Positions 1-64,000 of a DNA stretch of 64,000 bases are shown here, one piece after another. Positions within the stretch are counted from its first letter, which is position 1. Each line of letters starts with the position of its first letter. The notes below the pieces were generated by a model. It was not told the DNA's origin and ran no database searches. It saw nothing but the letters and a program-made list of their open reading frames with translations. This DNA is from Rhodocyclales bacterium GT-UBC (lineage in GTDB: Bacteria > Pseudomonadota > Gammaproteobacteria > Burkholderiales > Rhodocyclaceae). Location of the stretch: contig QXPY01000004.1 in the NCBI GenBank assembly GCA_003583745.1, forward strand, positions 186,001 through 250,000, written 5' to 3'. A program made the position numbers and the translations under genes.

Positions 1-1
1 C

Positions 2-292
2 GCCGGTGAAATGGTCAGCCTGGAAGTGGTCGAGAAGCTGGCCACGGCGACGTCGCCGGCTCTGCTGCATGCCGCGTCGAGCCAGCCCGATGCGAGCAAG
101 GGCGAGGCCCTGGTGCTATTCACCACCGATGGCAACTTGAGCCGCGAACTGCTCGCCTTCAAGGCGCGTGAGCTGGGCGTGCCGGAACTGGCCGTGCCGC
201 GCAAGATCCAGAAGGTCGACGCCTTGCCCCTGCTCGGTACCGGCAAGATCGACTACGTCACGCTGAAGCGCCTGGCCGAGGCGGTGCTCTGA
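2..292 (+). CDS. Acyl-ACP synthetase / AMP-binding ligase, C-terminal end (partial)
   Basis: This is the last 96 codons of a gene that begins before the window; the frame is open from base 2. The visible part is the C-terminal subdomain of an ANL-family AMP-forming ligase. The PLLGTGKID stretch near residue 82 contains the conserved lysine that adenylation enzymes use in the adenylation half-reaction. The wording is close to the ligase half of the bifunctional Aas protein, which activates fatty acids for lysophospholipid re-acylation. The MFS-PlsC fusion two genes downstream would supply the transport and acyltransferase halves, which supports this. The stop codon overlaps the next start (TGATG). 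The core AMP-binding motifs lie outside the window. Confidence 0.75.
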
Positions 293-1524
293 TGCCGGTG
301 CGCATCGACCGTCGGCGTTTCCTCGGCCTGCTCGGCGGCGCGGCGGCCTTGTCCTTCGGCGGCTGGAGCCTGGCCCGGCCGGCAGTGGTCAATCCCTGCC
401 GGGTGGCGATTCCCGCCGCCTTGCTCGACAGCCCGTGGCTGAAGCAGGTTTGGGACGGAATCGACCCGGCCCAGCTCTGGGATTGCCACGTCCATGTCGC
501 CGGCCTGGGCGACGGCGGTAGCGGCATCGTGGTCGGGCCGCAGTTGTCGTCGTGGATGCATCCGCTGCACTACGCCCAGCGCCTGTTCTACATGAACGCT
601 GGCTGTGCCCACGATGCGCCGGGCTCGGTCGATACGGCTTACGTCGCCCGCCTGCTCAATTTGTGCGATGCGATGCCGGAAGGCTTCAAGGTGATGCTGT
701 TCGCCTTCGAGCGCTTCCATGACGGGCAGGGGGCGGCGCATCCGGAACATTCCGCCTTTTTCGTGCCGAACGCCTGGGCCGCCAAGCTGGCGCGCGATTT
801 CCCGAGCCGCTTCGAATGGGTCGCCTCGTTGCATCCCTATCGGCCGGAGGCGGTCGACGAATTGAAACTGGCGGTGGCCAATGGCGCCCGCGCCGTCAAA
901 TGGCTGCCGGCGGCGATGGGCATGGACCCGGCCGACGCCCGCTGCGATGCCTTCTACCGGACGCTGGCGGCCAGTCGGACGCCGCTGATCGTGCATTGCG
1001 GCGAGGAAAAAGCGGTCAAGGGCAGCGATACCCAGGCTTATGGCAACCCGCTGCGTCTGCGCCGGGCGCTCGATGCCGGGGTGCGTGTCGTGGTCGCCCA
1101 TTGCGCCAGCCTGGGCGAGGACGTCGACGACGACGGCAAGCCCCGGCCGAGTTTCGACCTCTTCCTCAAACTGATGGCCGAGCCGCGGGCCAAGGGCTTG
1201 CTGCATGGCGACATCTCGGCGATCACGCAGCGCAACCGCAAGCCGGCGGTAATCCGGACGCTGCTCGAACGCCAGGATCTGCACGATCGCCTGCTGCACG
1301 GCTCCGATTACCCATTGCCCGGTATCCTGCCGCTGACTTCGACGCGCGCCCTGGCGCGGGCCGGTTTGTTGCCGAAGGCGGCCTGTAGCAGTCTCGACAT
1401 CCTGCGCGAGCACAATCCCTTGCTCTTCGATTTCGTCCTCAAGCGCCTACTCAACTGGCAGGGGCATTCCTTCTCTCCGGCGGTCTTTCAAACCCGCCGC
1501 CTTTTCTCTGCGAGCCAAGCATGA
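292..1524 (+). CDS. Tat-exported amidohydrolase-family metal-dependent hydrolase
   Basis: A 410-residue protein with a twin-arginine signal (RRRFLGLL at residues 7-14, then a short hydrophobic stretch), so it is probably exported folded with its metals. The mature part reads as an amidohydrolase_2 TIM barrel. It has a DCHVH metal-binding pair (His66, His68), further histidines in VHCGEE (about 235) and AHCAS (about 270), and HGSDYPLP (about 337) holding the catalytic-type aspartate. The substrate cannot be told from sequence. It overlaps the genes on both sides by a few bases and sits between two phospholipid-remodelling genes, so it is almost certainly in their operon. Confidence 0.8.
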   Translation: MPVRIDRRRFLGLLGGAAALSFGGWSLARPAVVNPCRVAIPAALLDSPWLKQVWDGIDPAQLWDCHVHVAGLGDGGSGIVVGPQLSSWMHPLHYAQRLFYMNAGCAHDAPGSVDTAYVARLLNLCDAMPEGFKVMLFAFERFHDGQGAAHPEHSAFFVPNAWAAKLARDFPSRFEWVASLHPYRPEAVDELKLAVANGARAVKWLPAAMGMDPADARCDAFYRTLAASRTPLIVHCGEEKAVKGSDTQAYGNPLRLRRALDAGVRVVVAHCASLGEDVDDDGKPRPSFDLFLKLMAEPRAKGLLHGDISAITQRNRKPAVIRTLLERQDLHDRLLHGSDYPLPGILPLTSTRALARAGLLPKAACSSLDILREHNPLLFDFVLKRLLNWQGHSFSPAVFQTRRLFSASQA

Positions 1525-3401
1525 GCGGTCAGTTCGGACTTCTGAAAACCCGGCGTTTCGCCCCTTTCTTCGCCACCCAGTTTCTTGGCGCCTTCAACGA
1601 CAACCTGTTCAAGAACGCCCTGGTCGTGCTGCTCACTTTCCAGGCGGCGCAATGGACGAGCTTGAAGCCCGAGTTGCTGGCCAATCTGGCGGCCGGCATC
1701 TTCATCCTGCCTTTCTTCCTGTTCTCGGCCACCGCCGGGCAACTGGCCGACAAGTTCGACAAGGCGCGGCTGGCGCGGCTGGTGAAAGTGCTGGAGATGG
1801 TGATCATGGTTGTCGCCGCCGCCGGTTTCACGGTGCATAGCCTGCCGGTGCTGATGGCGGCGCTGTTCCTGCTTGGCCTGCATTCGACGCTGTTCGGTCC
1901 GGTCAAGTACGCGATCATTCCGCAGCACCTGCGCGACGAGGAACTGGTCGGCGGCAATGCCCTGATCGAAGCCGGCACCTTCGTTGCCATCCTGATCGGC
2001 ACGCTGGCCGGCGGCCTGCTCGCCGGTTCGGTCGAGCATCCGGCCTGGATCGCCTTTGGCGGCCTGGTCGTCGCTTTCGCCGGCTATCTGGCCAGCCGTG
2101 GCATCCCGGCGGCACCGGCGCCGGCGCCGGAGTTGAAGATCAACCTCAACCCGATCACCGAAACCTGGCACAACATCAACTATGCCCGCCAGAACCGCAC
2201 GGTGTTTCTCTCCATTCTCGGCATTTCCTGGTTCTGGCTATACGGCGCGCTGTTCCTGGCCCAGTTCCCGGCCTACGCCAAGTATGTGCTGGGCGGCGGC
2301 GAGTCGGCGGTGACGCTGCTGCTGGCCACTTTCACGGTCGGTATCGCGGTGGGCTCGATGCTCTGCGAGCGGATGTCCGGCAAGCACGTCGAGATCGGCC
2401 TGGTACCTTTCGGCTCGATCGGCCTGACCGTGTTCGGTCTCGACCTCTATTTCGCCTCGCCGGTCGGCTTGCCCGGAACCACGTCTCATGCCTTGTTCGC
2501 CCTGCTGAGCTTGCCGGCGGTCTGGCGCGTGCTGTTCGACCTGATGCTGCTCGGCGTCTTCGGCGGCTTCTTCATCGTCCCGCTCTACGCCCTGGTGCAG
2601 TTGCGCAGCGCGCCCGAGCAGCGTGCCCGCATCATTGCCGCCAACAACATCGTCAATGCCTTGTTCATGGTGGTCGGGGCGCTTGGCGCCGGCGCACTGC
2701 TCGGCGCCGGGCTGTCGATTCCGGCGCTGTTCGGCTGCGCGGCACTGCTCAATGCGTTGGTGGCGATCTACATCTACCGCCTGGTCCCGGAATTCCTGAT
2801 CCGCTTCATGGCCTGGCTGCTGATCAAGGCGGCCTACCGCTTGCGGACGGAAGGGGCCGAACGGGTGCCGCACGAAGGCGCGGCGCTACTGGTCTGCAAC
2901 CATGTGAGCTTCGTCGATTCGCTGGTGGTGATGAGCGCCTCGCCGCGCCCGGTGCGTTTCGTCATGGACCACCGCATTTTCGGCTTGCCCTTGCTCAATT
3001 ACGTTTTTCGTCACGGCGGCGCGATTCCCATCGCTTCGGCCAAGGAAGACCCGGCCTTGATGGAGCAGGCCTTTGCCGAAGTGGCGAAGGCGCTGGCCAA
3101 CGACGAGCTGGTGGCGATCTTTCCGGAAGGTGGCGTGACGCGGGATGGCGAATTGCAGGCTTTCCGGCCGGGCGTCAGCCGCATCCTGCAGGCCAACCCG
3201 GTGCCGGTCATCCCGATGGCGCTGAGCGGCCTGTGGGGCAGCTTCTTCTCGCGGATCGACGGGGCGGCCATGAAGTCGCCTTTCCGGCGGGGCTTCTGGT
3301 CGCAGATCCGCCTCTCCATCGGGCAGCCGATTCCGGCTGCCGAGGCGACGCCGGAGCATTTGCAGAAGCTGGTTCGCCAGTTGCGCGGGGACGAACGCTA
3401 G
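1521..3401 (+). CDS. MFS lysophospholipid transporter fused to PlsC-type acyltransferase
   Basis: A 626-residue fusion. Residues 1-430 are a 12-helix MFS permease of the LplT type, starting with the family-like GAFNDNLFKNAL segment. Residues 435-626 are a PlsC/LPLAT acyltransferase with the NHVSFVD motif (HX4D, about residue 460) and the FPEGGVTRDG motif (about 533). In the Aas/LplT system LplT flips lysophospholipid inward and Aas re-acylates it; Aas is normally PlsC plus an acyl-ACP ligase. Here transporter and acyltransferase are fused and the ligase is a separate gene upstream. The start overlaps the previous stop (ATGA). It converges on ccmI with a 6-bp gap. Confidence 0.88.
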   Translation: MSGQFGLLKTRRFAPFFATQFLGAFNDNLFKNALVVLLTFQAAQWTSLKPELLANLAAGIFILPFFLFSATAGQLADKFDKARLARLVKVLEMVIMVVAAAGFTVHSLPVLMAALFLLGLHSTLFGPVKYAIIPQHLRDEELVGGNALIEAGTFVAILIGTLAGGLLAGSVEHPAWIAFGGLVVAFAGYLASRGIPAAPAPAPELKINLNPITETWHNINYARQNRTVFLSILGISWFWLYGALFLAQFPAYAKYVLGGGESAVTLLLATFTVGIAVGSMLCERMSGKHVEIGLVPFGSIGLTVFGLDLYFASPVGLPGTTSHALFALLSLPAVWRVLFDLMLLGVFGGFFIVPLYALVQLRSAPEQRARIIAANNIVNALFMVVGALGAGALLGAGLSIPALFGCAALLNALVAIYIYRLVPEFLIRFMAWLLIKAAYRLRTEGAERVPHEGAALLVCNHVSFVDSLVVMSASPRPVRFVMDHRIFGLPLLNYVFRHGGAIPIASAKEDPALMEQAFAEVAKALANDELVAIFPEGGVTRDGELQAFRPGVSRILQANPVPVIPMALSGLWGSFFSRIDGAAMKSPFRRGFWSQIRLSIGQPIPAAEATPEHLQKLVRQLRGDER

Positions 3402-3407
3402 GCTGGA

Positions 3408-4613
3408 TCAGCGGGAAGCGGCCGGGGCATAGTCCCGGTCGATCAGCACTTTCAGGTTGCGTTTGCCGAGGCTAACGGTCTGCGCCGCGCTCTGCATGTC
3501 GCCCGGCTTGCCGATGGCGTTGCCGCTCCGCGACAGGCGAGCTTCGACGATGACTTGGCGCTGGCTGGAAATCGGCTTGTCGGCGGCCATCGCCAGGCTG
3601 TCGTCGAGGACGAAATCGAAGGGCAGGTTGGCGACCGATACCTTGGCGACGGCGAGCGGGAAGCGGGTGCCTTCGACCGGACGGGCAAAAATGAAAACGG
3701 TCTCGCTGGGGGCGGCCTGGATGCCCGGCGCCAGTTCGACCCGGCCGCTGATCGACTTGCCCGGCTCTGCCTTGGCCTGCATGCGGCGTTTGGCTTCGCC
3801 TATGCTTTCCTGCAGCATCTGGCGATCTTCCGAGTCGGCCGGCATATCCTGCGTGGCGCGTTGCCAGAAGGTGACCGCCGCCGGGAAGTCGTGGCGGTTG
3901 TAGGCTGCCGTGCCGGCCAGCCAGAGGCCGACGACATGGCCGGGATCGGCCTTCAGGGCCTGCATGATCAGGCTCAGCGGCTTGCCTTCCAGATCGCCGC
4001 CGGCACTGATCGCCAGCAGGTCCGCGTAGTCGGTGAGGAAATCCGGATCGTTCTGCATCGCGGCTTCGGCATGCGCGAAGGCGTTGATGGCATCGGGCAG
4101 ACGGCCGAGCGATTTGTAGGAGCGGCCGAGCATCAGCCAGCCTTCAATGTCGTCCGGTTGCTTGTTCAGGCGTTCGGCCAGGCTGCCGACCATGCCTTCG
4201 ATCTGTTCCAGCGTCATTTTTCCGGGCTGGGCGACCAGCAGCGGATTGAGCGCTTGCGGGTTGCCGAGCCAGAGATAGCCGACACTGGCCAGGCAGGGGA
4301 GCAGGATGGCGATGGCGATGATGGTTTTCCAGCCATGCTTTTCGCGGGGCGAAGTCGGTACCGCCGCCTCCGGGTTCTCGTCGAGGGCGCGTCGTTGCAG
4401 TTCACGTTGGGCGCGGGCGAATTCTTCCGCCGAAATTTCCCCGTTACGCCTTTCTTGTTCCAGTTCGATCAGGTTGTCCCGGATGACGGCCAGGTTGGCA
4501 TCCCGCCGTTCGTGTGCCTTGCCTGATTCGACACGCGGGCGCAGCAGCGGCCAAAGCAGCAGGAGTAGTGAAAGCACGGCGAGCAGGCCGGCCAGTAGAA
4601 CGAAAGCGGTCAT
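3408..4613 (-). CDS. ccmI: Cytochrome c biogenesis protein CcmI
   Basis: A 401-residue membrane protein. An N-terminal helix (about residues 1-22) is followed by a short cytoplasmic stretch with the CcmI-type LIELEQERRNGEISAEEF segment, a second helix near residues 95-115, and a periplasmic TPR domain (about 140-280). The C-terminal beta-rich part resembles the CcmI/CycH tail. CcmI chaperones apocytochrome c to the CcmF/H haem ligase of System I. Unusually it stands alone: no ccmA-H gene is adjacent, and the upstream neighbours are regulatory genes. Calling it an orphan assumes the rest of the ccm cluster lies elsewhere. Confidence 0.85.
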   Translation of the reverse strand: MTAFVLLAGLLAVLSLLLLLWPLLRPRVESGKAHERRDANLAVIRDNLIELEQERRNGEISAEEFARAQRELQRRALDENPEAAVPTSPREKHGWKTIIAIAILLPCLASVGYLWLGNPQALNPLLVAQPGKMTLEQIEGMVGSLAERLNKQPDDIEGWLMLGRSYKSLGRLPDAINAFAHAEAAMQNDPDFLTDYADLLAISAGGDLEGKPLSLIMQALKADPGHVVGLWLAGTAAYNRHDFPAAVTFWQRATQDMPADSEDRQMLQESIGEAKRRMQAKAEPGKSISGRVELAPGIQAAPSETVFIFARPVEGTRFPLAVAKVSVANLPFDFVLDDSLAMAADKPISSQRQVIVEARLSRSGNAIGKPGDMQSAAQTVSLGKRNLKVLIDRDYAPAASR

Positions 4614-4762
4614 GAGCGGGGAAAATCCGGATTAGAGCGTGCCATGCCGGCAAAAATGCGGCCTCGAACAGGCGTTTGCAGTCGAGTCTAGTCGCTCGGC
4701 GCAAGCGCCGAAATCAGCCGATGCTTATTTTTGGGGTAGGAAAATTCGGATTTTGCAGCGGA

Positions 4763-5413
4763 CTAGAGTTCCGAGGCCTCGATCAAGCCGTGCGAGATGG
4801 CGTAGCGGATCAACTCCGAGGTGTTGCTCATGTTCATTTTCTGCAGGATATGCGTCTTGTGGGTGCTGATCGTCTTGACGCTCAGCGATAGTTCGGCGCC
4901 GATTTCGGTGAGGCCGGCCCCCATCACCAGCATGTTGAAAACCTGGTATTCGCGATCGGAAAGCGCCGTATGGGGCAGGGTCTCGTTCGCCGGGCGGATG
5001 CCGCGGATCATCAGTTCGGTGACGTTTTCGGTAATGTAGACGCCGCCATGGGCAACGCGCCGGATGGCGCCGAGCAGGACGTCGGCGTCGCTTTCCTTGG
5101 TCAGGTAGCCGGCTGCCCCGGCATGAATGGCGCGGACGGCATATTGTTCCTCATGGTGCATGCTGAGGATCAGGATGGGAAGCAGCGGTTTCTCGTCCTT
5201 GATCATCCGGATCAGGTCGAGGCCGTTGCGACCGGGCATCGAGATGTCGAGCACCAGGATGCCCCATTCCTGCTCGCGCACCAGATGCATGACTTCGACA
5301 CCGTTGGCCGCTTCGCCACCGACGACGAGGTCTTCGGTGTCGGCCAGAATCTGTTTCAGGCCATCGCGAATGATGGCGTGGTCGTCGGCCAGTAATACCC
5401 TGATTTTATCCAT
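4763..5413 (-). CDS. NarL/FixJ-family response regulator
   Basis: A 216-residue protein with a receiver domain (acidic pocket Asp10-Asp11, phospho-acceptor Asp56 in LVLDISMPG, conserved Lys near 105) and a C-terminal LuxR-type HTH (about 148-210, LSDREYQVFNMLVMGAGLTE onward). It probably activates transcription as a phosphorylated dimer. Its start overlaps the 3' end of the sensor kinase gene by 8 bases, so the two are translated together as a pair. The targets are not evident from the window. Confidence 0.9.
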   Translation of the reverse strand: MDKIRVLLADDHAIIRDGLKQILADTEDLVVGGEAANGVEVMHLVREQEWGILVLDISMPGRNGLDLIRMIKDEKPLLPILILSMHHEEQYAVRAIHAGAAGYLTKESDADVLLGAIRRVAHGGVYITENVTELMIRGIRPANETLPHTALSDREYQVFNMLVMGAGLTEIGAELSLSVKTISTHKTHILQKMNMSNTSELIRYAISHGLIEASEL

Positions 5414-7463
5414 GACTTTCCTCGTGCTCTTCCGGTACCCGGACTTCGATGCGCGTGCCGCTCGTCGGCGAACTGCTCAGTGAGAATGTGCCGCCCAGGA
5501 TCTGGGCCCGCTCGCGCATCCCGATCAGCCCGATACCGTGGCCGCGTTGTGTGGTGGTGTCGAAGCCCAGGCCATTATCCTGAATCGTCATCAACCAGGC
5601 TCCCGACTGATGGGTGAGCGTGATATTTACGGCGCTGGCCTGGGCATGGCGGGCGATGTTGGTCAGCGACTCCTGAAGAATGCGGAACAAGGCGGTGGCG
5701 AGCGCGCCGCCGATTTGCGGGTCTTCTTCGGGCAAGTCCAGCGTGACCGGCAGGCCGGTCCGTTTTGAAAACTGGTCGACGTACCAATTGGCGGCTGCCG
5801 CAAAGCCGAGGTCGTCGAGGACCAGCGGGCGCAGTTCGGAAGAAATCCGCCGTACCGAGGCGATGGTGTGGTCGATCAGGTCCTTGATCGCCAGCGCCTT
5901 TTGACTGAGCGTCGGTTCGAGGTTCTTCAGGCGGCTGCCCAGCCAGGAAACCTCCATGCGCATGCCGGTCAGCGATTGGCCCAATTCATCGTGCAGTTCG
6001 CGCGAAATGCGCGCCCGTTCGCGCTCCCGGACGTTCTGGATGGAGGCCGAGAGTTCCTGCAGCTGGCGGTTTTTCTCCATCAACTCCAGTTCGGCCTGGC
6101 GTCGCTCGCTGAGATCGCGAAAGACGGCGGTGACCAGCAGGTTGCCGCGAAAGGTGGTAGTCGACAGCCCGAGTTCGACCGGAAAGTCGTGGCCGTTCCG
6201 GGACAGCGTGATCAGGCTGAGCAAAGCCAGGCCGGTCGGCGATTGCCAGCCTTCCTCGAAATAGCGCATCAGGCTCTGCTCCAGGGCTTTCGGCTGGCAT
6301 TGGGCGAGAAAGTCGCCGATCTTTTGGCCCAGCGCCTCGCTCGCCTTGACGCCGAACAGGTGTTCAGCCGCCACGTTGAAGAGGATGATCTTGCCCGTGA
6401 TGTCGGCGGTGACGATGGCGTCGCGCACCGTCTGCACCATCAGGCGCAACTGTTGGTCGCTGATGCGCAGATCGATTTCAAGTTGCTCTTTCTTCAGCAG
6501 GTTGCGCACCATCAGGAAGGTGATGGTGAGGATGAAGAGGATGATGACCAGGACGCCCAGGGTGATCGGAAAAGCAATGCGTCGCCAGGAGCGGAGGGCT
6601 TCTTCTTCGCGCACGGCGGCGGAAACGATCAGCGGATAGGTCGAGACCGGTCGGTAGGCGGTGTACCAGCGCCCTTCCTCCGGGTGGTCGTGGGCGCTCA
6701 TCCCGCCTGCCATGGCCTGGCCGTTGGAGTGGATGATCTGCTTGAGGTCGGCGACGGTCTTGCCTAGCTGCTCCTGATCCCGGCTGGTGCCGGCGAGCAG
6801 GCCGCCATCCAGTGTCAGAAGCTGGATGCGATTGACGAAGTCGGCACCGATGCTTTCATAAAGGGACTCGAAGTAGCCGATGCGTATGGCCGAAACGAGC
6901 AGGCCGCGAAACTTGCCGCTCTGGTCGACCAGGCGCATCGCGATGTAGTAGGTCCATTGACCGTCCACCCGGGCTTTTTCCGGATGGCTGATATAGAAAT
7001 CCTCGTGTTCGTTGTCGACGAAAAAGCGGTAGAACTCGCGGTCGAGCATCGATAAGCGGCGAATGAAGTCGGGGCGGGAGGAGTTGACGCCAAAGCCTTC
7101 CGCATCCACCACGAACATCGATTTGACTTGCGGCAGGCCGCCCACCCGCGATTTCAACAGTAGATGAACCAGCAGGCTGTCGAGCTCGATGCTGTGTCCC
7201 AGCTCGTCCGACAAGCGCTCGCGGGCGCCGCGCATGGCCAGCGAAACGCCGTCTATGGTCCGGGTGGTCTGCTCCGAGAGGATTTTGCTCAGGCTGACGA
7301 TCTCGGCCTTGGCCTGCTCCAGCTCGCGGTGGCGCAAGTCGGCGAGGAGGGCGACCGAGGCCACGGTTAGGGCAAGGATCATGACCGTGGCCAGCATCAG
7401 GACGGCCCGTACCGAGGCGCTGTGCCGGACGCTTTCTTGCAATTGATTCAATGCCGAAGCCAA
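5406..7463 (-). CDS. Membrane sensor histidine kinase (Cache-PAS-HisKA_3)
   Basis: A 685-residue sensor. It has a transmembrane helix at about residues 18-44, a large periplasmic Cache-like ligand domain (about 45-295), a second helix (about 298-320), a PAS domain (about 335-455), a HisKA_3 dimerisation domain with ERARISRELHDELGQSL carrying the phospho-His, and a HATPase_c domain with NIARHAQ (N box), QDNGLGFD and GHGIGLIGM. It is the cognate kinase of the overlapping NarL-type regulator. The Cache domain implies a small extracellular ligand, which cannot be named. The 226-bp gap upstream is shared with the divergent ubiA gene and should hold both promoters. Confidence 0.9.
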   Translation of the reverse strand: MASALNQLQESVRHSASVRAVLMLATVMILALTVASVALLADLRHRELEQAKAEIVSLSKILSEQTTRTIDGVSLAMRGARERLSDELGHSIELDSLLVHLLLKSRVGGLPQVKSMFVVDAEGFGVNSSRPDFIRRLSMLDREFYRFFVDNEHEDFYISHPEKARVDGQWTYYIAMRLVDQSGKFRGLLVSAIRIGYFESLYESIGADFVNRIQLLTLDGGLLAGTSRDQEQLGKTVADLKQIIHSNGQAMAGGMSAHDHPEEGRWYTAYRPVSTYPLIVSAAVREEEALRSWRRIAFPITLGVLVIILFILTITFLMVRNLLKKEQLEIDLRISDQQLRLMVQTVRDAIVTADITGKIILFNVAAEHLFGVKASEALGQKIGDFLAQCQPKALEQSLMRYFEEGWQSPTGLALLSLITLSRNGHDFPVELGLSTTTFRGNLLVTAVFRDLSERRQAELELMEKNRQLQELSASIQNVRERERARISRELHDELGQSLTGMRMEVSWLGSRLKNLEPTLSQKALAIKDLIDHTIASVRRISSELRPLVLDDLGFAAAANWYVDQFSKRTGLPVTLDLPEEDPQIGGALATALFRILQESLTNIARHAQASAVNITLTHQSGAWLMTIQDNGLGFDTTTQRGHGIGLIGMRERAQILGGTFSLSSSPTSGTRIEVRVPEEHEESHG

Positions 7464-7689
7464 ATTTTCTCCTGAATGCCCAGCGGGGGCGCCGTAAGCA
7501 TGACGGCCCGCTTTTGATCGTGCGTATTAGGCCAAAAGTAATATGTTTCTCGTCTGATCTCGGTCAACCCTAGATCGAATGGATGATTGTGCCTGCAGTC
7601 GACGGCATTTGACGAGACTCCGGGCCGGCCGGTCAAATTTGTCCGTATCCCCGAGTCGCGCGCGTGGCGAAGGGTAAAATTGGCAAACT

Positions 7690-8565
7690 ATGAACTGGCT
7701 CAAACTCAAGGAAAAACTCGATCTCTACGAAAAGCTGATGCGGCTCGACAAGCCGATCGGCATCCTGCTGCTGCTCTGGCCGACGTTGTGGGCGCTCTGG
7801 CTGTCCTCGCTGGGCAAGCCGAGTTGGGTGGTGGTCTGGGTCTTCGTGCTGGGAACCGTGCTGATGCGTTCGGCCGGTTGCGTCATCAACGATTTTGCCG
7901 ACCGCGATTTCGACAAGCATGTCGAACGCACCAAGGATCGGCCGCTGACCGCCGGCAAGGTGACGAGCCGCGAGGCCTTGTGGCTGTTCGCCGGCCTGTC
8001 GCTGGCTTCGCTGGCCCTGGTCATCCTGCTCGGCAGCAAGCTGGTGCTCTGGCTGTCGGTGCCCGCCTTGTTCCTGGCTGCCAGCTATCCGTTCACCAAA
8101 CGCTTCTTCGCCATTCCGCAGGCCTATCTTGGCATCGCCTTCGGCTTCGGCATCCCGATGGCTTATGCGGCACATACCGACGGCGTGCCCGGCGCGGCCT
8201 GGCTGTTGTTGCTGGCCAATATCTTCTGGGCGGTGGCCTACGATACCGAATACGCCATGGTGGATCGCAACGACGACCTGAAGATCGGTATCAAGACGTC
8301 GGCCATCACCTTCGGCCGTTTCGACGTGGCGGCGGTCATGTTCTGCTATGCGATGACGCTCGCTATCATCGGCGGGCTGGGTTACAGCCTGCATCTGCGC
8401 TGGCCGTTCTACGCCGGCCTCGCCGTCGCCGCCGGCATCTTCGGCCTGCATTACACCTGGATCCGCGGCCGCGACCGGATGTCCTGCTTCAGGGCCTTCC
8501 TGCACAACAACTATGCCGGTGCGGCGATTTTCGTCGGCATCGTCCTGAGCTTCCTGATTCCATGA
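7690..8565 (+). CDS. ubiA: 4-Hydroxybenzoate polyprenyltransferase UbiA
   Basis: A 291-residue polytopic membrane enzyme that prenylates 4-hydroxybenzoate, the first committed step of ubiquinone synthesis. The first Asp-rich motif is clear as NDFADRDFD (about residues 68-76), followed by RTKDRPL. The second reads [13 protein letters not shown] (about 184-196), which binds the prenyl diphosphate via Mg2+. Eight or nine hydrophobic segments are visible and the length is normal. The stop overlaps the start of ubiD (ATGA), so the two consecutive ubiquinone genes are coupled. Confidence 0.95.
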
Positions 8566-10037
8566 AATATCACGATCTGCGCGACTTCATGTCGCAGCTG
8601 GAAAAGACCGGCGAACTCAAGCGTGTCGGCGTCGAGGTCGATACCCACCTCGAAATGACCGAGATCTGCGACCGCGTACTGCGTGCCGAAGGACCGGCCA
8701 TCCTGTTCGAGAAGCCGACGACCGGTGGCAAGCGCCACGACATCACGGTGCTTGCCAACCTGTTCGGCACGCCGAAGCGGGTGGCGCTGGGCATGGGCGA
8801 GGAGTCGGTGCAGGCGCTGCGCGAAGTCGGCAAGCTGCTGGCCTATCTCAAGGAGCCGGAGCCGCCCAAGGGACTGAAGGATGCCTGGGACAAGCTGCCC
8901 ATCCTCAAGCAGGTGCTCAACATGGCGCCGAAGAAGGTGTCGAATGCCCCCTGCCAGCAGGTGGTGTGTGAGGGCAAGGATGTCGATCTGTCGCGCCTGC
9001 CGATCCAGCACTGCTGGCCGGGTGATGTGGCGCCGCTGATCACCTGGGGCCTGGTGGTCACCAAGGGGCCGCACAAGAACCGGCAGAATCTCGGTATCTA
9101 CCGCCAGCAGGTGCTTGGGCCGAACAAGGTGATCATGCGCTGGCTGGCGCATCGGGGCGGGGCGCTGGATTTCCGTGAGCACCAGTTGGCCAATCCCGGC
9201 CAGCCTTTCCCGGTCGCCGTGGTGCTGGGTTGCGATCCGGCCACCATCCTCGGCGCCGTGACGCCGGTGCCGGATTCGCTGTCCGAATACCAGTTTGCCG
9301 GCCTGCTGCGCGGCGGCAAGACCGAACTGACCCAATGCCTGGGTTCGACGCTGCAGGTGCCGGCTTCGGCCGAGATCGTGCTCGAAGGCGTCATTCATCC
9401 CGGCGAAATGGCACTCGAAGGTCCTTATGGCGACCATACCGGCTATTACAACGAGCAGGCCGAATTCCCGGTATTCACCATCGAGCGCATCACCATGCGC
9501 CAGAACCCGATCTATCACAGTACTTACACCGGCAAGCCGCCCGATGAACCCGCCGTACTGGGCGTCGCGCTCAACGAGGTGTTCGTGCCGCTGCTGCAGA
9601 AGCAGTATCCGGAAATTGTCGATTTTTACCTGCCGCCGGAAGGCTGCTCCTACCGGATGGCCATCGTCAGCATCAAGAAGGCCTACCCCGGGCACGCCAA
9701 GCGCATCATGTTCGGCATCTGGTCCTTCCTGCGCCAGTTCATGTACACCAAGACCATCATCGTGGTGGACGACGACATCGACATCCGCGACTGGAAGGAA
9801 GTGGTGTGGGCAATGACGACGCGGATGGATGCGACGCGCGACACGACGCTGGTGGACAACACGCCGATCGATTACCTCGATTTCGCTTCGCCGGTGGCCG
9901 GTCTCGGCTCGAAGATGGGCCTGGATGCGACCAACAAGTGGCCGGGCGAGACGAATCGCGAATGGGGGCGGCCGATTGTCATGGATGACGCGGTGAAGCA
10001 GCGCGTCGATGGCATGTGGCAGGCGCTGGGCTTATGA
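8562..10037 (+). CDS. ubiD: 4-Hydroxy-3-polyprenylbenzoate decarboxylase UbiD
   Basis: A 491-residue UbiD decarboxylase. It acts on the UbiA product and needs prenylated FMN made by UbiX, which is not in this window. Conserved segments include PCQQVV (about 130), [10 protein letters not shown], the [11 protein letters not shown] loop (about 287-297) and a C-terminal ATNKWPGE. The ATG at 8562 is preferred because it forms an ATGA overlap with the ubiA stop and matches the usual N-terminus MKYHDLRDF. The same frame stays open far upstream, but that part is ubiA read out of frame. Confidence 0.95.
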
Positions 10038-10537
10038 ACGGGGCGATCATGCCGCAGGTCCGTCCGGTCGATCTGTACGATCTGGCGCAGGCCGAACGCT
10101 GGCTCGAACTGCTCGACCATTACGCCCAGGACCCGATGGGCGGTGGCGACGGTTTGTCCGATTTTGCCAAGCTCAATCTGGTGGCCAGCATCCGCGAAGT
10201 GCCGGGCTATCACGGTGCGATCGCCTGGCTCGATGGCAAGGCGGTCGGACTGGTCAATTGCTTCGCCGGCTTTTCCACCTTCGCCGCCAAGCCCCTGCTC
10301 AATATCCACGATATCGTCGTCTATGCCGAAGTGCGCGGCCGGGGCATCGGCCAGGCGCTGCTCGCCTGGGTCGAACAGCGGGCGCGCGACCTGGGCTGCT
10401 GCAAGCTGACGCTGGAGGTGCTCTCCAACAACGCGCGGGCGATGGCTTCCTACGAACAGGCCGGTTTCGCGCCCTACGTGCTCGACCCGCAGGCCGGGCA
10501 CGCACTGTTCATGCAGAAGTATCTGGAGGAGGTCTGA
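10034..10537 (+). CDS. GNAT-family N-acetyltransferase
   Basis: A 167-residue single-domain GNAT enzyme. The acetyl-CoA pyrophosphate-binding loop is visible as [11 protein letters not shown] (motif A, about residues 97-107), followed by the motif B pattern [19 protein letters not shown]. The acceptor substrate is unknown. The ATG at 10034 overlaps the ubiD stop (ATGA); an earlier in-frame ATG at 10016 and a later one at 10049 are possible. It probably rides in the ubiA-ubiD operon without being part of the pathway. Confidence 0.85.
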
Positions 10538-10538
10538 A

Positions 10539-10946
10539 ATGGCCGAGCCGCAGCCGGTACCCGACCTGCAAGGGGTCCGCCCCTCGCTGGTGCAACTGAC
10601 TCACCTGATCTACGGCCTGCATGCCTGCGCCGTGCTGGTCGGCGTCACCTCGGCGGCGACCATCGCCGGCGGCTTCGTGTTCGGCCTGCCCTCGTTGATC
10701 GCCGTCTGCCTGAATTACCTCAAGCGCGGCGACGTCCAGGGCACCTGGCTGGAAAGCCATTTCCGCTGGCAAATCCGCACCTTCTGGTTCACCGCGTTGT
10801 GGCTGGTGGTCTATGGTTTCCTGCTCATCACCTTCATCGGCATTCCGTTGGCCTTGCTGCTGATCGCGATGCTCGGGCTGTGGGTGATCTACCGCGTGGT
10901 GCGCGGCTGGACGGCGCTGGCCGGGGTGCGACCGATCGACTTCTAG
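10539..10946 (+). CDS. DUF4870-like small inner-membrane protein
   Basis: A 135-residue protein with three hydrophobic segments (about 30-60, 85-105 and 106-125) and the SHFRWQIRTFWFT motif typical of DUF4870-type membrane proteins. The function is unknown. It follows the GNAT gene by 1 bp. Its last codons, ending VRPIDF, occur again at 13101-13193 next to alkA, which shows that something was inserted or duplicated immediately downstream. Confidence 0.8.
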   Translation: MAEPQPVPDLQGVRPSLVQLTHLIYGLHACAVLVGVTSAATIAGGFVFGLPSLIAVCLNYLKRGDVQGTWLESHFRWQIRTFWFTALWLVVYGFLLITFIGIPLALLLIAMLGLWVIYRVVRGWTALAGVRPIDF

Positions 10947-11250
10947 CCATTCAGCAATTTTTGGCCGATGGGCTGTGGGCTTACTGCCACGGAATTGACT
11001 CCGGCCAAGTGGAGGCAATTCGCACCCGGCCGTATTTGTCGCGGTAGATTTCCTCCCTTGCTGGGCCGAGGACGAGGGCGATTTGGAGACCGTAGATCCG
11101 GGGCGGCGGGTACGTGCTTTCGCTGGCAGTGGGTTGTGTTGCAGTATTGCGACCGGCCGGATACCTGAAGGTCGTTATGGTGTACTTCGTTGATGAGGAA
11201 GTGGGGCAATTTTCTGTAGCCGCAATAGGGCTGCACCGGATGGCAGGCGC
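10947..11250. other. Intergenic stretch, 304 bp, at the left edge of an inserted cassette
   Basis: No convincing gene is seen. The first 90 bases read as an open stretch resembling an NTF2/SnoaL-like N-terminus but reach a stop at once. This is the left junction of the low-GC ankyrin cassette that appears to have been inserted after the upstream membrane-protein gene. Confidence 0.4.
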
Positions 11251-12036
11251 TCAGCGTTTGCCGCCAGCACCATTCGGTAGCGATTCGAAAAGCGTAGCCA
11301 TTTCGGAATCACCCGTCTGACGCGCCAAGCTATGGGCCGTGGCACCGCGCCGGTTCGCTATGTCGGAATGAGCTCCTTGTTGGAGAAGGAATGCCACCAG
11401 TTCCCGGTTTCGTGCCGCGACTGCCAGCATGAGTGCCGTGGAGCCGGGGGTTGCTTGGGCATCGATCGGAACCCCGGCAGCGAGTAATTTTGCTGCCAGT
11501 TCCAATTGCATCGGCTTGATTGCCGGAGCATTTGCAAGCCTGGCAATGGCAAGTTGATGCAATGTCGTAATTCCGCCGTCGGCAGTATGCCTGGGATCTG
11601 CTCCCTTCGTCAGCAGCAGGCGCGCCACGTCGAACTTGGCCATGCTCAGGGCCGTCATCAATGGCGTATTACCACCACTATTCATTGGTTTGTCTGGATG
11701 AGCTCCTCCTTCCAGAAGCAAGTGTACTTGCTCAAGATCGCCCGACATGGCACTGATGGCGAGAGGGCTGGTTCCCTGGACGCAGACATTAGGATTTTCC
11801 CCTGCAGCCAGCAAATGTTTCAACTGTTGGTGGCGGTCCCGGCCCATAGCATAAATAATCCGTGGCGAACCTTGCAGGAATTTTTCCATGTCGGCTACCG
11901 AACCTGGGTCGAAGCCAGTCGGTAAATCTGCCTCAGGGCAGCGTTCCCGTTCAATCGGTTTGATTGGAGTGGCTGCCAAAATAGCTGGGGCGATTAATAG
12001 CATGAGAGCGGTGACAATTTGGCGTGGCAGCATCAT
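11251..12036 (-). CDS. Exported ankyrin-repeat protein, possible immunity protein
   Basis: A 261-residue protein with an N-terminal signal peptide (MMLPRQIVTALMLLIAPA, with AxA-like cleavage near residue 20), so it is probably periplasmic. It carries about five ankyrin repeats (roughly residues 60-250), with repeat cores such as TPLMTALSMAKFDVARLLL and STALMLAVAARNRELVAFLL. The start at 12036 forms an ATGA overlap with the stop of the upstream hypothetical gene, so the two are co-translated. Periplasmic ankyrin proteins are often immunity partners of secreted toxins; that role is inferred from arrangement only. GC is visibly lower than in the flanking genes. Confidence 0.75.
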   Translation of the reverse strand: MMLPRQIVTALMLLIAPAILAATPIKPIERERCPEADLPTGFDPGSVADMEKFLQGSPRIIYAMGRDRHQQLKHLLAAGENPNVCVQGTSPLAISAMSGDLEQVHLLLEGGAHPDKPMNSGGNTPLMTALSMAKFDVARLLLTKGADPRHTADGGITTLHQLAIARLANAPAIKPMQLELAAKLLAAGVPIDAQATPGSTALMLAVAARNRELVAFLLQQGAHSDIANRRGATAHSLARQTGDSEMATLFESLPNGAGGKR

Positions 12037-12914
12037 TGTCGACCTTCTGTAGTGTAGCGGTTGATGGCCTCGGTTATCAGTTTCTGCATTTCCACGTATT
12101 TCTCTTGGCTGAGGAGATCTTGGGTCTGAGCCCATTCCAGTTCGTCAAGAATACCCAGCTCATACAGCTTTTGCGCTTTGAGTTTGAGTGCAATTTTGCC
12201 GCTAGTGGACGCGTTTTCTGGATCAAGTGCCCCCAGGCCCAAATCAACAATTGGCCCGAGTACCCGGGGCGCCGCCATACCGCGCGCCGCCCGCACACCG
12301 GCCCGTGCCTTCTCCAACGCGGTGGCAGCTTCCTTGCTTGTGGCGGCTGCCCGTGCGTCGTCGGTTTTCAAGTACTGCCCCAGTCTGGAGTTGGAATAGA
12401 TGGGGGCTGGCGGGGCAGGCAGGGTCGATGCCCGCGCGCCGAGCACCTTGGCGTAAGGCCCCCAGTTGTCGCGCTTCATCATGTCCTTAACCGTACTCTC
12501 CAGCCATTTTTCTTTACTACCGGTGAATCCGCCGGTGGCGAGTCCTGCGCCGAGTGCCAGGGATTTCTCGCCCGCCTTCAAGCCCACTAGAGTCTGGCCG
12601 AGCGGCCGAAATTGTGGGTGCTTCTGTAGGGCGATATAGGTTTTGATGTCGCTCCGCTCCAGTTCCTTCATCACGGCATCGAAGGCCCTGGGTTTGTTAT
12701 GGCGCAGGTAGTCGATGTAATCCAAATAGTCGTTGAGCTTGGGGATGCGCTTCTGGATTTCCTTGATTGCGGAAGTGATCGCGTTGTGGTCGAGCGGAAC
12801 CCGCTTCTGCTCATCGCGTTTGAATCCGCCGTTTGTAAGGTTCTCGACGACCCCGGGGTGATCGGTGTATTCGATCCGGCCATCGGGACGAACTATGCGA
12901 TAAAGATCGGCCAT
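12033..12914 (-). CDS. Hypothetical protein, candidate secreted effector
   Basis: A 293-residue protein with no family I can name. There is no signal peptide. The N-terminus YRIVRPDGRIEYTDHPG resembles a DUF4124-like segment, the middle has a Gly-rich stretch (GAGLATGGFTG, about 150) and an Ala-rich helical stretch (about 195-225), and the C-terminus is helical and charged. It is coupled by an ATGA overlap to the exported ankyrin gene. The pair is lower in GC than its surroundings and sits in an insertion, the arrangement seen for effector-immunity cargo. Enzymatic activity is unknown. Confidence 0.6.
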   Translation of the reverse strand: MADLYRIVRPDGRIEYTDHPGVVENLTNGGFKRDEQKRVPLDHNAITSAIKEIQKRIPKLNDYLDYIDYLRHNKPRAFDAVMKELERSDIKTYIALQKHPQFRPLGQTLVGLKAGEKSLALGAGLATGGFTGSKEKWLESTVKDMMKRDNWGPYAKVLGARASTLPAPPAPIYSNSRLGQYLKTDDARAAATSKEAATALEKARAGVRAARGMAAPRVLGPIVDLGLGALDPENASTSGKIALKLKAQKLYELGILDELEWAQTQDLLSQEKYVEMQKLITEAINRYTTEGRQ

Positions 12915-13100
12915 AAGGCGCTATGTACTTTCAAGGGTAAATTGTTGCAATTGGAGATATTTTATTGGCATATTTCCGGTGCGCAAATGCATTATGCGAA
13001 AGACCTCTTGTAAATATCGTGTGTCGGCTATGCGCTAGGCATCTTTACACGCTCGCTGAACTTGTGAGGTGCCAGTGCCAAGTGTTCCACCAGATCTTTT

Positions 13101-13193
13101 GGCATCACCGTGATCTGTATCCCGTTTGCCTTGCTGCTGGTCGTGGTGCGCGGCTGGCCGGCGCTGGCTGGGGTGCGACCGATCGACTTCTAG
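13101..13193 (+). pseudogene. Duplicated 3' end of the DUF4870-like gene
   Basis: Read in frame this encodes a stretch ending RGWPALAGVRPIDF plus stop, almost identical to the end of the intact gene at 10539-10946 (ending RGWTALAGVRPIDF), with a short internal deletion. It has no start or 5' part. Its TAG lies in a CTAG that also supplies the stop codon of the convergent alkA gene, so this copy probably marks the ancestral junction between the membrane-protein gene and alkA. Confidence 0.8.
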
Positions 13194-14101
13194 GCCGGCA
13201 TTGCCCAGAGATGGGCGCCGACCAGGGCCCGCCAGGGTGCAAAGGGTTCCAGCCAGCGCTGGGCGGCCTTTTCGTTGATAGTCTCGGCGCTGCCGAGCAG
13301 GATCTGCAATTTGCGCCGTACCGCCGCATCGCCATGCAGCGAGCCGTCCAGCCAGCCAAAACCGCGCAATAAGCCGTAATTGATCGTCCACGGCCCGATA
13401 CCGCGGACCCGCAGCAGGCTGGCGCGGATGGCTTCGGCCGGCAGCGCTTGCACCGGATACTGCAGCCAGGCGTCGAGCGGCAGCGTGCCAGCCAGCACGG
13501 CGTGGCTCAAGGCCAGCAGCGTCGCCGCCTTGGCTTGCGAAAAGCCGGCCTGGTGCAGGTCGGTCTCGCTGCAGGCGGCGATGGCGGCGGCATCCGGATA
13601 ACACCACAGGCCGTCACGGTGCGGCAGGCCGGCCAGGCGAATCAGCTTGCGCCGGATGCTAACCGCCGCCTGGACGCTGATCTGCTGGCCGGTGATCGCC
13701 CAGCTCAAGGCTTCGAAAGGTGTCGCGGTAAGCGGTACGCGCAAGCCTGGCCGGGCGGCGATCAGCCGACCGAGCAGCGGGTGCTGGCGATGGGCGGCTT
13801 CGAAGGCCTCGATGGGCTGTTCCAGTCCGAGCATGCGACGCACCAGGCTGGCCAGGGCGGCGTGGTCGCCGGCCTGCGGCTCGCCATCCAGGCTCAGGCT
13901 GGCTTCGACCCGGCCGCTGGCAAAGCGCAGGAGCAGGCAGGCCGGTTGTCCGCGCCAGATCAGGCCTTTGTGCAGCGTATCGCTGCCGACCCGTTCGGCG
14001 ACTTCCTCCTTGTCGCGGCGGTGAAAGGCGAGCACATCTTCCGGGCGATAGCGCTCGGGCAGTTCGATTTGGCAGGCTATGGAGGACGAAGAGGTGTTCA
14101 T
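13190..14101 (-). CDS. alkA: DNA-3-methyladenine glycosylase II (AlkA-like)
   Basis: A 303-residue HhH-GPD glycosylase that removes alkylated purines. The hairpin is seen as LLRVRGIGPWTINYGLLRG (about residues 232-250), and the catalytic aspartate is probably in HGDAAVRRKL just after it. An N-terminal AlkA_N-like domain precedes (about 1-120). It is the last gene of an ada-alkB-alkA operon, 4 bp after alkB, which fits Ada-controlled induction by alkylation damage. Confidence 0.88.
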   Translation of the reverse strand: MNTSSSSIACQIELPERYRPEDVLAFHRRDKEEVAERVGSDTLHKGLIWRGQPACLLLRFASGRVEASLSLDGEPQAGDHAALASLVRRMLGLEQPIEAFEAAHRQHPLLGRLIAARPGLRVPLTATPFEALSWAITGQQISVQAAVSIRRKLIRLAGLPHRDGLWCYPDAAAIAACSETDLHQAGFSQAKAATLLALSHAVLAGTLPLDAWLQYPVQALPAEAIRASLLRVRGIGPWTINYGLLRGFGWLDGSLHGDAAVRRKLQILLGSAETINEKAAQRWLEPFAPWRALVGAHLWAMPA

Positions 14102-14105
14102 CGCT

Positions 14106-14759
14106 TCACGCCGCCTGGCGCAGTGTCAGGTTGATGCGCTGTTCGCCGAACAGCGCCTGGTGACCGGGCTTGAGCGCTGCCACGCCGTGAAAGCGCAGGC
14201 GGTCCGGGCCGCCCCAGACCAGCACGTCGCCGTGTTCGAGCAGGATGCGCTCGGTCGGGGCGCCGCGCTGCAGGCCGCCGAGCAGGAAGGTGGCGGGCAG
14301 GCCGAGCGAGACGGAGACGATGGGGGCGGCGAGGTCGCGTTCGTCCTTGTCCTGGTGCAGCGCCATCTTGGCGCCCGGCAGGTAGCGGTTGATCAGGCAG
14401 GCATCCGGCCTGAAGTCAGGAAAGCCGGCATCGGCAGCGGCATCGATGGCCAGGGCGCGCCATTCGGGCGGCAGGGCCGGCCACGGGCGGTCGCTTTCCG
14501 GGTCGGTCGCGGCGTAGCGGTAGCCGTGGCGGTCGGTGACCCAGCCGTAGGGGCCGCAATTGCTCATCGCCACCGACATCCGGTAGCCGCCCGGCGTCTG
14601 CATCTGGCGAAAGGGCGCCTGGGCAAGGAGCGCGGGCAGTTGCCGGGCGATGTGCTCGGCCAGGGACGCGGCCCGGCCGCGCAACAGCACGGTGCCCGGG
14701 CCGAGTCGGGTGGTGCTGGGTGGGGCAGGTGGCAAGCCGGCAAAGAGGTCGCCGTTCAT
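14106..14759 (-). CDS. alkB: Alpha-ketoglutarate-dependent DNA dioxygenase AlkB
   Basis: A 217-residue Fe(II)/2-oxoglutarate oxygenase that reverses 1-methyladenine and 3-methylcytosine by oxidative demethylation. The iron ligands are visible: HxD in ALHQDKDE and the distal His in RFHGVAALKPG. The 2-oxoglutarate-binding arginines lie in RINLTLRQA at the C-terminus. The substrate-binding PYGWVTDRHGYRY segment is also typical. The start ATG at 14759 overlaps the ada stop (ATGA). Confidence 0.95.
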   Translation of the reverse strand: MNGDLFAGLPPAPPSTTRLGPGTVLLRGRAASLAEHIARQLPALLAQAPFRQMQTPGGYRMSVAMSNCGPYGWVTDRHGYRYAATDPESDRPWPALPPEWRALAIDAAADAGFPDFRPDACLINRYLPGAKMALHQDKDERDLAAPIVSVSLGLPATFLLGGLQRGAPTERILLEHGDVLVWGGPDRLRFHGVAALKPGHQALFGEQRINLTLRQAA

Positions 14760-15850
14760 GTCGCTTCGTCCGGCGCCGCTTCGTTGTCGAGCAGGGCGCG
14801 TTTGCGTTCGAGACCCCAGCGATAGCCGGAGAGGCTGCCGTCGCTGCGCACGACGCGATGGCAGGGTACGGCGACGGCCAGTGGATTGGCGGCACAGGCG
14901 CTGGCCACGGCGCGGACTGCCCGTGGCTGGCCGAGGCGCTCGGCCAACTGGCTGTAGCTCAGGGTCTGGCCGGGCGGAATCTGCCGCAGGGCCTGCCAGA
15001 CGCGCTGTTGGAAAAGCGTGCCGCGCAGGTCGAGCGGCAGTTCGAAGCGGCTGCCCGGCGTGTCGACCAGGGCGACGACGGCGGCCAGGGTCTTCGCCAG
15101 CTCGGCCTCGCCGGGTAGCAGACGGGCATTGGGAAAGCGTTGCCGCAGCTCTTCGCCCAATTGCGTTGCGTCGTCGCCGAGCAGGATGGCGCACAGGCCG
15201 CGGCTGCTTTGTGCCGCCAGCACCTGGCCGAGCCGGCAGGGAGCACAGGCGTAGCGGATCTGTTCGCCGCGTCCGCCGGCGCGGAAGTCGCCCGGTTTCA
15301 TGCCGAGAATGGCATCGGCCTCGCTGTAGAAGCGGCTGTCGGCGTTGTAGCCGGCGGCGTAGATGGCATCGGCGATGCCGGCCGGGGCGTCGCCATCGGC
15401 CAATGGCGCCAGCTGCCGGCGCATGCGTTCGGCGCGTTGGGCGTGGACGTAAGCGTGCGGCGTCAGGCCGGTGACCGCCTTGAACTGGCGGTGCAGGTGC
15501 CAGGCGCTGAGGCCGGCGTGGCGGGCTAGCTCGTCGAGGCTGGGGGCGTGTTCGGCGGCGGCTATGTACTGGCAGAGTTCGGCGACCCGCCGCGCCTGCT
15601 GTGCTGCCGGCGATTCGCCGTCGGGCTGGCAGCGTCGGCAGGGCCGGAAGCCGGCCTGCCGGGCTTCGCCCGGGGTGGAGAAGAAACGGATGTTTTCCGG
15701 GCGGGCCAGGCGGGATGGGCAAGTCGGGCGACAGTAGATGCCGGTGCTGGTGACGGCATAGACGAAGCGGCCGTCGGCGGCGGGGTCGCGTCCGGCCAGG
15801 GCGGGCCAGCGCGGGTCGGCGAGATTACGGGCGGCAGTGGCGGCGGGCAT
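14756..15850 (-). CDS. ada: Ada: bifunctional alkylation sensor/regulator and O6-alkylguanine transferase
   Basis: A 364-residue full-length Ada. The N-terminal zinc domain has Cys40 and Cys44 (TGIYCRPTCPSR) and Cys71 and Cys74 (CRRC), matching the four ligands of E. coli Ada; the first accepts methyl from phosphotriesters and switches the protein to an activator. An AraC-type HTH follows (about 85-180), then the C-terminal methyltransferase with VPCHRVVR as the active-site Cys. It is first in the operon with alkB and alkA and probably autoactivates it. The ATG at 15850 gives the expected N-terminus; the frame is open further upstream but without family similarity. Confidence 0.94.
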   Translation of the reverse strand: MPAATAARNLADPRWPALAGRDPAADGRFVYAVTSTGIYCRPTCPSRLARPENIRFFSTPGEARQAGFRPCRRCQPDGESPAAQQARRVAELCQYIAAAEHAPSLDELARHAGLSAWHLHRQFKAVTGLTPHAYVHAQRAERMRRQLAPLADGDAPAGIADAIYAAGYNADSRFYSEADAILGMKPGDFRAGGRGEQIRYACAPCRLGQVLAAQSSRGLCAILLGDDATQLGEELRQRFPNARLLPGEAELAKTLAAVVALVDTPGSRFELPLDLRGTLFQQRVWQALRQIPPGQTLSYSQLAERLGQPRAVRAVASACAANPLAVAVPCHRVVRSDGSLSGYRWGLERKRALLDNEAAPDEAT

Positions 15851-15936
15851 GGCGGTCTTTCGGGCAGTAGGATCTGCGGTCAATTTATCCTTCTCCGGGC
15901 GCGGCGGCACTCCGCGGCTTGCGGTCAAATTCCGCT

Positions 15937-16545
15937 TCAGGTGCCCATGTAGCGCCCGGTTTTGTGGTTGACCGCAATCACCAGATTGAGTGCCAGCGCC
16001 CCGATCACCGACAGGCCGACGCTGAGCGGGTCGCGAATGAACAGCGCGGCGATGACGATCAATACGTCGGCCGCCATCTGCAACTTGCCGGCCCGCCAGC
16101 CGCGGGTGTTCTGCAGGTGGATGACGAGAATGCCGAGGCCGCCCAGGCTGGCCCGGTGGCGAATCAGGATGAGCAGGCCGATGCCGGCCATGAAGCCGGC
16201 CATGATGGCGGCGAAGGTGCGGTCGAGCTGGCTGAAGCTGACCAGATGGGGCAGCAACTCGGCATAGAGCGAGAGCAGGCTGACCGAGAGGAAGGTTTTC
16301 AGCGTGAAGTCGCGGCCCATCTCCCGCCAGGCCAGAATGTAGAAGGGCAGGTTGATGACGAAAAGGACCGGGCCGAAGGGCAGGTGCCACAGGTAATGGA
16401 TCAGGAAGGCGATGCCGACCGTGCCGCCGGTGAGCAGGCCGGCTTCGCGGAAGAGCAGGACGGCGAAGGCGACGACCAGGGGGGCAACGAGCAGGGCCTG
16501 GGCGTCTTCGAAGCGGGTGTGGCGGCTGACGGTCGGGGTGTTCAT
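15937..16545 (-). CDS. YitT-family membrane protein
   Basis: A 202-residue polytopic protein with about five to six hydrophobic helices and the YitT/DUF161 signature GLLTGGTVGIAFLIHYLW (about residues 35-52) and SLGGLGILVIHLQ (about 133-145). The biochemical function of the family is not established. It lies 87 bp upstream of ada in the same direction, with its own apparent gap, so co-transcription with the repair genes is uncertain. Confidence 0.8.
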   Translation of the reverse strand: MNTPTVSRHTRFEDAQALLVAPLVVAFAVLLFREAGLLTGGTVGIAFLIHYLWHLPFGPVLFVINLPFYILAWREMGRDFTLKTFLSVSLLSLYAELLPHLVSFSQLDRTFAAIMAGFMAGIGLLILIRHRASLGGLGILVIHLQNTRGWRAGKLQMAADVLIVIAALFIRDPLSVGLSVIGALALNLVIAVNHKTGRYMGT

Positions 16546-16560
16546 GCGGTGATTCGGGAC

Positions 16561-17280
16561 TTAGTAGTATTGGCGGATGGTCTGCAGCGAGATGCCGTAG
16601 CAGTGCTGCAGTTGTTCGTCGCTGTAGCGGTGCTCGCTGCCGGCCGGGCAGGCGGTGCGGGCCAGGCAGGTGAATGTGCAGCGCGATGCCGGCTGCTTGC
16701 GCCAGGCGACGCAGCGGCCGAGATCGAAGCCGCTGGCGCTGACTGCGCCGGCCGGGCAGGCCGACTGGCAGGGGCGCGCTGCGCAGTCCGGGCAAGGGCT
16801 TTGCGACGCGTGGCGCGGTGTCGGCATGAAGCGCGTATCGGCCAGCAAGACGGCCCGGTAGGCCGACCAGCTGCCCCATTCGCGATCGACGCCGACCATG
16901 AAGGGCGAGGGCTGGTGCCAGCCGGCCAGTTCGCCGAGCTGCTGCAGGCGCAGCGGCGAGTCGCCGGGATAGAGCAGGCGGTAGCGGTTGTCCGGCAGCG
17001 TTGCGGCAAACCACTGGGCGAGCGTGCGCCGGGTGTAATCGTCGATCGGATCGGCGCTGGCGATGCCGGATGCCTTGACGCATTGCCACAGCAGGCGGCC
17101 GCCATGGCCGATCAGGATCAGTTGCCGGTAAGCGCTGATATCACCGAGACCGGCCAGCAGTTCGGCCGGCAAGGCGGCCAACTCAAAGACGGCCTGGCGG
17201 TTGAGGCCGGCGGCATCGAGCTGGGCGGCCGGGAAGGCCTGAGGCGTGTCGGAAAAACCGGTCATGCGGCGCTCATTCAT
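16561..17280 (-). CDS. 4Fe-4S ferredoxin-like protein
   Basis: A 239-residue protein whose C-terminal third contains a CxxCxxxxCxxxCP iron-sulphur motif (CPDCAARPCQSACPAGA, about 160-176) and further cysteines (RCVAWRK, RCTFTCLARTACPAG). The arrangement recalls the ferredoxin part of epoxyqueuosine-reductase-like proteins, but the cobalamin-binding part is not evident, so the function is open. The ATG at 17280 overlaps the end of dacB by 8 bases; an alternative ATG lies at 17265. Confidence 0.65.
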   Translation of the reverse strand: MNERRMTGFSDTPQAFPAAQLDAAGLNRQAVFELAALPAELLAGLGDISAYRQLILIGHGGRLLWQCVKASGIASADPIDDYTRRTLAQWFAATLPDNRYRLLYPGDSPLRLQQLGELAGWHQPSPFMVGVDREWGSWSAYRAVLLADTRFMPTPRHASQSPCPDCAARPCQSACPAGAVSASGFDLGRCVAWRKQPASRCTFTCLARTACPAGSEHRYSDEQLQHCYGISLQTIRQYY

Positions 17281-18724
17281 TTTCGAGCAGCGGCTTGCTT
17301 TCGCCGACCCGACGCTGGGCCACCCAGACCAGCAGCGCATCGATGGCGGCCGCGCCGGCCTGGGCGCGTGGGTGGTTGATCAGGAAAGTGACGGCGTAGC
17401 GCCGGCCCTGGGCGTCGAGGGCGTAACCGGCTGCGGTCTTGACGCCATCGAGCGTGCCGGTCTTGATGTGGGCGCGGCCGGTGGCATCGGAGGCGGCGAG
17501 GCGTTTCTTCATCGTGCCGTCGATGCCGACGATCGGCATGCTGGAGACGAATTCGGGCATCACCGGGTTTTTCCAGGCATCGAGCAGCAGGCGGTTGAGG
17601 CTGCCGGCACTGATCCGTTCGCGGCGCGACAGGCCGGAGCCGTTTTCCAGCACCAGTTCGGGAAAGCGCAGGCCGCGTCCGTTCAGCCAGTCGGCAACGC
17701 GCTGCTGGGCACGTTCGGCGGTGGCCGGGGCGTTGTCGTTGCCGAGGGTGAGGAAAACCTGGCGGGCCATCACGTTGTTGCTGAACTTGTTGATGTCGCG
17801 CACGGCATCGGCCAAGGGCGGCGATTCGTGCTGGGCGAGCAGCTTGCTGCCGAGCGGCACGCCGCCGCCGCGCACCTGCCCGTTCAGGCTGCCGCCCAGT
17901 TCGCTCCACAGGGCGCGGATCAGGCCGCTGGCCTGGGCATCGGCCGGCAGCGGCGCGAGGTTGAGCGAGCGTTCGCCGCACAGCGGGCTGTAGCTGCCGG
18001 TGAATTCGAGACGGTTGCCGTTGTTCTCGGGGATCAGACGGACGTTGATCAGCTCCTTCCAGTCGCTGCTGCAGCCGCCTTCACCGTTGCGCAGCCGGTT
18101 GTCGATGCGCAGGCCGTCGCTTGGCGTTTCGGCGAGCAGGCGCGGCTGGCCGTTGTCCGGCAGCAGCGTGAAGCGCAGGGCGCGGAAGTTGATCAGCAGG
18201 GCGTCGGGGCCGACGTTGTACGGGCGCATCGGCTTGTCGTCGAAGGCGCCGGGGTCGATGGCGGGGACGTTGAAAGCGGTACGGTCGAGGACGATGTCGC
18301 CATAGATCTGGCGAATGCCGCGTACCCGCAACTGGCGCAGCAGGCCGGAGAGGTGTTCGATGGCGAAGCGCGGGTCGCCGCTGCCCTTGAGGTAGAGATT
18401 GCCGTTGAGCACGCCGTCGCTGGCAGCCGACTCGACCCAGGCGGTGGTCTTCCAGGTGTAGGCGGGGCCGAGCAGGTCGAGCGCGGCATAGGTGGTGAGC
18501 AGTTTCATCACCGAAGCCGGGTTCATGGCAGCTTGGGCGTTGTGGGCGACCAGCGGCGTGGCGACATCGACCGGCTGGACCACGACGGCGACGCTGGCGG
18601 CGGGAATCTGTACCGCCTTGAGTGCTCTCAGGACGCTCGGCGGCAGGCCATCGGCGAGCGCGGGCTGGCTGAGCGTGGCGATCAGCAGGGGAAGCAGACG
18701 GGCGAGGCGTTGGGTAAGCGGCAT
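17273..18724 (-). CDS. dacB: D-alanyl-D-alanine carboxypeptidase/endopeptidase (PBP4-type)
   Basis: A 483-residue periplasmic penicillin-binding protein of the S13 family that trims peptidoglycan cross-links. It has a signal peptide (residues 1-24, ending QPALA) and the three active-site motifs: SVMK (Ser71-Lys74), SNN in NKFSNNVMA, and KTG in HIKTGTLDG. The spacing and length are normal for PBP4. It is probably co-transcribed with the overlapping Fe-S protein gene downstream. Confidence 0.93.
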   Translation of the reverse strand: MPLTQRLARLLPLLIATLSQPALADGLPPSVLRALKAVQIPAASVAVVVQPVDVATPLVAHNAQAAMNPASVMKLLTTYAALDLLGPAYTWKTTAWVESAASDGVLNGNLYLKGSGDPRFAIEHLSGLLRQLRVRGIRQIYGDIVLDRTAFNVPAIDPGAFDDKPMRPYNVGPDALLINFRALRFTLLPDNGQPRLLAETPSDGLRIDNRLRNGEGGCSSDWKELINVRLIPENNGNRLEFTGSYSPLCGERSLNLAPLPADAQASGLIRALWSELGGSLNGQVRGGGVPLGSKLLAQHESPPLADAVRDINKFSNNVMARQVFLTLGNDNAPATAERAQQRVADWLNGRGLRFPELVLENGSGLSRRERISAGSLNRLLLDAWKNPVMPEFVSSMPIVGIDGTMKKRLAASDATGRAHIKTGTLDGVKTAAGYALDAQGRRYAVTFLINHPRAQAGAAAIDALLVWVAQRRVGESKPLLENE

Positions 18725-18726
18725 GA

Positions 18727-18757
18727 AATGAAAAATGGGAGACCGGAGCCTCCCATT
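18727..18757 (-). terminator. Rho-independent terminator after the chemoreceptor gene
   Basis: On the minus strand an 8-bp stem (AATGGGAG/CTCCCATT, loop of 8) is followed by a T-rich tail. It lies between the end of the chemoreceptor gene and the start of dacB, and would separate the two transcripts. Confidence 0.7.
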
Positions 18758-18788
18758 CTAATGGCCCACTTCCGGGGCGGCAGCGAAA

Positions 18789-20873
18789 CTACTTGCGATA
18801 GAGCACGAAGCCGGAGATCAGCTTTTCCAGTTGGTGCGCCGTAAGCAGCAGTTCGTCGCTGGCCGCCTTGGCCTGCTGGGCCGAACGGGTGTTGCGCTCG
18901 ATCAGGTCGGTGATCTGCTGCATGCTGGTCGCGACTTCTTCGCTGGCGATGCCCTGCTGGCGCGCCGCATCGGAGATCTGGCTGGACATGGTGGTGACCT
19001 GGCTCGACGACTCGGTGATGCTGGCCAGACCGGCGACACTGGCGCGCAGCATGCCGATGCCGTTTTCGACCTCCTCGGCGGCAAGATCCATGCTGGCGAC
19101 GGCCTGGGCGGTGACCGACTGGATTTCGGTCACCGTCACGTTGATGTCGGCGGTCGAGGCAGTGGTCCGTTCGGCCAGCTTGCGCACCTCGTCGGCGACA
19201 ACGGCGAAGCCGCGGCCCTGCTCGCCGGCACGGGCGGCCTCGATGGCGGCATTGAGGGCGAGCAGGTTGGTCTGGCTGGCGATCTCGGCAATGACCTTGG
19301 TGATGTCGCCGATCTTGGCGATCGACTGGTTGAGTGCATCGATCGTGCTGTTGGAAGCGTGGACGGCGTCGACGACGCGGTTGGTCGCGGCCATGCTGCG
19401 GTTGATGTTGTCGTTGCTTTGGCCGACCAGGTCTTGCGACTGGCGTGCCGCCGACGAGGTTTCCAGCGCATTGGCGGCAACTTCCTGTACCGATTGGCTG
19501 AACTGCTCGGTGGCGGCGGCAACGCCCTCGACGCTGGCTTGTTGCTGCTCGGATTGCACGGCGACCTCGGTCATCTGGGCTTCCAGCTGACGGCTGCGTT
19601 GGTCAATGGCGGCGGCGGCGGTTGAAATTTCGTCCAGCATGGCTTTCAGCGTGCCCTGCATGGTCGCCAGGTTGCAGAGCAGGATGCCGGTTTCGTCGCG
19701 GCCGGAGATGTCGATGTCGTCGGTCAGGCGGCCTTCGGAAATGCCTTCGAAATGGATGATCGCCTTGCGCAGCGGGGTCATGATGGCGCGGATCAGCATG
19801 GCGCCGCCGCCGATGGCGAGCAGGATCGCCACGATCAGGCTGACGATGGTCAGGTTGCGGATGTTGCGATACTGCGCTTCGGCCGTAGCGTAGTTGGTTT
19901 CGGCGGTGCGGGCGAACTCCTGGATCAAGGCCTCGCCGTCCTGACGCATCTGGACGTACAGCGGATTGATCTTGAGCAGCAACAACTCGTTGGCTTGCTG
20001 GAACTTGCCTTCCTTGAGAAGGTCGCGGGCGATGCTGACGCCTTCCTTCGAATAGCGTTCGCGGGCGGCGACGAACTTGTCGAGCATTTCCCGTTCCTTG
20101 GCGTTGAGCGGCAAGGTCTTCAAGGTGTCGAGCAGTACGCCGGCCTCCTGACGGTACTTGAGCGTCGCTTCAATGTGCTTGTCCAGCGGATGGTCATGCA
20201 GTTTGACGTGCGGACTGGTCGGGTCGTGTTGCAAACCGAGCATGATCTGCGCGCGATTCTCGGCCAGCAAAAGCATCATCTGGTTGGCCAGGTTGGAGGG
20301 GACCAGTTTTTCCCGGTACATTTTTTCGAGTTGGGAATTCGACTCGCCGACGCCGTTCAGGCCGAAAAGCCCGACGAAGGTCATCAAGGCGAGAATGAGC
20401 CCGACTGAAACCCACAAGCGGGTGCGCAAGCCGATGCTGGCCTTGCCGGTGCGGGGGAGCGTGCCTTTTTGCCCGGTCGCCTGGTAAATGGCTTCGGCGG
20501 CGGCTCGCTTGTCGCGTGGTGGCGGGGTGCGGACCGACATGTAGCCGGTAATCTGCCCGTCTTTCTTGAGCGGTACGACAAATGCCTCGACCCAGTAGAA
20601 ATCGCCGTTCTTGCAGCGGTTCTTGACCAGTCCGCGCCAGGGCAGGCCACCTTTGACCGTTGCCCAAAGGTCGGCGAATGCGGCTTCCGGCATGTCCGGG
20701 TGGCGGACGATGTTGTGGCTCTGGCCGATCAGTTCTTCGCGGGTATAGCCGCTAATTGCGACAAAGGCATCATTCGCGTAGGTAATGATGCCTTTGAGGT
20801 CGGTTCTGGATACCAGGTAGGTAGCGGGCGGGAATGCGATTTCGCGTTGCGTGACGGGCTGGTTGTTTTTCAT
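18789..20873 (-). CDS. PAS-containing methyl-accepting chemotaxis protein (Aer-like)
   Basis: A 694-residue chemoreceptor. An N-terminal PAS domain (about residues 15-120, with [20 protein letters not shown] as in Aer) is followed by a transmembrane helix (about 155-175), a four-helix-bundle periplasmic sensor (about 176-340), a second helix (about 345-365), HAMP, and the signalling domain with the hairpin tip [20 protein letters not shown]. The combination suggests both redox/energy and external ligand sensing. The ATG at 20873 is preferred over the longer frame because the [12 protein letters not shown] start matches Aer-like proteins. The upstream 241 bp are AT-rich and hold its promoter. 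Confidence 0.9.
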
Positions 20874-21114
20874 CGTGGCTGTTCTCTGTCGCGTTTTCGT
20901 ATGTGAGGCGAACGACATCAATCGAACTGATTGTAGCCACAAATGCTTGCCTTTATCCCTGTTAGGTCAACTTCCCTTCAATTTAATAAGCTTTCTTCGT
21001 GAAAAAAGACCGTTTCATGTCTGGTTATATTGCATTTTCGACGAAATGATCAAAACTGACAATGCCGTTTAAATAAAGCGTTAAGCCTTTATTGTTGATT
21101 GATTGTTATGCAAA

Positions 21115-22089
21115 TCAACTACAAGTCATGAAGCTGCCATCAATCGGAGAAAACAGGATGGATCGGTTGCGTCCATCGTGTTTGGCTTGGTAGAGCGCGA
21201 CATCGGCCGAGGAGAGTAGGGTATGCGTGTCTCCATCATCGCCGGGATGCATGGTGGCGGCTCCGATGCTGACGGTCAGATGCGGCGCGATGCTCGAAGT
21301 CGGATGCGGCCAGCCTTGTCCGGCAATCTGGCGGCGCAGGCGCTCCGCCAAATGGCTGGTTTCGGTTGCGCTGATGCCGGGCAGGATCAGGGCGAACTTG
21401 TCACCGGCGTAGCGGGCGACGAGGTCGCCGAGGGGGCGGATTGCATCGCGCAGGATGCCGGCTGTGTCGGCGAGTATGCGATCGCCCTGGGCGCGGCCGT
21501 GTTGCGTGTTGTAGGTGCTGAACAGATCGAGGTCGACAAGCAGCAGCGCGAGCGGGCTGTGTTTGAGACGAGCCTTGCGGAATTCGTCGGCCAGCACTTC
21601 ATCGAATCGTCGCCGGTTGGCGACGCCGGTCAGTGCGTCTTGCGTACTGTTTCGGCGCAGCGTCTCGCTTTGCTGGCGTAGCAGTCTCTCGCGCGAAATA
21701 TTGGCGGTGACGTCGCAGATCTGGATCAGGCAGGTGGCATCGGCCCGGACCTCGCGCAGCGGCAGGACATGGATCATTTGCTGCATGCGTTGACCGCTTT
21801 GTCGTTCCTGCGGCGTCCTGTAGAGCGGTAGCAAGGTGCCGTGAAGGGCTGGCGAGAGGAGCGAAGGCAGGCGGTGGCGGGTGGCATGCTCGATGGCGTG
21901 TTCGAGACGGGTGTCGCCGGCTTCCGGAATCAATTGGAGGAGCGGCCGGCCCCGGGTTTGATCGGCCGTGAAGTCGCCATGCCGGTTGAACCAGCGATTG
22001 GTGAAAACGATGCGGGCCTCGGCGTCGAGAACGACAAGGCCGATTTCCAGGCTGTCGGCAAGCAAGGCATCCATGCCGCCCGGAGTCAT
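21115..22089 (-). CDS. PAS-GGDEF protein with degenerate active-site motif
   Basis: A 324-residue cytoplasmic protein with an N-terminal PAS domain (about 8-130) and a C-terminal GGDEF domain (about 150-315). The domain fold is intact (DALTGVANRRRFDEVL, LLLVDLDLFSTYN), but the signature loop reads AGDKF instead of GGDEF, and no RxxD inhibitory site precedes it. It may be a weak diguanylate cyclase or a GTP-binding effector. It is the last gene of a cheY-cheC-GGDEF operon; its start overlaps the cheC stop (ATGA). Confidence 0.85.
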   Translation of the reverse strand: MTPGGMDALLADSLEIGLVVLDAEARIVFTNRWFNRHGDFTADQTRGRPLLQLIPEAGDTRLEHAIEHATRHRLPSLLSPALHGTLLPLYRTPQERQSGQRMQQMIHVLPLREVRADATCLIQICDVTANISRERLLRQQSETLRRNSTQDALTGVANRRRFDEVLADEFRKARLKHSPLALLLVDLDLFSTYNTQHGRAQGDRILADTAGILRDAIRPLGDLVARYAGDKFALILPGISATETSHLAERLRRQIAGQGWPHPTSSIAPHLTVSIGAATMHPGDDGDTHTLLSSADVALYQAKHDGRNRSILFSPIDGSFMTCS

Positions 22090-22700
22090 GCCAGCCCCTG
22101 TTCCCGCAGATAGCGGTCGAGGCAGTCGAGCAGGCTTTGCATGGAGCTGACGCTGAGCAGGAACAGGATGTGTCCCTGGATGCGTTGCTGGCTGATGATC
22201 ATGTCGACTTGCAGGATCAGGACCATCTGCTCCTCGTCGCCTTCAAGCAAGGGCAGGCTTTCGCTGTCGCCGAAGCGGTGCAGCGGCAAGGTGCTCTCGA
22301 AACTGATCCGGAAGAGGTCGGCCAGCGAACTCATGCAGGCATTGAGGATGATGTTGCCGACTTCGCACATGGCTTCCTGCTCGAATTCGGCGAGTTCCTC
22401 GATGCTCATGTGCGGTCCGACCATCAGGCGGACGATCTCCAGGGCATTCGATTCCGGGAAGACGAGCAGGGCCTGGGCGTCGAAGGGGCCGCTGAAGTTC
22501 TGGCTGACCATGCTGAACTGGCGCAGTTCGGCGTCGATCAGCATGGTCGCGGCCTGGTCGCGCCGGACGACAATCACTTCTGGCGCGGTCAGCAGGACTT
22601 CGTCGCTCACAATCTGGCTCAGGCTGGCCGCCGCGCGCCCGACGCCGATATTGAACATCTCGCCCAGCGCATCGCGCTGCAGTTCGTTCAGTTGCAACAC
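22086..22700 (-). CDS. cheC: CheC-family CheY-phosphatase
   Basis: A 204-residue CheC-like protein. Both phosphatase helices are present: LGEMFNIGVGRAA (ExxN, about residues 13-25) and MCEVGNIILNAC (ExxN, about 110-121), so both active sites look functional. CheC enzymes dephosphorylate CheY-P. It lies 2 bp after a lone receiver-domain gene that is its obvious substrate and overlaps a GGDEF gene downstream, so the operon may link receiver phosphorylation to c-di-GMP output. Confidence 0.88.
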   Translation of the reverse strand: MLQLNELQRDALGEMFNIGVGRAAASLSQIVSDEVLLTAPEVIVVRRDQAATMLIDAELRQFSMVSQNFSGPFDAQALLVFPESNALEIVRLMVGPHMSIEELAEFEQEAMCEVGNIILNACMSSLADLFRISFESTLPLHRFGDSESLPLLEGDEEQMVLILQVDMIISQQRIQGHILFLLSVSSMQSLLDCLDRYLREQGLA

Positions 22701-22702
22701 GT

Positions 22703-23077
22703 TCAGTGCTCGAAAAAAGCGATGGCGTCAGCAACCGATGCGGCGGTGATCGGCTTGGCGACGAAATGGACGCCGGCCCGGGCCGCAGCTTCGCGGGTGC
22801 TTTCCTGGATATTGGCCGTGCACAGGGCGATGCGGATTTCCGGATGGCGCAGGCGGATGCGGCCGGCGGCCTCCAGCCCGCTGATGCCGGGCATGTTCAC
22901 GTCCATGCTGACGAAGGCCGGGGCGTGTTCGGCGATCATCGCCAAGGCCTCGTCACCGCTGACGGCTTCGGCGATCCGCCACTCCGGGCGGCTATCCGCG
23001 ACCAGCGCGCGCAGCAGCATGCGCGACATACGGCTGTCGTCAACGATCAGCAGCAAAGGAGAATCCTGTTTGTCCAT
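22703..23077 (-). CDS. CheY-like single-domain response regulator
   Basis: A 124-residue stand-alone receiver. It has the acidic pocket Asp13-Asp14, the phosphorylation site Asp59 (VSMDVNMPG) and the conserved Lys in VAKPIT (about 106). There is no output domain, so it acts by protein contact. It is first in the cheC-GGDEF operon and divergent from groESL. Confidence 0.9.
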   Translation of the reverse strand: MDKQDSPLLLIVDDSRMSRMLLRALVADSRPEWRIAEAVSGDEALAMIAEHAPAFVSMDVNMPGISGLEAAGRIRLRHPEIRIALCTANIQESTREAAARAGVHFVAKPITAASVADAIAFFEH

Positions 23078-23211
23078 ATTTTTTTATGACTAAAGTCAGA
23101 GGATTGGTGCGCCAAAAGGGTCAAACATACTTCATTTTGATGATCCCGCAAGCGGTTTTCGGTTTTATTCGGCCCCGCAGGCCGGGGAGCATTAAATTTG
23201 CGAGTCGACTC

Positions 23212-23240
23212 TTGAAATCGGGTTGGGGCGACCTTATTAT
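23212..23240 (+). promoter_or_regulatory. Sigma-70 promoter of groESL
   Basis: A -35 box TTGAAA (23212-23217) and a -10 box TATTAT (23235-23240) are separated by exactly 17 bp. Transcription would start around 23247, inside the CIRCE operator. No heat-shock sigma-32 -10 box (CCCCAT type) is seen at the right distance. Confidence 0.8.
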
Positions 23241-23267
23241 TTAGCACTCACCGGAGACGAGTGCTAA
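23241..23267 (+). promoter_or_regulatory. CIRCE operator (HrcA-binding site)
   Basis: A perfect TTAGCACTC-N9-GAGTGCTAA inverted repeat lies directly behind the -10 box and 80 bp before groES. This is the textbook HrcA repressor site, so groESL here should be derepressed on heat shock. Confidence 0.97.
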
Positions 23268-23346
23268 CAATCGCTCTCTCCGTTCCCGGGAGCCCTTTGG
23301 GTGTGCCGGCCAATTTCATCTCTGTGAACCACGAGGAGTTAGCTCT

Positions 23347-23637
23347 ATGAATATCCGTCCTTTGCACGACCGTGTGATCGTCAAGCGCGTTGAAGCCGAA
23401 CGTACCACTGCCTCCGGCATCGTCATTCCTGATTCCGCTGGTGAAAAGCCGGATCAAGGCGAAGTCCTGGCCGTCGGTCCGGGCAAGCGCGACGAGAGCG
23501 GCAAGCTGAACGCACCGGACGTCAAGGTTGGCGATCGTGTCCTGTTCGGCAAGTACGCCGGCCAAGCCGTCAAGGTCGATGGCCAGGAAGTCCTGGTCAT
23601 GCGTGAAGAAGACATCCTGGGCGTTCTGGTCGCTTAA
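23347..23637 (+). CDS. groES: Co-chaperonin GroES
   Basis: A 96-residue GroES of normal length. It starts [16 protein letters not shown], has the mobile-loop region [20 protein letters not shown] (about residues 20-39) that docks on GroEL, and ends with the roof-forming C-terminal strand. An AGGAG Shine-Dalgarno sequence sits 8 bases before the ATG. It is co-transcribed with groEL 40 bp downstream under CIRCE control. Confidence 0.98.
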
Positions 23638-23677
23638 GCGCCGCGCTCATTCCTTTAAAGAATTCAGGAGAATTTAA

Positions 23678-25330
<1,653 letters not shown>

Positions 25331-25359
25331 TGTCCTGCTGAGCTTTCTCGCTCAAATGA

Positions 25360-25388
25360 AGCCCCGCCCTGTGCGGGGCTTTTTTTTG
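25360..25388 (+). terminator. Rho-independent terminator of groESL
   Basis: An 8-bp GC-rich stem (AGCCCCGC/GCGGGGCT) with a 5-base loop is followed by an 8-T run, 30 bp after the groEL stop. Confidence 0.93.
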
Positions 25389-25545
25389 CCTGAAGGTTTC
25401 TGCCGCTTGTCATGGCTTTTTGAAAAGGTAAATGCATCAACTATTTTGCAACTCTCTGTCGGGCTGTAAGTTGGCTGTAAGAACCCCCGCCTAAATTACG
25501 CTTCGTAGTAATGCCTCTATAAACACAAGTCTGAGGAGCAAATCG

Positions 25546-25851
25546 ATGCATAACGATACATACGAAAAAATTCGGGCCAACCCGAAATATCACCAGTTAA
25601 AAAACACCCGTAATGCTTACGGCTGGGTCATGACCATTCTCATGCTCGTCGTCTATTACGGCTATATCGCCCTGATCGCCTTCAACAAGGCCTTTCTTGC
25701 CCAGCCGCTGGGTTCTGGCGTCACCACCGTGGGCATTCCCCTTGGTGTCGGTGTGATCGCTTTCACCATCATCATCACCGGCATCTATGTGCGTCGCGCC
25801 AATGGCGAATTCGATGCGCTCAAGGACGAGATCATCAAGGAGGCCAAGTAA
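25546..25851 (+). CDS. yjcH: DUF485 membrane protein (YjcH-type)
   Basis: A 101-residue protein with two transmembrane helices (about 29-52 and 62-87) and the DUF485 pattern [16 protein letters not shown]. YjcH proteins are almost always encoded immediately before the acetate symporter ActP and probably assist it. Here the stop codon overlaps the actP start (TAATG). Confidence 0.9.
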
Positions 25852-27608
25852 TGGCGAAATTCATCAAGCAACTGGCGGGTGCGCTCGCCATGCTGGCCGC
25901 GGCCGGAGCTGTCTATGCAGCCGGTGCCGATCTGGGCCAGGCTGAGAAGCAATCCACCAATTGGACTGCCATTGTCATGTTCGGCATCTTCGTGGCCGGC
26001 ACGCTTTACATCACCAAATGGGCTGCTGCCAAGACCAAGTCGGCTGCAGACTTCTACACGGCTGGTGGCGGTATCACCGGCTTCCAGAATGGTCTGGCAA
26101 TCGCTGGCGACTACATGTCTGCCGCATCCTTCCTCGGTATTTCCGCCGCGGTGATGGCCAATGGTTACGATGGTCTGATCTACGCCATCGGCTTCCTGGT
26201 CGGCTGGCCGATCATCACCTTCCTGATGGCCGAGCGCCTGCGCAACTTGGGCAAATTCACCTTTGCCGACGTGGCTGCCTACCGCTTCCAGCAAACCCCG
26301 ATTCGCGCCTTTGCCGCAACCGGCACGCTGGTCGTCGTGGCCTTCTACCTGATCGCCCAGATGGTCGGTGCCGGTCAGCTGATCAAGCTGCTTTTCGGCC
26401 TGGAATACTGGATTGCCGTCGTCGTCGTCGGCGTCCTGATGATGGTCTACGTGCTGTTCGGCGGCATGACAGCTACCACCTGGGTGCAGATCATCAAGGC
26501 GATCCTGCTGCTCTGCGGTGCTTCCTTCATGGCTTTCATGGTGCTGTGGAACTTCGGTTTCAGCCCGGAAGCGATGTTTGCCAAGGCTGTTGAAATCAAG
26601 AGCGCGCTGGCTGCCAAGGAAATCGTTGCTGCTGCTGTCAAGGCCGGTGCCGATCCCGCCACGGTCGATGTGACGGCTGCCGCTGCCAAGGGCTTGTCCA
26701 TCATGGGCCCGGGTTCCTTCGTCAAGGATCCGATCTCTGCCATCTCCTTCGGTATGGCGCTGATGTTCGGTACCGCTGGCCTGCCGCACATCCTGATGCG
26801 CTTCTTCACCGTGCCGTCCGCCAAGGAAGCCCGCAAGTCAGTGTTCTGGGCGACCACCTGGATCGGTTACTTCTACATCCTGACCTTCATCATCGGTTTC
26901 GGCGCCATCTGCTTCGTGCTGACCAATCCTGAGTTCCTGGATGCCAAGGGTGCACTCAAGGGCGGTGGCAACATGGCGGCTATCCACCTGGCCAACGCTG
27001 TCGGCGGCAATATCTTCCTCGGCTTCATCTCGGCCGTTGCCTTCGCCACCATCCTGGCTGTGGTTGCCGGTCTGACCCTGTCGGGTGCCTCCGCTGTGTC
27101 GCATGACTTGTACGCTACCGTGTTCAAGAAGGGTAATGCGGATTCCGCTGCCGAACTGCGTGTTTCCCGTATCACCACGCTGGTGCTCGGTGCAATCGCT
27201 GTGGTTCTGGGTATTGCCTTCGAAAAGCAGAATATCGCCTTCATGGTTTCCCTGGCTTTCGCGATTGCTGCCTCGGCTAACTTCCCGGTCCTCTTCATGT
27301 CGGTTCTGTGGAAGAACTGCACGACCAAAGGTGCCGTGATCGGCGGCTTCCTCGGCCTGATCGCTTCGGTCGGTCTGACCGTGGTTTCCCCGTCGATCTG
27401 GGAAGCCGTGTTGGGCAACCCGAAGGGTTCTGCACTGTTCCCCTACACTTCGCCTTGCCTGTTCTCGATGACCATCGGTTTCGTTGGTATCTGGTTGTTC
27501 TCCATTCTGGATAACAGCGAGCAAGCCAAGAACGAACGTGCTGCTTTCGAAATGCAGGAAATCCGTTCCGAAACCGGTGTCGGCGCAGCAACTGCCAGCG
27601 CTCACTGA
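25851..27608 (+). CDS. actP: Cation/acetate symporter ActP
   Basis: A 585-residue sodium:solute symporter with a cleavable-looking N-terminal segment ([20 protein letters not shown]) and about 13 helices. Family segments include [20 protein letters not shown] and [14 protein letters not shown]. It imports acetate and related small acids. Family members are usually about 550 residues; the extra length is a Lys/Ala-rich loop near residues 250-290. It forms an operon with the DUF485 gene and ends at a strong terminator. Confidence 0.93.
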
Positions 27609-27629
27609 TCCGAAAATCGGATGAAACAA

Positions 27630-27656
27630 AGCCCGGGGAGACCCGGGCTTTTTTTA
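27630..27656 (+). terminator. Rho-independent terminator of actP operon
   Basis: An 8-bp stem (AGCCCGGG/CCCGGGCT, loop GAGA) is followed by seven Ts, 21 bp after the actP stop. Confidence 0.93.
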
Positions 27657-27785
27657 TTCTCAATTCGTTTTTGTAAGTCGTGGCAGCATATTTCGGCGCG
27701 AAGCCGCAAAGCACTTGTGCACTGCGGAAAATGCAGTGCGCTTTATTTGTTAGACTTGTGGTGCTTCAGGGGGAAAAAGACGGTA

Positions 27786-27839
27786 GGGGGTCGCCCAGTG
27801 CAGGATCGGGCTACCCCCTGAGTTGCGGGCGAACCGCAA
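27786..27839 (+). other. Two tandem hairpins in the leader before the two-component genes
   Basis: The first hairpin pairs GGGGG and GCCC with GGGC and CCCCC around an 11-base loop (27786-27818). The second is a perfect 6-bp stem TTGCGG/CCGCAA with a 5-base loop (27823-27839). Neither has a T tract. Another perfect 7-bp inverted repeat, GCACTGC/GCAGTGC, lies at 27719-27739. They may form a structured 5' leader or a small RNA; no known riboswitch class is recognised. Confidence 0.45.
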
Positions 27840-27925
27840 ACTCCAAAGACCATAAAAGGAGAACAGCCCGCTCAGATTACTGCAGCTGGCTTACAAAAAT
27901 CTTACGCCATAGGCCAAACAGATAA

Positions 27926-28597
27926 ATGCGGATTCTTATTGCAGAAGACGACGCGATCATTGCTGACGGGTTGTCGCGTTCTTTGCGTCAAGGTGGTTAT
28001 GCCGTCGATTGGGCGCCGAATGGCCTTGAAGCCGAATCGGCCTTGCTGACAGTAACGTATGACTTGCTGATCCTCGACCTGGGCTTACCGAAACTGCCTG
28101 GGTTGGAGGTGCTCAAGCGATTGCGTGCCCGAGGTTCGCAGGTGCCGGTGCTGATCCTGACGGCTATGGATGGTACGGGTGATCGCGTGAAAGGTCTGGA
28201 TCTGGGGGCGGACGACTATATGGTCAAGCCTTTTGAGCTGGCCGAACTGGAGGCTCGGGTGCGGGCGCTAACCCGGCGGTCAGCGGGGACGACGCCAACC
28301 ATTCAGTGCGGGTTGCTGACTTACGACCAAGTGGGGCGAGTGGCGCAGATTCAAGGGCACTCGCTTGATCTGTCGGCTCGGGAAATCGGTTTGCTGGAAG
28401 TCCTGCTGACCCGGATGGGGAGATTGGTCAGCAAGGATCAGCTGGTGGATCACTTGTGCGGGTGGGGGGAAGAGGTCAGCCATAATGCAATTGAGGTGTA
28501 TGTGCATCGCTTGCGCAAGAAATTGGAACCGGGTGGTGTCAAAATCGCAACCGTGCGCGGACTGGGCTACTGCCTCGAGCGTCCGCAAGGCGAATAA
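27926..28597 (+). CDS. OmpR-family response regulator (TctD/QseB-like)
   Basis: A 223-residue regulator. The receiver domain has Asp8-Asp9, phospho-acceptor Asp51 (LILDLGLP) and Lys in YMVKPFEL. The winged-helix domain (about 125-220) ends in VYVHRLRKKLEPGG and VRGLGYCL. The stop is followed at once by the sensor kinase. Placement after the acetate permease operon suggests a role in carboxylate use; that is inference. Confidence 0.9.
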   Translation: MRILIAEDDAIIADGLSRSLRQGGYAVDWAPNGLEAESALLTVTYDLLILDLGLPKLPGLEVLKRLRARGSQVPVLILTAMDGTGDRVKGLDLGADDYMVKPFELAELEARVRALTRRSAGTTPTIQCGLLTYDQVGRVAQIQGHSLDLSAREIGLLEVLLTRMGRLVSKDQLVDHLCGWGEEVSHNAIEVYVHRLRKKLEPGGVKIATVRGLGYCLERPQGE

Positions 28598-30082
28598 TTG
28601 AGTATCTCTGCGGGCTCCGAAACCGAACGTTCGCTGTTCGGCGAAATTCTTGACTGGATGCTAGCTCCGCTGCTGTTCGTTTGGCCGTTGAGTATTGCCT
28701 TTACTCACTATTTCGCCAACAACGTGGCCAATTATCCCTATGACCAAGCGCTGCGTGAGCATGTTGCGGCCATTGCGCGTCAGGTCAAGCTGGTTGGCGG
28801 TAAGCCGGTGCTGACCTTGCCCGCGTCCACTCGCGCTTTGTTGCGTGCGGATGAAACGGACAGCGTATATTTTCACGTCGTATCGCAAGACAACAAATTG
28901 CTTGCTGGCGACAAGGATTTGCCGATGCCTGGCCCGATTCCTGATGATGCAGCGCTCTCTGGCGACATCTATTTGCGCGATGCCGAGTTCAATGGTCAGG
29001 ATTTGCGGATGGCTTATACCTTGCTGGCTGATCCGCACGTTCCCCGCGAACGCTGGGTGATTGTCGAAGTGGCTGAGACGACAGACAAGCGTACGCAGTT
29101 GGCCAACAAGATTGTTGCGAGCGTCATCCTGCCTCAATTTGTCATCATTCCGCTTGCCGTGATGTTGGTATGGTTTGGTTTGTCGCGAGGATTGCGACCG
29201 CTGACCCGTTTGCGCCAGACGATTGAGACTCGCGAGCCGGCCGATCTTTCACCGATTGCGACGCGTCGGGTGCCAGAGGAGTTGGAGCCGTTGGTCGAAG
29301 CATTTAATGCGATGCTTGAGCGGATGAAAAAGAACGTCGAGGCACAACAGCGTTTTGTTGCCGATGCCGCACACCAGATGCGCACGCCGCTTACCGGCCT
29401 GAAGACTCAGGCGCAGTTTGCTATACGTGAAACGGATCCGGAGGCCTTGCGCCATGCCTTGAGGCAAATTGCGACGGGGGTGGATCGTGCGGGTCGATTG
29501 GTCAATCAGTTGTTGACGTTGGCGCGCACCGAGGGGGGGGAGATGGCGCAGCAATCTCATGAGCCTCTTGATCTTTCTTTGCTGGTTCGCGAGGTGGTTG
29601 AGGATTGGGTGATGGTCGCGATCGAAAAAGGGATCGATCTCGGATACGAGTCATCTGGTGTGGCAATGATTAACGGAAATCCCTTTCTGCTGGAAGAGTT
29701 GGCGAAAAATCTGATCGACAATGCTTTGCGGTATACGCCGACTGGTGGTCATGTGACCTGTCGCATCGTGGCCAATCCGGATACCGTGGTCTTCGAAGTT
29801 GAGGATGATGGGATCGGTATCAGTGAGGAGCAGGCCGAACTGGTCTTTGAACGCTTCTATCGGGTTGATGACGCAGCGACGGAAGGAAGCGGGTTGGGTT
29901 TGGCGATCGTCCAGGAAATTGCCATGCAACATGGGTCGAAGGCCAGTTTGCGCCCCAAGTCGAGTGGTCGAGGTGCCTTGGCCAAGGTGGTGTTTGCCGC
30001 TTGGCATCCGCCGGTTCCACCGCCGCCCGAACCGGATGACTTTTCGGAGTTGTATCGTCAATCTCCACCGATTGGCACCTGA
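28598..30082 (+). CDS. Sensor histidine kinase (TctE/QseC-like)
   Basis: A 494-residue kinase starting with TTG directly after the regulator stop, with no gap. It has helices at about residues 18-38 and 172-195 around a periplasmic sensor of the two-component-sensor N-terminal type, then HAMP, HisKA with the phospho-His in VADAAHQMRTPLTG (about 260), and HATPase_c with ELAKNLIDNALRYTP, VEDDGIGI and GSGLGLAIVQ. It pairs with the upstream OmpR-type regulator. Confidence 0.9.
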   Translation: MSISAGSETERSLFGEILDWMLAPLLFVWPLSIAFTHYFANNVANYPYDQALREHVAAIARQVKLVGGKPVLTLPASTRALLRADETDSVYFHVVSQDNKLLAGDKDLPMPGPIPDDAALSGDIYLRDAEFNGQDLRMAYTLLADPHVPRERWVIVEVAETTDKRTQLANKIVASVILPQFVIIPLAVMLVWFGLSRGLRPLTRLRQTIETREPADLSPIATRRVPEELEPLVEAFNAMLERMKKNVEAQQRFVADAAHQMRTPLTGLKTQAQFAIRETDPEALRHALRQIATGVDRAGRLVNQLLTLARTEGGEMAQQSHEPLDLSLLVREVVEDWVMVAIEKGIDLGYESSGVAMINGNPFLLEELAKNLIDNALRYTPTGGHVTCRIVANPDTVVFEVEDDGIGISEEQAELVFERFYRVDDAATEGSGLGLAIVQEIAMQHGSKASLRPKSSGRGALAKVVFAAWHPPVPPPPEPDDFSELYRQSPPIGT

Positions 30083-30114
30083 TCAAGTTGTGTTTAAAAA
30101 AACCCGAAATCTAG

Positions 30115-30143
30115 TTGCAGAGTGCGATTAGCATCGCTATAAT
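30115..30143 (+). promoter_or_regulatory. Promoter of tRNA-Phe
   Basis: TTGCAG (30115-30120) and TATAAT (30138-30143) are spaced 17 bp apart and end 12 bases before the first tRNA nucleotide; a GC-rich discriminator (GCGGCC) follows, as in stable-RNA promoters. Confidence 0.88.
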
Positions 30144-30155
30144 GCGGCCTCCTTT

Positions 30156-30231
30156 GGCCAATTAGCTCAGTTGGTAGAGCAGCGGATTGAAAATCCGCGT
30201 GTCCGTGGTTCGATTCCGCGATTGGCCACCA
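30156..30231 (+). tRNA. tRNA-Phe (GAA)
   Basis: A 76-base tRNA with acceptor arms GGCCAAT/ATTGGCC, anticodon loop TTGAAAA (anticodon GAA, phenylalanine), the T-loop GTTCGATTC and an encoded CCA. It has its own promoter upstream and is the likely integration target of the island that starts right behind it. Confidence 0.97.
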
Positions 30232-30248
30232 CCCAGATTCAAGCACTT

Positions 30249-30273
30249 AGCCCACCTCACCGGTGGGCTTTTT
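30249..30273 (+). terminator. Rho-independent terminator after tRNA-Phe
   Basis: An 8-bp stem AGCCCACC/GGTGGGCT with a 5-base loop is followed by five Ts, 18 bp behind the tRNA. It survives next to the island edge. Confidence 0.88.
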
Positions 30274-30383
30274 GCTTTTGTCTGAGACTTTTCTGAAAGT
30301 CCGGGTGCGCGCCACTGCGCGCGACGGCGCCTGAAGCACTCCTGCACGGTGAAGTGCGGATGATTTTGGCGACTCGCTATATG

Positions 30384-30406
30384 CAACTCCTCACTGATTG
30401 GAGTTG
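30384..30406 (+). promoter_or_regulatory. Inverted repeat upstream of the integrase
   Basis: CAACTCC-N9-GGAGTTG lies 70-90 bases before the integrase start, just behind a TATATG -10-like box. It is a candidate operator for integrase control. An ATG at 30411 opens a 23-codon ORF that overlaps the integrase start and could couple translation. Confidence 0.45.
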
Positions 30407-30474
30407 TGACATGAAGTTTCTGTTTTCGTTGTTTCCACGGTTCCCCCGTTTGGCACTTTGTGGCGAGGTGTGCC

Positions 30475-31836
30475 ATGGCTAAGGCTTATCAAGAGGGGCG
30501 GGGCTGGTCCATCCGCGGCCAGTACAAAGGCCAGGAAATCTACAAGAGTGGCTTTGCCAGTGCGCGCAAGGCCGAAGACTATCTGCGCGAGCAACAGTGC
30601 CTCCTGGACCAGGGGGGCAAACCGGCACGCCAGGGACCGGAGCGAACGGCGCTTTGTGTCGCCTTGTCCGATTACGCCCGCGAGTGTTTGCCTTACCGCA
30701 AAGGGGCTCGCCAGGATGCGCAGCGGCTGAATCATTATCTGCGGGCCGCCAATTTGCCCATCATCAAGCTGCTCCCGTTTGCTGGCGACTCGGCGGGGGG
30801 CGAGGGCACCCCGCCGGTCAAGCCCCGTATTCGGCACTGGACCGTCACGCTGGTGGACGAGCCGGTACGCGAGATACCGGACAGCCTCCGTGCCCATCGG
30901 GCGGAACAGGCCAAACGTGCCGAGCCTGTCCAGCAAGCGCGCGCCCGACTGGCCTGCATGAAGGTGGGGGATATCCAGACCTATCACTTGAATACGCTCA
31001 TCAACGTCATGAAAGATGCGGGCCTGTCCGCCGCGAGCATCGGTCTGGAGCGTGCCGAGTTGCGGCGGTTTTTTAGTCACGCCCAGAAAGTTTGGCACTG
31101 GGGCGCGCATCGGGTGAACCCCGCTTCGAAGGTCAGTGTGCCGAAAATCGATAACGTGCGGACCCGCATCCTGACGAGCAGCGAATTCGACCGTGTTGTC
31201 CAACAACTGTCCCAATACGACAACCTCTATGTGCTTCCACTGGTCTTGTTCATGCTGGAAACGGCAACCCGTTCCTCGGAGCCGATTGAACATGCCCATT
31301 GGTCAGACGTCGACTGGGACCGGAAAATTCTGCGGTTGCAAGATGCAAAGGCCGGGGGGCGCGAAGTGCCGCTTTCCAACGTTGCACTCGATATCTTGCG
31401 TGACCTGCGCGAAGCCCTCCAGCAACGGGCTCAGACAGTCACCCGGCGTGAGCATCGCGAGAAGTGGCTGGCGGCGGCGCAGGGCGGACCGATTTTCCGG
31501 ACAAGCTATAACGCCCTGAAGAAGGCGTGGTCGGTTGCCTGTAAAGCAGCAGGCGTCGACGATTCCAAGCCCCATGACCTGCGGCGTACCTCGGCGACGC
31601 GATATGCGCTGCAGTTCAATGGCGATATCTTTGTCGTCAAAACCATCACCGGCCACAAAACGGACAAAATGGCCGCCCGGTATGTGCAAATTTCGGCTGA
31701 GATTGTGGCGCGGCTGATGGACAACGAAAGCCTGCCCGAGGACATGGCGCCAGCCAGGGTCAAGCGGCATTCCGGACCTCCGGCGGCATTGCCGGAGAAT
31801 GTGCTGTCGCTTGCCCAGTACCGGCGGAGCGCGTGA
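30475..31836 (+). CDS. int: Tyrosine-type site-specific recombinase (integrase)
   Basis: A 453-residue tyrosine recombinase. The C-terminal catalytic domain shows the expected residues: Arg in ETATRSSEP, Lys in LQDAKAGG, HDLRRT (His and second Arg), GHKT and the nucleophile Tyr in RYVQ. The N-terminal part has a short arm-binding-like segment and a core-binding domain (about 130-225). The ATG at 30475 has a GCGAGG Shine-Dalgarno; a GTG at 30460 is less likely. It reads away from tRNA-Phe and is the presumed integrase of the island. It overlaps the following XRE gene (TGATG). Confidence 0.92.
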   Translation: MAKAYQEGRGWSIRGQYKGQEIYKSGFASARKAEDYLREQQCLLDQGGKPARQGPERTALCVALSDYARECLPYRKGARQDAQRLNHYLRAANLPIIKLLPFAGDSAGGEGTPPVKPRIRHWTVTLVDEPVREIPDSLRAHRAEQAKRAEPVQQARARLACMKVGDIQTYHLNTLINVMKDAGLSAASIGLERAELRRFFSHAQKVWHWGAHRVNPASKVSVPKIDNVRTRILTSSEFDRVVQQLSQYDNLYVLPLVLFMLETATRSSEPIEHAHWSDVDWDRKILRLQDAKAGGREVPLSNVALDILRDLREALQQRAQTVTRREHREKWLAAAQGGPIFRTSYNALKKAWSVACKAAGVDDSKPHDLRRTSATRYALQFNGDIFVVKTITGHKTDKMAARYVQISAEIVARLMDNESLPEDMAPARVKRHSGPPAALPENVLSLAQYRRSA

Positions 31837-32327
31837 TGAGCTGGCTAACGCGTACGATAAAGGGGAGTGCCGAGGGCGGGACTTTGCTCCAAGCACTCGA
31901 ACAGCAACGAGTCCGCCGTTCGTTGTCGCGGCGGGAGCTCGCTGAACAGCTGGACATCAGCCCGCCCTACTTGTCACAGTTGTTCACTGGTGACAAACCG
32001 GTCTCCGCGTTATCCCTCGCGAGCTTGCGCCGCTGTGCCGAGTTTCTGCAGCAACCCATGGTTCGCTGCATGGTGTTGTCTGGGCACCTGACCTCGTCCG
32101 ACTTTTTTAGCGATGAGTGCAGTGAGCTCGAGTTGATGGAGTCGGCGTTGGCCATCGTGGCCTGTTCGCGGTGGGGAGCGGTGGCGCAGGTGAACAAGGC
32201 GCAGCTCGTCGGTATGCCCAAACCGGTGCAATGGCTGGTGATTCGGCTCTATGAATCCGCGGCGCAGCAATGCCTGTTTCCCGAACTCCCTGCGGCCAGC
32301 CAAAACATCGCTTCTTCACCGCCGTAG
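31836..32327 (+). CDS. XRE-family transcriptional regulator
   Basis: A 163-residue protein with an N-terminal helix-turn-helix of the XRE/Cro type (LSRRELAEQLDISPPYLSQL, about residues 34-53). The rest has no named domain. It overlaps the integrase stop and directly precedes an array of six palindromes, the obvious candidate binding sites, so it probably controls the next operon or replication of the element. Confidence 0.82.
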   Translation: MSWLTRTIKGSAEGGTLLQALEQQRVRRSLSRRELAEQLDISPPYLSQLFTGDKPVSALSLASLRRCAEFLQQPMVRCMVLSGHLTSSDFFSDECSELELMESALAIVACSRWGAVAQVNKAQLVGMPKPVQWLVIRLYESAAQQCLFPELPAASQNIASSPP

Positions 32328-32332
32328 GGCGA

Positions 32333-32442
32333 TTGCCCCCGGCAAATCGGCTTTGCTCGTAGCAATTTAGCTGCGAGCAAAGAATATTTGCTGCTGGGAA
32401 AGGACTACTTAGCTGCCAGCTAACATCGTTTGCCTGCGGCAA
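32333..32442. repeat. Array of six 13-bp palindromes (operator or iteron array)
   Basis: Six copies of a TTGCY-N3-RGCAA-type palindrome start at 32333, 32353, 32368, 32388, 32410 and 32430. Perfect arms are TTGCC/GGCAA, TTGCT/AGCAA, TAGCT/AGCTA and TTGCC/GGCAA; copies 3 and 4 are imperfect. Steps are 20, 15, 20, 22 and 20 bp, about two helical turns apart for most pairs. The array lies in the 180-bp gap between the XRE gene and the next small gene, upstream of a helicase/primase-like gene. Confidence 0.85.
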
Positions 32443-32507
32443 AGTGTGTTGTCTGCCCCTGCAATGGCTCTGAAAATACCGCTCGGACATGAACGGGAGC
32501 AGTGAGT

Positions 32508-32954
32508 ATGGGGGCGCTGAAGGACGCGATAGAGGCATTGTTGGCAACGCTTCAGCCAGCGCCGGCGGAGGGCCGCACGTCGGCCAATTATCCCCCGATG
32601 CCGCTTGCTACCTTGTACCAACTGTTGAGGTTGAAAGGGATTGCCGTTATCGGGGCACCCGAGACGGCATTTTCAATTTATGACCAAGCGCAAGGCGTGG
32701 TCCGAGTCTACGTCAGTGAGCGGCAGCAGGTCGACGTCGTCCCCTATGAGGTTGTTTTATACCAGGCGCTGGCAGACGTTCAGGCGGCCGGTGGCAGCTT
32801 TATGGTCTGTGGCGACGACGTGGTTTGTGTGCTGGAGGACGTGTTGGCGCACGGCACGTCCTACGGCGATGCGGCGTTGCGCGCGCTCTATATGGTGTCG
32901 CAAGGGGAAAAGCCCCCTCTGGCTGGTGACATGCCGTTCAGTCCAGAAAATTAA
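32508..32954 (+). CDS. Hypothetical protein
   Basis: A 148-residue protein with no family I recognise. Its composition is that of a soluble alpha/beta protein (segments RVYVSERQQVDVVPYEVVLY, SFMVCGDDVVCVLEDVL). The ATG at 32508 follows a GGGAGCAGTGAGT region usable as ribosome-binding site; a GTG at 32502 is an alternative. It lies directly after the palindrome array, so it is the first gene such an array would control. Confidence 0.6.
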   Translation: MGALKDAIEALLATLQPAPAEGRTSANYPPMPLATLYQLLRLKGIAVIGAPETAFSIYDQAQGVVRVYVSERQQVDVVPYEVVLYQALADVQAAGGSFMVCGDDVVCVLEDVLAHGTSYGDAALRALYMVSQGEKPPLAGDMPFSPEN

Positions 32955-32973
32955 GTGCCGCGAGAGGGATTAC

Positions 32974-32994
32974 GCCGGTTTCGCCGGTTTCGCC
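32974..32994 (-). repeat. 9-bp repeats, left of the DUF3987 gene
   Basis: Two tandem units of GGTTTCGCC (32977-32994), with part of a third, are the reverse complement of three GGCGAAACC units located beyond the other end of the DUF3987 gene at 34514-34540. Confidence 0.8.
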
Positions 32995-33076
32995 GTGTAG
33001 GGGCATAAGCGGCCAAAAAGATTGGAAAGTTCATGCGGGTGGCTACACGTCTCTTCATTCACTAATGGAGATACTG

Positions 33077-34450
33077 ATGAGCCAACTCGCATTCGAATTT
33101 TCTACCCCCCGGCACGACAGCTGGAAAACCCCCTTGGAGGAGTCTGCGGCCCTCGAGGCCAGCGACGATATGCTGCGCAACGTCGACCAGCCGGTGCTCG
33201 ACCTAGCGGCCATACCGCCGGCCATTCGTGCTTTTTGTGAGAATGTCGCAGCCCGCATTCCGGCACCGATTGAATACGTCGTCAGCAGTGTGTTGTGCGT
33301 GCTGGGGGCGGCAATCGGGACCCGCTGCGGGATTGCGGTCAAAAAAAATGACCCGTGGACCATCGTGCCCAACCTCTGGTGTCTGTGCGTCGGCGAGCCC
33401 AGCAGCGGCAAAAGCCCGTGTATGTCCGCAGCGGTGAGTCCATATCAAAAACTCGAGCAGGAGTTACTCAGCGCTTCGTCCGAAGTACCCCGGTTAACTA
33501 CCAACGACGCGACCGGAGAGAAACTCGTCGAAATCCTGAGCCAGGCACCGGGCGGGATACTGGTCGTTCGGGATGAAATCACTGGACTGTTCGCGACGTT
33601 TTATCGCAATGGTCGGGAGGGTGAGCGGCAACTGTATCTGCAGGGTTGGAATGGCCTGGATTCATACTATCTGGAGCGCATCGCCCGCGGCAGCAACATG
33701 GTCGAGCGGTTGTGCATCAGCGTGATTGGCACCATCCAGCCTGCGCTGCTGCAAACCTATCTTGGGCAAAAAACCCAACAGGACGGGCTGGCCCAGCGGT
33801 TTTTGCTGATGGCGTTCCCGGAGTTCCGCCCGCGCGGATTCGCTGATGTGGGGGAAGACACTAGCGCGAAGGCAACGTATCAGCGTGTGTTGCGCTGGTT
33901 ATGCACCTACGATTACTCGAGCCATTGCCCGACTGGCGAAATCCCTTATCTGCGAACGAGTGACGACGCCTTTGCGTTGTACCGCGAGTGGTGGCTGTCC
34001 AACGAAGCGGCGTGTGCCGACCCCAAAGTAGCCACGTTCCTGCAGAAACATACCCGTCTGGTCCCGGCCCTGGCCTTGATTGACCATTTGAGCACTTTTG
34101 CAGCCATCGACTTTACGGAATTGTTGCCACCCGTGTCAGCGGAATCAATGCAGAGGGCAATCAAGCTCGCGGATTATTACGCGAGTACGGTCCAGAAAGT
34201 ATTGCGTTGCTGCAGTGAACCGACCAGCCAAAGCTCGAATTACGACCCGCTGCTGCAACGTATTGAATCGGGAATTTTGAACGGGTTCACAGTGCGTGAA
34301 GTCGCCAAGTTGAATCTTGCTGGCTATCGGTTTACCAGCGCCATTGAGACCCAGCTCCAGCGATTTGTGGACTGTGGTGTATTGAGGGTCGAGCAGACAC
34401 GCGGACCGGGACGGCCGACCCAACGTTACTACCGCCAGGAACAGCACTAA
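33077..34450 (+). CDS. DUF3987-family ATPase, helicase/primase-like
   Basis: A 457-residue protein of the DUF3987/YfjI type, common in phages, satellites and integrative elements, where it is thought to act in replication. The Walker A motif is GEPSSGKSP (about residue 115), and an acidic Walker B-like VVRDEITGLF follows (about 160-170). The C-terminal end, VEQTRGPGRPTQRYYR, resembles a winged-helix tail. The ATG at 33077 has a GGAG Shine-Dalgarno; an ATG at 33065 is possible. Inverted 9-bp repeats flank the gene. Confidence 0.8.
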   Translation: MSQLAFEFSTPRHDSWKTPLEESAALEASDDMLRNVDQPVLDLAAIPPAIRAFCENVAARIPAPIEYVVSSVLCVLGAAIGTRCGIAVKKNDPWTIVPNLWCLCVGEPSSGKSPCMSAAVSPYQKLEQELLSASSEVPRLTTNDATGEKLVEILSQAPGGILVVRDEITGLFATFYRNGREGERQLYLQGWNGLDSYYLERIARGSNMVERLCISVIGTIQPALLQTYLGQKTQQDGLAQRFLLMAFPEFRPRGFADVGEDTSAKATYQRVLRWLCTYDYSSHCPTGEIPYLRTSDDAFALYREWWLSNEAACADPKVATFLQKHTRLVPALALIDHLSTFAAIDFTELLPPVSAESMQRAIKLADYYASTVQKVLRCCSEPTSQSSNYDPLLQRIESGILNGFTVREVAKLNLAGYRFTSAIETQLQRFVDCGVLRVEQTRGPGRPTQRYYRQEQH

Positions 34451-34513
34451 GTTGCGCATTACGGCCGGGACGTTCGTGTGCGCTCAGTTTTTGAAGTAGT
34501 TACGGGACTGGGC

Positions 34514-34540
34514 GGCGAAACCGGCGAAACCGGCGAAACC
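34514..34540 (+). repeat. 9-bp tandem repeats, right of the DUF3987 gene
   Basis: Three perfect tandem units of GGCGAAACC. The same unit in inverse orientation occurs to the left of the gene at 32977-32994, giving an inverted pair spanning about 1.5 kb. Confidence 0.85.
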
Positions 34541-34566
34541 CCATTTCAGGAAGGAGGATGTTGCTG

Positions 34567-35001
34567 ATGAAGTCACTAAACCTCACATTTCGTGCCGACT
34601 GCGAGATATACGCCCGCGTCGTCCTCGCAGCGCTGCAATTCGACTTGGTTCGTTACGAGCTGGTTGCCGAGCAGATATCTTTGCCGGATGGTAGCGTGCG
34701 CGTCCTGCCGGACGTTGTTGTGCGCATGAGGACGGCCGGGCATCTCACGCTTCGGGAATGTCGCTGGATTGCTTCCATGATTCCGGAATGCGACGTTGTA
34801 GCCAGAACACTGGCGCCGAGCGCTGAATTTACAGGGCAGGAGGAGGCTATGACGCCACTTCCTGTCCCAAGGGCAGCGCATGTCCTGGCATGTATCGAGG
34901 GGCTGCGCGCTAAGTTGCCGTTGTGCAAACCGGTAATATCGGCCGCGATACTGGCGTTTTCGTCGCTACTAAGCGGTCCTTGTCAGACGCGCGGACTTTG
35001 A
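34567..35001 (+). CDS. Hypothetical protein
   Basis: A 144-residue protein of unknown family. There is a strong AGGAGG Shine-Dalgarno 9 bases before the ATG at 34567; the ATG at 34558 abuts it and is unlikely. The N-terminal half is soluble (SLNLTFRADCEIYARVV onward), and the C-terminal segment is hydrophobic (PVISAAILAFSSLLSG), perhaps a membrane helix. It is the last gene of the left mobility module before the base composition shifts to the GC-rich defence module. Confidence 0.55.
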   Translation: MKSLNLTFRADCEIYARVVLAALQFDLVRYELVAEQISLPDGSVRVLPDVVVRMRTAGHLTLRECRWIASMIPECDVVARTLAPSAEFTGQEEAMTPLPVPRAAHVLACIEGLRAKLPLCKPVISAAILAFSSLLSGPCQTRGL

Positions 35002-35238
35002 CTGCACAAATTGGCCATGTGCATACCTGAAACGCTCCAGGGCGGCGCTGTCGAGAGTTTTTTTGTCAACGCAGTAGTAGGGGGTGAAATGGCAAAGCCC
35101 CGGATTTCGCTTGCTTTAGCGCCAGGTAATTCAGCATCCGCAGCCCTCTGTGGGTTTGCCTGGAGGGGTCGATTGCCGGCGCTTTCCATGACGTAGTCAA
35201 AATGAGCAGATGTCATATACAAATCCATGGGCCGTCTG

Positions 35239-35262
35239 TAGAATCGTTTGTCATTGAGACAA
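35239..35262 (+). promoter_or_regulatory. Putative promoter and operator of the WYL-sigma operon
   Basis: A -10-like TAGAAT (35239-35244) is followed after 3 bp by an inverted repeat TTGTC-N5-GACAA (35248-35262), which would cover the transcription start, 17 bp before the WYL start codon. WYL repressors of defence loci (BrxR/CapW type) bind such sites at their own promoters. No convincing -35 box is seen. Confidence 0.5.
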
Positions 35263-35278
35263 GAACAAAGGGGCCGCC

Positions 35279-36190
35279 GTGGCGGCAAACGGGTTTCTGG
35301 CAAAACTCGGACAGGCGCAGAGGGAGAGGCTTGCGCACATAGACTTCCGTCTCTGGTTCCTTGGCGAGGTTTCCAGGGCGGACATCTGTGCGCGCTTTGG
35401 CGTTGCCCCCGCCGGTGCCACGCGCGACTTGGCCCTGTATCGCGAGGCCGCCCCGGACAACATCGCCTTCGACGGCAGAACCAAGACCTACCGCATTGGG
35501 GCCTCGTTCATCCCCTTGTTCGAGCATCCCATCGACCGCGTCCTTTCATCTCTGTCACTCGGCTTCGGAGACGGCGTCGGTGGCGGGGAGGGTCCGATGG
35601 TTCCCTGCGAGTTTCCCTCGCCGATTAACAGGCCGGCGACCGAGACGCTGGCCAGGGTGACTAGGGCAATCGCCTCGAAGTCAGTTCTCCGCGTCGTCTA
35701 CTTTTCTGCTGCGGGTGGGGAGTCCCACCGTGAAATCCTCCCCTTCGCCCTGGTGGACAACGGGCTCCGCTGGCATATTCGTTCCTTCGACAGGAAAACT
35801 TCCTCATTTCGGGACTTCGTTATCACGCGGATACTCTCGGCCGAGGCGGTGGAAGGGGATAGGCCCGGAAGGGGCGAGGGTGCCGATGACGATGCTCAGT
35901 GGACCCGGGTGGTCGAACTCGAACTGGTCGCGCACCCCGATTCAGAACGCCCTGAACTTGCAGCCCTTGATTATCCGATGGCGGACGGGGTTCTCAGGAT
36001 TCGGGCGCGCGCGGCTTTGGCCGGCTACGTCATGAGGCGCTGGAGCGTCGACTGCTCGCCGGACCACCGCCTGCGGAGTCCGGAATATTCGCTGTGGCTT
36101 CGGGATTCGCTGGCACTTTACGGCGTCGAAAGCGCCGCCATCGCGCCAGGATACGTTCCACCTGGCCGGATAGGCCCAGCTCGTGGATAG
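35279..36190 (+). CDS. WYL-domain transcriptional regulator
   Basis: A 303-residue protein starting with GTG, with a purine-rich Shine-Dalgarno (AAGGGG) upstream. The N-terminal region (about 20-75, LWFLGEVSRADICARFGVAP) reads as a winged helix. The middle (about 125-195) is a WYL domain with the strands VLRVVYFSAAGG, HREILPFALVDNGLRWHIR and FRDFVITRIL; a C-terminal extension follows. WYL proteins sense nucleic-acid ligands and often repress phage-defence operons. It is the first gene of the defence module and overlaps or abuts the sigma-factor gene, so the two probably act in one circuit. Confidence 0.85.
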   Translation: MAANGFLAKLGQAQRERLAHIDFRLWFLGEVSRADICARFGVAPAGATRDLALYREAAPDNIAFDGRTKTYRIGASFIPLFEHPIDRVLSSLSLGFGDGVGGGEGPMVPCEFPSPINRPATETLARVTRAIASKSVLRVVYFSAAGGESHREILPFALVDNGLRWHIRSFDRKTSSFRDFVITRILSAEAVEGDRPGRGEGADDDAQWTRVVELELVAHPDSERPELAALDYPMADGVLRIRARAALAGYVMRRWSVDCSPDHRLRSPEYSLWLRDSLALYGVESAAIAPGYVPPGRIGPARG

Positions 36191-36203
36191 GCCGGTGAAG
36201 CCC

Positions 36204-38552
36204 ATGAGTCCCCTCATGCGCATGGCCGTCATTGCCGGGGTCGAGACAGCTGTTCGCCTCCATATTCGGAGGGGTGACAACCTGGATGCCCGGGACGGCG
36301 GCGGGGCGACCCCACTGATGCTCGCTGCCGGCCGAAAGAAGAAGGGCGTCGTGGTTCTGCTCCTGTCCGCCGGAGCCGACCCCTTGTTAACGGACCCGTC
36401 CGGTCTCGACGCCATTGGTCACGCGGAGCGCTCGGGGGCTACAGAATGCGCAGACCTCATTCGCGCTGCCCTGGCGTCCGTTCCCGTCAATTGCCCATCA
36501 GCCAAGGCGGAAGGCAAAACCGTTGGTTCCACGGGACCGGATGACCGTCCTCCCGAAGGCACGTATTTCTCGCAAAACGGCCTTGAGACGGTTGGCGGTC
36601 TGGTGTCGGCAGCAGCGGTTGAATGCGGCGAGACGGGCGCGCTGGCGAGGAAAATCCTTTCCTTTCCGGAAGCCTCGAGCGGGCACACGGCGGACGAATC
36701 TCCCGAAACCATGCAGCGGGTGGAGGAGGCCGACCTCAACGTCAACACTGAATCCGGACCCACCACCGTGGGTGTGGCTGATTTGAGCGGCCTGGACGGG
36801 CTGGACGACGAACCCTGTTTCGGCGGATGGGAGCCCGAGGAGGAAAGCGCCCCCCCTGAAGGTAACACCGCCGTCGCAGACGAAGTTCGGGCAGTACACG
36901 AGGCCATTGGCCGGCACAAAGCTGTCGACTCGGATGAGGATTGGGGCGATGTCGTGGCCTTCCTTCCGGAACGCGCGCTGCCTCTCGTCCGCGAGGATGG
37001 AGAGGGGCCCGGCGTTCGCAGCCTTCTTCTTCGGGCGCTCCGCGAAGGTTCTATTCCAGAGTCATCCCTTGTCGAGGTTTGCCGTGAAGCTGACGGCTCG
37101 CAGAACAAGGAGGCCGAGCGGCTCCTTGCCTTCGTGTTGGGCGACCTTGGTGCCTCGATTGACGAGCGGGATGAGAGTGATGGCGCACCGTACGAACCGG
37201 GTGAGACTTTTGCGGAGGAACCCGTCCTCTCTGAAGCCATGGCGTATGCCGAGGACCTCGCCTCCGGTAGAAATGAGTCGCTTCGGCTCTATCTTCGCGG
37301 GTTCAAGGGCGGGCTACTCGAAGCCGAGGAGGAACTCGCTCTCGGCAGGGCGATGGAGGAGGCCGGCGAGGCCGCGCTCGATGCCTTGGCTGGATGGCCG
37401 GCGGGCATCACTGCCATCGTCGACGCCGGCAGGAGGGTTGCTTGCGGCGAGGCGGACGTCGAGTCGTTCAGTTCTGGCCCGGAACCCTCCGAGAATGGGG
37501 GGCTTGCCCCTCAGGTTTCTGAGTTCGATTCCGACGATGACGCTCTCGAACTAGACCGGGAGTCCTTGGCGTTCGTGGCGGCAGTCGGAGAAATCGAGGC
37601 CTCGGCCGGGAAAAAGGTCCGCCTCCGTGCTGCGCTGGCCGCGGCCAACCTGTCGCGGGGGTTTCTCCTCGAACTGGCCAAGGACGCTGGCGGCCAAGGG
37701 GCCGGGTTGGACTTCGCTGCAGCAGTGACGCGGCAGGCCGCCGCACGCGAGAGGATGATTCTTTCCAACCTCCGGCTGGCCTTTTCACTTGCCAAGAAAT
37801 ACATGCGTTCCGGCGAACCGCTGGAGGACTTGGTCCAGGAGGGGAATATCGGTCTGATGAAAGCGGTCGAGCGATACGACTGGCGCAAGGGGTTCCGCTT
37901 CTCCACCTATGCCACTTGGTGGATTCGCCAACAGATTTCGAGGGCTATCGCCGACAAGTCGAGAACCATCCGGATACCCGTCCATATGCATGAGACCGTC
38001 CGGCGTACGGAGCGCGAGCGAGACGAGTTCGAGGCACGCGCCGGACGGCCGGAAAAGCTCGAGGAAACTGCCCGCCGGATGGGGCTTCCCGTGTGGAAGA
38101 CCCGAAGGATACTCAAACTCTCCGAGGGCACCGCATCGCTCGACGAGCCAGATGCCGAGACGGGACTGCCGGTCTGCGATGGTCTGCCTGGCCCGGAGTC
38201 CGGGGACCCCTGCCTGCGTGTGGAGGCGGCATCGCTGCGCTCGACGCTTATGGGCATGATTGGTGAGTTGAAGGAACGGGAGGGCGAAGTAATCACCCTG
38301 CGTTTCGGACTCGGTGACGAGGACCCAATGACCCTTGAGGAGGTTGGGCAGCGGTTCGACGTGACGCGCGAACGGATTCGCCAAATCGAGGCTAAGGCCA
38401 TAGGCAGACTCTCTCACTCGACCCGCAAAGAAATCCTCGCTGTCTACATGAATGAGGGACGCGGGATAAAAGGGGGCAAGCTTGCCCCGAGCCCCGCCGG
38501 GGGAGCCCAGAAGGACGCAGCGTCCGACTCGGAAACGGACGACGGGACGTGA
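36204..38552 (+). CDS. Ankyrin-repeat / primary-type sigma-70 factor fusion
   Basis: A protein of about 782 residues. Residues 1-95 form about three ankyrin repeats (ATPLMLAAGRKKKGVVVLLL, GADPLLTDPSGLDAIGHAE). An acidic linker follows, then a segment like sigma region 1.1 (about 245-315, VRSLLLRALREGSIPESS and LLAFVLGDLGASIDE). Region 1.2 is near 358-400 (SLRLYLRGFKGGLLEAEEEL), then a non-conserved insert, region 2 (515-590, EDLVQEGNIGLMKAVERYDW, FSTYATWWIRQQI), region 3 (600-650) and region 4 (675-740, LTLRF-type core, TRERIRQIEAKA). All RNA-polymerase and promoter-contact regions are present. GTGs at 36183 and 36195 are alternative starts; 36183 overlaps the WYL stop. It probably directs RNA polymerase to this locus or to other promoters on a signal read by the ankyrin domain; that is inference. 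Confidence 0.88.
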   Translation: MSPLMRMAVIAGVETAVRLHIRRGDNLDARDGGGATPLMLAAGRKKKGVVVLLLSAGADPLLTDPSGLDAIGHAERSGATECADLIRAALASVPVNCPSAKAEGKTVGSTGPDDRPPEGTYFSQNGLETVGGLVSAAAVECGETGALARKILSFPEASSGHTADESPETMQRVEEADLNVNTESGPTTVGVADLSGLDGLDDEPCFGGWEPEEESAPPEGNTAVADEVRAVHEAIGRHKAVDSDEDWGDVVAFLPERALPLVREDGEGPGVRSLLLRALREGSIPESSLVEVCREADGSQNKEAERLLAFVLGDLGASIDERDESDGAPYEPGETFAEEPVLSEAMAYAEDLASGRNESLRLYLRGFKGGLLEAEEELALGRAMEEAGEAALDALAGWPAGITAIVDAGRRVACGEADVESFSSGPEPSENGGLAPQVSEFDSDDDALELDRESLAFVAAVGEIEASAGKKVRLRAALAAANLSRGFLLELAKDAGGQGAGLDFAAAVTRQAAARERMILSNLRLAFSLAKKYMRSGEPLEDLVQEGNIGLMKAVERYDWRKGFRFSTYATWWIRQQISRAIADKSRTIRIPVHMHETVRRTERERDEFEARAGRPEKLEETARRMGLPVWKTRRILKLSEGTASLDEPDAETGLPVCDGLPGPESGDPCLRVEAASLRSTLMGMIGELKEREGEVITLRFGLGDEDPMTLEEVGQRFDVTRERIRQIEAKAIGRLSHSTRKEILAVYMNEGRGIKGGKLAPSPAGGAQKDAASDSETDDGT

Positions 38553-38604
38553 TGGACATGGATGCCAAGCGTTTCTCACCACACTTTGACAGGGGGCACG
38601 CCGA

Positions 38605-40131
38605 ATGACGGGCAAGACTCGCCACGCCCCGCCCAAGGCGGGGGCAATGCTGGAAGCACTTCGCGGCCTCGGCTACTCGACGGCCTCCGCATTGGCCGAC
38701 GTGATAGACAACGGCGTTTCTGCCGGCGCGTCGGAGGTCAGGGTCTCGTTCGACTGGAAGGGGGCAGCCAGCAGGGTCTCTGTCCTTGATGACGGAAAGG
38801 GGATGACCGACCCCGAACTCGAAATCGCGATGACGCTCGGTGCGAAGAGCCCACTCGACGAGCGGGCGGCAGACGACTTGGGACGCTTCGGTATGGGACT
38901 CAAGACAGCCTCCTTTTCGCAGTGCCGCCGACTGACCGTGGCCTCAAGGCGTGAAGGGGGGGCTATCTCTTGCTTGCGTTGGGACCTGGACGCCTTGGCC
39001 TCATCGGACGGCGGCTGGAACTTGTTTGAGGGGCCGGCGGAGGGGTCCGAGGGGTTTCTCGAACCCCTTTCGCTCCTGCGCTCCGGAACACTCGTCCTCT
39101 GGGAGAAGCTCGACCGAATTGTGACCCCGGGTTACGACGTCGGCCATTTCGGCGACCTTTCGGACGACGTCGAGTTGCGTCTGGGCATGGTTTTCCACCG
39201 TCTGTTGGAGGGGGGCCGGCCGGTGTTCAGGCTATACCTGAACGGAAAGCCAGTCAGGCCGTGGGACCCTTTCATGACCGGGCACCCGGCAAAGCCATGG
39301 CACTCGCCGGTCGCTAGAACGGCCACCCCGACAGGTGCCATTGAGGTCCAGTGCCATGTACTTCCCCACAAGGACCGCCTCTCTGAAGACGAATTCAAGC
39401 TGGTAGGCGGCCCAGAGGGGTGGACCTCACAACAGGGCTTCTACGTTTACCGCAACCGCCGCTTGCTTCTTGCTGGCGGGTGGCTAGGTCTCGGTCAAGG
39501 CAGAGCGTGGAACCGGGAGGAGTCGCACCGTCTCGCCCGCATTCGCTTGGACATCCCCAACACCGCAGATGCAGAGTGGAAAATCGACGTCAAAAAGTCC
39601 ACCGCCAGACCGCCGGTGCATGTCAAAGCCTGGCTGACAAAACTCGCCGAGGACACTAGGGAAAGGGCCAGGAGGGTTTTCGCCTTCCGCGGTGCGCCTA
39701 CCCCGGGACCCGGCGGCGTTCAGGTCGAGCAGGCATGGCGCGTTGAGCGGCTGAGAGAAGGCGTCCGCTACCGAATCGACGAGGCGCACCCCGCAGTCGC
39801 GGCCGTACTTGAGGCAGTCGGCGAACGTTCGGCTCTCGTGAGAGCGATGCTCCGCATCGTCGAGGAGACGGTGCCCGTTCAGCGCATCTGGCTGGACACG
39901 GCCGAGAACCGTGATACGCCGAAGACGGGTTTTTCCGGTGAGCCGCCCGAGGCCCCCGAGGGCGTGCAAAAAGTGCTGCTCACCCTCTACCGCGACATGA
40001 CCGGCAGACGTGGCATGAGTTCAGAGTCCGCTGTCCGCGCCTTGTTGGCGACGGACCCGTTCCAAAACTATCCGGCACTCGTCGCCTCCCTGCCAGGAGA
40101 GGACGTGGCCGCAGAAGGGAGTAGTAAGTGA
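38605..40131 (+). CDS. MORC-like GHKL ATPase
   Basis: A 508-residue GHKL (HSP90/MutL/histidine-kinase fold) ATPase of the prokaryotic MORC-like group. The N box is ALADVIDNGVSAGA (about residues 29-42; Asp replaces the usual Glu, as in several MORC-like proteins), motif G1 is VLDDGKGM (about 60), and motif G2 is GRFGMGLKTASFSQ (about 94). An S5-like second domain follows to about 350. Such ATPases are predicted DNA clamps in restriction-like systems. A mini-ORF at 38552-38608 bridges the gap from the sigma gene, and the stop overlaps the Z1 gene (GTGA). Confidence 0.88.
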   Translation: MTGKTRHAPPKAGAMLEALRGLGYSTASALADVIDNGVSAGASEVRVSFDWKGAASRVSVLDDGKGMTDPELEIAMTLGAKSPLDERAADDLGRFGMGLKTASFSQCRRLTVASRREGGAISCLRWDLDALASSDGGWNLFEGPAEGSEGFLEPLSLLRSGTLVLWEKLDRIVTPGYDVGHFGDLSDDVELRLGMVFHRLLEGGRPVFRLYLNGKPVRPWDPFMTGHPAKPWHSPVARTATPTGAIEVQCHVLPHKDRLSEDEFKLVGGPEGWTSQQGFYVYRNRRLLLAGGWLGLGQGRAWNREESHRLARIRLDIPNTADAEWKIDVKKSTARPPVHVKAWLTKLAEDTRERARRVFAFRGAPTPGPGGVQVEQAWRVERLREGVRYRIDEAHPAVAAVLEAVGERSALVRAMLRIVEETVPVQRIWLDTAENRDTPKTGFSGEPPEAPEGVQKVLLTLYRDMTGRRGMSSESAVRALLATDPFQNYPALVASLPGEDVAAEGSSK

Positions 40132-42992
40132 CGGATGAAGAAGGCAAGATTTTCCAGCGGGTTCTGAGCGTCGCCCAGACCCTTCTTCAGGCCGACCGGG
40201 AAAACGGCACGGTTACGCCGGCACTCATATCTGAGCAGGTCGAGGTGGCGGTTATGGTCGTCGCCCGTGGCGCGGACGTCGACAAGAAAGCGGCAATTGC
40301 CGAACTCATACGTCGTTTCAGCATGTGGATAGGGAAGGACTCGACCCTCGCGGACAACGAGGGGCACAAGGCGTGGCTTACCGCTGCCCGCAGGAAGGAC
40401 TGGCCGTATTGGCAGCGCTACCAGTCCATGCTCGAAAGCAGGATGTCCGTGAAGGCCGTGGACGCCTTGGACGAGTCGACTGACCATATTCTCGGGCTCC
40501 TCGAGGACCCCAAGCGCGAGGGGCGGTGGGACAGGCGGGGGCTCGTTGTCGGGCACGTCCAGTCTGGCAAAACGGGCAACTACACCGGCCTCGTCTGCAA
40601 GGCCGCAGACGCCGGCTACAAAATTATCATCGTCTTGGCGGGGCTGCATAACAACCTGCGCTCTCAGACGCAGATTCGTCTCGAAGAGGGATTTCTCGGA
40701 TACGAGACCTCCGCGAAGGGCGACTCCGTGAGGGCCATCGGGGTGGGCGAGTTCGACAGCGACACCGAAATCAGGCCCAACTGCGCGACCAACCGCTCCA
40801 ACAATGGGGACTTCAACACTAAGGTCGCCCAGCACTATGCAATTTCACCAGAGCAGAGGCCCTGGCTTTTCGTGGTGAAAAAGAACAAGACCGTCCTCGA
40901 ACGGCTGCTCAAGTGGATTCGCAATCACGTGGCGGACGCCAAGAACGCGGACGGCCGCCCGCTGGTCACCAACTTGCCACTTCTCCTCATCGATGACGAG
41001 GCCGACCATGCGTCGGTCGATACCGGGGAGCAGCTATTCAACCCAGATGGAACGCCCGACGACGAGCACCAGCCCAAGGCCATCAACAGCCGCATCCGGA
41101 AAATCCTTCACTCGTTTGCCAAGAAAGCCTATGTCGGATACACGGCTACCCCGTTCGCGAACATCTTCATCCACAGGCGTGGCGCGACCAGTGAGGAGGG
41201 GCCGGACCTGTTCCCGCAATCCTTCATCGTCAACCTGGCTGCGCCGTCCAACTACGTGGGGCCCGCCAGGGTCTTCGGCCTGCGTTCCCAGGATGGGCGC
41301 TCGGGCGGTCTTCCCCTGGTTCGTGAGGTGGACGACCACGTCGATTCCACAGGCAAGGAGGGTTGGATGCCCGCGAAGCACAGGCCAGACCACGTCCCCC
41401 TGTATCAGGGGAACGACGCAGTTCCGCCATCGCTTCGCGAGGCCGTCGGGGTCTTCGTTCTGGCGTGCGCTGCCCGGACGCTGAGGGGGCAGGGACGGCA
41501 GCACTCCTCCATGCTGGTACACGTCACGCGATATAACTCCGTACAGGAGGACGTCCGCAGGCAGGTGGAGGACTTGGTCAAGCGCTTCCGACAAAGGGTG
41601 GAGCGCGGGTTCGACCGCGACGAGCTTTTCGATGACTGGCGAGGCCTTTGGGAAAGGGATTTGGTGCCCACCTCGGAGACCCTTGCCCGGGCCCTTCCCG
41701 GGTCGGAGTCAGACTGCGCCCTGCCGGTCTGGGAAGACGTCGTTGCTCTCCTTCCAGAGACGCTCCGGGACATTGATGTCAGGGCCATCAATGGGACGGC
41801 GAAGGACGCCCTGGACTACTCCGAGAACGAGGGAACCGGCTTGAAGGTGATTGCCATCGGCGGCGACAAACTCGCCCGGGGACTGACCCTGGAGGGGCTT
41901 TGCGTCAGCTACTTCGTTCGTACATCGAAGATGTACGACACACTGATGCAGATGGGGCGCTGGTTCGGATACCGTCCGGGCTACATCGACCTGTGCAGGC
42001 TTTACACGAGCGCGGACCTCGTCGAGTGGTTTGGGCACATCGCGGACGCGGCCGAGGAGTTGAGGCAGGAATTCGACACGATGGCCGCCGTCGGCGCTAC
42101 GCCCGAGAACTACGGCATGAAGGTTCAGTCCCATCCTGTTCTCATGGTGACATCCCCGTTGAAGATGCGTTCGGCGAAGAGTCTGCAACTCTCGTTCAGC
42201 GGGGACGTTTTGGAAACCGTCGCCTTCCATCGCGACCATGAAATTTTGGCCAGAAATCTGGCCGCCGCCGAGCGGCTGCTCAACGCGGCGGGAACTCCCG
42301 CTGAGGCCGGCTCCATCGTCCGCACGCGCGGCGCCTCGACGCAGGAGTGGAAGGGGTTCCTATGGAACGACGTGTCGGCTGACCTCGTCGCCGATTTTTT
42401 CTCCTCATACCTTACGCACCCTGCTGCCCGGAAGGTCAACAGTGCGCTCCTGAGCGATTTTGTGCGGGCCATGGCGGCGAACGGCGAACTGACCTCCTGG
42501 ACGGTCGTTCTCATGGGCGGTGGCGAGGGAAAGTCCCACGAGTTCTGTGGCCGCCATATCGTCGATAAGATGATTCGCCGCAAACCCAAGGAGGGCGGTG
42601 GACACTATTCCATAGGCCGGCTGCTGTCGCCGCGGGACGAGGCAATCGACTTGGACGAGGCAGCATGGACGGCAGCCATGGACCTCACCGCTGTGGCTTG
42701 GACAAAGGACCCGGCTCGGCAGTCGGAATCCGACAGACCTGAGCCGCCGAAAATCCCCGGTGGTCCTGCCATTCGGAACGTCCGCGGTTTCGGAGTCCCC
42801 GGTGTACCCGCGATGCCTGAGCGTGGGCTTCTCCTGATTTATCCGCTCGACCCCGGTTTCGCAGAGATGCCTGAGGGCTCGCCGCCGGTCACAGCATTCG
42901 GCGTTAGCTTCCCCGCCAGTAAGTCGAATACGACCGTCAAATATGAGGTCGACCATCTCCTCTGGGAGCGTGAATATGGCTCAGCCGACTGA
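40128..42992 (+). CDS. Z1-domain superfamily II helicase-like ATPase
   Basis: A 954-residue protein. Walker A is GHVQSGKTGNYTGL (about residue 141), Walker B is LLLIDDEADHASVD (about 286), motif III is GYTATPFANIF (about 336), and the late helicase motif is MQMGRWFGYRPGYIDL (about 606). These are the marks of the Z1 family, a SF2-type motor found with MORC ATPases and DNA methylases. It probably moves on DNA or remodels it during restriction. It starts with GTG overlapping the MORC stop. The C-terminal 300 residues have no named domain. Confidence 0.88.
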   Translation: MTDEEGKIFQRVLSVAQTLLQADRENGTVTPALISEQVEVAVMVVARGADVDKKAAIAELIRRFSMWIGKDSTLADNEGHKAWLTAARRKDWPYWQRYQSMLESRMSVKAVDALDESTDHILGLLEDPKREGRWDRRGLVVGHVQSGKTGNYTGLVCKAADAGYKIIIVLAGLHNNLRSQTQIRLEEGFLGYETSAKGDSVRAIGVGEFDSDTEIRPNCATNRSNNGDFNTKVAQHYAISPEQRPWLFVVKKNKTVLERLLKWIRNHVADAKNADGRPLVTNLPLLLIDDEADHASVDTGEQLFNPDGTPDDEHQPKAINSRIRKILHSFAKKAYVGYTATPFANIFIHRRGATSEEGPDLFPQSFIVNLAAPSNYVGPARVFGLRSQDGRSGGLPLVREVDDHVDSTGKEGWMPAKHRPDHVPLYQGNDAVPPSLREAVGVFVLACAARTLRGQGRQHSSMLVHVTRYNSVQEDVRRQVEDLVKRFRQRVERGFDRDELFDDWRGLWERDLVPTSETLARALPGSESDCALPVWEDVVALLPETLRDIDVRAINGTAKDALDYSENEGTGLKVIAIGGDKLARGLTLEGLCVSYFVRTSKMYDTLMQMGRWFGYRPGYIDLCRLYTSADLVEWFGHIADAAEELRQEFDTMAAVGATPENYGMKVQSHPVLMVTSPLKMRSAKSLQLSFSGDVLETVAFHRDHEILARNLAAAERLLNAAGTPAEAGSIVRTRGASTQEWKGFLWNDVSADLVADFFSSYLTHPAARKVNSALLSDFVRAMAANGELTSWTVVLMGGGEGKSHEFCGRHIVDKMIRRKPKEGGGHYSIGRLLSPRDEAIDLDEAAWTAAMDLTAVAWTKDPARQSESDRPEPPKIPGGPAIRNVRGFGVPGVPAMPERGLLLIYPLDPGFAEMPEGSPPVTAFGVSFPASKSNTTVKYEVDHLLWEREYGSAD

Positions 42993-43119
42993 GGCTTTCG
43001 TGACAATCCAGGGCATCGCGTCAATTCGTTTCGGGGATTGCTTTTGTCAAGGGAGCCGAACGCTCGCGCTTCGCCTCATCAAAATGTACCGCGGGCAGGA
43101 AAGAGCAGACGGTATATGA
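42976..43119 (+). CDS. Small ORF bridging Z1 and DUF4420 genes
   Basis: A 47-codon ORF starting inside the end of the Z1 gene; no family is recognised. Its TGA overlaps (ATGA) a further 25-codon ORF at 43116-43193 that runs into the start of the DUF4420 gene. It may be a translational-coupling leader rather than a functional protein. Confidence 0.3.
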   Translation: MAQPTEAFVTIQGIASIRFGDCFCQGSRTLALRLIKMYRGQERADGI

Positions 43120-43176
43120 GCAGCGATATTTCAAAGGCTGGGTTGGGCTCGTACGATTGGTGTTTGAGAGGTGGGC

Positions 43177-44184
43177 ATGGCAAGGCCGATTGATGAATTC
43201 GTGGCAGCGTGGGTCGCACTGTCGGGAAGGGACCCTGGTGAGGGCGGTTGGCGGGGGATTCCTGTGGCGCCGGCTGGTAACTGTGGTCTGGTGGCGGCCA
43301 GGCGCTTTCCGGGCAATGAGGAGGCTCTGCTGGCGTGCTTTCCCTCTGCGCATCTCGGCTTGTCCGAGCATCTTCCCGAGGGAAGGGGGTTCGAAATCGT
43401 TAAGGCCGACCCAAATGGTGACGGAAAGACTTGGCTTGCCCTTTCGCGGCGTGAGTCTGGGAGCCCCGAACTCTTTGCCGAGATGGTTGGCGATGTGGCT
43501 GGGGCGATGGACGCCGCCGTACCCGAGGGGGAGGAGCGGGTCCTGAGAGCAATGCTTCGAAGAGTTCGGATGTGGCAGTCCTTTATGGGCAAGGGGACTC
43601 GCCCGCTTGGCCCGGAGGCCGAGGTCGGCCTCGCGGGGGAGGTTTCCTTCCTGTCGGCACTTCTCGACGCTGGTGTCGATGCGGAGATTGCCCTCGAATC
43701 ATGGGTGGGGCCGGACGATGCTCCCCAGGACTTTGTGCTGGGCAACGGTGCCGTGGAGGTGAAAGCAACGGTCTCTACTGTAGGTTTTCCCGCGAAAATT
43801 GGCTCCCTCGAACAGTTGGACGACTCCATTCTCTCCCCCATTTTCCTTGCGGGGATTCGCTTTGCGGTGGGCGAGTCTGGTATGACCCTGCCGGAGCGTG
43901 TCGCTGATATGGAGGAGAGGCTTGCCGCGGAACCAGCAGCGGCCTCTGCGTTTCGCGAACGGACCTTCGCCGCCGGATACGTCGACACCCACGCAGATAA
44001 ATATACGCGCCGCTTCCTCGACAAGGAGGCCCACGTCCACGCCGTGAATGACGGATTTCCGAGGCTGGTTCGTGGCAATGTCCACGCGGGGGTTTCGAAG
44101 GCCCTGTATGAGATTGACCTTAGCCGCCTCACCGCCCACCGGACGGATTTGAAGGCGGCGTTGCAAGAACTTGGAGTGATTTGA
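43177..44184 (+). CDS. PD-(D/E)XK motif protein (DUF4420), probable nuclease
   Basis: A 335-residue protein. The core (about 145-200) has the restriction-fold order: a Glu in GLAGEVSFL, then DFVLGNGAVEVKAT with the Asp and ExK of the PD-(D/E)XK site. The family is annotated as PD-(D/E)XK motif protein and is repeatedly found next to Z1 and AIPR genes, so it is the likely DNA-cutting subunit. The ATG at 43177 has a GAGGTG Shine-Dalgarno; a GTG at 43171 is possible. The stop overlaps the AIPR start (TGATG). Confidence 0.8.
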   Translation: MARPIDEFVAAWVALSGRDPGEGGWRGIPVAPAGNCGLVAARRFPGNEEALLACFPSAHLGLSEHLPEGRGFEIVKADPNGDGKTWLALSRRESGSPELFAEMVGDVAGAMDAAVPEGEERVLRAMLRRVRMWQSFMGKGTRPLGPEAEVGLAGEVSFLSALLDAGVDAEIALESWVGPDDAPQDFVLGNGAVEVKATVSTVGFPAKIGSLEQLDDSILSPIFLAGIRFAVGESGMTLPERVADMEERLAAEPAAASAFRERTFAAGYVDTHADKYTRRFLDKEAHVHAVNDGFPRLVRGNVHAGVSKALYEIDLSRLTAHRTDLKAALQELGVI

Positions 44185-45986
44185 TGACCCTTCTTGATTT
44201 TCTTCTCGAAACACAGGCCGAGGTTAAAGCCCAGATGAGCGAGGGCTCACCCTTCGCCGAACTCGTTTTCGCCGAGGTCGTCATGCAGCATCTTGCCGAG
44301 GTGGGCATGACCTTCGAGCCCGTCGTGTGCCACTATCAGGCGGAAGTCCGTGGGGAGTCTGGCCGCCGCCGCGAAAAACTGCGCATCACCGGATACGCCG
44401 TATCGGAGGAGATGGACCAGCTTGACCTGTTTGTTAGCCTCTACGACGAGGCAGAGGAGCTAGTCTCGATTCCCGACTCGGAGACGACTGCCGCCGTGGA
44501 GCAGTGCTTGCGCTTTCTCACGCTCTGCGCGTCGGGGAAGATGGCAGAGGAAATCGACCAGTCGCACGACGCCCACCTATTGGCTCTCAACATCCAGAGT
44601 ATTTACAACGATTTGGAGCAGATACGGGTGTTCGTCCTCACCGACAGGGTGGCAAAGTCAAAAAGCTTCAAGACCAAGGAAATTGGTGGCAGGAGCGTCA
44701 AGCTGGAAATTATGGATATCGAACGACTGTTCCGTCACCGCTCAGAGGGTAAACCTCGGGATGAACTTGTCGTCGACTTCAAGGAGGTTTCCGGCTCTCC
44801 GCTGCCGTGCGTTTTCGTTCCCGGCGACACGGGCGATTACGACTATGCGCTTACCGCCATTCCGGGCGAGGCGCTAAGGTTCATTTACGAAAAATTCGGT
44901 CCTCGACTTCTTGAGGCAAACGTCCGCTCGTTCTTGAGCGTTAAGGCGAAGGGCGTCAACGCTGGCATACAAAGTACCCTGCGGAACGCCCCTGAGAGAT
45001 TCATGGCCTACAACAATGGGATTGTCTTGGTCGCTGACGAGATGCGCCTAGACCGGGCAGCGGACGGCTCGCCGGGAATTGTCTGGCTGCGTGGCATGCA
45101 GATTGTGAACGGCGGGCAGACCACTGCCTCCATCTTCTTCGCCAAGAAGAAGTTCGGGGATACCGACCTGAGCAGGGTTCGGGTTCCTGCCAAAATCATC
45201 GTCATGAAGGAGGAGGACCCGGCCAAGGAGGAGGCACTGGTTTCCGATATTTCACGATTCGCCAACTCACAGAACGCGGTCCGCCAATCCGACCTCTCCG
45301 CTAACAAGCCTTTTCATGTCGAAATCGAGCGCCTGTCGCTCTCGGTTTACTGCCCGGACGGAGCTGGCCGCTGGTTCTATGAGCGAGCCGCCGGCAGTTA
45401 CAACACCTTGCTTTCCCGCGAGGGGACGACAGCTGCGAAGCTGCGCATATTGAAAGAGTCCGTACCGACATCGCGCAAAATCACCAAAACCGAGCTTGCA
45501 AAATACGTCATGGCCTGGGAGGCCCAGCCCGATGTGGTGGGCCTCGGCACCCAGAAGTGCTTTGACCGGTTCATGTCGGGGCTGGCCACCGCCGAGGCTG
45601 AGGGTCGGACGGTCGTTCCGGATGTGCCTTATTTCAAGGACCTCGTCGCGAAGGCCCTGATATTCAAGGCGGTGCACAAGACGGCCCGTCCGTTGGTTTC
45701 CGCATTCCTCGCGAACGTTGCCACCTACACGGTCGCCGTGGTTTCCCGCACATACGGGAGCGCCTTCGACCTGGAGCGCGTATGGAGCAGGCAGGGCGTC
45801 TCCCCCCAGTTTATCGAACAGGTCGAGGTTTGGGCCAGGGAGGTCAACGAACGCCTCCATCAGACATCGAACGGAAAGATGATTTCTGAGTGGGCTAAGC
45901 GCCCCGAGTGCAAGGAGGCCATGTTCTCCCGGCCGTTCTCGGCTCCGGTGTTTGACGTTCCGGAGGCTCGACGGAGCGCAGCTTGA
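44184..45986 (+). CDS. AIPR-family protein (abortive infection phage resistance)
   Basis: A 600-residue AIPR protein. The central conserved block is plain: RFMAYNNGIVLVADE (about 272-286), MQIVNGGQTTASIFFAK (about 308) and ISRFANSQNAVRQSDLSAN (about 357). AIPR proteins are linked to phage resistance and occur in MORC/Z1 gene sets; their biochemical role is unsettled. It is translationally coupled to both neighbours (TGATG before, TTGA after). Confidence 0.87.
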   Translation: MTLLDFLLETQAEVKAQMSEGSPFAELVFAEVVMQHLAEVGMTFEPVVCHYQAEVRGESGRRREKLRITGYAVSEEMDQLDLFVSLYDEAEELVSIPDSETTAAVEQCLRFLTLCASGKMAEEIDQSHDAHLLALNIQSIYNDLEQIRVFVLTDRVAKSKSFKTKEIGGRSVKLEIMDIERLFRHRSEGKPRDELVVDFKEVSGSPLPCVFVPGDTGDYDYALTAIPGEALRFIYEKFGPRLLEANVRSFLSVKAKGVNAGIQSTLRNAPERFMAYNNGIVLVADEMRLDRAADGSPGIVWLRGMQIVNGGQTTASIFFAKKKFGDTDLSRVRVPAKIIVMKEEDPAKEEALVSDISRFANSQNAVRQSDLSANKPFHVEIERLSLSVYCPDGAGRWFYERAAGSYNTLLSREGTTAAKLRILKESVPTSRKITKTELAKYVMAWEAQPDVVGLGTQKCFDRFMSGLATAEAEGRTVVPDVPYFKDLVAKALIFKAVHKTARPLVSAFLANVATYTVAVVSRTYGSAFDLERVWSRQGVSPQFIEQVEVWAREVNERLHQTSNGKMISEWAKRPECKEAMFSRPFSAPVFDVPEARRSAA

Positions 45987-46444
45987 CTGACGTCGTTGAT
46001 GCACCAACGCGCAGCCGGATGATGTCCGGTATCCGTGACAGGGACACGAAGCCGGAAATGCTTGTCCGGAAGGCTCTTTTCAAGGCCGGATTTAGGTTTC
46101 GTCTCCACCGGCGAGACCTGCCGGGTGTTCCTGATATCGTGCTTCCGGGGCGAAGGGTGGTGGTCTTCGTCCATGGCTGTTTTTGGCACATGCATGCAGG
46201 CTGCCTCAACTCCCGGATTCCCGCTACGCGTTCGGAGTTTTGGCGGGAGAAGCTGTCCCGAAACGCAGAGCGGGACCGGGCCACCAGGGAGTCGCTCGTG
46301 GCTGCCGGCTGGCGCGTCCTGACGGTTTGGGAATGTGCGACGAGGGACCCAAGGGTTCTGTGGGCGCTTCCGGATATGTTGCGATGCTGGATTGACGGTC
46401 CAGAGCCTAGCGGAGAAATTTCGCGCGCCGATATGCCCCAATAA
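45983..46444 (+). CDS. vsr: Very-short-patch repair (Vsr) endonuclease
   Basis: A 153-residue Vsr family protein starting with TTG in a TTGA overlap with the AIPR stop. The N-terminus VVDAPTRSRMMSGIRDRDTK, the catalytic Asp in LPGVPDIVLP and the metal/histidine cluster in FVHGCFWHMH are as in Vsr. Vsr nicks at T:G mismatches arising from 5-methylcytosine deamination, which fits the convergent cytosine methylase; in MORC/Z1 systems Vsr-like nucleases have also been proposed as restriction subunits. Its 3' end overlaps the methylase gene by 38 bases. Confidence 0.93.
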   Translation: MTDVVDAPTRSRMMSGIRDRDTKPEMLVRKALFKAGFRFRLHRRDLPGVPDIVLPGRRVVVFVHGCFWHMHAGCLNSRIPATRSEFWREKLSRNAERDRATRESLVAAGWRVLTVWECATRDPRVLWALPDMLRCWIDGPEPSGEISRADMPQ

Positions 46445-47978
46445 GGTCGGAGACTAGAACCGCAATCTTCCGGGCCAGGAGGGGCGGAACGGCGTTGCCA
46501 ATTTGAGTGTATTGCTGGGTCCTATTTCCCTCGAAGAAGTAGTTGTCGGGGAAAGTTTGCAGACGTGCGGCCTCGCGGACCGTGAGGCTTCGGCACTGCG
46601 AGGGGTCGTGGTGGATGTAGTAGTGCCCGTCTTTGGCGATGTGGGCGACGACCGTCGTAGACGGGTGTCCGCCCATCTGGACCTTGAAGCGGTCAGCGAA
46701 AGGGACCGACTCGGATGACACATTGACGTGGGCAGGCAGAAGTTCGGGCGGAAAGTTCTGGATTTTGGGCGAGCATCCATATTCCTTGGCGAAGCTGGAC
46801 GCGAACAGGTAACGGTGAAGGTCCGAGCGCATATGGCTTCTCGACTCGTGTTGCAGGACTCCACCGAGTCGGCGGTCGAGATACCAGTCGCGAACCTTCT
46901 GCGGAAGTTCGTCGGAGCCTGCCCAGGGGATGAACGTCCCTCCGCTTCCCGTTAGCCGCTCGCCTCGCTGGGCCGCACTCCTCATCCTCTCCACCAACGG
47001 GAAGCGTTCCTCAATGTATTGCAGGGATAGTGCATCCGCGGCCTCGGCAAGAGCCGCGAGCCAAGCTTCGCGAGAGTCCGGCTCCTTCGATAAGCGGCTC
47101 CGCACGGCGGGTAGCCCCGAAAGGGCCTGCTCCACGGTGAACTTGTTCTGGCACGGGGTAAGAAGGAACCTCTCGGGGTGTGTGCGGAGTAGGGGAGTTG
47201 CCAACGCCACGTCTTCGCGGACTCCGAACAGGATGACTCTGTGGCGGGTCTGAGGGATGCCGAAGTGCTCAGCCTCGATGACAAAATCGTGCGGGTCAAG
47301 GTCCTCGGCGTTTCCGGGGACGACGAACGAGCGCAGGCGGTAGGAGTATGCGCCGCCTGGGTTTGATAGGTCTTTCAGAATTCGTTCGAAAATTCCCGAC
47401 CCGCCATGGGTCGAGGACAGGATTCCCTTGACGTTCTCCATGACGAAAACCGTCGGCTGGAAAACCTGGATGATTCGAAGGTATTCCTTGTAGAGAAAGT
47501 GCTTTTCGTCACTTTCGAACTCTTCCTTGCTTTCCTTTGTTCGCCGGGAGCGTCCCGCCATGGAATATGCTTGGCATGGAGGCCCTCCGATGAGTACCCA
47601 TTCTTCGGCACCATCCAGCGCTTCGCCTATCCAGGCATCTATCTCAGAATGCGGGGTCTTGCCGAGTTCGGCATTCTTCGCCTCTGCGGATGCTGCTATG
47701 ACTTCGGGCGGAACGGATGGGTCCTTGAAAAGCTCCTCCCTTGAAATCTCGCTGCGTACGTAACGGTAGTAGGCGTCGGGGACTTGGTTTTTTGGGAAGG
47801 CCCGGAACAGGGCGCGGAGGGAAAGTGTTCGATGAGCGACGGGGTCTTTTTCAATGGATACGCGCAGTTGAAACCGGCGGGAGCCTGGCTCCGTTCCGCC
47901 CAACGATGAAAATCCCTCTCCAAGGCCCCCGGGACCCGCAAAGAGGTCGATTACCGGTATCGTCTGCTGCTGAGCCAT
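46407..47978 (-). CDS. DNA (cytosine-5) methyltransferase
   Basis: A 523-residue m5C methyltransferase. Motif I is VIDLFAGPGGLGEGF (residues 9-23), motif IV is GGPPCQAYSMAG with the catalytic Cys (about 140), motif VI is FVMENVKGIL (about 190), motif VIII is TRHRVILFGVR (about 250), and motifs IX-X are LTVREAARLQTFPDNY and QIGNAVPPLLARKIA. The target-recognition region lies at about 290-450; the sequence specificity cannot be read. It converges on the defence operon and protects self DNA, or feeds mismatches to Vsr. Its promoter must lie in the 425 bp upstream. Confidence 0.93.
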   Translation of the reverse strand: MAQQQTIPVIDLFAGPGGLGEGFSSLGGTEPGSRRFQLRVSIEKDPVAHRTLSLRALFRAFPKNQVPDAYYRYVRSEISREELFKDPSVPPEVIAASAEAKNAELGKTPHSEIDAWIGEALDGAEEWVLIGGPPCQAYSMAGRSRRTKESKEEFESDEKHFLYKEYLRIIQVFQPTVFVMENVKGILSSTHGGSGIFERILKDLSNPGGAYSYRLRSFVVPGNAEDLDPHDFVIEAEHFGIPQTRHRVILFGVREDVALATPLLRTHPERFLLTPCQNKFTVEQALSGLPAVRSRLSKEPDSREAWLAALAEAADALSLQYIEERFPLVERMRSAAQRGERLTGSGGTFIPWAGSDELPQKVRDWYLDRRLGGVLQHESRSHMRSDLHRYLFASSFAKEYGCSPKIQNFPPELLPAHVNVSSESVPFADRFKVQMGGHPSTTVVAHIAKDGHYYIHHDPSQCRSLTVREAARLQTFPDNYFFEGNRTQQYTQIGNAVPPLLARKIAVLVSDLIGAYRRAKFLR

Positions 47979-48403
47979 TGGTTTTGTTCTTCTTCTCGTA
48001 CATCAAAAACGACAAAGGCGCCGTAACGCGCCCGATGGAAACGCTATGCCGTTAGGGCGGCGTTCAAGGAACCCGAATGTTACCGGCTAGTAGTATGACG
48101 GGCAAGAAAGCGGAAGGCCAAGGGGCTGGTCTATAAAGGCTTTCGGTGTGGCAGCGAAGGAGTTGTTTACGGCGCTCCCGCTGCCTTGGCGACTAGGGCC
48201 TGTAATTCATCGTTCGAGAGAGCCGCTCTCCGATAGATGCCTTGCCTCCATTATGGAGGCGCCGTTCTCGAAACCCGCGGCGGGCCTTCGATGCCTTAGT
48301 AACTCCTGCTGAAAGAGAGTTGTACAACGCCCACGTGTTTAGTATCCATAGATTGTCACCATGAAAAACACCGGGATGTTGATATTGAATACGGTTACAC
48401 ACT
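47979..48403. other. Intergenic region, 425 bp, upstream of the methylase
   Basis: No gene of note. It holds the methylase promoter region, a perfect 17-bp palindrome GCCTCCA-TTA-TGGAGGC at 48244-48260, and on the minus strand around 48178-48250 a short reading stretch that looks like the C-terminal end of a lost protein (ALSNDELQALVAKA then a stop). Confidence 0.4.
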
Positions 48404-50356
48404 TCACATACGTGCGAATGCGCTTCTCAGTGCTGCATGCGCGCGTTCAGCGCCATCTGTCCCACGCAAATGGGCGTAATGCTTCCGAACGGTGTCTTCC
48501 TTGTCATGAAGCACCTGAGCTGCGATTTCCCAAGCGCCAGGCATCGCCTTCAGAATTGCAGTTCCGTTGATGTAGCGGAAAGCATGAGGTCCAACTCCAG
48601 GACAATTCAACAGATAGTGCTTGGTCAGATGGAATACTCGCCGGTTAAGCGTTTCCCAGCCTTTGGTGGCAGCTTCGCCATCAGCCGACAGAAAGACATA
48701 ATCGGTTTCCCGGGCATGTGGCAGTAGTGGCCGGTAGCGCTTGATGTACCTTTCAAGGTCACTCCAAAGTGCCTCATCAACCGGCATGTCATAAGGTCGG
48801 TCCTTGGCTGCCCCCGCTTGGTTTTTAAAATACTCGGGAGGAATCACTATCCGCCATGAACCATCAGTGGTTTGCCTTAACTGGCCTGAGTTGTCATCCC
48901 TGTAGCTCAGCAGCTTCATGTTCTTTGCACGTAGCGGATTTGAGGCAAGAAGCTTGATGAGCAGGAGGTCTCGTGCCCAGATAGCTTCGGTAAGGCCGCC
49001 TGTACTGGGGCGATGAGTTTTCATCCGTTGCACCATGTCGCTGACCTCCTCCATGGGATTCGAGAGTTCCAATATGGCCTTGATGGGCTCGAATGTGTCC
49101 CGGGACTGCTTTTGCCGTGGGGTAAGTTGCTTCAAGGTTTTTTTAGTCCACTCAAAGGCCTTGGCGCATAACTCTGGCCAGCCAATGTCCCGACTGAGTG
49201 CAACATGCAGTGAGGCGGCCAGATGGGGGGATTGCGTTAGATAACCAGTGATGGGGTGAACCAGGCTTTTGACAAACTTGATGAAGCCGATGATGCCTTC
49301 ATGGATTTTTCCGTCGGCACGTTTGACCAGCCATTGGATGTAGTTGGACAGGTGGTTTATCGCCAGAACGCAGGTGAGTGTCTGCACGGTCTCGCTGGGG
49401 AGCTCCGCGCCTCCGGATGTTTTCTGCAATGTGAGCCACCCGCAATATCGGGTTAGTGCTGTCCAGTGAATCGTGGCTGTCGGGCAATATTTGCTGTCGA
49501 CGAAACAGTACCAAAGGGCTTCGTTTGCGACGAATGTTGTGTGTTCGGTTAAGTCCCATCGACCTCGTGCCTGGCGTTCCAAGGACGGGAGGAGGGAGGT
49601 CTTGTAAGAGACAAAGTCTGACCACTCTATTTTGAACGCATCCGATATGATTTTTAGTCGAAAGGGGTTCTGCTGGAACTGGCTGATACGTTTACGGTAG
49701 TTGATGGCATTGCTGGTGATAGGGGCGACTGCTGGAGTAACGTCTTCGCCACCCAGCAGGCAAACGAGCGCCCCTGGTTCCATGCCGAAGTACGACTCCA
49801 ATCGCCTGAGTTTGGGTATCGATGATGTCTGAGGTGTCGTTCCAGATGACCAGCGCTGGAGTGCGGAGTGCGAAATGCCAACGTTTTTCGCCAGTTTTTT
49901 GATACCACCTGCCTCTGACAGCAGTTCCCGGATGGCTATCTGAAAAGGTGGAAAGGTGCCGGTGTTGGCGGCCCGTTCCCGGTCCATCTGCAGCAATAAC
50001 GAGCGCCAATGACCGAGCAAGTTTTTTCGGTTCGCAATATAGCTCGTGCTGCGTTCTTCTTTGGTTAGCCTTGTGACATGCTCGCCCAGTCGGCGATAGT
50101 AGGCCGCGCGCAGATGAGAGCCGATTGCGCACTCTGCGCTGAAGCCATGGTCGGCCATAAAGGCCTTCATGGCAGTGAGATGGTTACTCAGGACCTGCGG
50201 GGATTTTCCGGTCCGTGCCATGGCGGTTTCCATGGCGACAACTAGCTGGCTGAATGTGGTGTCAGTGGTGGTCACGGGCTTTTTCCGTTGTGCCCGACTG
50301 ATACGCTGCGCTGTCTGCGAGTAATTATGTGACGCCGGCAGGAAGAAATGAGCCAT
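48404..50356 (-). CDS. Large tyrosine recombinase with internal HTH
   Basis: A 650-residue protein. The C-terminal domain has the tyrosine-recombinase pattern: Arg in ASNPLRAKNMKLL (about 490), HAFRYINGTAIL (HxxR, about 590) and HDKEDTVRKHYAHL with the presumed nucleophile Tyr. A helix-turn-helix lies at about 160-190 (GGIKKLAKNVGISHSALQRW). The ATG at 50356 has a clear AAGGAG Shine-Dalgarno. It belongs to a separate right-hand mobility module with an AlpA-like gene upstream in the same direction. GC is lower than in the defence module. Confidence 0.78.
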   Translation of the reverse strand: MAHFFLPASHNYSQTAQRISRAQRKKPVTTTDTTFSQLVVAMETAMARTGKSPQVLSNHLTAMKAFMADHGFSAECAIGSHLRAAYYRRLGEHVTRLTKEERSTSYIANRKNLLGHWRSLLLQMDRERAANTGTFPPFQIAIRELLSEAGGIKKLAKNVGISHSALQRWSSGTTPQTSSIPKLRRLESYFGMEPGALVCLLGGEDVTPAVAPITSNAINYRKRISQFQQNPFRLKIISDAFKIEWSDFVSYKTSLLPSLERQARGRWDLTEHTTFVANEALWYCFVDSKYCPTATIHWTALTRYCGWLTLQKTSGGAELPSETVQTLTCVLAINHLSNYIQWLVKRADGKIHEGIIGFIKFVKSLVHPITGYLTQSPHLAASLHVALSRDIGWPELCAKAFEWTKKTLKQLTPRQKQSRDTFEPIKAILELSNPMEEVSDMVQRMKTHRPSTGGLTEAIWARDLLLIKLLASNPLRAKNMKLLSYRDDNSGQLRQTTDGSWRIVIPPEYFKNQAGAAKDRPYDMPVDEALWSDLERYIKRYRPLLPHARETDYVFLSADGEAATKGWETLNRRVFHLTKHYLLNCPGVGPHAFRYINGTAILKAMPGAWEIAAQVLHDKEDTVRKHYAHLRGTDGAERAHAALRSAFARM

Positions 50357-50373
50357 GAGCCTAACTCCTTGTT

Positions 50374-50544
50374 TCATACAAGATAGCATAAAACTATCAA
50401 TGTGCACTGCCTTACAAGGCGTAGGCTATCGTTCTCATTATTTCTGTGCAGGGAGTGCATCAGTCGGGCGAGTTCAACTCGCCCTCGGTATAGCGAATCC
50501 GCAATATTTTCAGGGGTAATCAGAGCTAAATTGTGCTCTGCCAT
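50374..50544 (-). CDS. Small hypothetical protein between recombinase and AlpA genes
   Basis: A 56-codon ORF starting inside the end of the alpA-like gene (19-base overlap) and ending 17 bp before the recombinase start. The sequence (ITPENIADSLYRGRVELARL and a Cys-containing end) looks like a real protein but matches no family I know. Confidence 0.4.
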   Translation of the reverse strand: MAEHNLALITPENIADSLYRGRVELARLMHSLHRNNENDSLRLVRQCTLIVLCYLV

Positions 50545-50738
50545 GCTTCCTGGGCGGCAACCAGTCGACGTTTCCAGGCGGCTACGGCCTTTTCGGTCCA
50601 ATACACATGTTTTCCCAGGCGGATTGGCGGCGGAAATGAACCGTCACGAACCATGTTTTCAAGGGTCCGGACCGAGATTCGGAGGTGTTGGCAAAGTTCG
50701 TGTTTGGAAATAAATTGGGTGTTGTCGTTGAGGGTCAT
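50526..50738 (-). CDS. AlpA/excisionase-like DNA-binding protein
   Basis: A 70-residue winged-helix protein with the AlpA/HTH_17 pattern FISKHELCQHLRISVRTLEN and FPPPIRLGKHVYWTEKAVAAW. Such proteins act as excisionases or activators of the integrase gene. It sits directly upstream of the large recombinase, so the two probably control excision of the right-hand module. Confidence 0.82.
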   Translation of the reverse strand: MTLNDNTQFISKHELCQHLRISVRTLENMVRDGSFPPPIRLGKHVYWTEKAVAAWKRRLVAAQEAWQSTI

Positions 50739-51238
50739 AGCAGGCTCGAAAGCATATTTGGGCCTTGTGTAGCAATCTTCGGTGTTTTCTTTGAATTTCC
50801 GCCGCTCGCTATCAGAGTTCAGTTGCCGCTGTAAGCGAGCCCGGGGTTGATGCGCTTTCGGTCAGCTCAGATTTCAAAAACCTACGCCAAAATCCGCCAA
50901 CGGCTCCACCTATCCAAGGGCTTGGCAAAGTTTAGGGTTTGTTGCTTGGGTAACCGATTTTTGGCGGCGTCATGAAGACAAGCCAAGCGCCTGTCGCGGT
51001 AGCAATCGGTAACCCCGGTGGCGTCTTGGTATGTGACTGACTAGCGAATGCGTTGAGGACGAAGGGGGTCTTCGTTGCAAAGCAAATTATGTTTTGCTAT
51101 AAAAAGGGCGACACTGGAAGCTGGCACTTCCCGAGTCAGATGTTTTGTCTGTCCAGCAGCATCACTATTGCAAATACCAGCGCTTTACTGATGTGGCGTT
51201 TCAGTCTTAGCAATTTCCAGGATATTCAAAGTTCCACC

Positions 51239-51267
51239 AAGAAGCCCCGCTTGTCGGGGCTTCTTTA
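51239..51267 (+). terminator. Rho-independent terminator
   Basis: A perfect 11-bp stem AAGAAGCCCCG/CGGGGCTTCTT with a 5-base loop is followed by a short T run. The stem is symmetrical, so it could stop transcripts from either side; no gene ends close to it on the plus strand. Confidence 0.7.
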
Positions 51268-51353
51268 TGATGACCTCCCTGTCGCCTGGTTTGGGGCGGG
51301 CAGGGGCGCCTAAGGGGGGCATTTCTAGTTACGGTGTAGGTGACCTCATAACC

Positions 51354-51403
51354 TGAGAAAACGGGACCCATAAATTGAGAAATTTATGGGTCGTTTTTTC
51401 TCA
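51354..51403. repeat. 50-bp near-perfect palindrome
   Basis: Two 23-base arms (51354-51376 and 51381-51403) match in 20 of 23 positions around a GAGA centre; both begin TGAGAAAA at the outside and share GACCCATAAATT towards the centre. It may be a bidirectional terminator, a recombination site or the end of an unrecognised element. Confidence 0.75.
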
Positions 51404-51576
51404 ATAGTTAATGCCACTGGAACGCAGTCAGGTGTTGGTTGCGACTGCCTGATGTCCCCAGCGTCTTGTCACGAAGGACGGCACTCGACCTATCTCGGAC
51501 ATTCGCCGTCCGTACCGGCTACGTCGACTTCAGTGCACATTGCCGCCAAACCATCAGGGCTGATTCCCTTGTCGCT

Positions 51577-52788
51577 TCACTTGTTGTGCTGCCGAAATGC
51601 CTTCCAGAGCATCAGGTCGTAGCTGATTTTCAATACCCCGCAAGCGACCAACGGTGCGGCAAGCCAGCCTGCTGCAAACAGCGCCCCACCAATCGTCGGA
51701 CTAATGGCCGACGCCAAGCTGCGCGGGACAGCCGTAAAACTTGCTGCCGCCGAACGCTCCGCCGGTGTCACCACCTCCATCACGAAGGCGCTGCGCACTG
51801 GCACGTCCATCTGCGACAACAGCGCTCGTACGAAGAGCAGTGCAAACGCCAGTTCGAGACTGGGCACAAAGGCCGCCATGATGAGGCAAATGCTGGCGGG
51901 GATATGGGTGAACACCATCGTATTCACCAAGCCGATGCGCTCGGCTACCTTCGGGGCAATGAGTTGCGACAGCGCAGACAACAGCCCCGCCCAGAAGAAA
52001 AAGTTGCCAGCGGACAAGAGGGATAGGTCGAAACGCTGAAAGAACCAAAGCGCCATCAAGGCATTGATTACCAGCCCTCCCGCAAAGGAATCCAGGGAGA
52101 ACAGCAACGCCAATCGAACCACGACGCCCTTCGATTCGGCCAGCGGTTGCGCTGGTGCTGCCTCGGACTCCCGTTCCTGCACCGGTATCCCGCGATACAG
52201 CAGCCAGACCACGCCACCCACTAGCCCGTAGACCAGGAACATCACCCGGAATGCCGTCAGCTGTTCGATACCTATGGTCGCCACCAGCAGTTGTGGAAGA
52301 CCGGACGCCAGCGCACCCAATGCGGCAAACAGAGCGCCCAGCAAGGAATAGCGCGCAAACACGGCAGTACTGGCAGCGCCGTGGCTGGACTCAGCCAACC
52401 GGGCGTGTTCGAGAGGCAGAAACACGCTGACATCGCCGGAACTGGGATTCAGGGTGCCAATGAAAGCGACCAGGAGCAGCGGCCAGAAGGCCGACAGGCT
52501 GGCGAAGGAAAGTCCAGTGCCCAACATCAGCAGCGCGGCGCCCAGCAGCAGATGCCGGTGATGGAAACGATGACCCCAGGCACCGACCGCCAGGGTGGCG
52601 AAGGCTGACCCCAGTAATGTAGCCGTGCTCAGGAGGCCTACCTCAAGTGTTCCAAAGCCGAGTGCCAGCAGGTAGGCCGGCAACAGAACCGCCACATAGC
52701 CATCGGCAAACGCCCGCAGCGCCTTGCCCACCAAGAGGGGCAGGACTACGCGTTCAACGCCATCCGGCAGGAGCCATCGACCAATCAC
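51577..52788 (-). CDS. MFS transporter of the chromate operon
   Basis: A 403-residue 12-helix MFS permease. The GTG at 52788 overlaps the previous stop (GTGA) and is preferred over the longer frame, because the protein then starts a few residues before VLPLLVGKALRAFADGY, the first conserved helix. It is the last gene of the chrB-chrA operon; MFS genes paired with stand-alone ChrB domains recur in chromate clusters. The substrate is unknown, perhaps chromate or a stress-related ion. Confidence 0.8.
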   Translation of the reverse strand: MIGRWLLPDGVERVVLPLLVGKALRAFADGYVAVLLPAYLLALGFGTLEVGLLSTATLLGSAFATLAVGAWGHRFHHRHLLLGAALLMLGTGLSFASLSAFWPLLLVAFIGTLNPSSGDVSVFLPLEHARLAESSHGAASTAVFARYSLLGALFAALGALASGLPQLLVATIGIEQLTAFRVMFLVYGLVGGVVWLLYRGIPVQERESEAAPAQPLAESKGVVVRLALLFSLDSFAGGLVINALMALWFFQRFDLSLLSAGNFFFWAGLLSALSQLIAPKVAERIGLVNTMVFTHIPASICLIMAAFVPSLELAFALLFVRALLSQMDVPVRSAFVMEVVTPAERSAAASFTAVPRSLASAISPTIGGALFAAGWLAAPLVACGVLKISYDLMLWKAFRQHNK

Positions 52789-53240
52789 TTCAGCCCCAAA
52801 AACCGACCTACCTTCTTCAAGGGTGTATCGCCACACCACGCGTAGAGCGCATCGTAAATGACCATGCCGTGGACCAGCATCTCGTGGTCATCGGTGAAAT
52901 TCAGCGACAGCCCTTTGGAGATGGCTAGCAGGCCAGCTGCCTCCTTGGCCAACTCTGGCTGCCCGCAATCCGCACCACGCACAATGAGCGCCAGCTTGTT
53001 CAGTGCCGTATCTTGAAGTGCGTACTTGGCAATGAAAGCATCGAAGCTGCACTGGTCGCCATGGTGTCCCAGTTCGACATTGGGCACGTCGTAGGGAATT
53101 GCCCCGGTTTCGGTTGCAATCCGCATCACGTCGCCAGCGGGGACGTAGAGAAACTCCGGGCTTTCATCGACAAACCGGCTGACCAGCCACGGGCAGGCGA
53201 TGCGGTCAATCTTGGGCCGTTCACGCGTAATCCATTTCAT
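52785..53240 (-). CDS. Stand-alone ChrB C-terminal-like chromate resistance protein
   Basis: A 151-residue protein corresponding to the chromate-resistance domain found at the C-terminus of ChrB (KWITRERPKIDRIACPWLVS, FLYVPAGDV, ELGHHGDQCSFDAFI). The same operon also encodes full-length ChrB, so the domain is duplicated. A GGAGG Shine-Dalgarno lies 8 bases before the ATG. It overlaps both neighbours by 4 bases. Confidence 0.85.
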   Translation of the reverse strand: MKWITRERPKIDRIACPWLVSRFVDESPEFLYVPAGDVMRIATETGAIPYDVPNVELGHHGDQCSFDAFIAKYALQDTALNKLALIVRGADCGQPELAKEAAGLLAISKGLSLNFTDDHEMLVHGMVIYDALYAWCGDTPLKKVGRFLGLK

Positions 53241-53623
53241 CGGGATACCTCCGTTCGGTTGGGTTGTAGTGGAGTCAGGTTGCCGGCCAGCACTTCCTGG
53301 CCATCCAGGAAGAGGCGAATCGTCTGGCCTTGCTGGCGAACCTCGTAGCATTCCTCAGGGGCCTTGGATTTTGCCCAGCGCCAGCAAAGCTCGTTACCCA
53401 CAACCCGCCAGTGTCCTTGAGCGGGCTTGCCCATATTCATGCCACGTAATTCACCGCCAGCCATAAATTGGTAGGCAAAGTGGACACCATCGCCGAAATC
53501 CTGATTGGTGAAGGCTTGGGTAAGCGCATTGCCGCGAAGCTTCATCCAGCCCTTGTCGGCTGCCATCGCATTGAGGGACATGGCGACGGTTGCCATGGCA
53601 ATAAGCCATCGTGCGCGTCCCAT
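53237..53623 (-). CDS. Small exported protein of the chromate operon
   Basis: A 128-residue protein with a signal peptide (ARWLIAMATVAMSLNAMAAD, cleavage likely near residue 23) and a mature beta-rich part with two cysteines in NELCWRWAKSKAPEECYEV. It resembles small periplasmic proteins of unknown function seen in metal-resistance operons. It starts 8 bp after the chrA stop and overlaps the next gene (ATGA). Confidence 0.65.
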   Translation of the reverse strand: MGRARWLIAMATVAMSLNAMAADKGWMKLRGNALTQAFTNQDFGDGVHFAYQFMAGGELRGMNMGKPAQGHWRVVGNELCWRWAKSKAPEECYEVRQQGQTIRLFLDGQEVLAGNLTPLQPNRTEVSR

Positions 53624-53631
53624 GGCATGGC

Positions 53632-54993
53632 TCACAGGAAGAAAGTCTTCACCAGAAAGCCGATGACGGCACAGCCGGCAATGACATGGATGACGTTCGC
53701 CTTGAAGCGGAACAACGCAATCGCTGCGCCCAAAGCAATGAGGGCCGACACCCATTCAAACGAACCCTCGAAGCCCTTCGGCCACAGAACGTGGTAACCG
53801 AAGAACAAGGCCAGGTTCAGGATGACGCCGACCACCGCCGCTGTGATGGCGGTCAGCGGCGCCGTAAACTTCAGGTCGTTATGGGTTGTCTCGATGAAGG
53901 GGCCACCCATCAGGATGAAGACGAAGGACGGCAGGAAGGTGAACCAGGTGACCAGCATGGCTGCCACAGCACCGGCCAGGAACAGGCTGTCCGGGCCGAA
54001 CACCCCTTTGACGTAGCCACCGACGAAGCCCACGAAGGTGACGACCATGATGAGCGGCCCCGGCGTGGTTTCGCCCAGCGCCAGGCCGTCAATCATCTGC
54101 GTCGGCGTCAGCCAGCCATAGTGCCCGACGGCACCCTGATACACGTAGGGCAGTACGGCGTAGGCGCCACCGAAGGTCAGTAGCGCGGCCTTGGTAAAGA
54201 ACCAACCCATCTGGGTTAGGGTATGGTCCCAGCCGTAGCTGGCCGTCAGTAGCCCCATCGGAATCAACCACAGCAAGCCGCCCACGATAGCGACTTGCCA
54301 TAGGTGGGTCCAGCTGAACAGGGCATGCACCGGTGTCGGCGTATCGTCGTCGATGAGCGCCCGGCCGAACGACTTGTCTGCCTTGCCATGACCACCACCG
54401 GCCTTGAACTTGTCCGGAGCGATGCGACCGCCGAAGTAGCCAATGGCGGCCGCCGCTGCGACGATGGCCGGGAATGGGACATTGAGCGCAAAGATAGCAA
54501 CGAACGAAGCGGCCGCGATGGCCCACAGCACGTTGTTCTTCAGGGCACGCGAGCCGATGCGATGCGCTGCCTGAACCACAATGGCCGTCACCGCCGGCTT
54601 GATGCCGTAGAACAGGCCGGCCACCAGCGGCACATCGCCGAAGGCAATATAGACCCACGACAAGCCAATCAGGATGAACAACGAGGGCAGCACGAACAGG
54701 CCACCGGCCACGATGCCGCCCCAGGTGCGGTGCATCAGCCAGCCGATATAGGTCGCCAGTTGTTGTGCCTCCGGGCCGGGCAGCACCATGCAGTAGTTCA
54801 GGGCATGCAGGAAGCGCCGTTCGGAAATCCAGCGCCGACGCTCCACCAACTCCTGGTGCATGATGGCAATCTGCCCGGCGGGGCCGCCAAAGCTGATGAA
54901 GCCGAGCTTCAGCCAAAAGATGAAAGCCTGCCAGAAGCTGACTTCAGCCGGTTGGGTATCCAATGTTTCGGGTTTTGCAGTCAGGGTGTTCAT
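53632..54993 (-). CDS. chrA: Chromate efflux transporter ChrA
   Basis: A 453-residue long-chain ChrA of the CHR family, with two homologous halves of about six helices each. Conserved segments include [15 protein letters not shown] (about 34-48), the [13 protein letters not shown] motif (about 73-85) and, in the second half, [12 protein letters not shown] and [14 protein letters not shown]. It extrudes chromate using the proton-motive force. It is coupled to chrB by an ATGA overlap. Confidence 0.95.
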
Positions 54994-55931
54994 GATTTGG
55001 GGCCTTTCTCAAATGTGGCCTGTAGTCCGTCGAAAATCTTGCTGGCCAGTGCGAGAAGCTGGTCATCATCGGTAATGGTGTCGCGCAGGCCGGCCAAGGC
55101 ACTCTCAATACCCACAGCCTCGGGCGGTTGTACGCCGCCGACATCGAGGAAATGCACGAGTGAGCCAATGCGTTGCAGCGCGGCGGTTTCCAGCCCGAAG
55201 CTGGCCAGCAGAACCTCAAAACTCACCCGGGCGCCGACATGGGTGAAAGCGGCGCCATCGAAATCGAAGCCCAGTGCATCGGCTGGGCAGTCGCTCGGTG
55301 ACGGCAGCCAGAGAATCGTGGCCTTCGGGTCGATGCAGCGGCGAATCAGCCAGGCGCAGGCCAGCCGGTCCACCCAGGGGCGTTGGCGAGTGGCCCAGAC
55401 CCGCCCTTGGTAATCAGGAATGTTCAGTTGGGCAATCGCCCCGTGGACCACCGGGTGTGGTTCATCCGGCGACAGGGCCCAGGCCGCTCGCAGTTCCAGG
55501 TCACGCAAGGCTGCCTCAGCCTGCTTCTGTGCTTCGCCGGGGAAGAAGTCGATGGCGGCCAAGCCGGTGAAGGCCTTGCGTAGCTTCCGGGCCTGCTTCA
55601 TTGCATCGTTGGCAGTGTCCGGCGCCAGCTTGTCGCGGGCGCTAGCGATGTCCCCCAGCAGAATGGCAAAGTCGGCACTACGGTCAAACAAGGCGACGAA
55701 GTTGCTTTCCTTGGGCTCTTCAAGACGGACCACCAAGGCACTGCCTTCTGCCGCCAGGACATCCGCTGCCACTGTGTCCAGCGTCTCCCGGCAATCCTCG
55801 CGTTCCGGCATCAAATAAACACCATCGCGGAGAACCGCGGCGCCTGACGCCTTGAGGTTGCGCCAGGCGCGCATACGGGCTGTCGCGTTCTCCGTGGGCA
55901 GACTGGTAATGAGTGCAATCCATGTATTCAT
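54990..55931 (-). CDS. chrB: Chromate resistance regulator ChrB
   Basis: A 313-residue full-length ChrB: an N-terminal domain (about 1-165, starting [20 protein letters not shown]) and a C-terminal chromate-resistance domain (about 180-305) with [17 protein letters not shown]. ChrB acts as the chromate-responsive regulator of the operon. A 16-bp palindrome spans its start codon. It is the first gene of the five-gene chromate operon and divergent from an EamA exporter. Confidence 0.92.
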
Positions 55932-55938
55932 GAATACA
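55923..55938. promoter_or_regulatory. Palindrome over the chrB start codon
   Basis: TGTATTCA-TGAATACA is a perfect 16-bp palindrome covering the chrB ATG. It is a plausible binding site for ChrB itself or another repressor. Confidence 0.5.
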
Positions 55939-56043
55939 CTCTACAATTAAGTAACGACTTCTACAAATACGTTCTTAAGCTACGCATAATGTGGATGCCT
56001 TAAGCTCGTGCCACAATCAGTTAACTGTTTCCTTCTCGTCACC

Positions 56044-57096
56044 ATGAGTCCTCGCAGTTCCGCCTTCAATCCGGGCGTTGTCGCCGCTCTCGTCGCTGCC
56101 TTGTTATTTGGTGCCAGTGCGCCCATTGCCAAATGGCTACTCCAGGATGCCAGCCCCTGGGTGCTTGCCGGACTTTTGTACTTGGGCTCTGGCATAGGAC
56201 TGAGCCTGTACCGATTAGTCTCCCACGCGCAACCTGTCTCGCTTCAGCGGGGTGAAACCGGTTGGTTTGCTGGTGCAGTGCTCAGCGGCGGGGTGATTGG
56301 ACCGGTACTGCTGATGTACGGCCTGACTGGCATGCCGGCGTCTGGTGCGGCGCTTTTGTTGAATGCCGAAGGGGTTTTGACCGCGCTGCTGGCATGGGTG
56401 GTCTTCAAGGAGAACTTCGACCGTCGCATTGGGCTGGGGATGCTGACAATTGCTGGCGGTGCGGTGGTTCTGAGTTGGCCAGGCGAAGCACGGTTTGCCG
56501 GAGCGTGGCCGGCGCTGGCCATTCTTGGTGCTTGCCTGTGCTGGGCTATCGACAATAATTTGACGCGTAAGGTATCGCTGGCCGATGCGACTTGGATTGC
56601 TGCCATCAAGGGCTCCGTCGCGGGTAGCGTTAACCTGATGCTGGCACTTCTGCTTGGCGGAGAAATGCCTAATTGGTGGTCAATCCAGGCGGCACTGGTG
56701 GTTGGTCTTTTGGCTTATGGCGTCAGCCTTGTTTTATTCGTGATTGGGATGCGACATCTCGGCACTGCCCGGGCCGGCGCCTATTTCTCAGTGGCTCCGT
56801 TTTTCGGAGCCGTTCTCGCAGTCTTGAGCGGTGAGTCGGTCACCCTCCCACTTCTGGTGGCAGGTGCGCTCATGGCGCTAGGAATTTGGCTCCATCTGAC
56901 GGAGCGGCACGAACATCAACATGCTCACGCAGCCATGGAACACACCCATGAGCATGTCCATGACGAGCACCACCAGCACACGCACGACATGCCTGTTCCG
57001 CCGGGCACCAAGCATACCCATGCGCATCGGCATGAGCCCATGGTGCACGTCCATGCCCATTTCCCCGATGCGCATCATCAGGGGCACACGCACTGA
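56044..57096 (+). CDS. EamA-family exporter with histidine-rich tail
   Basis: A 350-residue DMT-superfamily transporter with two EamA repeats (ten helices, about residues 12-295), followed by a cytoplasmic tail of about 55 residues with over 20 histidines, many as HxH (HEHVHDEHHQHTHD, HTHAHRH). Such tails bind transition metals, so the protein may export a metal or a metal-ligand complex. It is divergent from the chromate operon. The ATG at 56044 is chosen; a GTG at 56008 would add 12 residues without a known motif. Confidence 0.82.
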   Translation: MSPRSSAFNPGVVAALVAALLFGASAPIAKWLLQDASPWVLAGLLYLGSGIGLSLYRLVSHAQPVSLQRGETGWFAGAVLSGGVIGPVLLMYGLTGMPASGAALLLNAEGVLTALLAWVVFKENFDRRIGLGMLTIAGGAVVLSWPGEARFAGAWPALAILGACLCWAIDNNLTRKVSLADATWIAAIKGSVAGSVNLMLALLLGGEMPNWWSIQAALVVGLLAYGVSLVLFVIGMRHLGTARAGAYFSVAPFFGAVLAVLSGESVTLPLLVAGALMALGIWLHLTERHEHQHAHAAMEHTHEHVHDEHHQHTHDMPVPPGTKHTHAHRHEPMVHVHAHFPDAHHQGHTH

Positions 57097-57102
57097 GGAA
57101 GA

Positions 57103-58410
57103 CTAGGGTTGAGCCTCGAGGTGCGGAATAACCCGAACTAGCACAATACGAGGTCCGTTCATCTTCTTCACAACAGCATCGAACTGCGGGAACTCAATAC
57201 GCTGCCCTTCTTCTGGCAGGTCTCCCAACTTCTGCATGACGAGACCGCCGATGGAGTCCACCCCGGACTCCTCAATGTCGATGCCGAGGGCGCGCTCCAA
57301 GGTAAAGATGGACAGGCTGCCTTTGCCAATCAACGACCCATCATCCAGTTTTGACCATTCGTTCTGGCTCTGCCTGAACTCGTCCCGAATCTCGCCGACC
57401 AGAGCGCCAAGGAGATTATCCAAAGTCACATAGCCTAAAGGGTGGGCGTTCTCGAAGGCCACGATGGCAAAGTGCGGGGCGCCTTGGCGGAAGCGTCGGA
57501 ACAGTTCCGTGGCTGGCAAGCGGGGCGATACCACCTGAGCAGGACGCACCAATTTTTCCAGTGTCTCCAGGGCGGGTGTTTTCTGGAATGCAATAAACAC
57601 ATCCTTCAGGTGGACCACGCCCTTTATATGCCCATCGGCATCCAGATACGGATAACGGCTGTAGCGATGCTGAGCAATTTTCTCCAGGCTTGCTTCCAGA
57701 GAGTCGGCCTCATCAAGGGTGACAGCCTCCTGGAAAGGGCGCATGAGGTCGGCCACTTCCAGGTCTCGGAAGTCGAGCGCCTGCGCCAACACCCGCCATT
57801 CGTCCTGGGTGAAGCCTTGGTCGGCGCGTGAGGAGCGCAGGATGACCTTGAGTTCTTCAGCCGAGTAATGGCTGTCGTGACCATGCGCCACATCCAGATT
57901 CACCTTGCGCAGTACCCAGTTGGCGCTATGGTTCAGCACCCAGATGGCGGGATACATCGCCCAGTAGAAGGCGTAAAGGGGTGGAGCCGTCCATAGGCCG
58001 ACTCGCTCCGAGACCCGAATCGCCATGGACTTGGGGGCCAGCTCGCCGACCACGATATGCAGGTAGGAGATGATGAAGAAGGCCGTGAAGAATGCAATGC
58101 CGTGAATCAGGCGCTCGTTATCAACACCGGCTGCGGTCAAAATTGGCGTCAGCAGGTCCGCGAAGGCGGGTTCGCCGACCCAGCCCAGACCGAGAGATGC
58201 GAGAGTAATGCCCAGCTGGCAGGCGGACAGGTAAGCATCGAGGTCCTGATGCACCTTGGCGAGAATACGGCCACGCCAGCCATGGGATTTGGCTATCGCC
58301 TTGACGCGTGTTTGCCGGAGTTTGACTAGCCCAAACTCGGCTGCGACGAAAAATCCGTTGAGAAGAACAAGTAATAGAGCAACAACGATGAGAAACAGGT
58401 TACTACCCAT
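57103..58410 (-). CDS. CorC/HlyC-family (CNNM) membrane protein with CBS domains
   Basis: A 435-residue protein with a DUF21/CNNM transmembrane domain (about 1-195), a CBS-domain pair (about 215-335) and a C-terminal CorC_HlyC domain (about 350-430). Family members are implicated in Mg2+/Co2+ efflux or resistance. It converges with the EamA gene (6-bp gap) and lies downstream of the RND efflux operon, consistent with a metal-homeostasis cluster. Confidence 0.87.
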   Translation of the reverse strand: MGSNLFLIVVALLLVLLNGFFVAAEFGLVKLRQTRVKAIAKSHGWRGRILAKVHQDLDAYLSACQLGITLASLGLGWVGEPAFADLLTPILTAAGVDNERLIHGIAFFTAFFIISYLHIVVGELAPKSMAIRVSERVGLWTAPPLYAFYWAMYPAIWVLNHSANWVLRKVNLDVAHGHDSHYSAEELKVILRSSRADQGFTQDEWRVLAQALDFRDLEVADLMRPFQEAVTLDEADSLEASLEKIAQHRYSRYPYLDADGHIKGVVHLKDVFIAFQKTPALETLEKLVRPAQVVSPRLPATELFRRFRQGAPHFAIVAFENAHPLGYVTLDNLLGALVGEIRDEFRQSQNEWSKLDDGSLIGKGSLSIFTLERALGIDIEESGVDSIGGLVMQKLGDLPEEGQRIEFPQFDAVVKKMNGPRIVLVRVIPHLEAQP

Positions 58411-58472
58411 ACAGCGGACACGTTGTGCCCTGCACCTTTCTTTGAGTTTCTAATGCCTTGATATTAGCTGAA

Positions 58473-58499
58473 GCGGCCTGAGCAGTCGAATCAGGCCGC
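58473..58499 (-). terminator. Inverted repeat after the RND operon
   Basis: A 9-bp stem GCGGCCTGA/TCAGGCCGC with a 9-base loop lies 23 bp beyond the RND pump stop. The T tract on the minus strand is weak (TTCAGC), so it may be an inefficient terminator or an mRNA-stabilising end. Confidence 0.5.
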
Positions 58500-58521
58500 C
58501 TCAGAGGATACTTATTGGCGC

Positions 58522-61500
58522 TTACCGTCTGTCATAGAGCATGTGTCGAATCTGCCCGAACCGCAGATACAGGGCCGGCACCACAACCATGTTGAGTAGG
58601 GTCGAACTCGCCAGCCCGAACAGGATGACCACCGCCATCGGCGACTGAATTTCGCTGCCCGGCTGGCCGGCAGCCAAGGCCAGCGGCACCAGTGCCAGTC
58701 CTGCTGCCAAGGCGGTCATCAGAATGGGGACCAGGCGTTCCTCCGCGCCACGAATCACCGCCTCACGGGCGTCGCGTACGCCTTCCTCCTCCACCAGGTG
58801 GTGAATGTGGGCAATCATCATCACGCCGTTCCGGGTGGCGATGCCGAAGAGCGTGATGAAGCCGATGATGGAGGCGACCGACAACACGCCGCCGGTCGCA
58901 AACACCCCGACGACACCGCCGATAATGGCCAGCGGCAGGTTCAGCATGACCAGCAGAGCATCCCGAGCGGTACGGAAGGCCACGAACAGCAGCAGGAAGA
59001 TACCCACCGTGACGACCAAACCGAGCAGCAGCAGGACACGGCCCGCCTCTTCGGCGCTTTCGAACTGGCCGCCGTACTCGATGTGATAGCCCTGCGGCAG
59101 TTTCACCTGGGCAGCGACCTTACCGCGGATGTCATCCACGACACTCGCCAGGTCCCGTCCGGCGACGTTGGCCATGACTACCATCTTGCGCTGCACGTTC
59201 TCGCGGGTGATGTAGTACGGCGCCCGGTCATTGCGGATGTCGGCCAGCGCGGACAAGGGCAGGCGGGCGCCAGTCGGTGTCGTCACCAGCGTTGCTCGCA
59301 CAGCGTCAAGCGTTGCCTTGTGCGACGGGTCGAAACGCACGCTGAGGTCGTAGGTGGCTTGGCCCTGCTGCACCCGGCTTACCGCCATGCCCGAGAAGGC
59401 CGTCTCGACTGCCTCGGCCACCTGGCGCACCGACAGGCCGTGGCGCGCCAGCGCATCCCGCTTGAAGCGCATGGTCAGGAAGGGAATGTCGCTTTGCTGT
59501 TCGTCGGAGACATCGACAGCGCCCGGCACCGCCTTGACCAAGGCCTTGATGTCCGTGGTCAGGCGGCGCAGTTCGCTCAGGTCAGGCCCGAATATCTTGA
59601 TGGCAATGTTCGAGCGGTTCCCCGACAGCATGTGGTCGATGCGATGGGAAATTGGTTGGCCGATGACCACCTGGGTGCCCGGTACGCTCGCCAGGTCGCT
59701 GCGTAGCGCCGCGAGAAACGCTTCCTTGCTGCGCTCGCCCATCTTGAGCGTGACCTCGATTTCCGAGGCCGAGACATCCATGGCGTGCGGGTCGCCTTCG
59801 GCGCGCCCTGTACGCCGAGCGGTGGCCACTACCTCCGGCTGGGAGAGCAGGATTTGTTCGACCATCTGGCCGAGCTTATCGGACTCCTCCAGCGATGTGC
59901 CTGGCCAGGTCGCCGTGCTGACGGTCAGGGTGCCTTCGTTGAAATCGGGAAGGAAAGCTCGACCGGCGACGGCCAGTGCCACCAGCGACACCAGCAGCAG
60001 GGCCAGGCTTACCGTAGCGACTAATTGCCAGTGACTCACCGTGGCGGTCAGCAGGCGGCGATACTGTTCGTGCAGCCGCTGGATGAAGCGCGGTTCGGTA
60101 TTCTGCTCGACGATTTTGGCGTGGGGCAGAAACAGGGCGGACAGTACCGGTGTCACCGTAATGGCCACCAGCAGCGATGCGCCCAGGGAAACCACATACG
60201 CGAAGCCCAAAGGCACCATCAACCTGCCTTCCACACCACTCAAGAAGAAGAGCGGCAGAAAGACCAGCACGATGATGAGCGTGGCGAAAACAATCGACCC
60301 CTGGATTTCACGCGTGGCAGCTAGGACGACATTGGCCACCGCCTTGCGCTCACTTTCGGGCTTGAGCAGGTTCTGGCGCAGACGCCGCACGATGTTCTCG
60401 ACGACGATGATGGCGTCGTCCACCAGGGCACCAAGGGCGATGGCCATGCCACCCAATGTCATGGTGTTGATGGTGGCGCCTAGGGCTTTCATGGACAGCA
60501 CGGCAGCGACCAACGACAGCGGAATGGCGACCAAGGTGATGGCAGTGGCCCGAGCCGACATCAGGAAGGCGAATACGATGGCGACGACCAGAATCGCACC
60601 GTCGCGCAGGGCGGTCAGCAGGTTCTCGATGGAGACCCGGATGAAGTCGGCTTGGCGGAAGATGTGTCGCTCAATCTTCATCCCCTGGGGCAGGCCGGCC
60701 TGTATCTCTTCGAGGGTGCGGTCGAGGCGGTCCGTCAATTCCAGGGTATTGGCCCCTGGTTGTTTCTGGATGCCGAGCACGACGGCCGGCTGGCCGTTGT
60801 GTGAACCGATGCCCCGCTTGGGCGCAGCGCCAATGCCGACCTCGGCGATATGCCGGACCAGAATCGGTTGCCCATCATGCACCGCGACCACGGTATCGGC
60901 GATGTCGTCGAGCACGTTGATGCGGCCCAAGCCCTGAATCAGGTATTCCTGGCCAGACTCGACGTAGAAACCAGCCGAGGCATTCTGGTTGGAGTCCCGT
61001 AGCGCCTGCATCACCTGGTCGAGCGTCAGCCCATAGGCCGCCAGCCGGTCCGGCTTCACGGTGACCTGGAACTGCTGGGTATCGCCGCCAATCGGCAGCA
61101 CCTCGGCCACACCCGGCACCGCGAGAATACGCCGGCGCAGCACCTGGTCGGCTGTGTTCTTCAGCTCCAACCCATTGTGCTTGTCCGAGGCCAGCGCAAT
61201 GAAGAGGATTTCCCCCATGATGGAGGCGGCGGGCGTCATGGCGGGTGCCCGCACCTCCGGCGGCAATGATGCGCGGGCCAGTTGCAGGCGCTCGGCGACG
61301 ACCTGGCGGGCCAGATAGAGGTCGGTGCCCCACTCGAATTCGACAATGACCACTGACAGGCCAATCTTGGTGGCCGAGCGTACGCGGCGAACGCCCGGGG
61401 CCCCGTTCAGCGCTGTTTCGATGGGAAAGGTTACGAGGCTCTCGACATCGGTCGGCGCCATCCCTTGCACCTCAGTTACTACCGTCACCGACGGCGCGGT

Positions 61501-61626
61501 CAGGTCGGGGAAGACGTCCACCGGCGTCCGGGAAGCTTGCCAGCCGCCCCAGCCGAGTAGCAGGATGCCGGCCAGGACGACGAAGAGCTTGTTGCGTAGC
61601 GACCACGCAATGATGTGTCCAATCAT
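58522..61626 (-). CDS. Heavy-metal efflux RND pump (CzcA/CusA-like)
   Basis: A 1034-residue RND permease of the heavy-metal group, with the expected 12 helices and two large periplasmic loops (about 40-335 and 560-865). The family start VDVFPDLTAPSVTVVTEV is clear. In helix 4 the segment is IALGALVDDAIIVVEN: the second Asp and the Glu of the CzcA DFG...D...EN motif are kept, but the first Asp is absent. The substrate is therefore not assignable to Co/Zn/Cd by motif. It forms a tripartite pump with the upstream adaptor and outer-membrane genes. Confidence 0.9.
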   Translation of the reverse strand: MIGHIIAWSLRNKLFVVLAGILLLGWGGWQASRTPVDVFPDLTAPSVTVVTEVQGMAPTDVESLVTFPIETALNGAPGVRRVRSATKIGLSVVIVEFEWGTDLYLARQVVAERLQLARASLPPEVRAPAMTPAASIMGEILFIALASDKHNGLELKNTADQVLRRRILAVPGVAEVLPIGGDTQQFQVTVKPDRLAAYGLTLDQVMQALRDSNQNASAGFYVESGQEYLIQGLGRINVLDDIADTVVAVHDGQPILVRHIAEVGIGAAPKRGIGSHNGQPAVVLGIQKQPGANTLELTDRLDRTLEEIQAGLPQGMKIERHIFRQADFIRVSIENLLTALRDGAILVVAIVFAFLMSARATAITLVAIPLSLVAAVLSMKALGATINTMTLGGMAIALGALVDDAIIVVENIVRRLRQNLLKPESERKAVANVVLAATREIQGSIVFATLIIVLVFLPLFFLSGVEGRLMVPLGFAYVVSLGASLLVAITVTPVLSALFLPHAKIVEQNTEPRFIQRLHEQYRRLLTATVSHWQLVATVSLALLLVSLVALAVAGRAFLPDFNEGTLTVSTATWPGTSLEESDKLGQMVEQILLSQPEVVATARRTGRAEGDPHAMDVSASEIEVTLKMGERSKEAFLAALRSDLASVPGTQVVIGQPISHRIDHMLSGNRSNIAIKIFGPDLSELRRLTTDIKALVKAVPGAVDVSDEQQSDIPFLTMRFKRDALARHGLSVRQVAEAVETAFSGMAVSRVQQGQATYDLSVRFDPSHKATLDAVRATLVTTPTGARLPLSALADIRNDRAPYYITRENVQRKMVVMANVAGRDLASVVDDIRGKVAAQVKLPQGYHIEYGGQFESAEEAGRVLLLLGLVVTVGIFLLLFVAFRTARDALLVMLNLPLAIIGGVVGVFATGGVLSVASIIGFITLFGIATRNGVMMIAHIHHLVEEEGVRDAREAVIRGAEERLVPILMTALAAGLALVPLALAAGQPGSEIQSPMAVVILFGLASSTLLNMVVVPALYLRFGQIRHMLYDRR

Positions 61627-61638
61627 GCTGTCACCTCA

Positions 61639-63201
61639 TCAGTGCGCGTGGCCATGACCGATTTCACCGGTCTTGGTGGCGGCCAGTTTCACGAGGTAGG
61701 CCCCACGGGAGACGACCCGCTCGCCGGGCAGAAGCCCATCGACGACCTCGAGCCAGTCACCGTCGCGGGCGCCGGTACGGATGGCGCGACGCTCAAAGGC
61801 TTCCCCGTGTTTCATCACGAAGACGGTAGGAATGCCTCCTTCATCGAGAACGGCAGCCGCCGGCACGGCAACAGCCTCCTTGGCCGCTGCGAGCAGGACT
61901 TGCCCCTTCACCGCCATGCCAAGGCGCAGGCGTTCATCGGGCTGGCGGAACTCATAAACCACTGGCACCGTCCGGGTCGCGGCATCGACGGCACCACCGA
62001 CGGCAATCAATCGCCCGTTCTTGCCATGGGTAATCTCGAAGCGCTCATCCACGCCATCCACTTGGAAGGTGGCCCCAACCGGCGATTTCAGGCGGGCGGC
62101 ATCGACTTCGGGAACCCGTAGTTGCAGCCAGAGCACGCTGCGGTCGGCGACATGGAAGAGTAGGCTTCCTTCCTGGGCAAAGCCCCCCGGTGCAATACGG
62201 ATGTCGACAATGGTGCCGGTAACCGGGGCTCTGAGCGGCACACCGCCAGCGCTACTGCCATACTGAGCCAGACGCGCCTGGGTCGCCTCGAAATTGGCCT
62301 TGGCCGACTCCTCCGCGCCGCGTGCCGCCAATAGACGTTTTTCGGGGACGGCTTCGTCCTTGAAGAGGCTCTCCATCCGGGCATGTTCGCGTGTCGCCAG
62401 GTCGAGCTCGACCTTGGCCCGGCGGGCTTCCGCTTGCAGCGAGGCCATATCGGTGTCGCCGCCCAGCCGCGGGGCCAGGTAGGCCAGAACATCACCTTTC
62501 TTCACCGCCTGGCCGAGGACCGGGAAACTGCCTGCCGGCTTGATTTGTCCGGCGGCTGTCGCGGTTATCAGGGCTTCACCATCGGGCCGGGCGCCGAGCG
62601 TCCCCGAAGCGGTGATAGCGGCGCGCAGAGGACGTTTCACTACCTCTGCCGTGGCAAAGTCTACCTTCCACTGCTGTTCCTTGGTGAAGCCGATACCGCC
62701 TTCTTCCTCCTCGCCCGGTACGGCATCCGCGGACTTGCGGTCATTGAAGACTGTCACCTGCCCGAGCGTATGGCGAACCGAGAAATCCTTGGTGGCTACT
62801 TCGATGACCAGGTCGCGTTGGCCGGCCTGCTTCGGCGTCGCCTCAGGCCGGAAAATGCCAGCCTGGCTCGCGCCATCGACGCTGAACTGTTCTTCGGGGA
62901 GATTGCCGCCAGACAGGATGACGGTCACTTTGCCAGCCTCTAGTGCCCGGAAATTCGCCAGCGTGGTCAAGTGTGCGGCGAAAGCGGATTTTTCGCCGAC
63001 CACCAGGCGGGGAAACTCGACGAACAACTCGGTCTTGTCGGTGAAGTGGGTCCGCTTTTCCCCGGCGGGACCGTGGTCGTGGCCATGGCCGGCCGCTTCA
63101 GTATGACCGTGACTGTCGTGGGATGCCGGCGAGGTGCTCTCTTTATTGCAAGCAGCAACGGATAGGGTTGCACAGAGGAGTGCGATGAGGGTCTTGTTCA
63201 T
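61639..63201 (-). CDS. RND periplasmic adaptor with histidine-rich ends (CzcB-like)
   Basis: A 520-residue membrane-fusion protein. It has a lipoprotein-like signal (TLIALLCATLSVAACNKE, lipobox LSVAAC), a His-rich segment right after it (SHDSHGHTEAAGHGHDHG), a barrel-sandwich/lipoyl domain with a helical hairpin (about 215-345), beta-barrel domains, and a short HGHAH end. The His-rich parts probably bind metal ions in the periplasm and hand them to the pump. It overlaps the outer-membrane factor gene (ATGA). Confidence 0.9.
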   Translation of the reverse strand: MNKTLIALLCATLSVAACNKESTSPASHDSHGHTEAAGHGHDHGPAGEKRTHFTDKTELFVEFPRLVVGEKSAFAAHLTTLANFRALEAGKVTVILSGGNLPEEQFSVDGASQAGIFRPEATPKQAGQRDLVIEVATKDFSVRHTLGQVTVFNDRKSADAVPGEEEEGGIGFTKEQQWKVDFATAEVVKRPLRAAITASGTLGARPDGEALITATAAGQIKPAGSFPVLGQAVKKGDVLAYLAPRLGGDTDMASLQAEARRAKVELDLATREHARMESLFKDEAVPEKRLLAARGAEESAKANFEATQARLAQYGSSAGGVPLRAPVTGTIVDIRIAPGGFAQEGSLLFHVADRSVLWLQLRVPEVDAARLKSPVGATFQVDGVDERFEITHGKNGRLIAVGGAVDAATRTVPVVYEFRQPDERLRLGMAVKGQVLLAAAKEAVAVPAAAVLDEGGIPTVFVMKHGEAFERRAIRTGARDGDWLEVVDGLLPGERVVSRGAYLVKLAATKTGEIGHGHAH

Positions 63202-64000
63202 GGATTCGTACTCCCGGTCAGGAGGTCATATTCGATTCGTGCCTGGCGGGCCTTCCAGTCGAGCTCGAGGGCATTGATTTCAGTGTCCAGGGCACCCCGA
63301 TAGGCATCGAGGAGCTCCAGCAGCGACGACTCCCCGCCCTTGTAGGCAGATTCGGCGATGCGCAGAAGTTCTGGTGTATCAGCCAGCGCACCAGCTCGAT
63401 AATCCTTGGCCGCGCGGATGAGTCGTTCCATCTGCTGATGTAGCCCCCGCAGTTCGCCCTCGGCACGGGCTCGTGCCAGATTGAATTCGCCGCGGGCATT
63501 CATCGCCTCCGCGGTGGCGCGTTGCTGGCCGGCCTGCTGGCGGTCAAACAACGGCAGGGGAACAGAAACAGACACCACGGTGCTGGTCTCGTTGCCCAAT
63601 GAGGTTTCACGCCGTTTGGGTCCGACGCCAAGGGTGACATCAGGTATCCAGCCACGGCCAGCAGCTTTGCCTTCGAGGTCAGCCGCTTCAGCCCGCCGTG
63701 AAAGCACTTGCAGGTCCGGGCGCCGCTCAATGGATTGGACGTCATCAGCCATTGCTTTGGGAAGTGCCGGCAACAGGTCGCCGACAATTGTGTCTGGCGA
63801 GTTGCCCGGGGCGCCCAGCAAGGCGGCAAGCCGCTGCGCGGCGCGGTCCAGGTCGCTTCTGGCGGAATTTAAGCGGAGTTCGGCATTTTGACGCTCGCGG
63901 GCCAAGCGGCGCCGGTCGTAGCCGGACGCTTCGCCAGCCTTGGCCAGCTTCTCGATAATCCCTTCCACGCGCTTGAAGCGTTGTGTCCAGGCCTCGGTCG
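63198..64000 (-). CDS. RND outer-membrane factor (CzcC-like), partial
   Basis: The C-terminal 266 codons of a TolC-type outer-membrane efflux protein; the frame runs off the end of the window, so the start and signal peptide are not seen. The coiled-coil arms (ARERQNAELRLNSARSDLDR, RAEGELRGLHQQMERLIRAA) and the repeat-end segments are typical. It is the first gene of the efflux operon, coupled to the adaptor by ATGA. Confidence 0.87.
   Translation of the reverse strand, partial: TEAWTQRFKRVEGIIEKLAKAGEASGYDRRRLARERQNAELRLNSARSDLDRAAQRLAALLGAPGNSPDTIVGDLLPALPKAMADDVQSIERRPDLQVLSRRAEAADLEGKAAGRGWIPDVTLGVGPKRRETSLGNETSTVVSVSVPLPLFDRQQAGQQRATAEAMNARGEFNLARARAEGELRGLHQQMERLIRAAKDYRAGALADTPELLRIAESAYKGGESSLLELLDAYRGALDTEINALELDWKARQARIEYDLLTGSTNP

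What the first reader, a model, noticed from the sequence alone, without database searches (positions are those of the whole stretch)
35239..47978. Defence module with its own sigma-70 factor and WYL regulator attached to a MORC-Z1-DUF4420-AIPR-Vsr-Dcm core
Seen: seven plus-strand genes in tight order plus a convergent methylase, all GC-rich and unlike the flanking modules. Known: MORC/MutL-like GHKL ATPases with Z1 motors, restriction-fold and Vsr nucleases and DNA methylases were predicted to form restriction-like systems by comparative genomics (Iyer, Abhiman and Aravind), and AIPR proteins are tied to phage resistance. What I do not recognise from described systems is a full-length, primary-type sigma factor with a sensor domain inside the locus. 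Inference: the system is held silent by WYL and switched on through a private promoter class when the ankyrin domain or WYL domain senses infection.
Basis: partly seen in the sequence, partly recalled or inferred. Interest (0 to 1): 0.93.

Follow-up and report, generated by a model that had tools for sequence, protein, structure and literature searches.

The report
MZA defence operon with own sigma
A bacterial gene cluster of a known anti-phage type (MZA) carries its own relative of the cell's main transcription-starting (sigma) factor, which is likely used to switch the defence on; the sigma factor is already a named part of this system, but here its job becomes testable.

The parts
35194..35208 (.). 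weak candidate WYL box TAGTC-N5-GAGCA (3 mismatches to TAATC-N5-GATTA)
   Evidence: sites with at most 1 mismatch upstream of WYL-mzaA in L009, L048, L057, L072 (16 such sites in 1.46 Mb); none that close in the other six WYL-mzaA loci; the window copy alone is not significant
35216..35221 (+). TATACA, candidate -35 (17 nt before the -10); TGTACA at the same spacing in L009 and L072
   Evidence: poor match to TTGACA (4 of 6)
35236..35244 (+). CTGTAGAAT, holds the conserved -10-like element TGTAGAAT (TAGAAT 35239-35244)
   Evidence: TGTAGAAT in 10 of 65 mza upstream regions, most enriched 8-mer, p 7.6e-13 before correction
35248..35262 (.). TTGTC-ATTGA-GACAA, perfect 5-N5-5 palindrome just after the -10, candidate BrxR-type operator
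   Evidence: TTGTC-ATCAT-GACAG at the same distance in L072; one such palindrome per about 570 nt is expected by chance, so a candidate only
35279..36190 (+). WYL-domain regulator, BrxR family (303 aa)
   Evidence: PF13280; 7qfz_A E 1.4e-83, CapW and BrxR chains next
36183..38552 (+). mzaA: ankyrin + RpoD-type sigma (789 aa)
   Evidence: (NF041931 515 bits, cut-off 800)
36204..36482 (+). ankyrin repeats of MzaA (residues about 8-100)
   Evidence: Ank_2 in 60 of 68 MzaAs, E up to 0.01; pLDDT about 97
36990..37172 (+). sigma region 1.1-like domain of MzaA (residues about 270-330)
   Evidence: RpoD N-termini match the MzaA profile at positions of about 200-362; helical domain 276-330. One search shows the same pairing only weakly (8.5 bits, not significant)
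37758..37967 (+). sigma region 2 (residues 526-595)
   Evidence: PF04542 81 bits
38259..38414 (+). sigma region 4 (residues 693-744)
   Evidence: PF04545 69 bits
38605..40131 (+). mzaB: GHKL (MutL/MORC-like) ATPase, 508 aa
   Evidence: PF13589; PADLOC MzaB 616 bits, NF041932 741 bits (cut-off 850)
40128..42992 (+). [not shown]
   Evidence: PF10593; PADLOC MzaC 1206 bits; NF041933 1286 (cut-off 1500)
43171..44184 (+). mzaD: DUF4420 PD-(D/E)XK nuclease, 337 aa
   Evidence: PF14390; PADLOC MzaD 204 bits; NF041934 366 (cut-off 420)
44181..45986 (+). mzaE: AIPR protein, 601 aa
   Evidence: PF10592, PF22879; PADLOC MzaE 699 bits; NF041935 912 (cut-off 1050)
45983..46444 (+). Vsr endonuclease, 153 aa
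   Evidence: PF03852; TIGR00632 151 bits (over cut-off)
46407..47978 (-). Dcm-type C5 cytosine methyltransferase, 523 aa
   Evidence: PF00145; TIGR00675 150 bits (over cut-off)

Best explanation
[not shown]
Against: MzaA's DNA-contact residues are largely those of RpoD, so host RpoD could use the same promoter; one TGTAGAAT in the own genome (L192) sits in a TTGACA-16-TAGAAT promoter-like sequence. The element is missing in 15 of 25 loci of the window's clade, among them all three found later, and in all 43 upstream regions outside it. No -35 is conserved (mean 2.6 of 6 matches against 2.36 at random). Five loci with full-length MzaB-E lack any sigma and the 23 distant loci lack MzaA, so the core does not need it. 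WYL sits directly upstream of MzaA in only 10 of 67 loci; in five of these no TAATC box lies within three mismatches and in L076 it has two. No expression or restriction data.
Confidence: 0.45

Rival explanations
1. MzaA is part of the sensing or effector complex rather than a regulator of the operon: as an RpoD look-alike it loads on RNA polymerase at housekeeping-type (including phage early) promoters, or is bait for phage anti-sigma proteins, and its ankyrin domain brings MzaB-E to that DNA.
For: Promoter contacts are largely those of the primary sigma, not of a special class; MzaA is made in step with MzaB (30 of 68 pairs overlap by 4 nt); an ankyrin domain, usually protein-binding (recalled), is conserved (60 of 68); the promoter element is missing in 15 of 25 clade loci.
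Against: The core system exists in 23 distant loci without MzaA and 5 near loci without any sigma; no contact between MzaA and MzaB-E was tested.
Confidence: 0.3
2. MzaA is a back-up primary sigma that keeps defence (or host) genes transcribed when a phage disables RpoD.
For: It keeps region 1.1-like to region 4 parts and most recalled DNA contacts of RpoD while MzaAs differ among themselves (22-57% identity to the window's), which could escape anti-sigma proteins.
Against: No evidence for resistance to any phage factor; the near-invariant region 4 would also keep much of the surface that such proteins bind.
Confidence: 0.12
3. An ordinary ATP-dependent 5mC restriction-modification system; the sigma is a passenger of little importance.
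For: Vsr+Dcm+MzaB-E without sigma is common among distant relatives (both in 19 of 23); five Pseudomonas-type loci lack MzaA and keep full-length MzaB-E.
Against: Within the near clade MzaA is kept in 73 of 78 loci that can be judged with its promoter contacts under strong purifying selection.
Confidence: 0.1

Closest known systems
MZA system (mzaABCDE; Gao et al. 2020, recalled; PADLOC and NCBIfam models)
   Same: All five proteins in the same order, sigma factor MzaA first; ankyrin-sigma architecture covered by NF041931 positions 2-716 of 726
   Different: All five score under NCBIfam's equivalog cut-offs; WYL gene overlapping the head of mzaA; vsr and dcm attached
[not shown]
   Different: That paper reports about 20% identity to MzaB-E and MzaA in only a few; the window is on the MZA side of this divide
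MORC/paraMORC restriction systems (Iyer, Abhiman and Aravind 2008, PMC2292703)
   Same: GHKL ATPase with superfamily II helicase, Dcm, Vsr, AIPR
   Different: The word sigma does not occur in its main text
CglI / NgoAVII (PMC4267653)
   Different: PLD-family nuclease with B3 domain there; DUF4420 and GHKL here
BrxR / CapW regulators
   Same: wHTH-WYL protein at the head of a defence operon; palindrome beside the promoter, with 5-nt spacer as in BrxR
   Different: Arms are shorter (5 nt against 10-11 in BrxR); binding untested

Membership tests
MZA system | Five genes mzaA-E adjacent, in order | tested here: met
MZA system | Scores over NCBIfam equivalog cut-offs NF041931-NF041935 | tested here: not met
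   515/800, 741/850, 1286/1500, 366/420, 912/1050; hence 'MZA-type, divergent', not an equivalog
[not shown]
   (quick tree): window in a 6-row set (100) inside an 86-row set (98) that excludes the 23 distant rows
MZA system | Protects from phage | not testable with these tools
   No experiment
RpoD-type (primary) sigma factor | Regions 2 and 4 with promoter-contact residues, continuous homology through region 3 | tested here: met
   (residues 519-756); contact list recalled, 16 of 24 columns kept
RpoD-type (primary) sigma factor | Regions 1.1 and 1.2 | tested here: met
   Pfam finds region 1.2 in 27 of 68 MzaA N-termini but not in the window's
RpoD-type (primary) sigma factor | Is the cell's housekeeping sigma | tested here: not met
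   a separate 667-aa RpoD at G000:C3:264782-265492 scores 395 bits on TIGR02393 (cut-off 354), MzaA 256
BrxR-family WYL regulator | Full-length homology to a solved BrxR | tested here: met
   7qfz_A residues 4-293, 284 bits; 7t8k BrxR 73 bits
BrxR-family WYL regulator | Represses at an inverted repeat near the promoter | tested here: inconclusive
   candidates only; binding not testable
CglI/NgoAVII restriction system | PLD-type R protein | tested here: not met
   no PLD family in the eight proteins (E up to 0.001); works-like analogy only
Sigma with a private promoter class | Altered -10/-35 contact residues | tested here: not met
   R584 E585 R586 R588 Q589 (E. coli numbers, recalled) in 68 of 68, Q437 in 67, R441 in 68; but T440 is kept in only 31 of 68 (S in the window) and Y425, K426, T429, W433, E458, R554, V582 fall under 90%

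The most novel reading that the evidence does not exclude
MzaA is an infection-gated primary sigma factor: its ankyrin domain clamps sigma region 1.1 until a phage-made ligand frees it, then MzaA takes RNA polymerase to housekeeping-type promoters, its own minus-35-less operon promoter first, giving an all-or-none, sigma-driven immune switch layered on a BrxR-type repressor and a cytosine-methylation restriction core.
Probability: 0.25. Interest if true: 0.85.

Novelty: new member of a known kind. Interest (0 to 1): 0.5.

Why it matters
A sigma factor inside an anti-phage operon is a named but, in the papers found here, unexplained part of MZA. The data turn that gap into clear tests: a defined promoter element, candidate WYL operators, a region 1.1-like domain with a sensor-like domain in front of it, natural loci that lost the sigma, and distant relatives without it. 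If MzaA proves to be a switch, defence control by a private relative of the primary sigma would be a new regulatory principle; if it proves to be part of the effector, RNA polymerase or promoters would be the thing the system reads.

Tried and rejected
Private promoter class: rejected as a specificity claim, because most recalled DNA-contact residues match RpoD. Sigma wandering alone: not seen in 399 genomes (up to five candidates scored per genome). Conserved -35 in the ten aligned promoters: none, though TATACA/TGTACA 17 nt upstream recurs in the window, L009 and L072. Second motif AAATGGC: coding start of the ankyrin domain in many copies, not a promoter. Motif in later loci: no exact copy in L153, L154, L155, L165, L167 or viral L196. 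Single origin of MzaA from a sigma tree: not resolved (at least 2 changes forced by starred branches, 4 needed; long branches; the RpoD rows were labelled 'alt' by a slip in the script). Reading a regulon from TGTAGAAT in the own genome: 9 sites, no clear pattern. att repeats of the tRNA-Phe island: none of 16 nt or more. Neighbours upstream of mzaA: I gave 75 of 133 ORFs to Pfam; no recurrent family beyond integrases (5 of 75), and 2 more WYL proteins, so the WYL count is a lower bound; the 105 downstream neighbours were not scanned. NF041931 over 399 genomes: swamped by RpoD, so repeated with the N-terminal profile. Plasmid search with MzaA: 368 records match, none over 80% of it, contexts not opened. 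Foldseek match to sigma70 is by E-value; TM-scores to the whole model are only 0.19-0.30 in the rows shown. Literature.

Full report

Linkage. Of these 80, MzaB, D and E are in 79 each, MzaA in 67, Vsr in 61, Dcm in 58, both in 52, WYL in 11. Of the 13 without MzaA, 8 are cut by a contig end or broken upstream (L012, L020, L022, L024, L035, L044, L067, L078) and 5 hold full-length MzaB-E but no sigma anywhere in the stretch (L039, L040, L051, L055, L056, all Pseudomonas or Stutzerimonas, Dcm directly before MzaB). A profile of the MzaA N-terminus run over 399 genomes of the window's order gave five hits of 304-416 bits over nearly its whole length, all in genomes with near-type MzaC; the best match of every other genome was E 3.6e-31 or weaker (108 bits at most), mostly over positions of about 180-205 to 362, which is the start of RpoD. 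The sixth near-type genome, G201, has its contig end before MzaB.

Age of the parts. From 399, 369 and 398 genomes (order, class, phylum) I fetched 33 chosen loci, not all that matched: 5 repeat earlier ones, 5 are new near-type loci (all with MzaA), 23 are distant MzaB-E loci. None of the 23 has MzaA (hits over 60 bits counted; one protein in L169 reaches 58 bits through its sigma region 4) although at least 2.3 kb upstream was read; Dcm is in 21 and Vsr in 19. Of thirteen viral-collection loci only L196 has MzaA, the one intact near-type locus with room for it; L194 and L195 (44% identity in MzaC) have room and lack it. On a quick MzaC tree of 109 rows the sigma label needs two changes, with the 8 cut loci left out: one gain at the base of the 86-row set and one loss, if the root lies outside (SH-aLRT only, long branches among the distant rows). 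So Dcm-Vsr-MzaB-E looks like the older core and the sigma an addition.

The sigma. AlphaFold2 on an alignment of 68 MzaAs (mean pLDDT 78, pTM 0.59) gives a confident ankyrin domain (10-100), a disordered linker (103-214), a helical domain at 276-330, then region 1.2 to region 4. Foldseek's best matches are E. coli sigma70 chains aligned over up to 581 columns (best E 5.7e-19; TM-scores to the whole model are low, 0.3 at most). RpoD N-termini match profile positions of about 200-362 of MzaA, so a region 1.1-like domain sits between the ankyrin and the core sigma. Of 164 columns kept in at least 90% of 29 RpoDs, 37 are kept in at least 90% of MzaAs: 16 of 24 recalled promoter-contact columns and 21 of the other 140 (Fisher p 4.8e-7). 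The -35 contacts R, E, R, R, Q are 68 of 68, the -10 residues Q 67 of 68 and R 68 of 68; T440 and Y425 are often changed. This looks like a sigma still reading housekeeping-type promoters. It is not the host's RpoD, which is elsewhere in the same contig.

The promoter. A count of all 8-mers in 65 upstream regions of 500 nt (the 68 MzaA loci less three without upstream sequence) put TGTAGAAT first (10 regions against 13 of 2,866 chunks of all loci, these regions included; p 7.6e-13 before correction for 65,536 words). It occurs 17 times in 1.46 Mb; 10 copies lie upstream of mzaA or its WYL gene on the coding strand, 8 of them as CTGTAGAAT. Often the text runs on as TTTGTAA. Two pairs (L015/L070, L062/L069) share longer flanks and are not independent. 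It is confined to the window's clade: 10 of 25 loci there, missing in 15, among them the three added later, and in 0 of 43 upstream regions outside. There is no shared -35. Host RpoD can probably use the hexamer too (L192), so the element marks the promoter, not which sigma reads it.

The WYL gene. It is a BrxR-family protein (7qfz_A, 284 bits over residues 4-293). BrxR and CapW repress at palindromes next to the promoter, with 5-nt spacers in BrxR (PMC9122601 and PMC9122588, passages). Upstream of WYL-mzaA, TAATC-N5-GATTA with at most one mismatch occurs in L009, L048, L057 and L072, out of 16 such sites in 1.46 Mb; L076 has two mismatches, the window three, and L073, L074, L077, L080 and L081 (more distant WYL proteins) nothing within three. 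In the window a perfect TTGTC-N5-GACAA starts 3 nt after the -10; L072 has TTGTC-N5-GACAG at the same distance. Chance gives 0.33 such perfect palindromes per 190 nt, so these are candidates. WYL lies directly upstream of MzaA in 10 of 67 loci: an optional layer.

Verdict. A member of a known kind with an unexplained and now testable part.

Noticed in passing
L169:12367-15084 minus: A 905-aa protein beside a distant MzaB-E locus, the sister row of the sigma clade in the MzaC tree, has a sigma region 4 (Pfam E 1.5e-7) and, by eye, a stretch like the RNA polymerase alpha C-terminal domain: another RNA-polymerase-like protein next to this system.
   Followed up: partly
L081:4221-7505 plus: MzaA frame with GcrA domain matches (three stretches, best at the C-terminus; GcrA is a sigma70 cofactor in alphaproteobacteria, recalled).
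   Followed up: partly
L042:14631-17336, also L052, L053, L058: A second, larger MzaE-like protein (883-943 aa) directly after MzaE; Pfam AIPR confirmed for the L042 copy only.
   Followed up: no
L062, L066, L068, L069, L070, L072: MzaC is only 55-58% identical to the window while MzaE is 66-76% and MzaB 65-73%: MzaC seems to have been exchanged in this group.
   Followed up: no
L009 and L010 against the window: MzaB, C and E are 78-80% identical but Vsr and Dcm only 44-46% and differently arranged: the Dcm-Vsr pair seems to be replaced independently.
   Followed up: no
window 30156-31836: tRNA-Phe followed by a phage-type integrase gene; the island presumably starts here, but no att repeat was found.
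   Followed up: partly
window 48404-50407 minus: 667-aa protein without Pfam, PADLOC or NCBIfam match; its end looks by eye like a tyrosine recombinase.
   Followed up: no
window 42993-43170: 178-nt gap between mzaC and mzaD, whereas the two overlap in all 79 other loci that have both.
   Followed up: no
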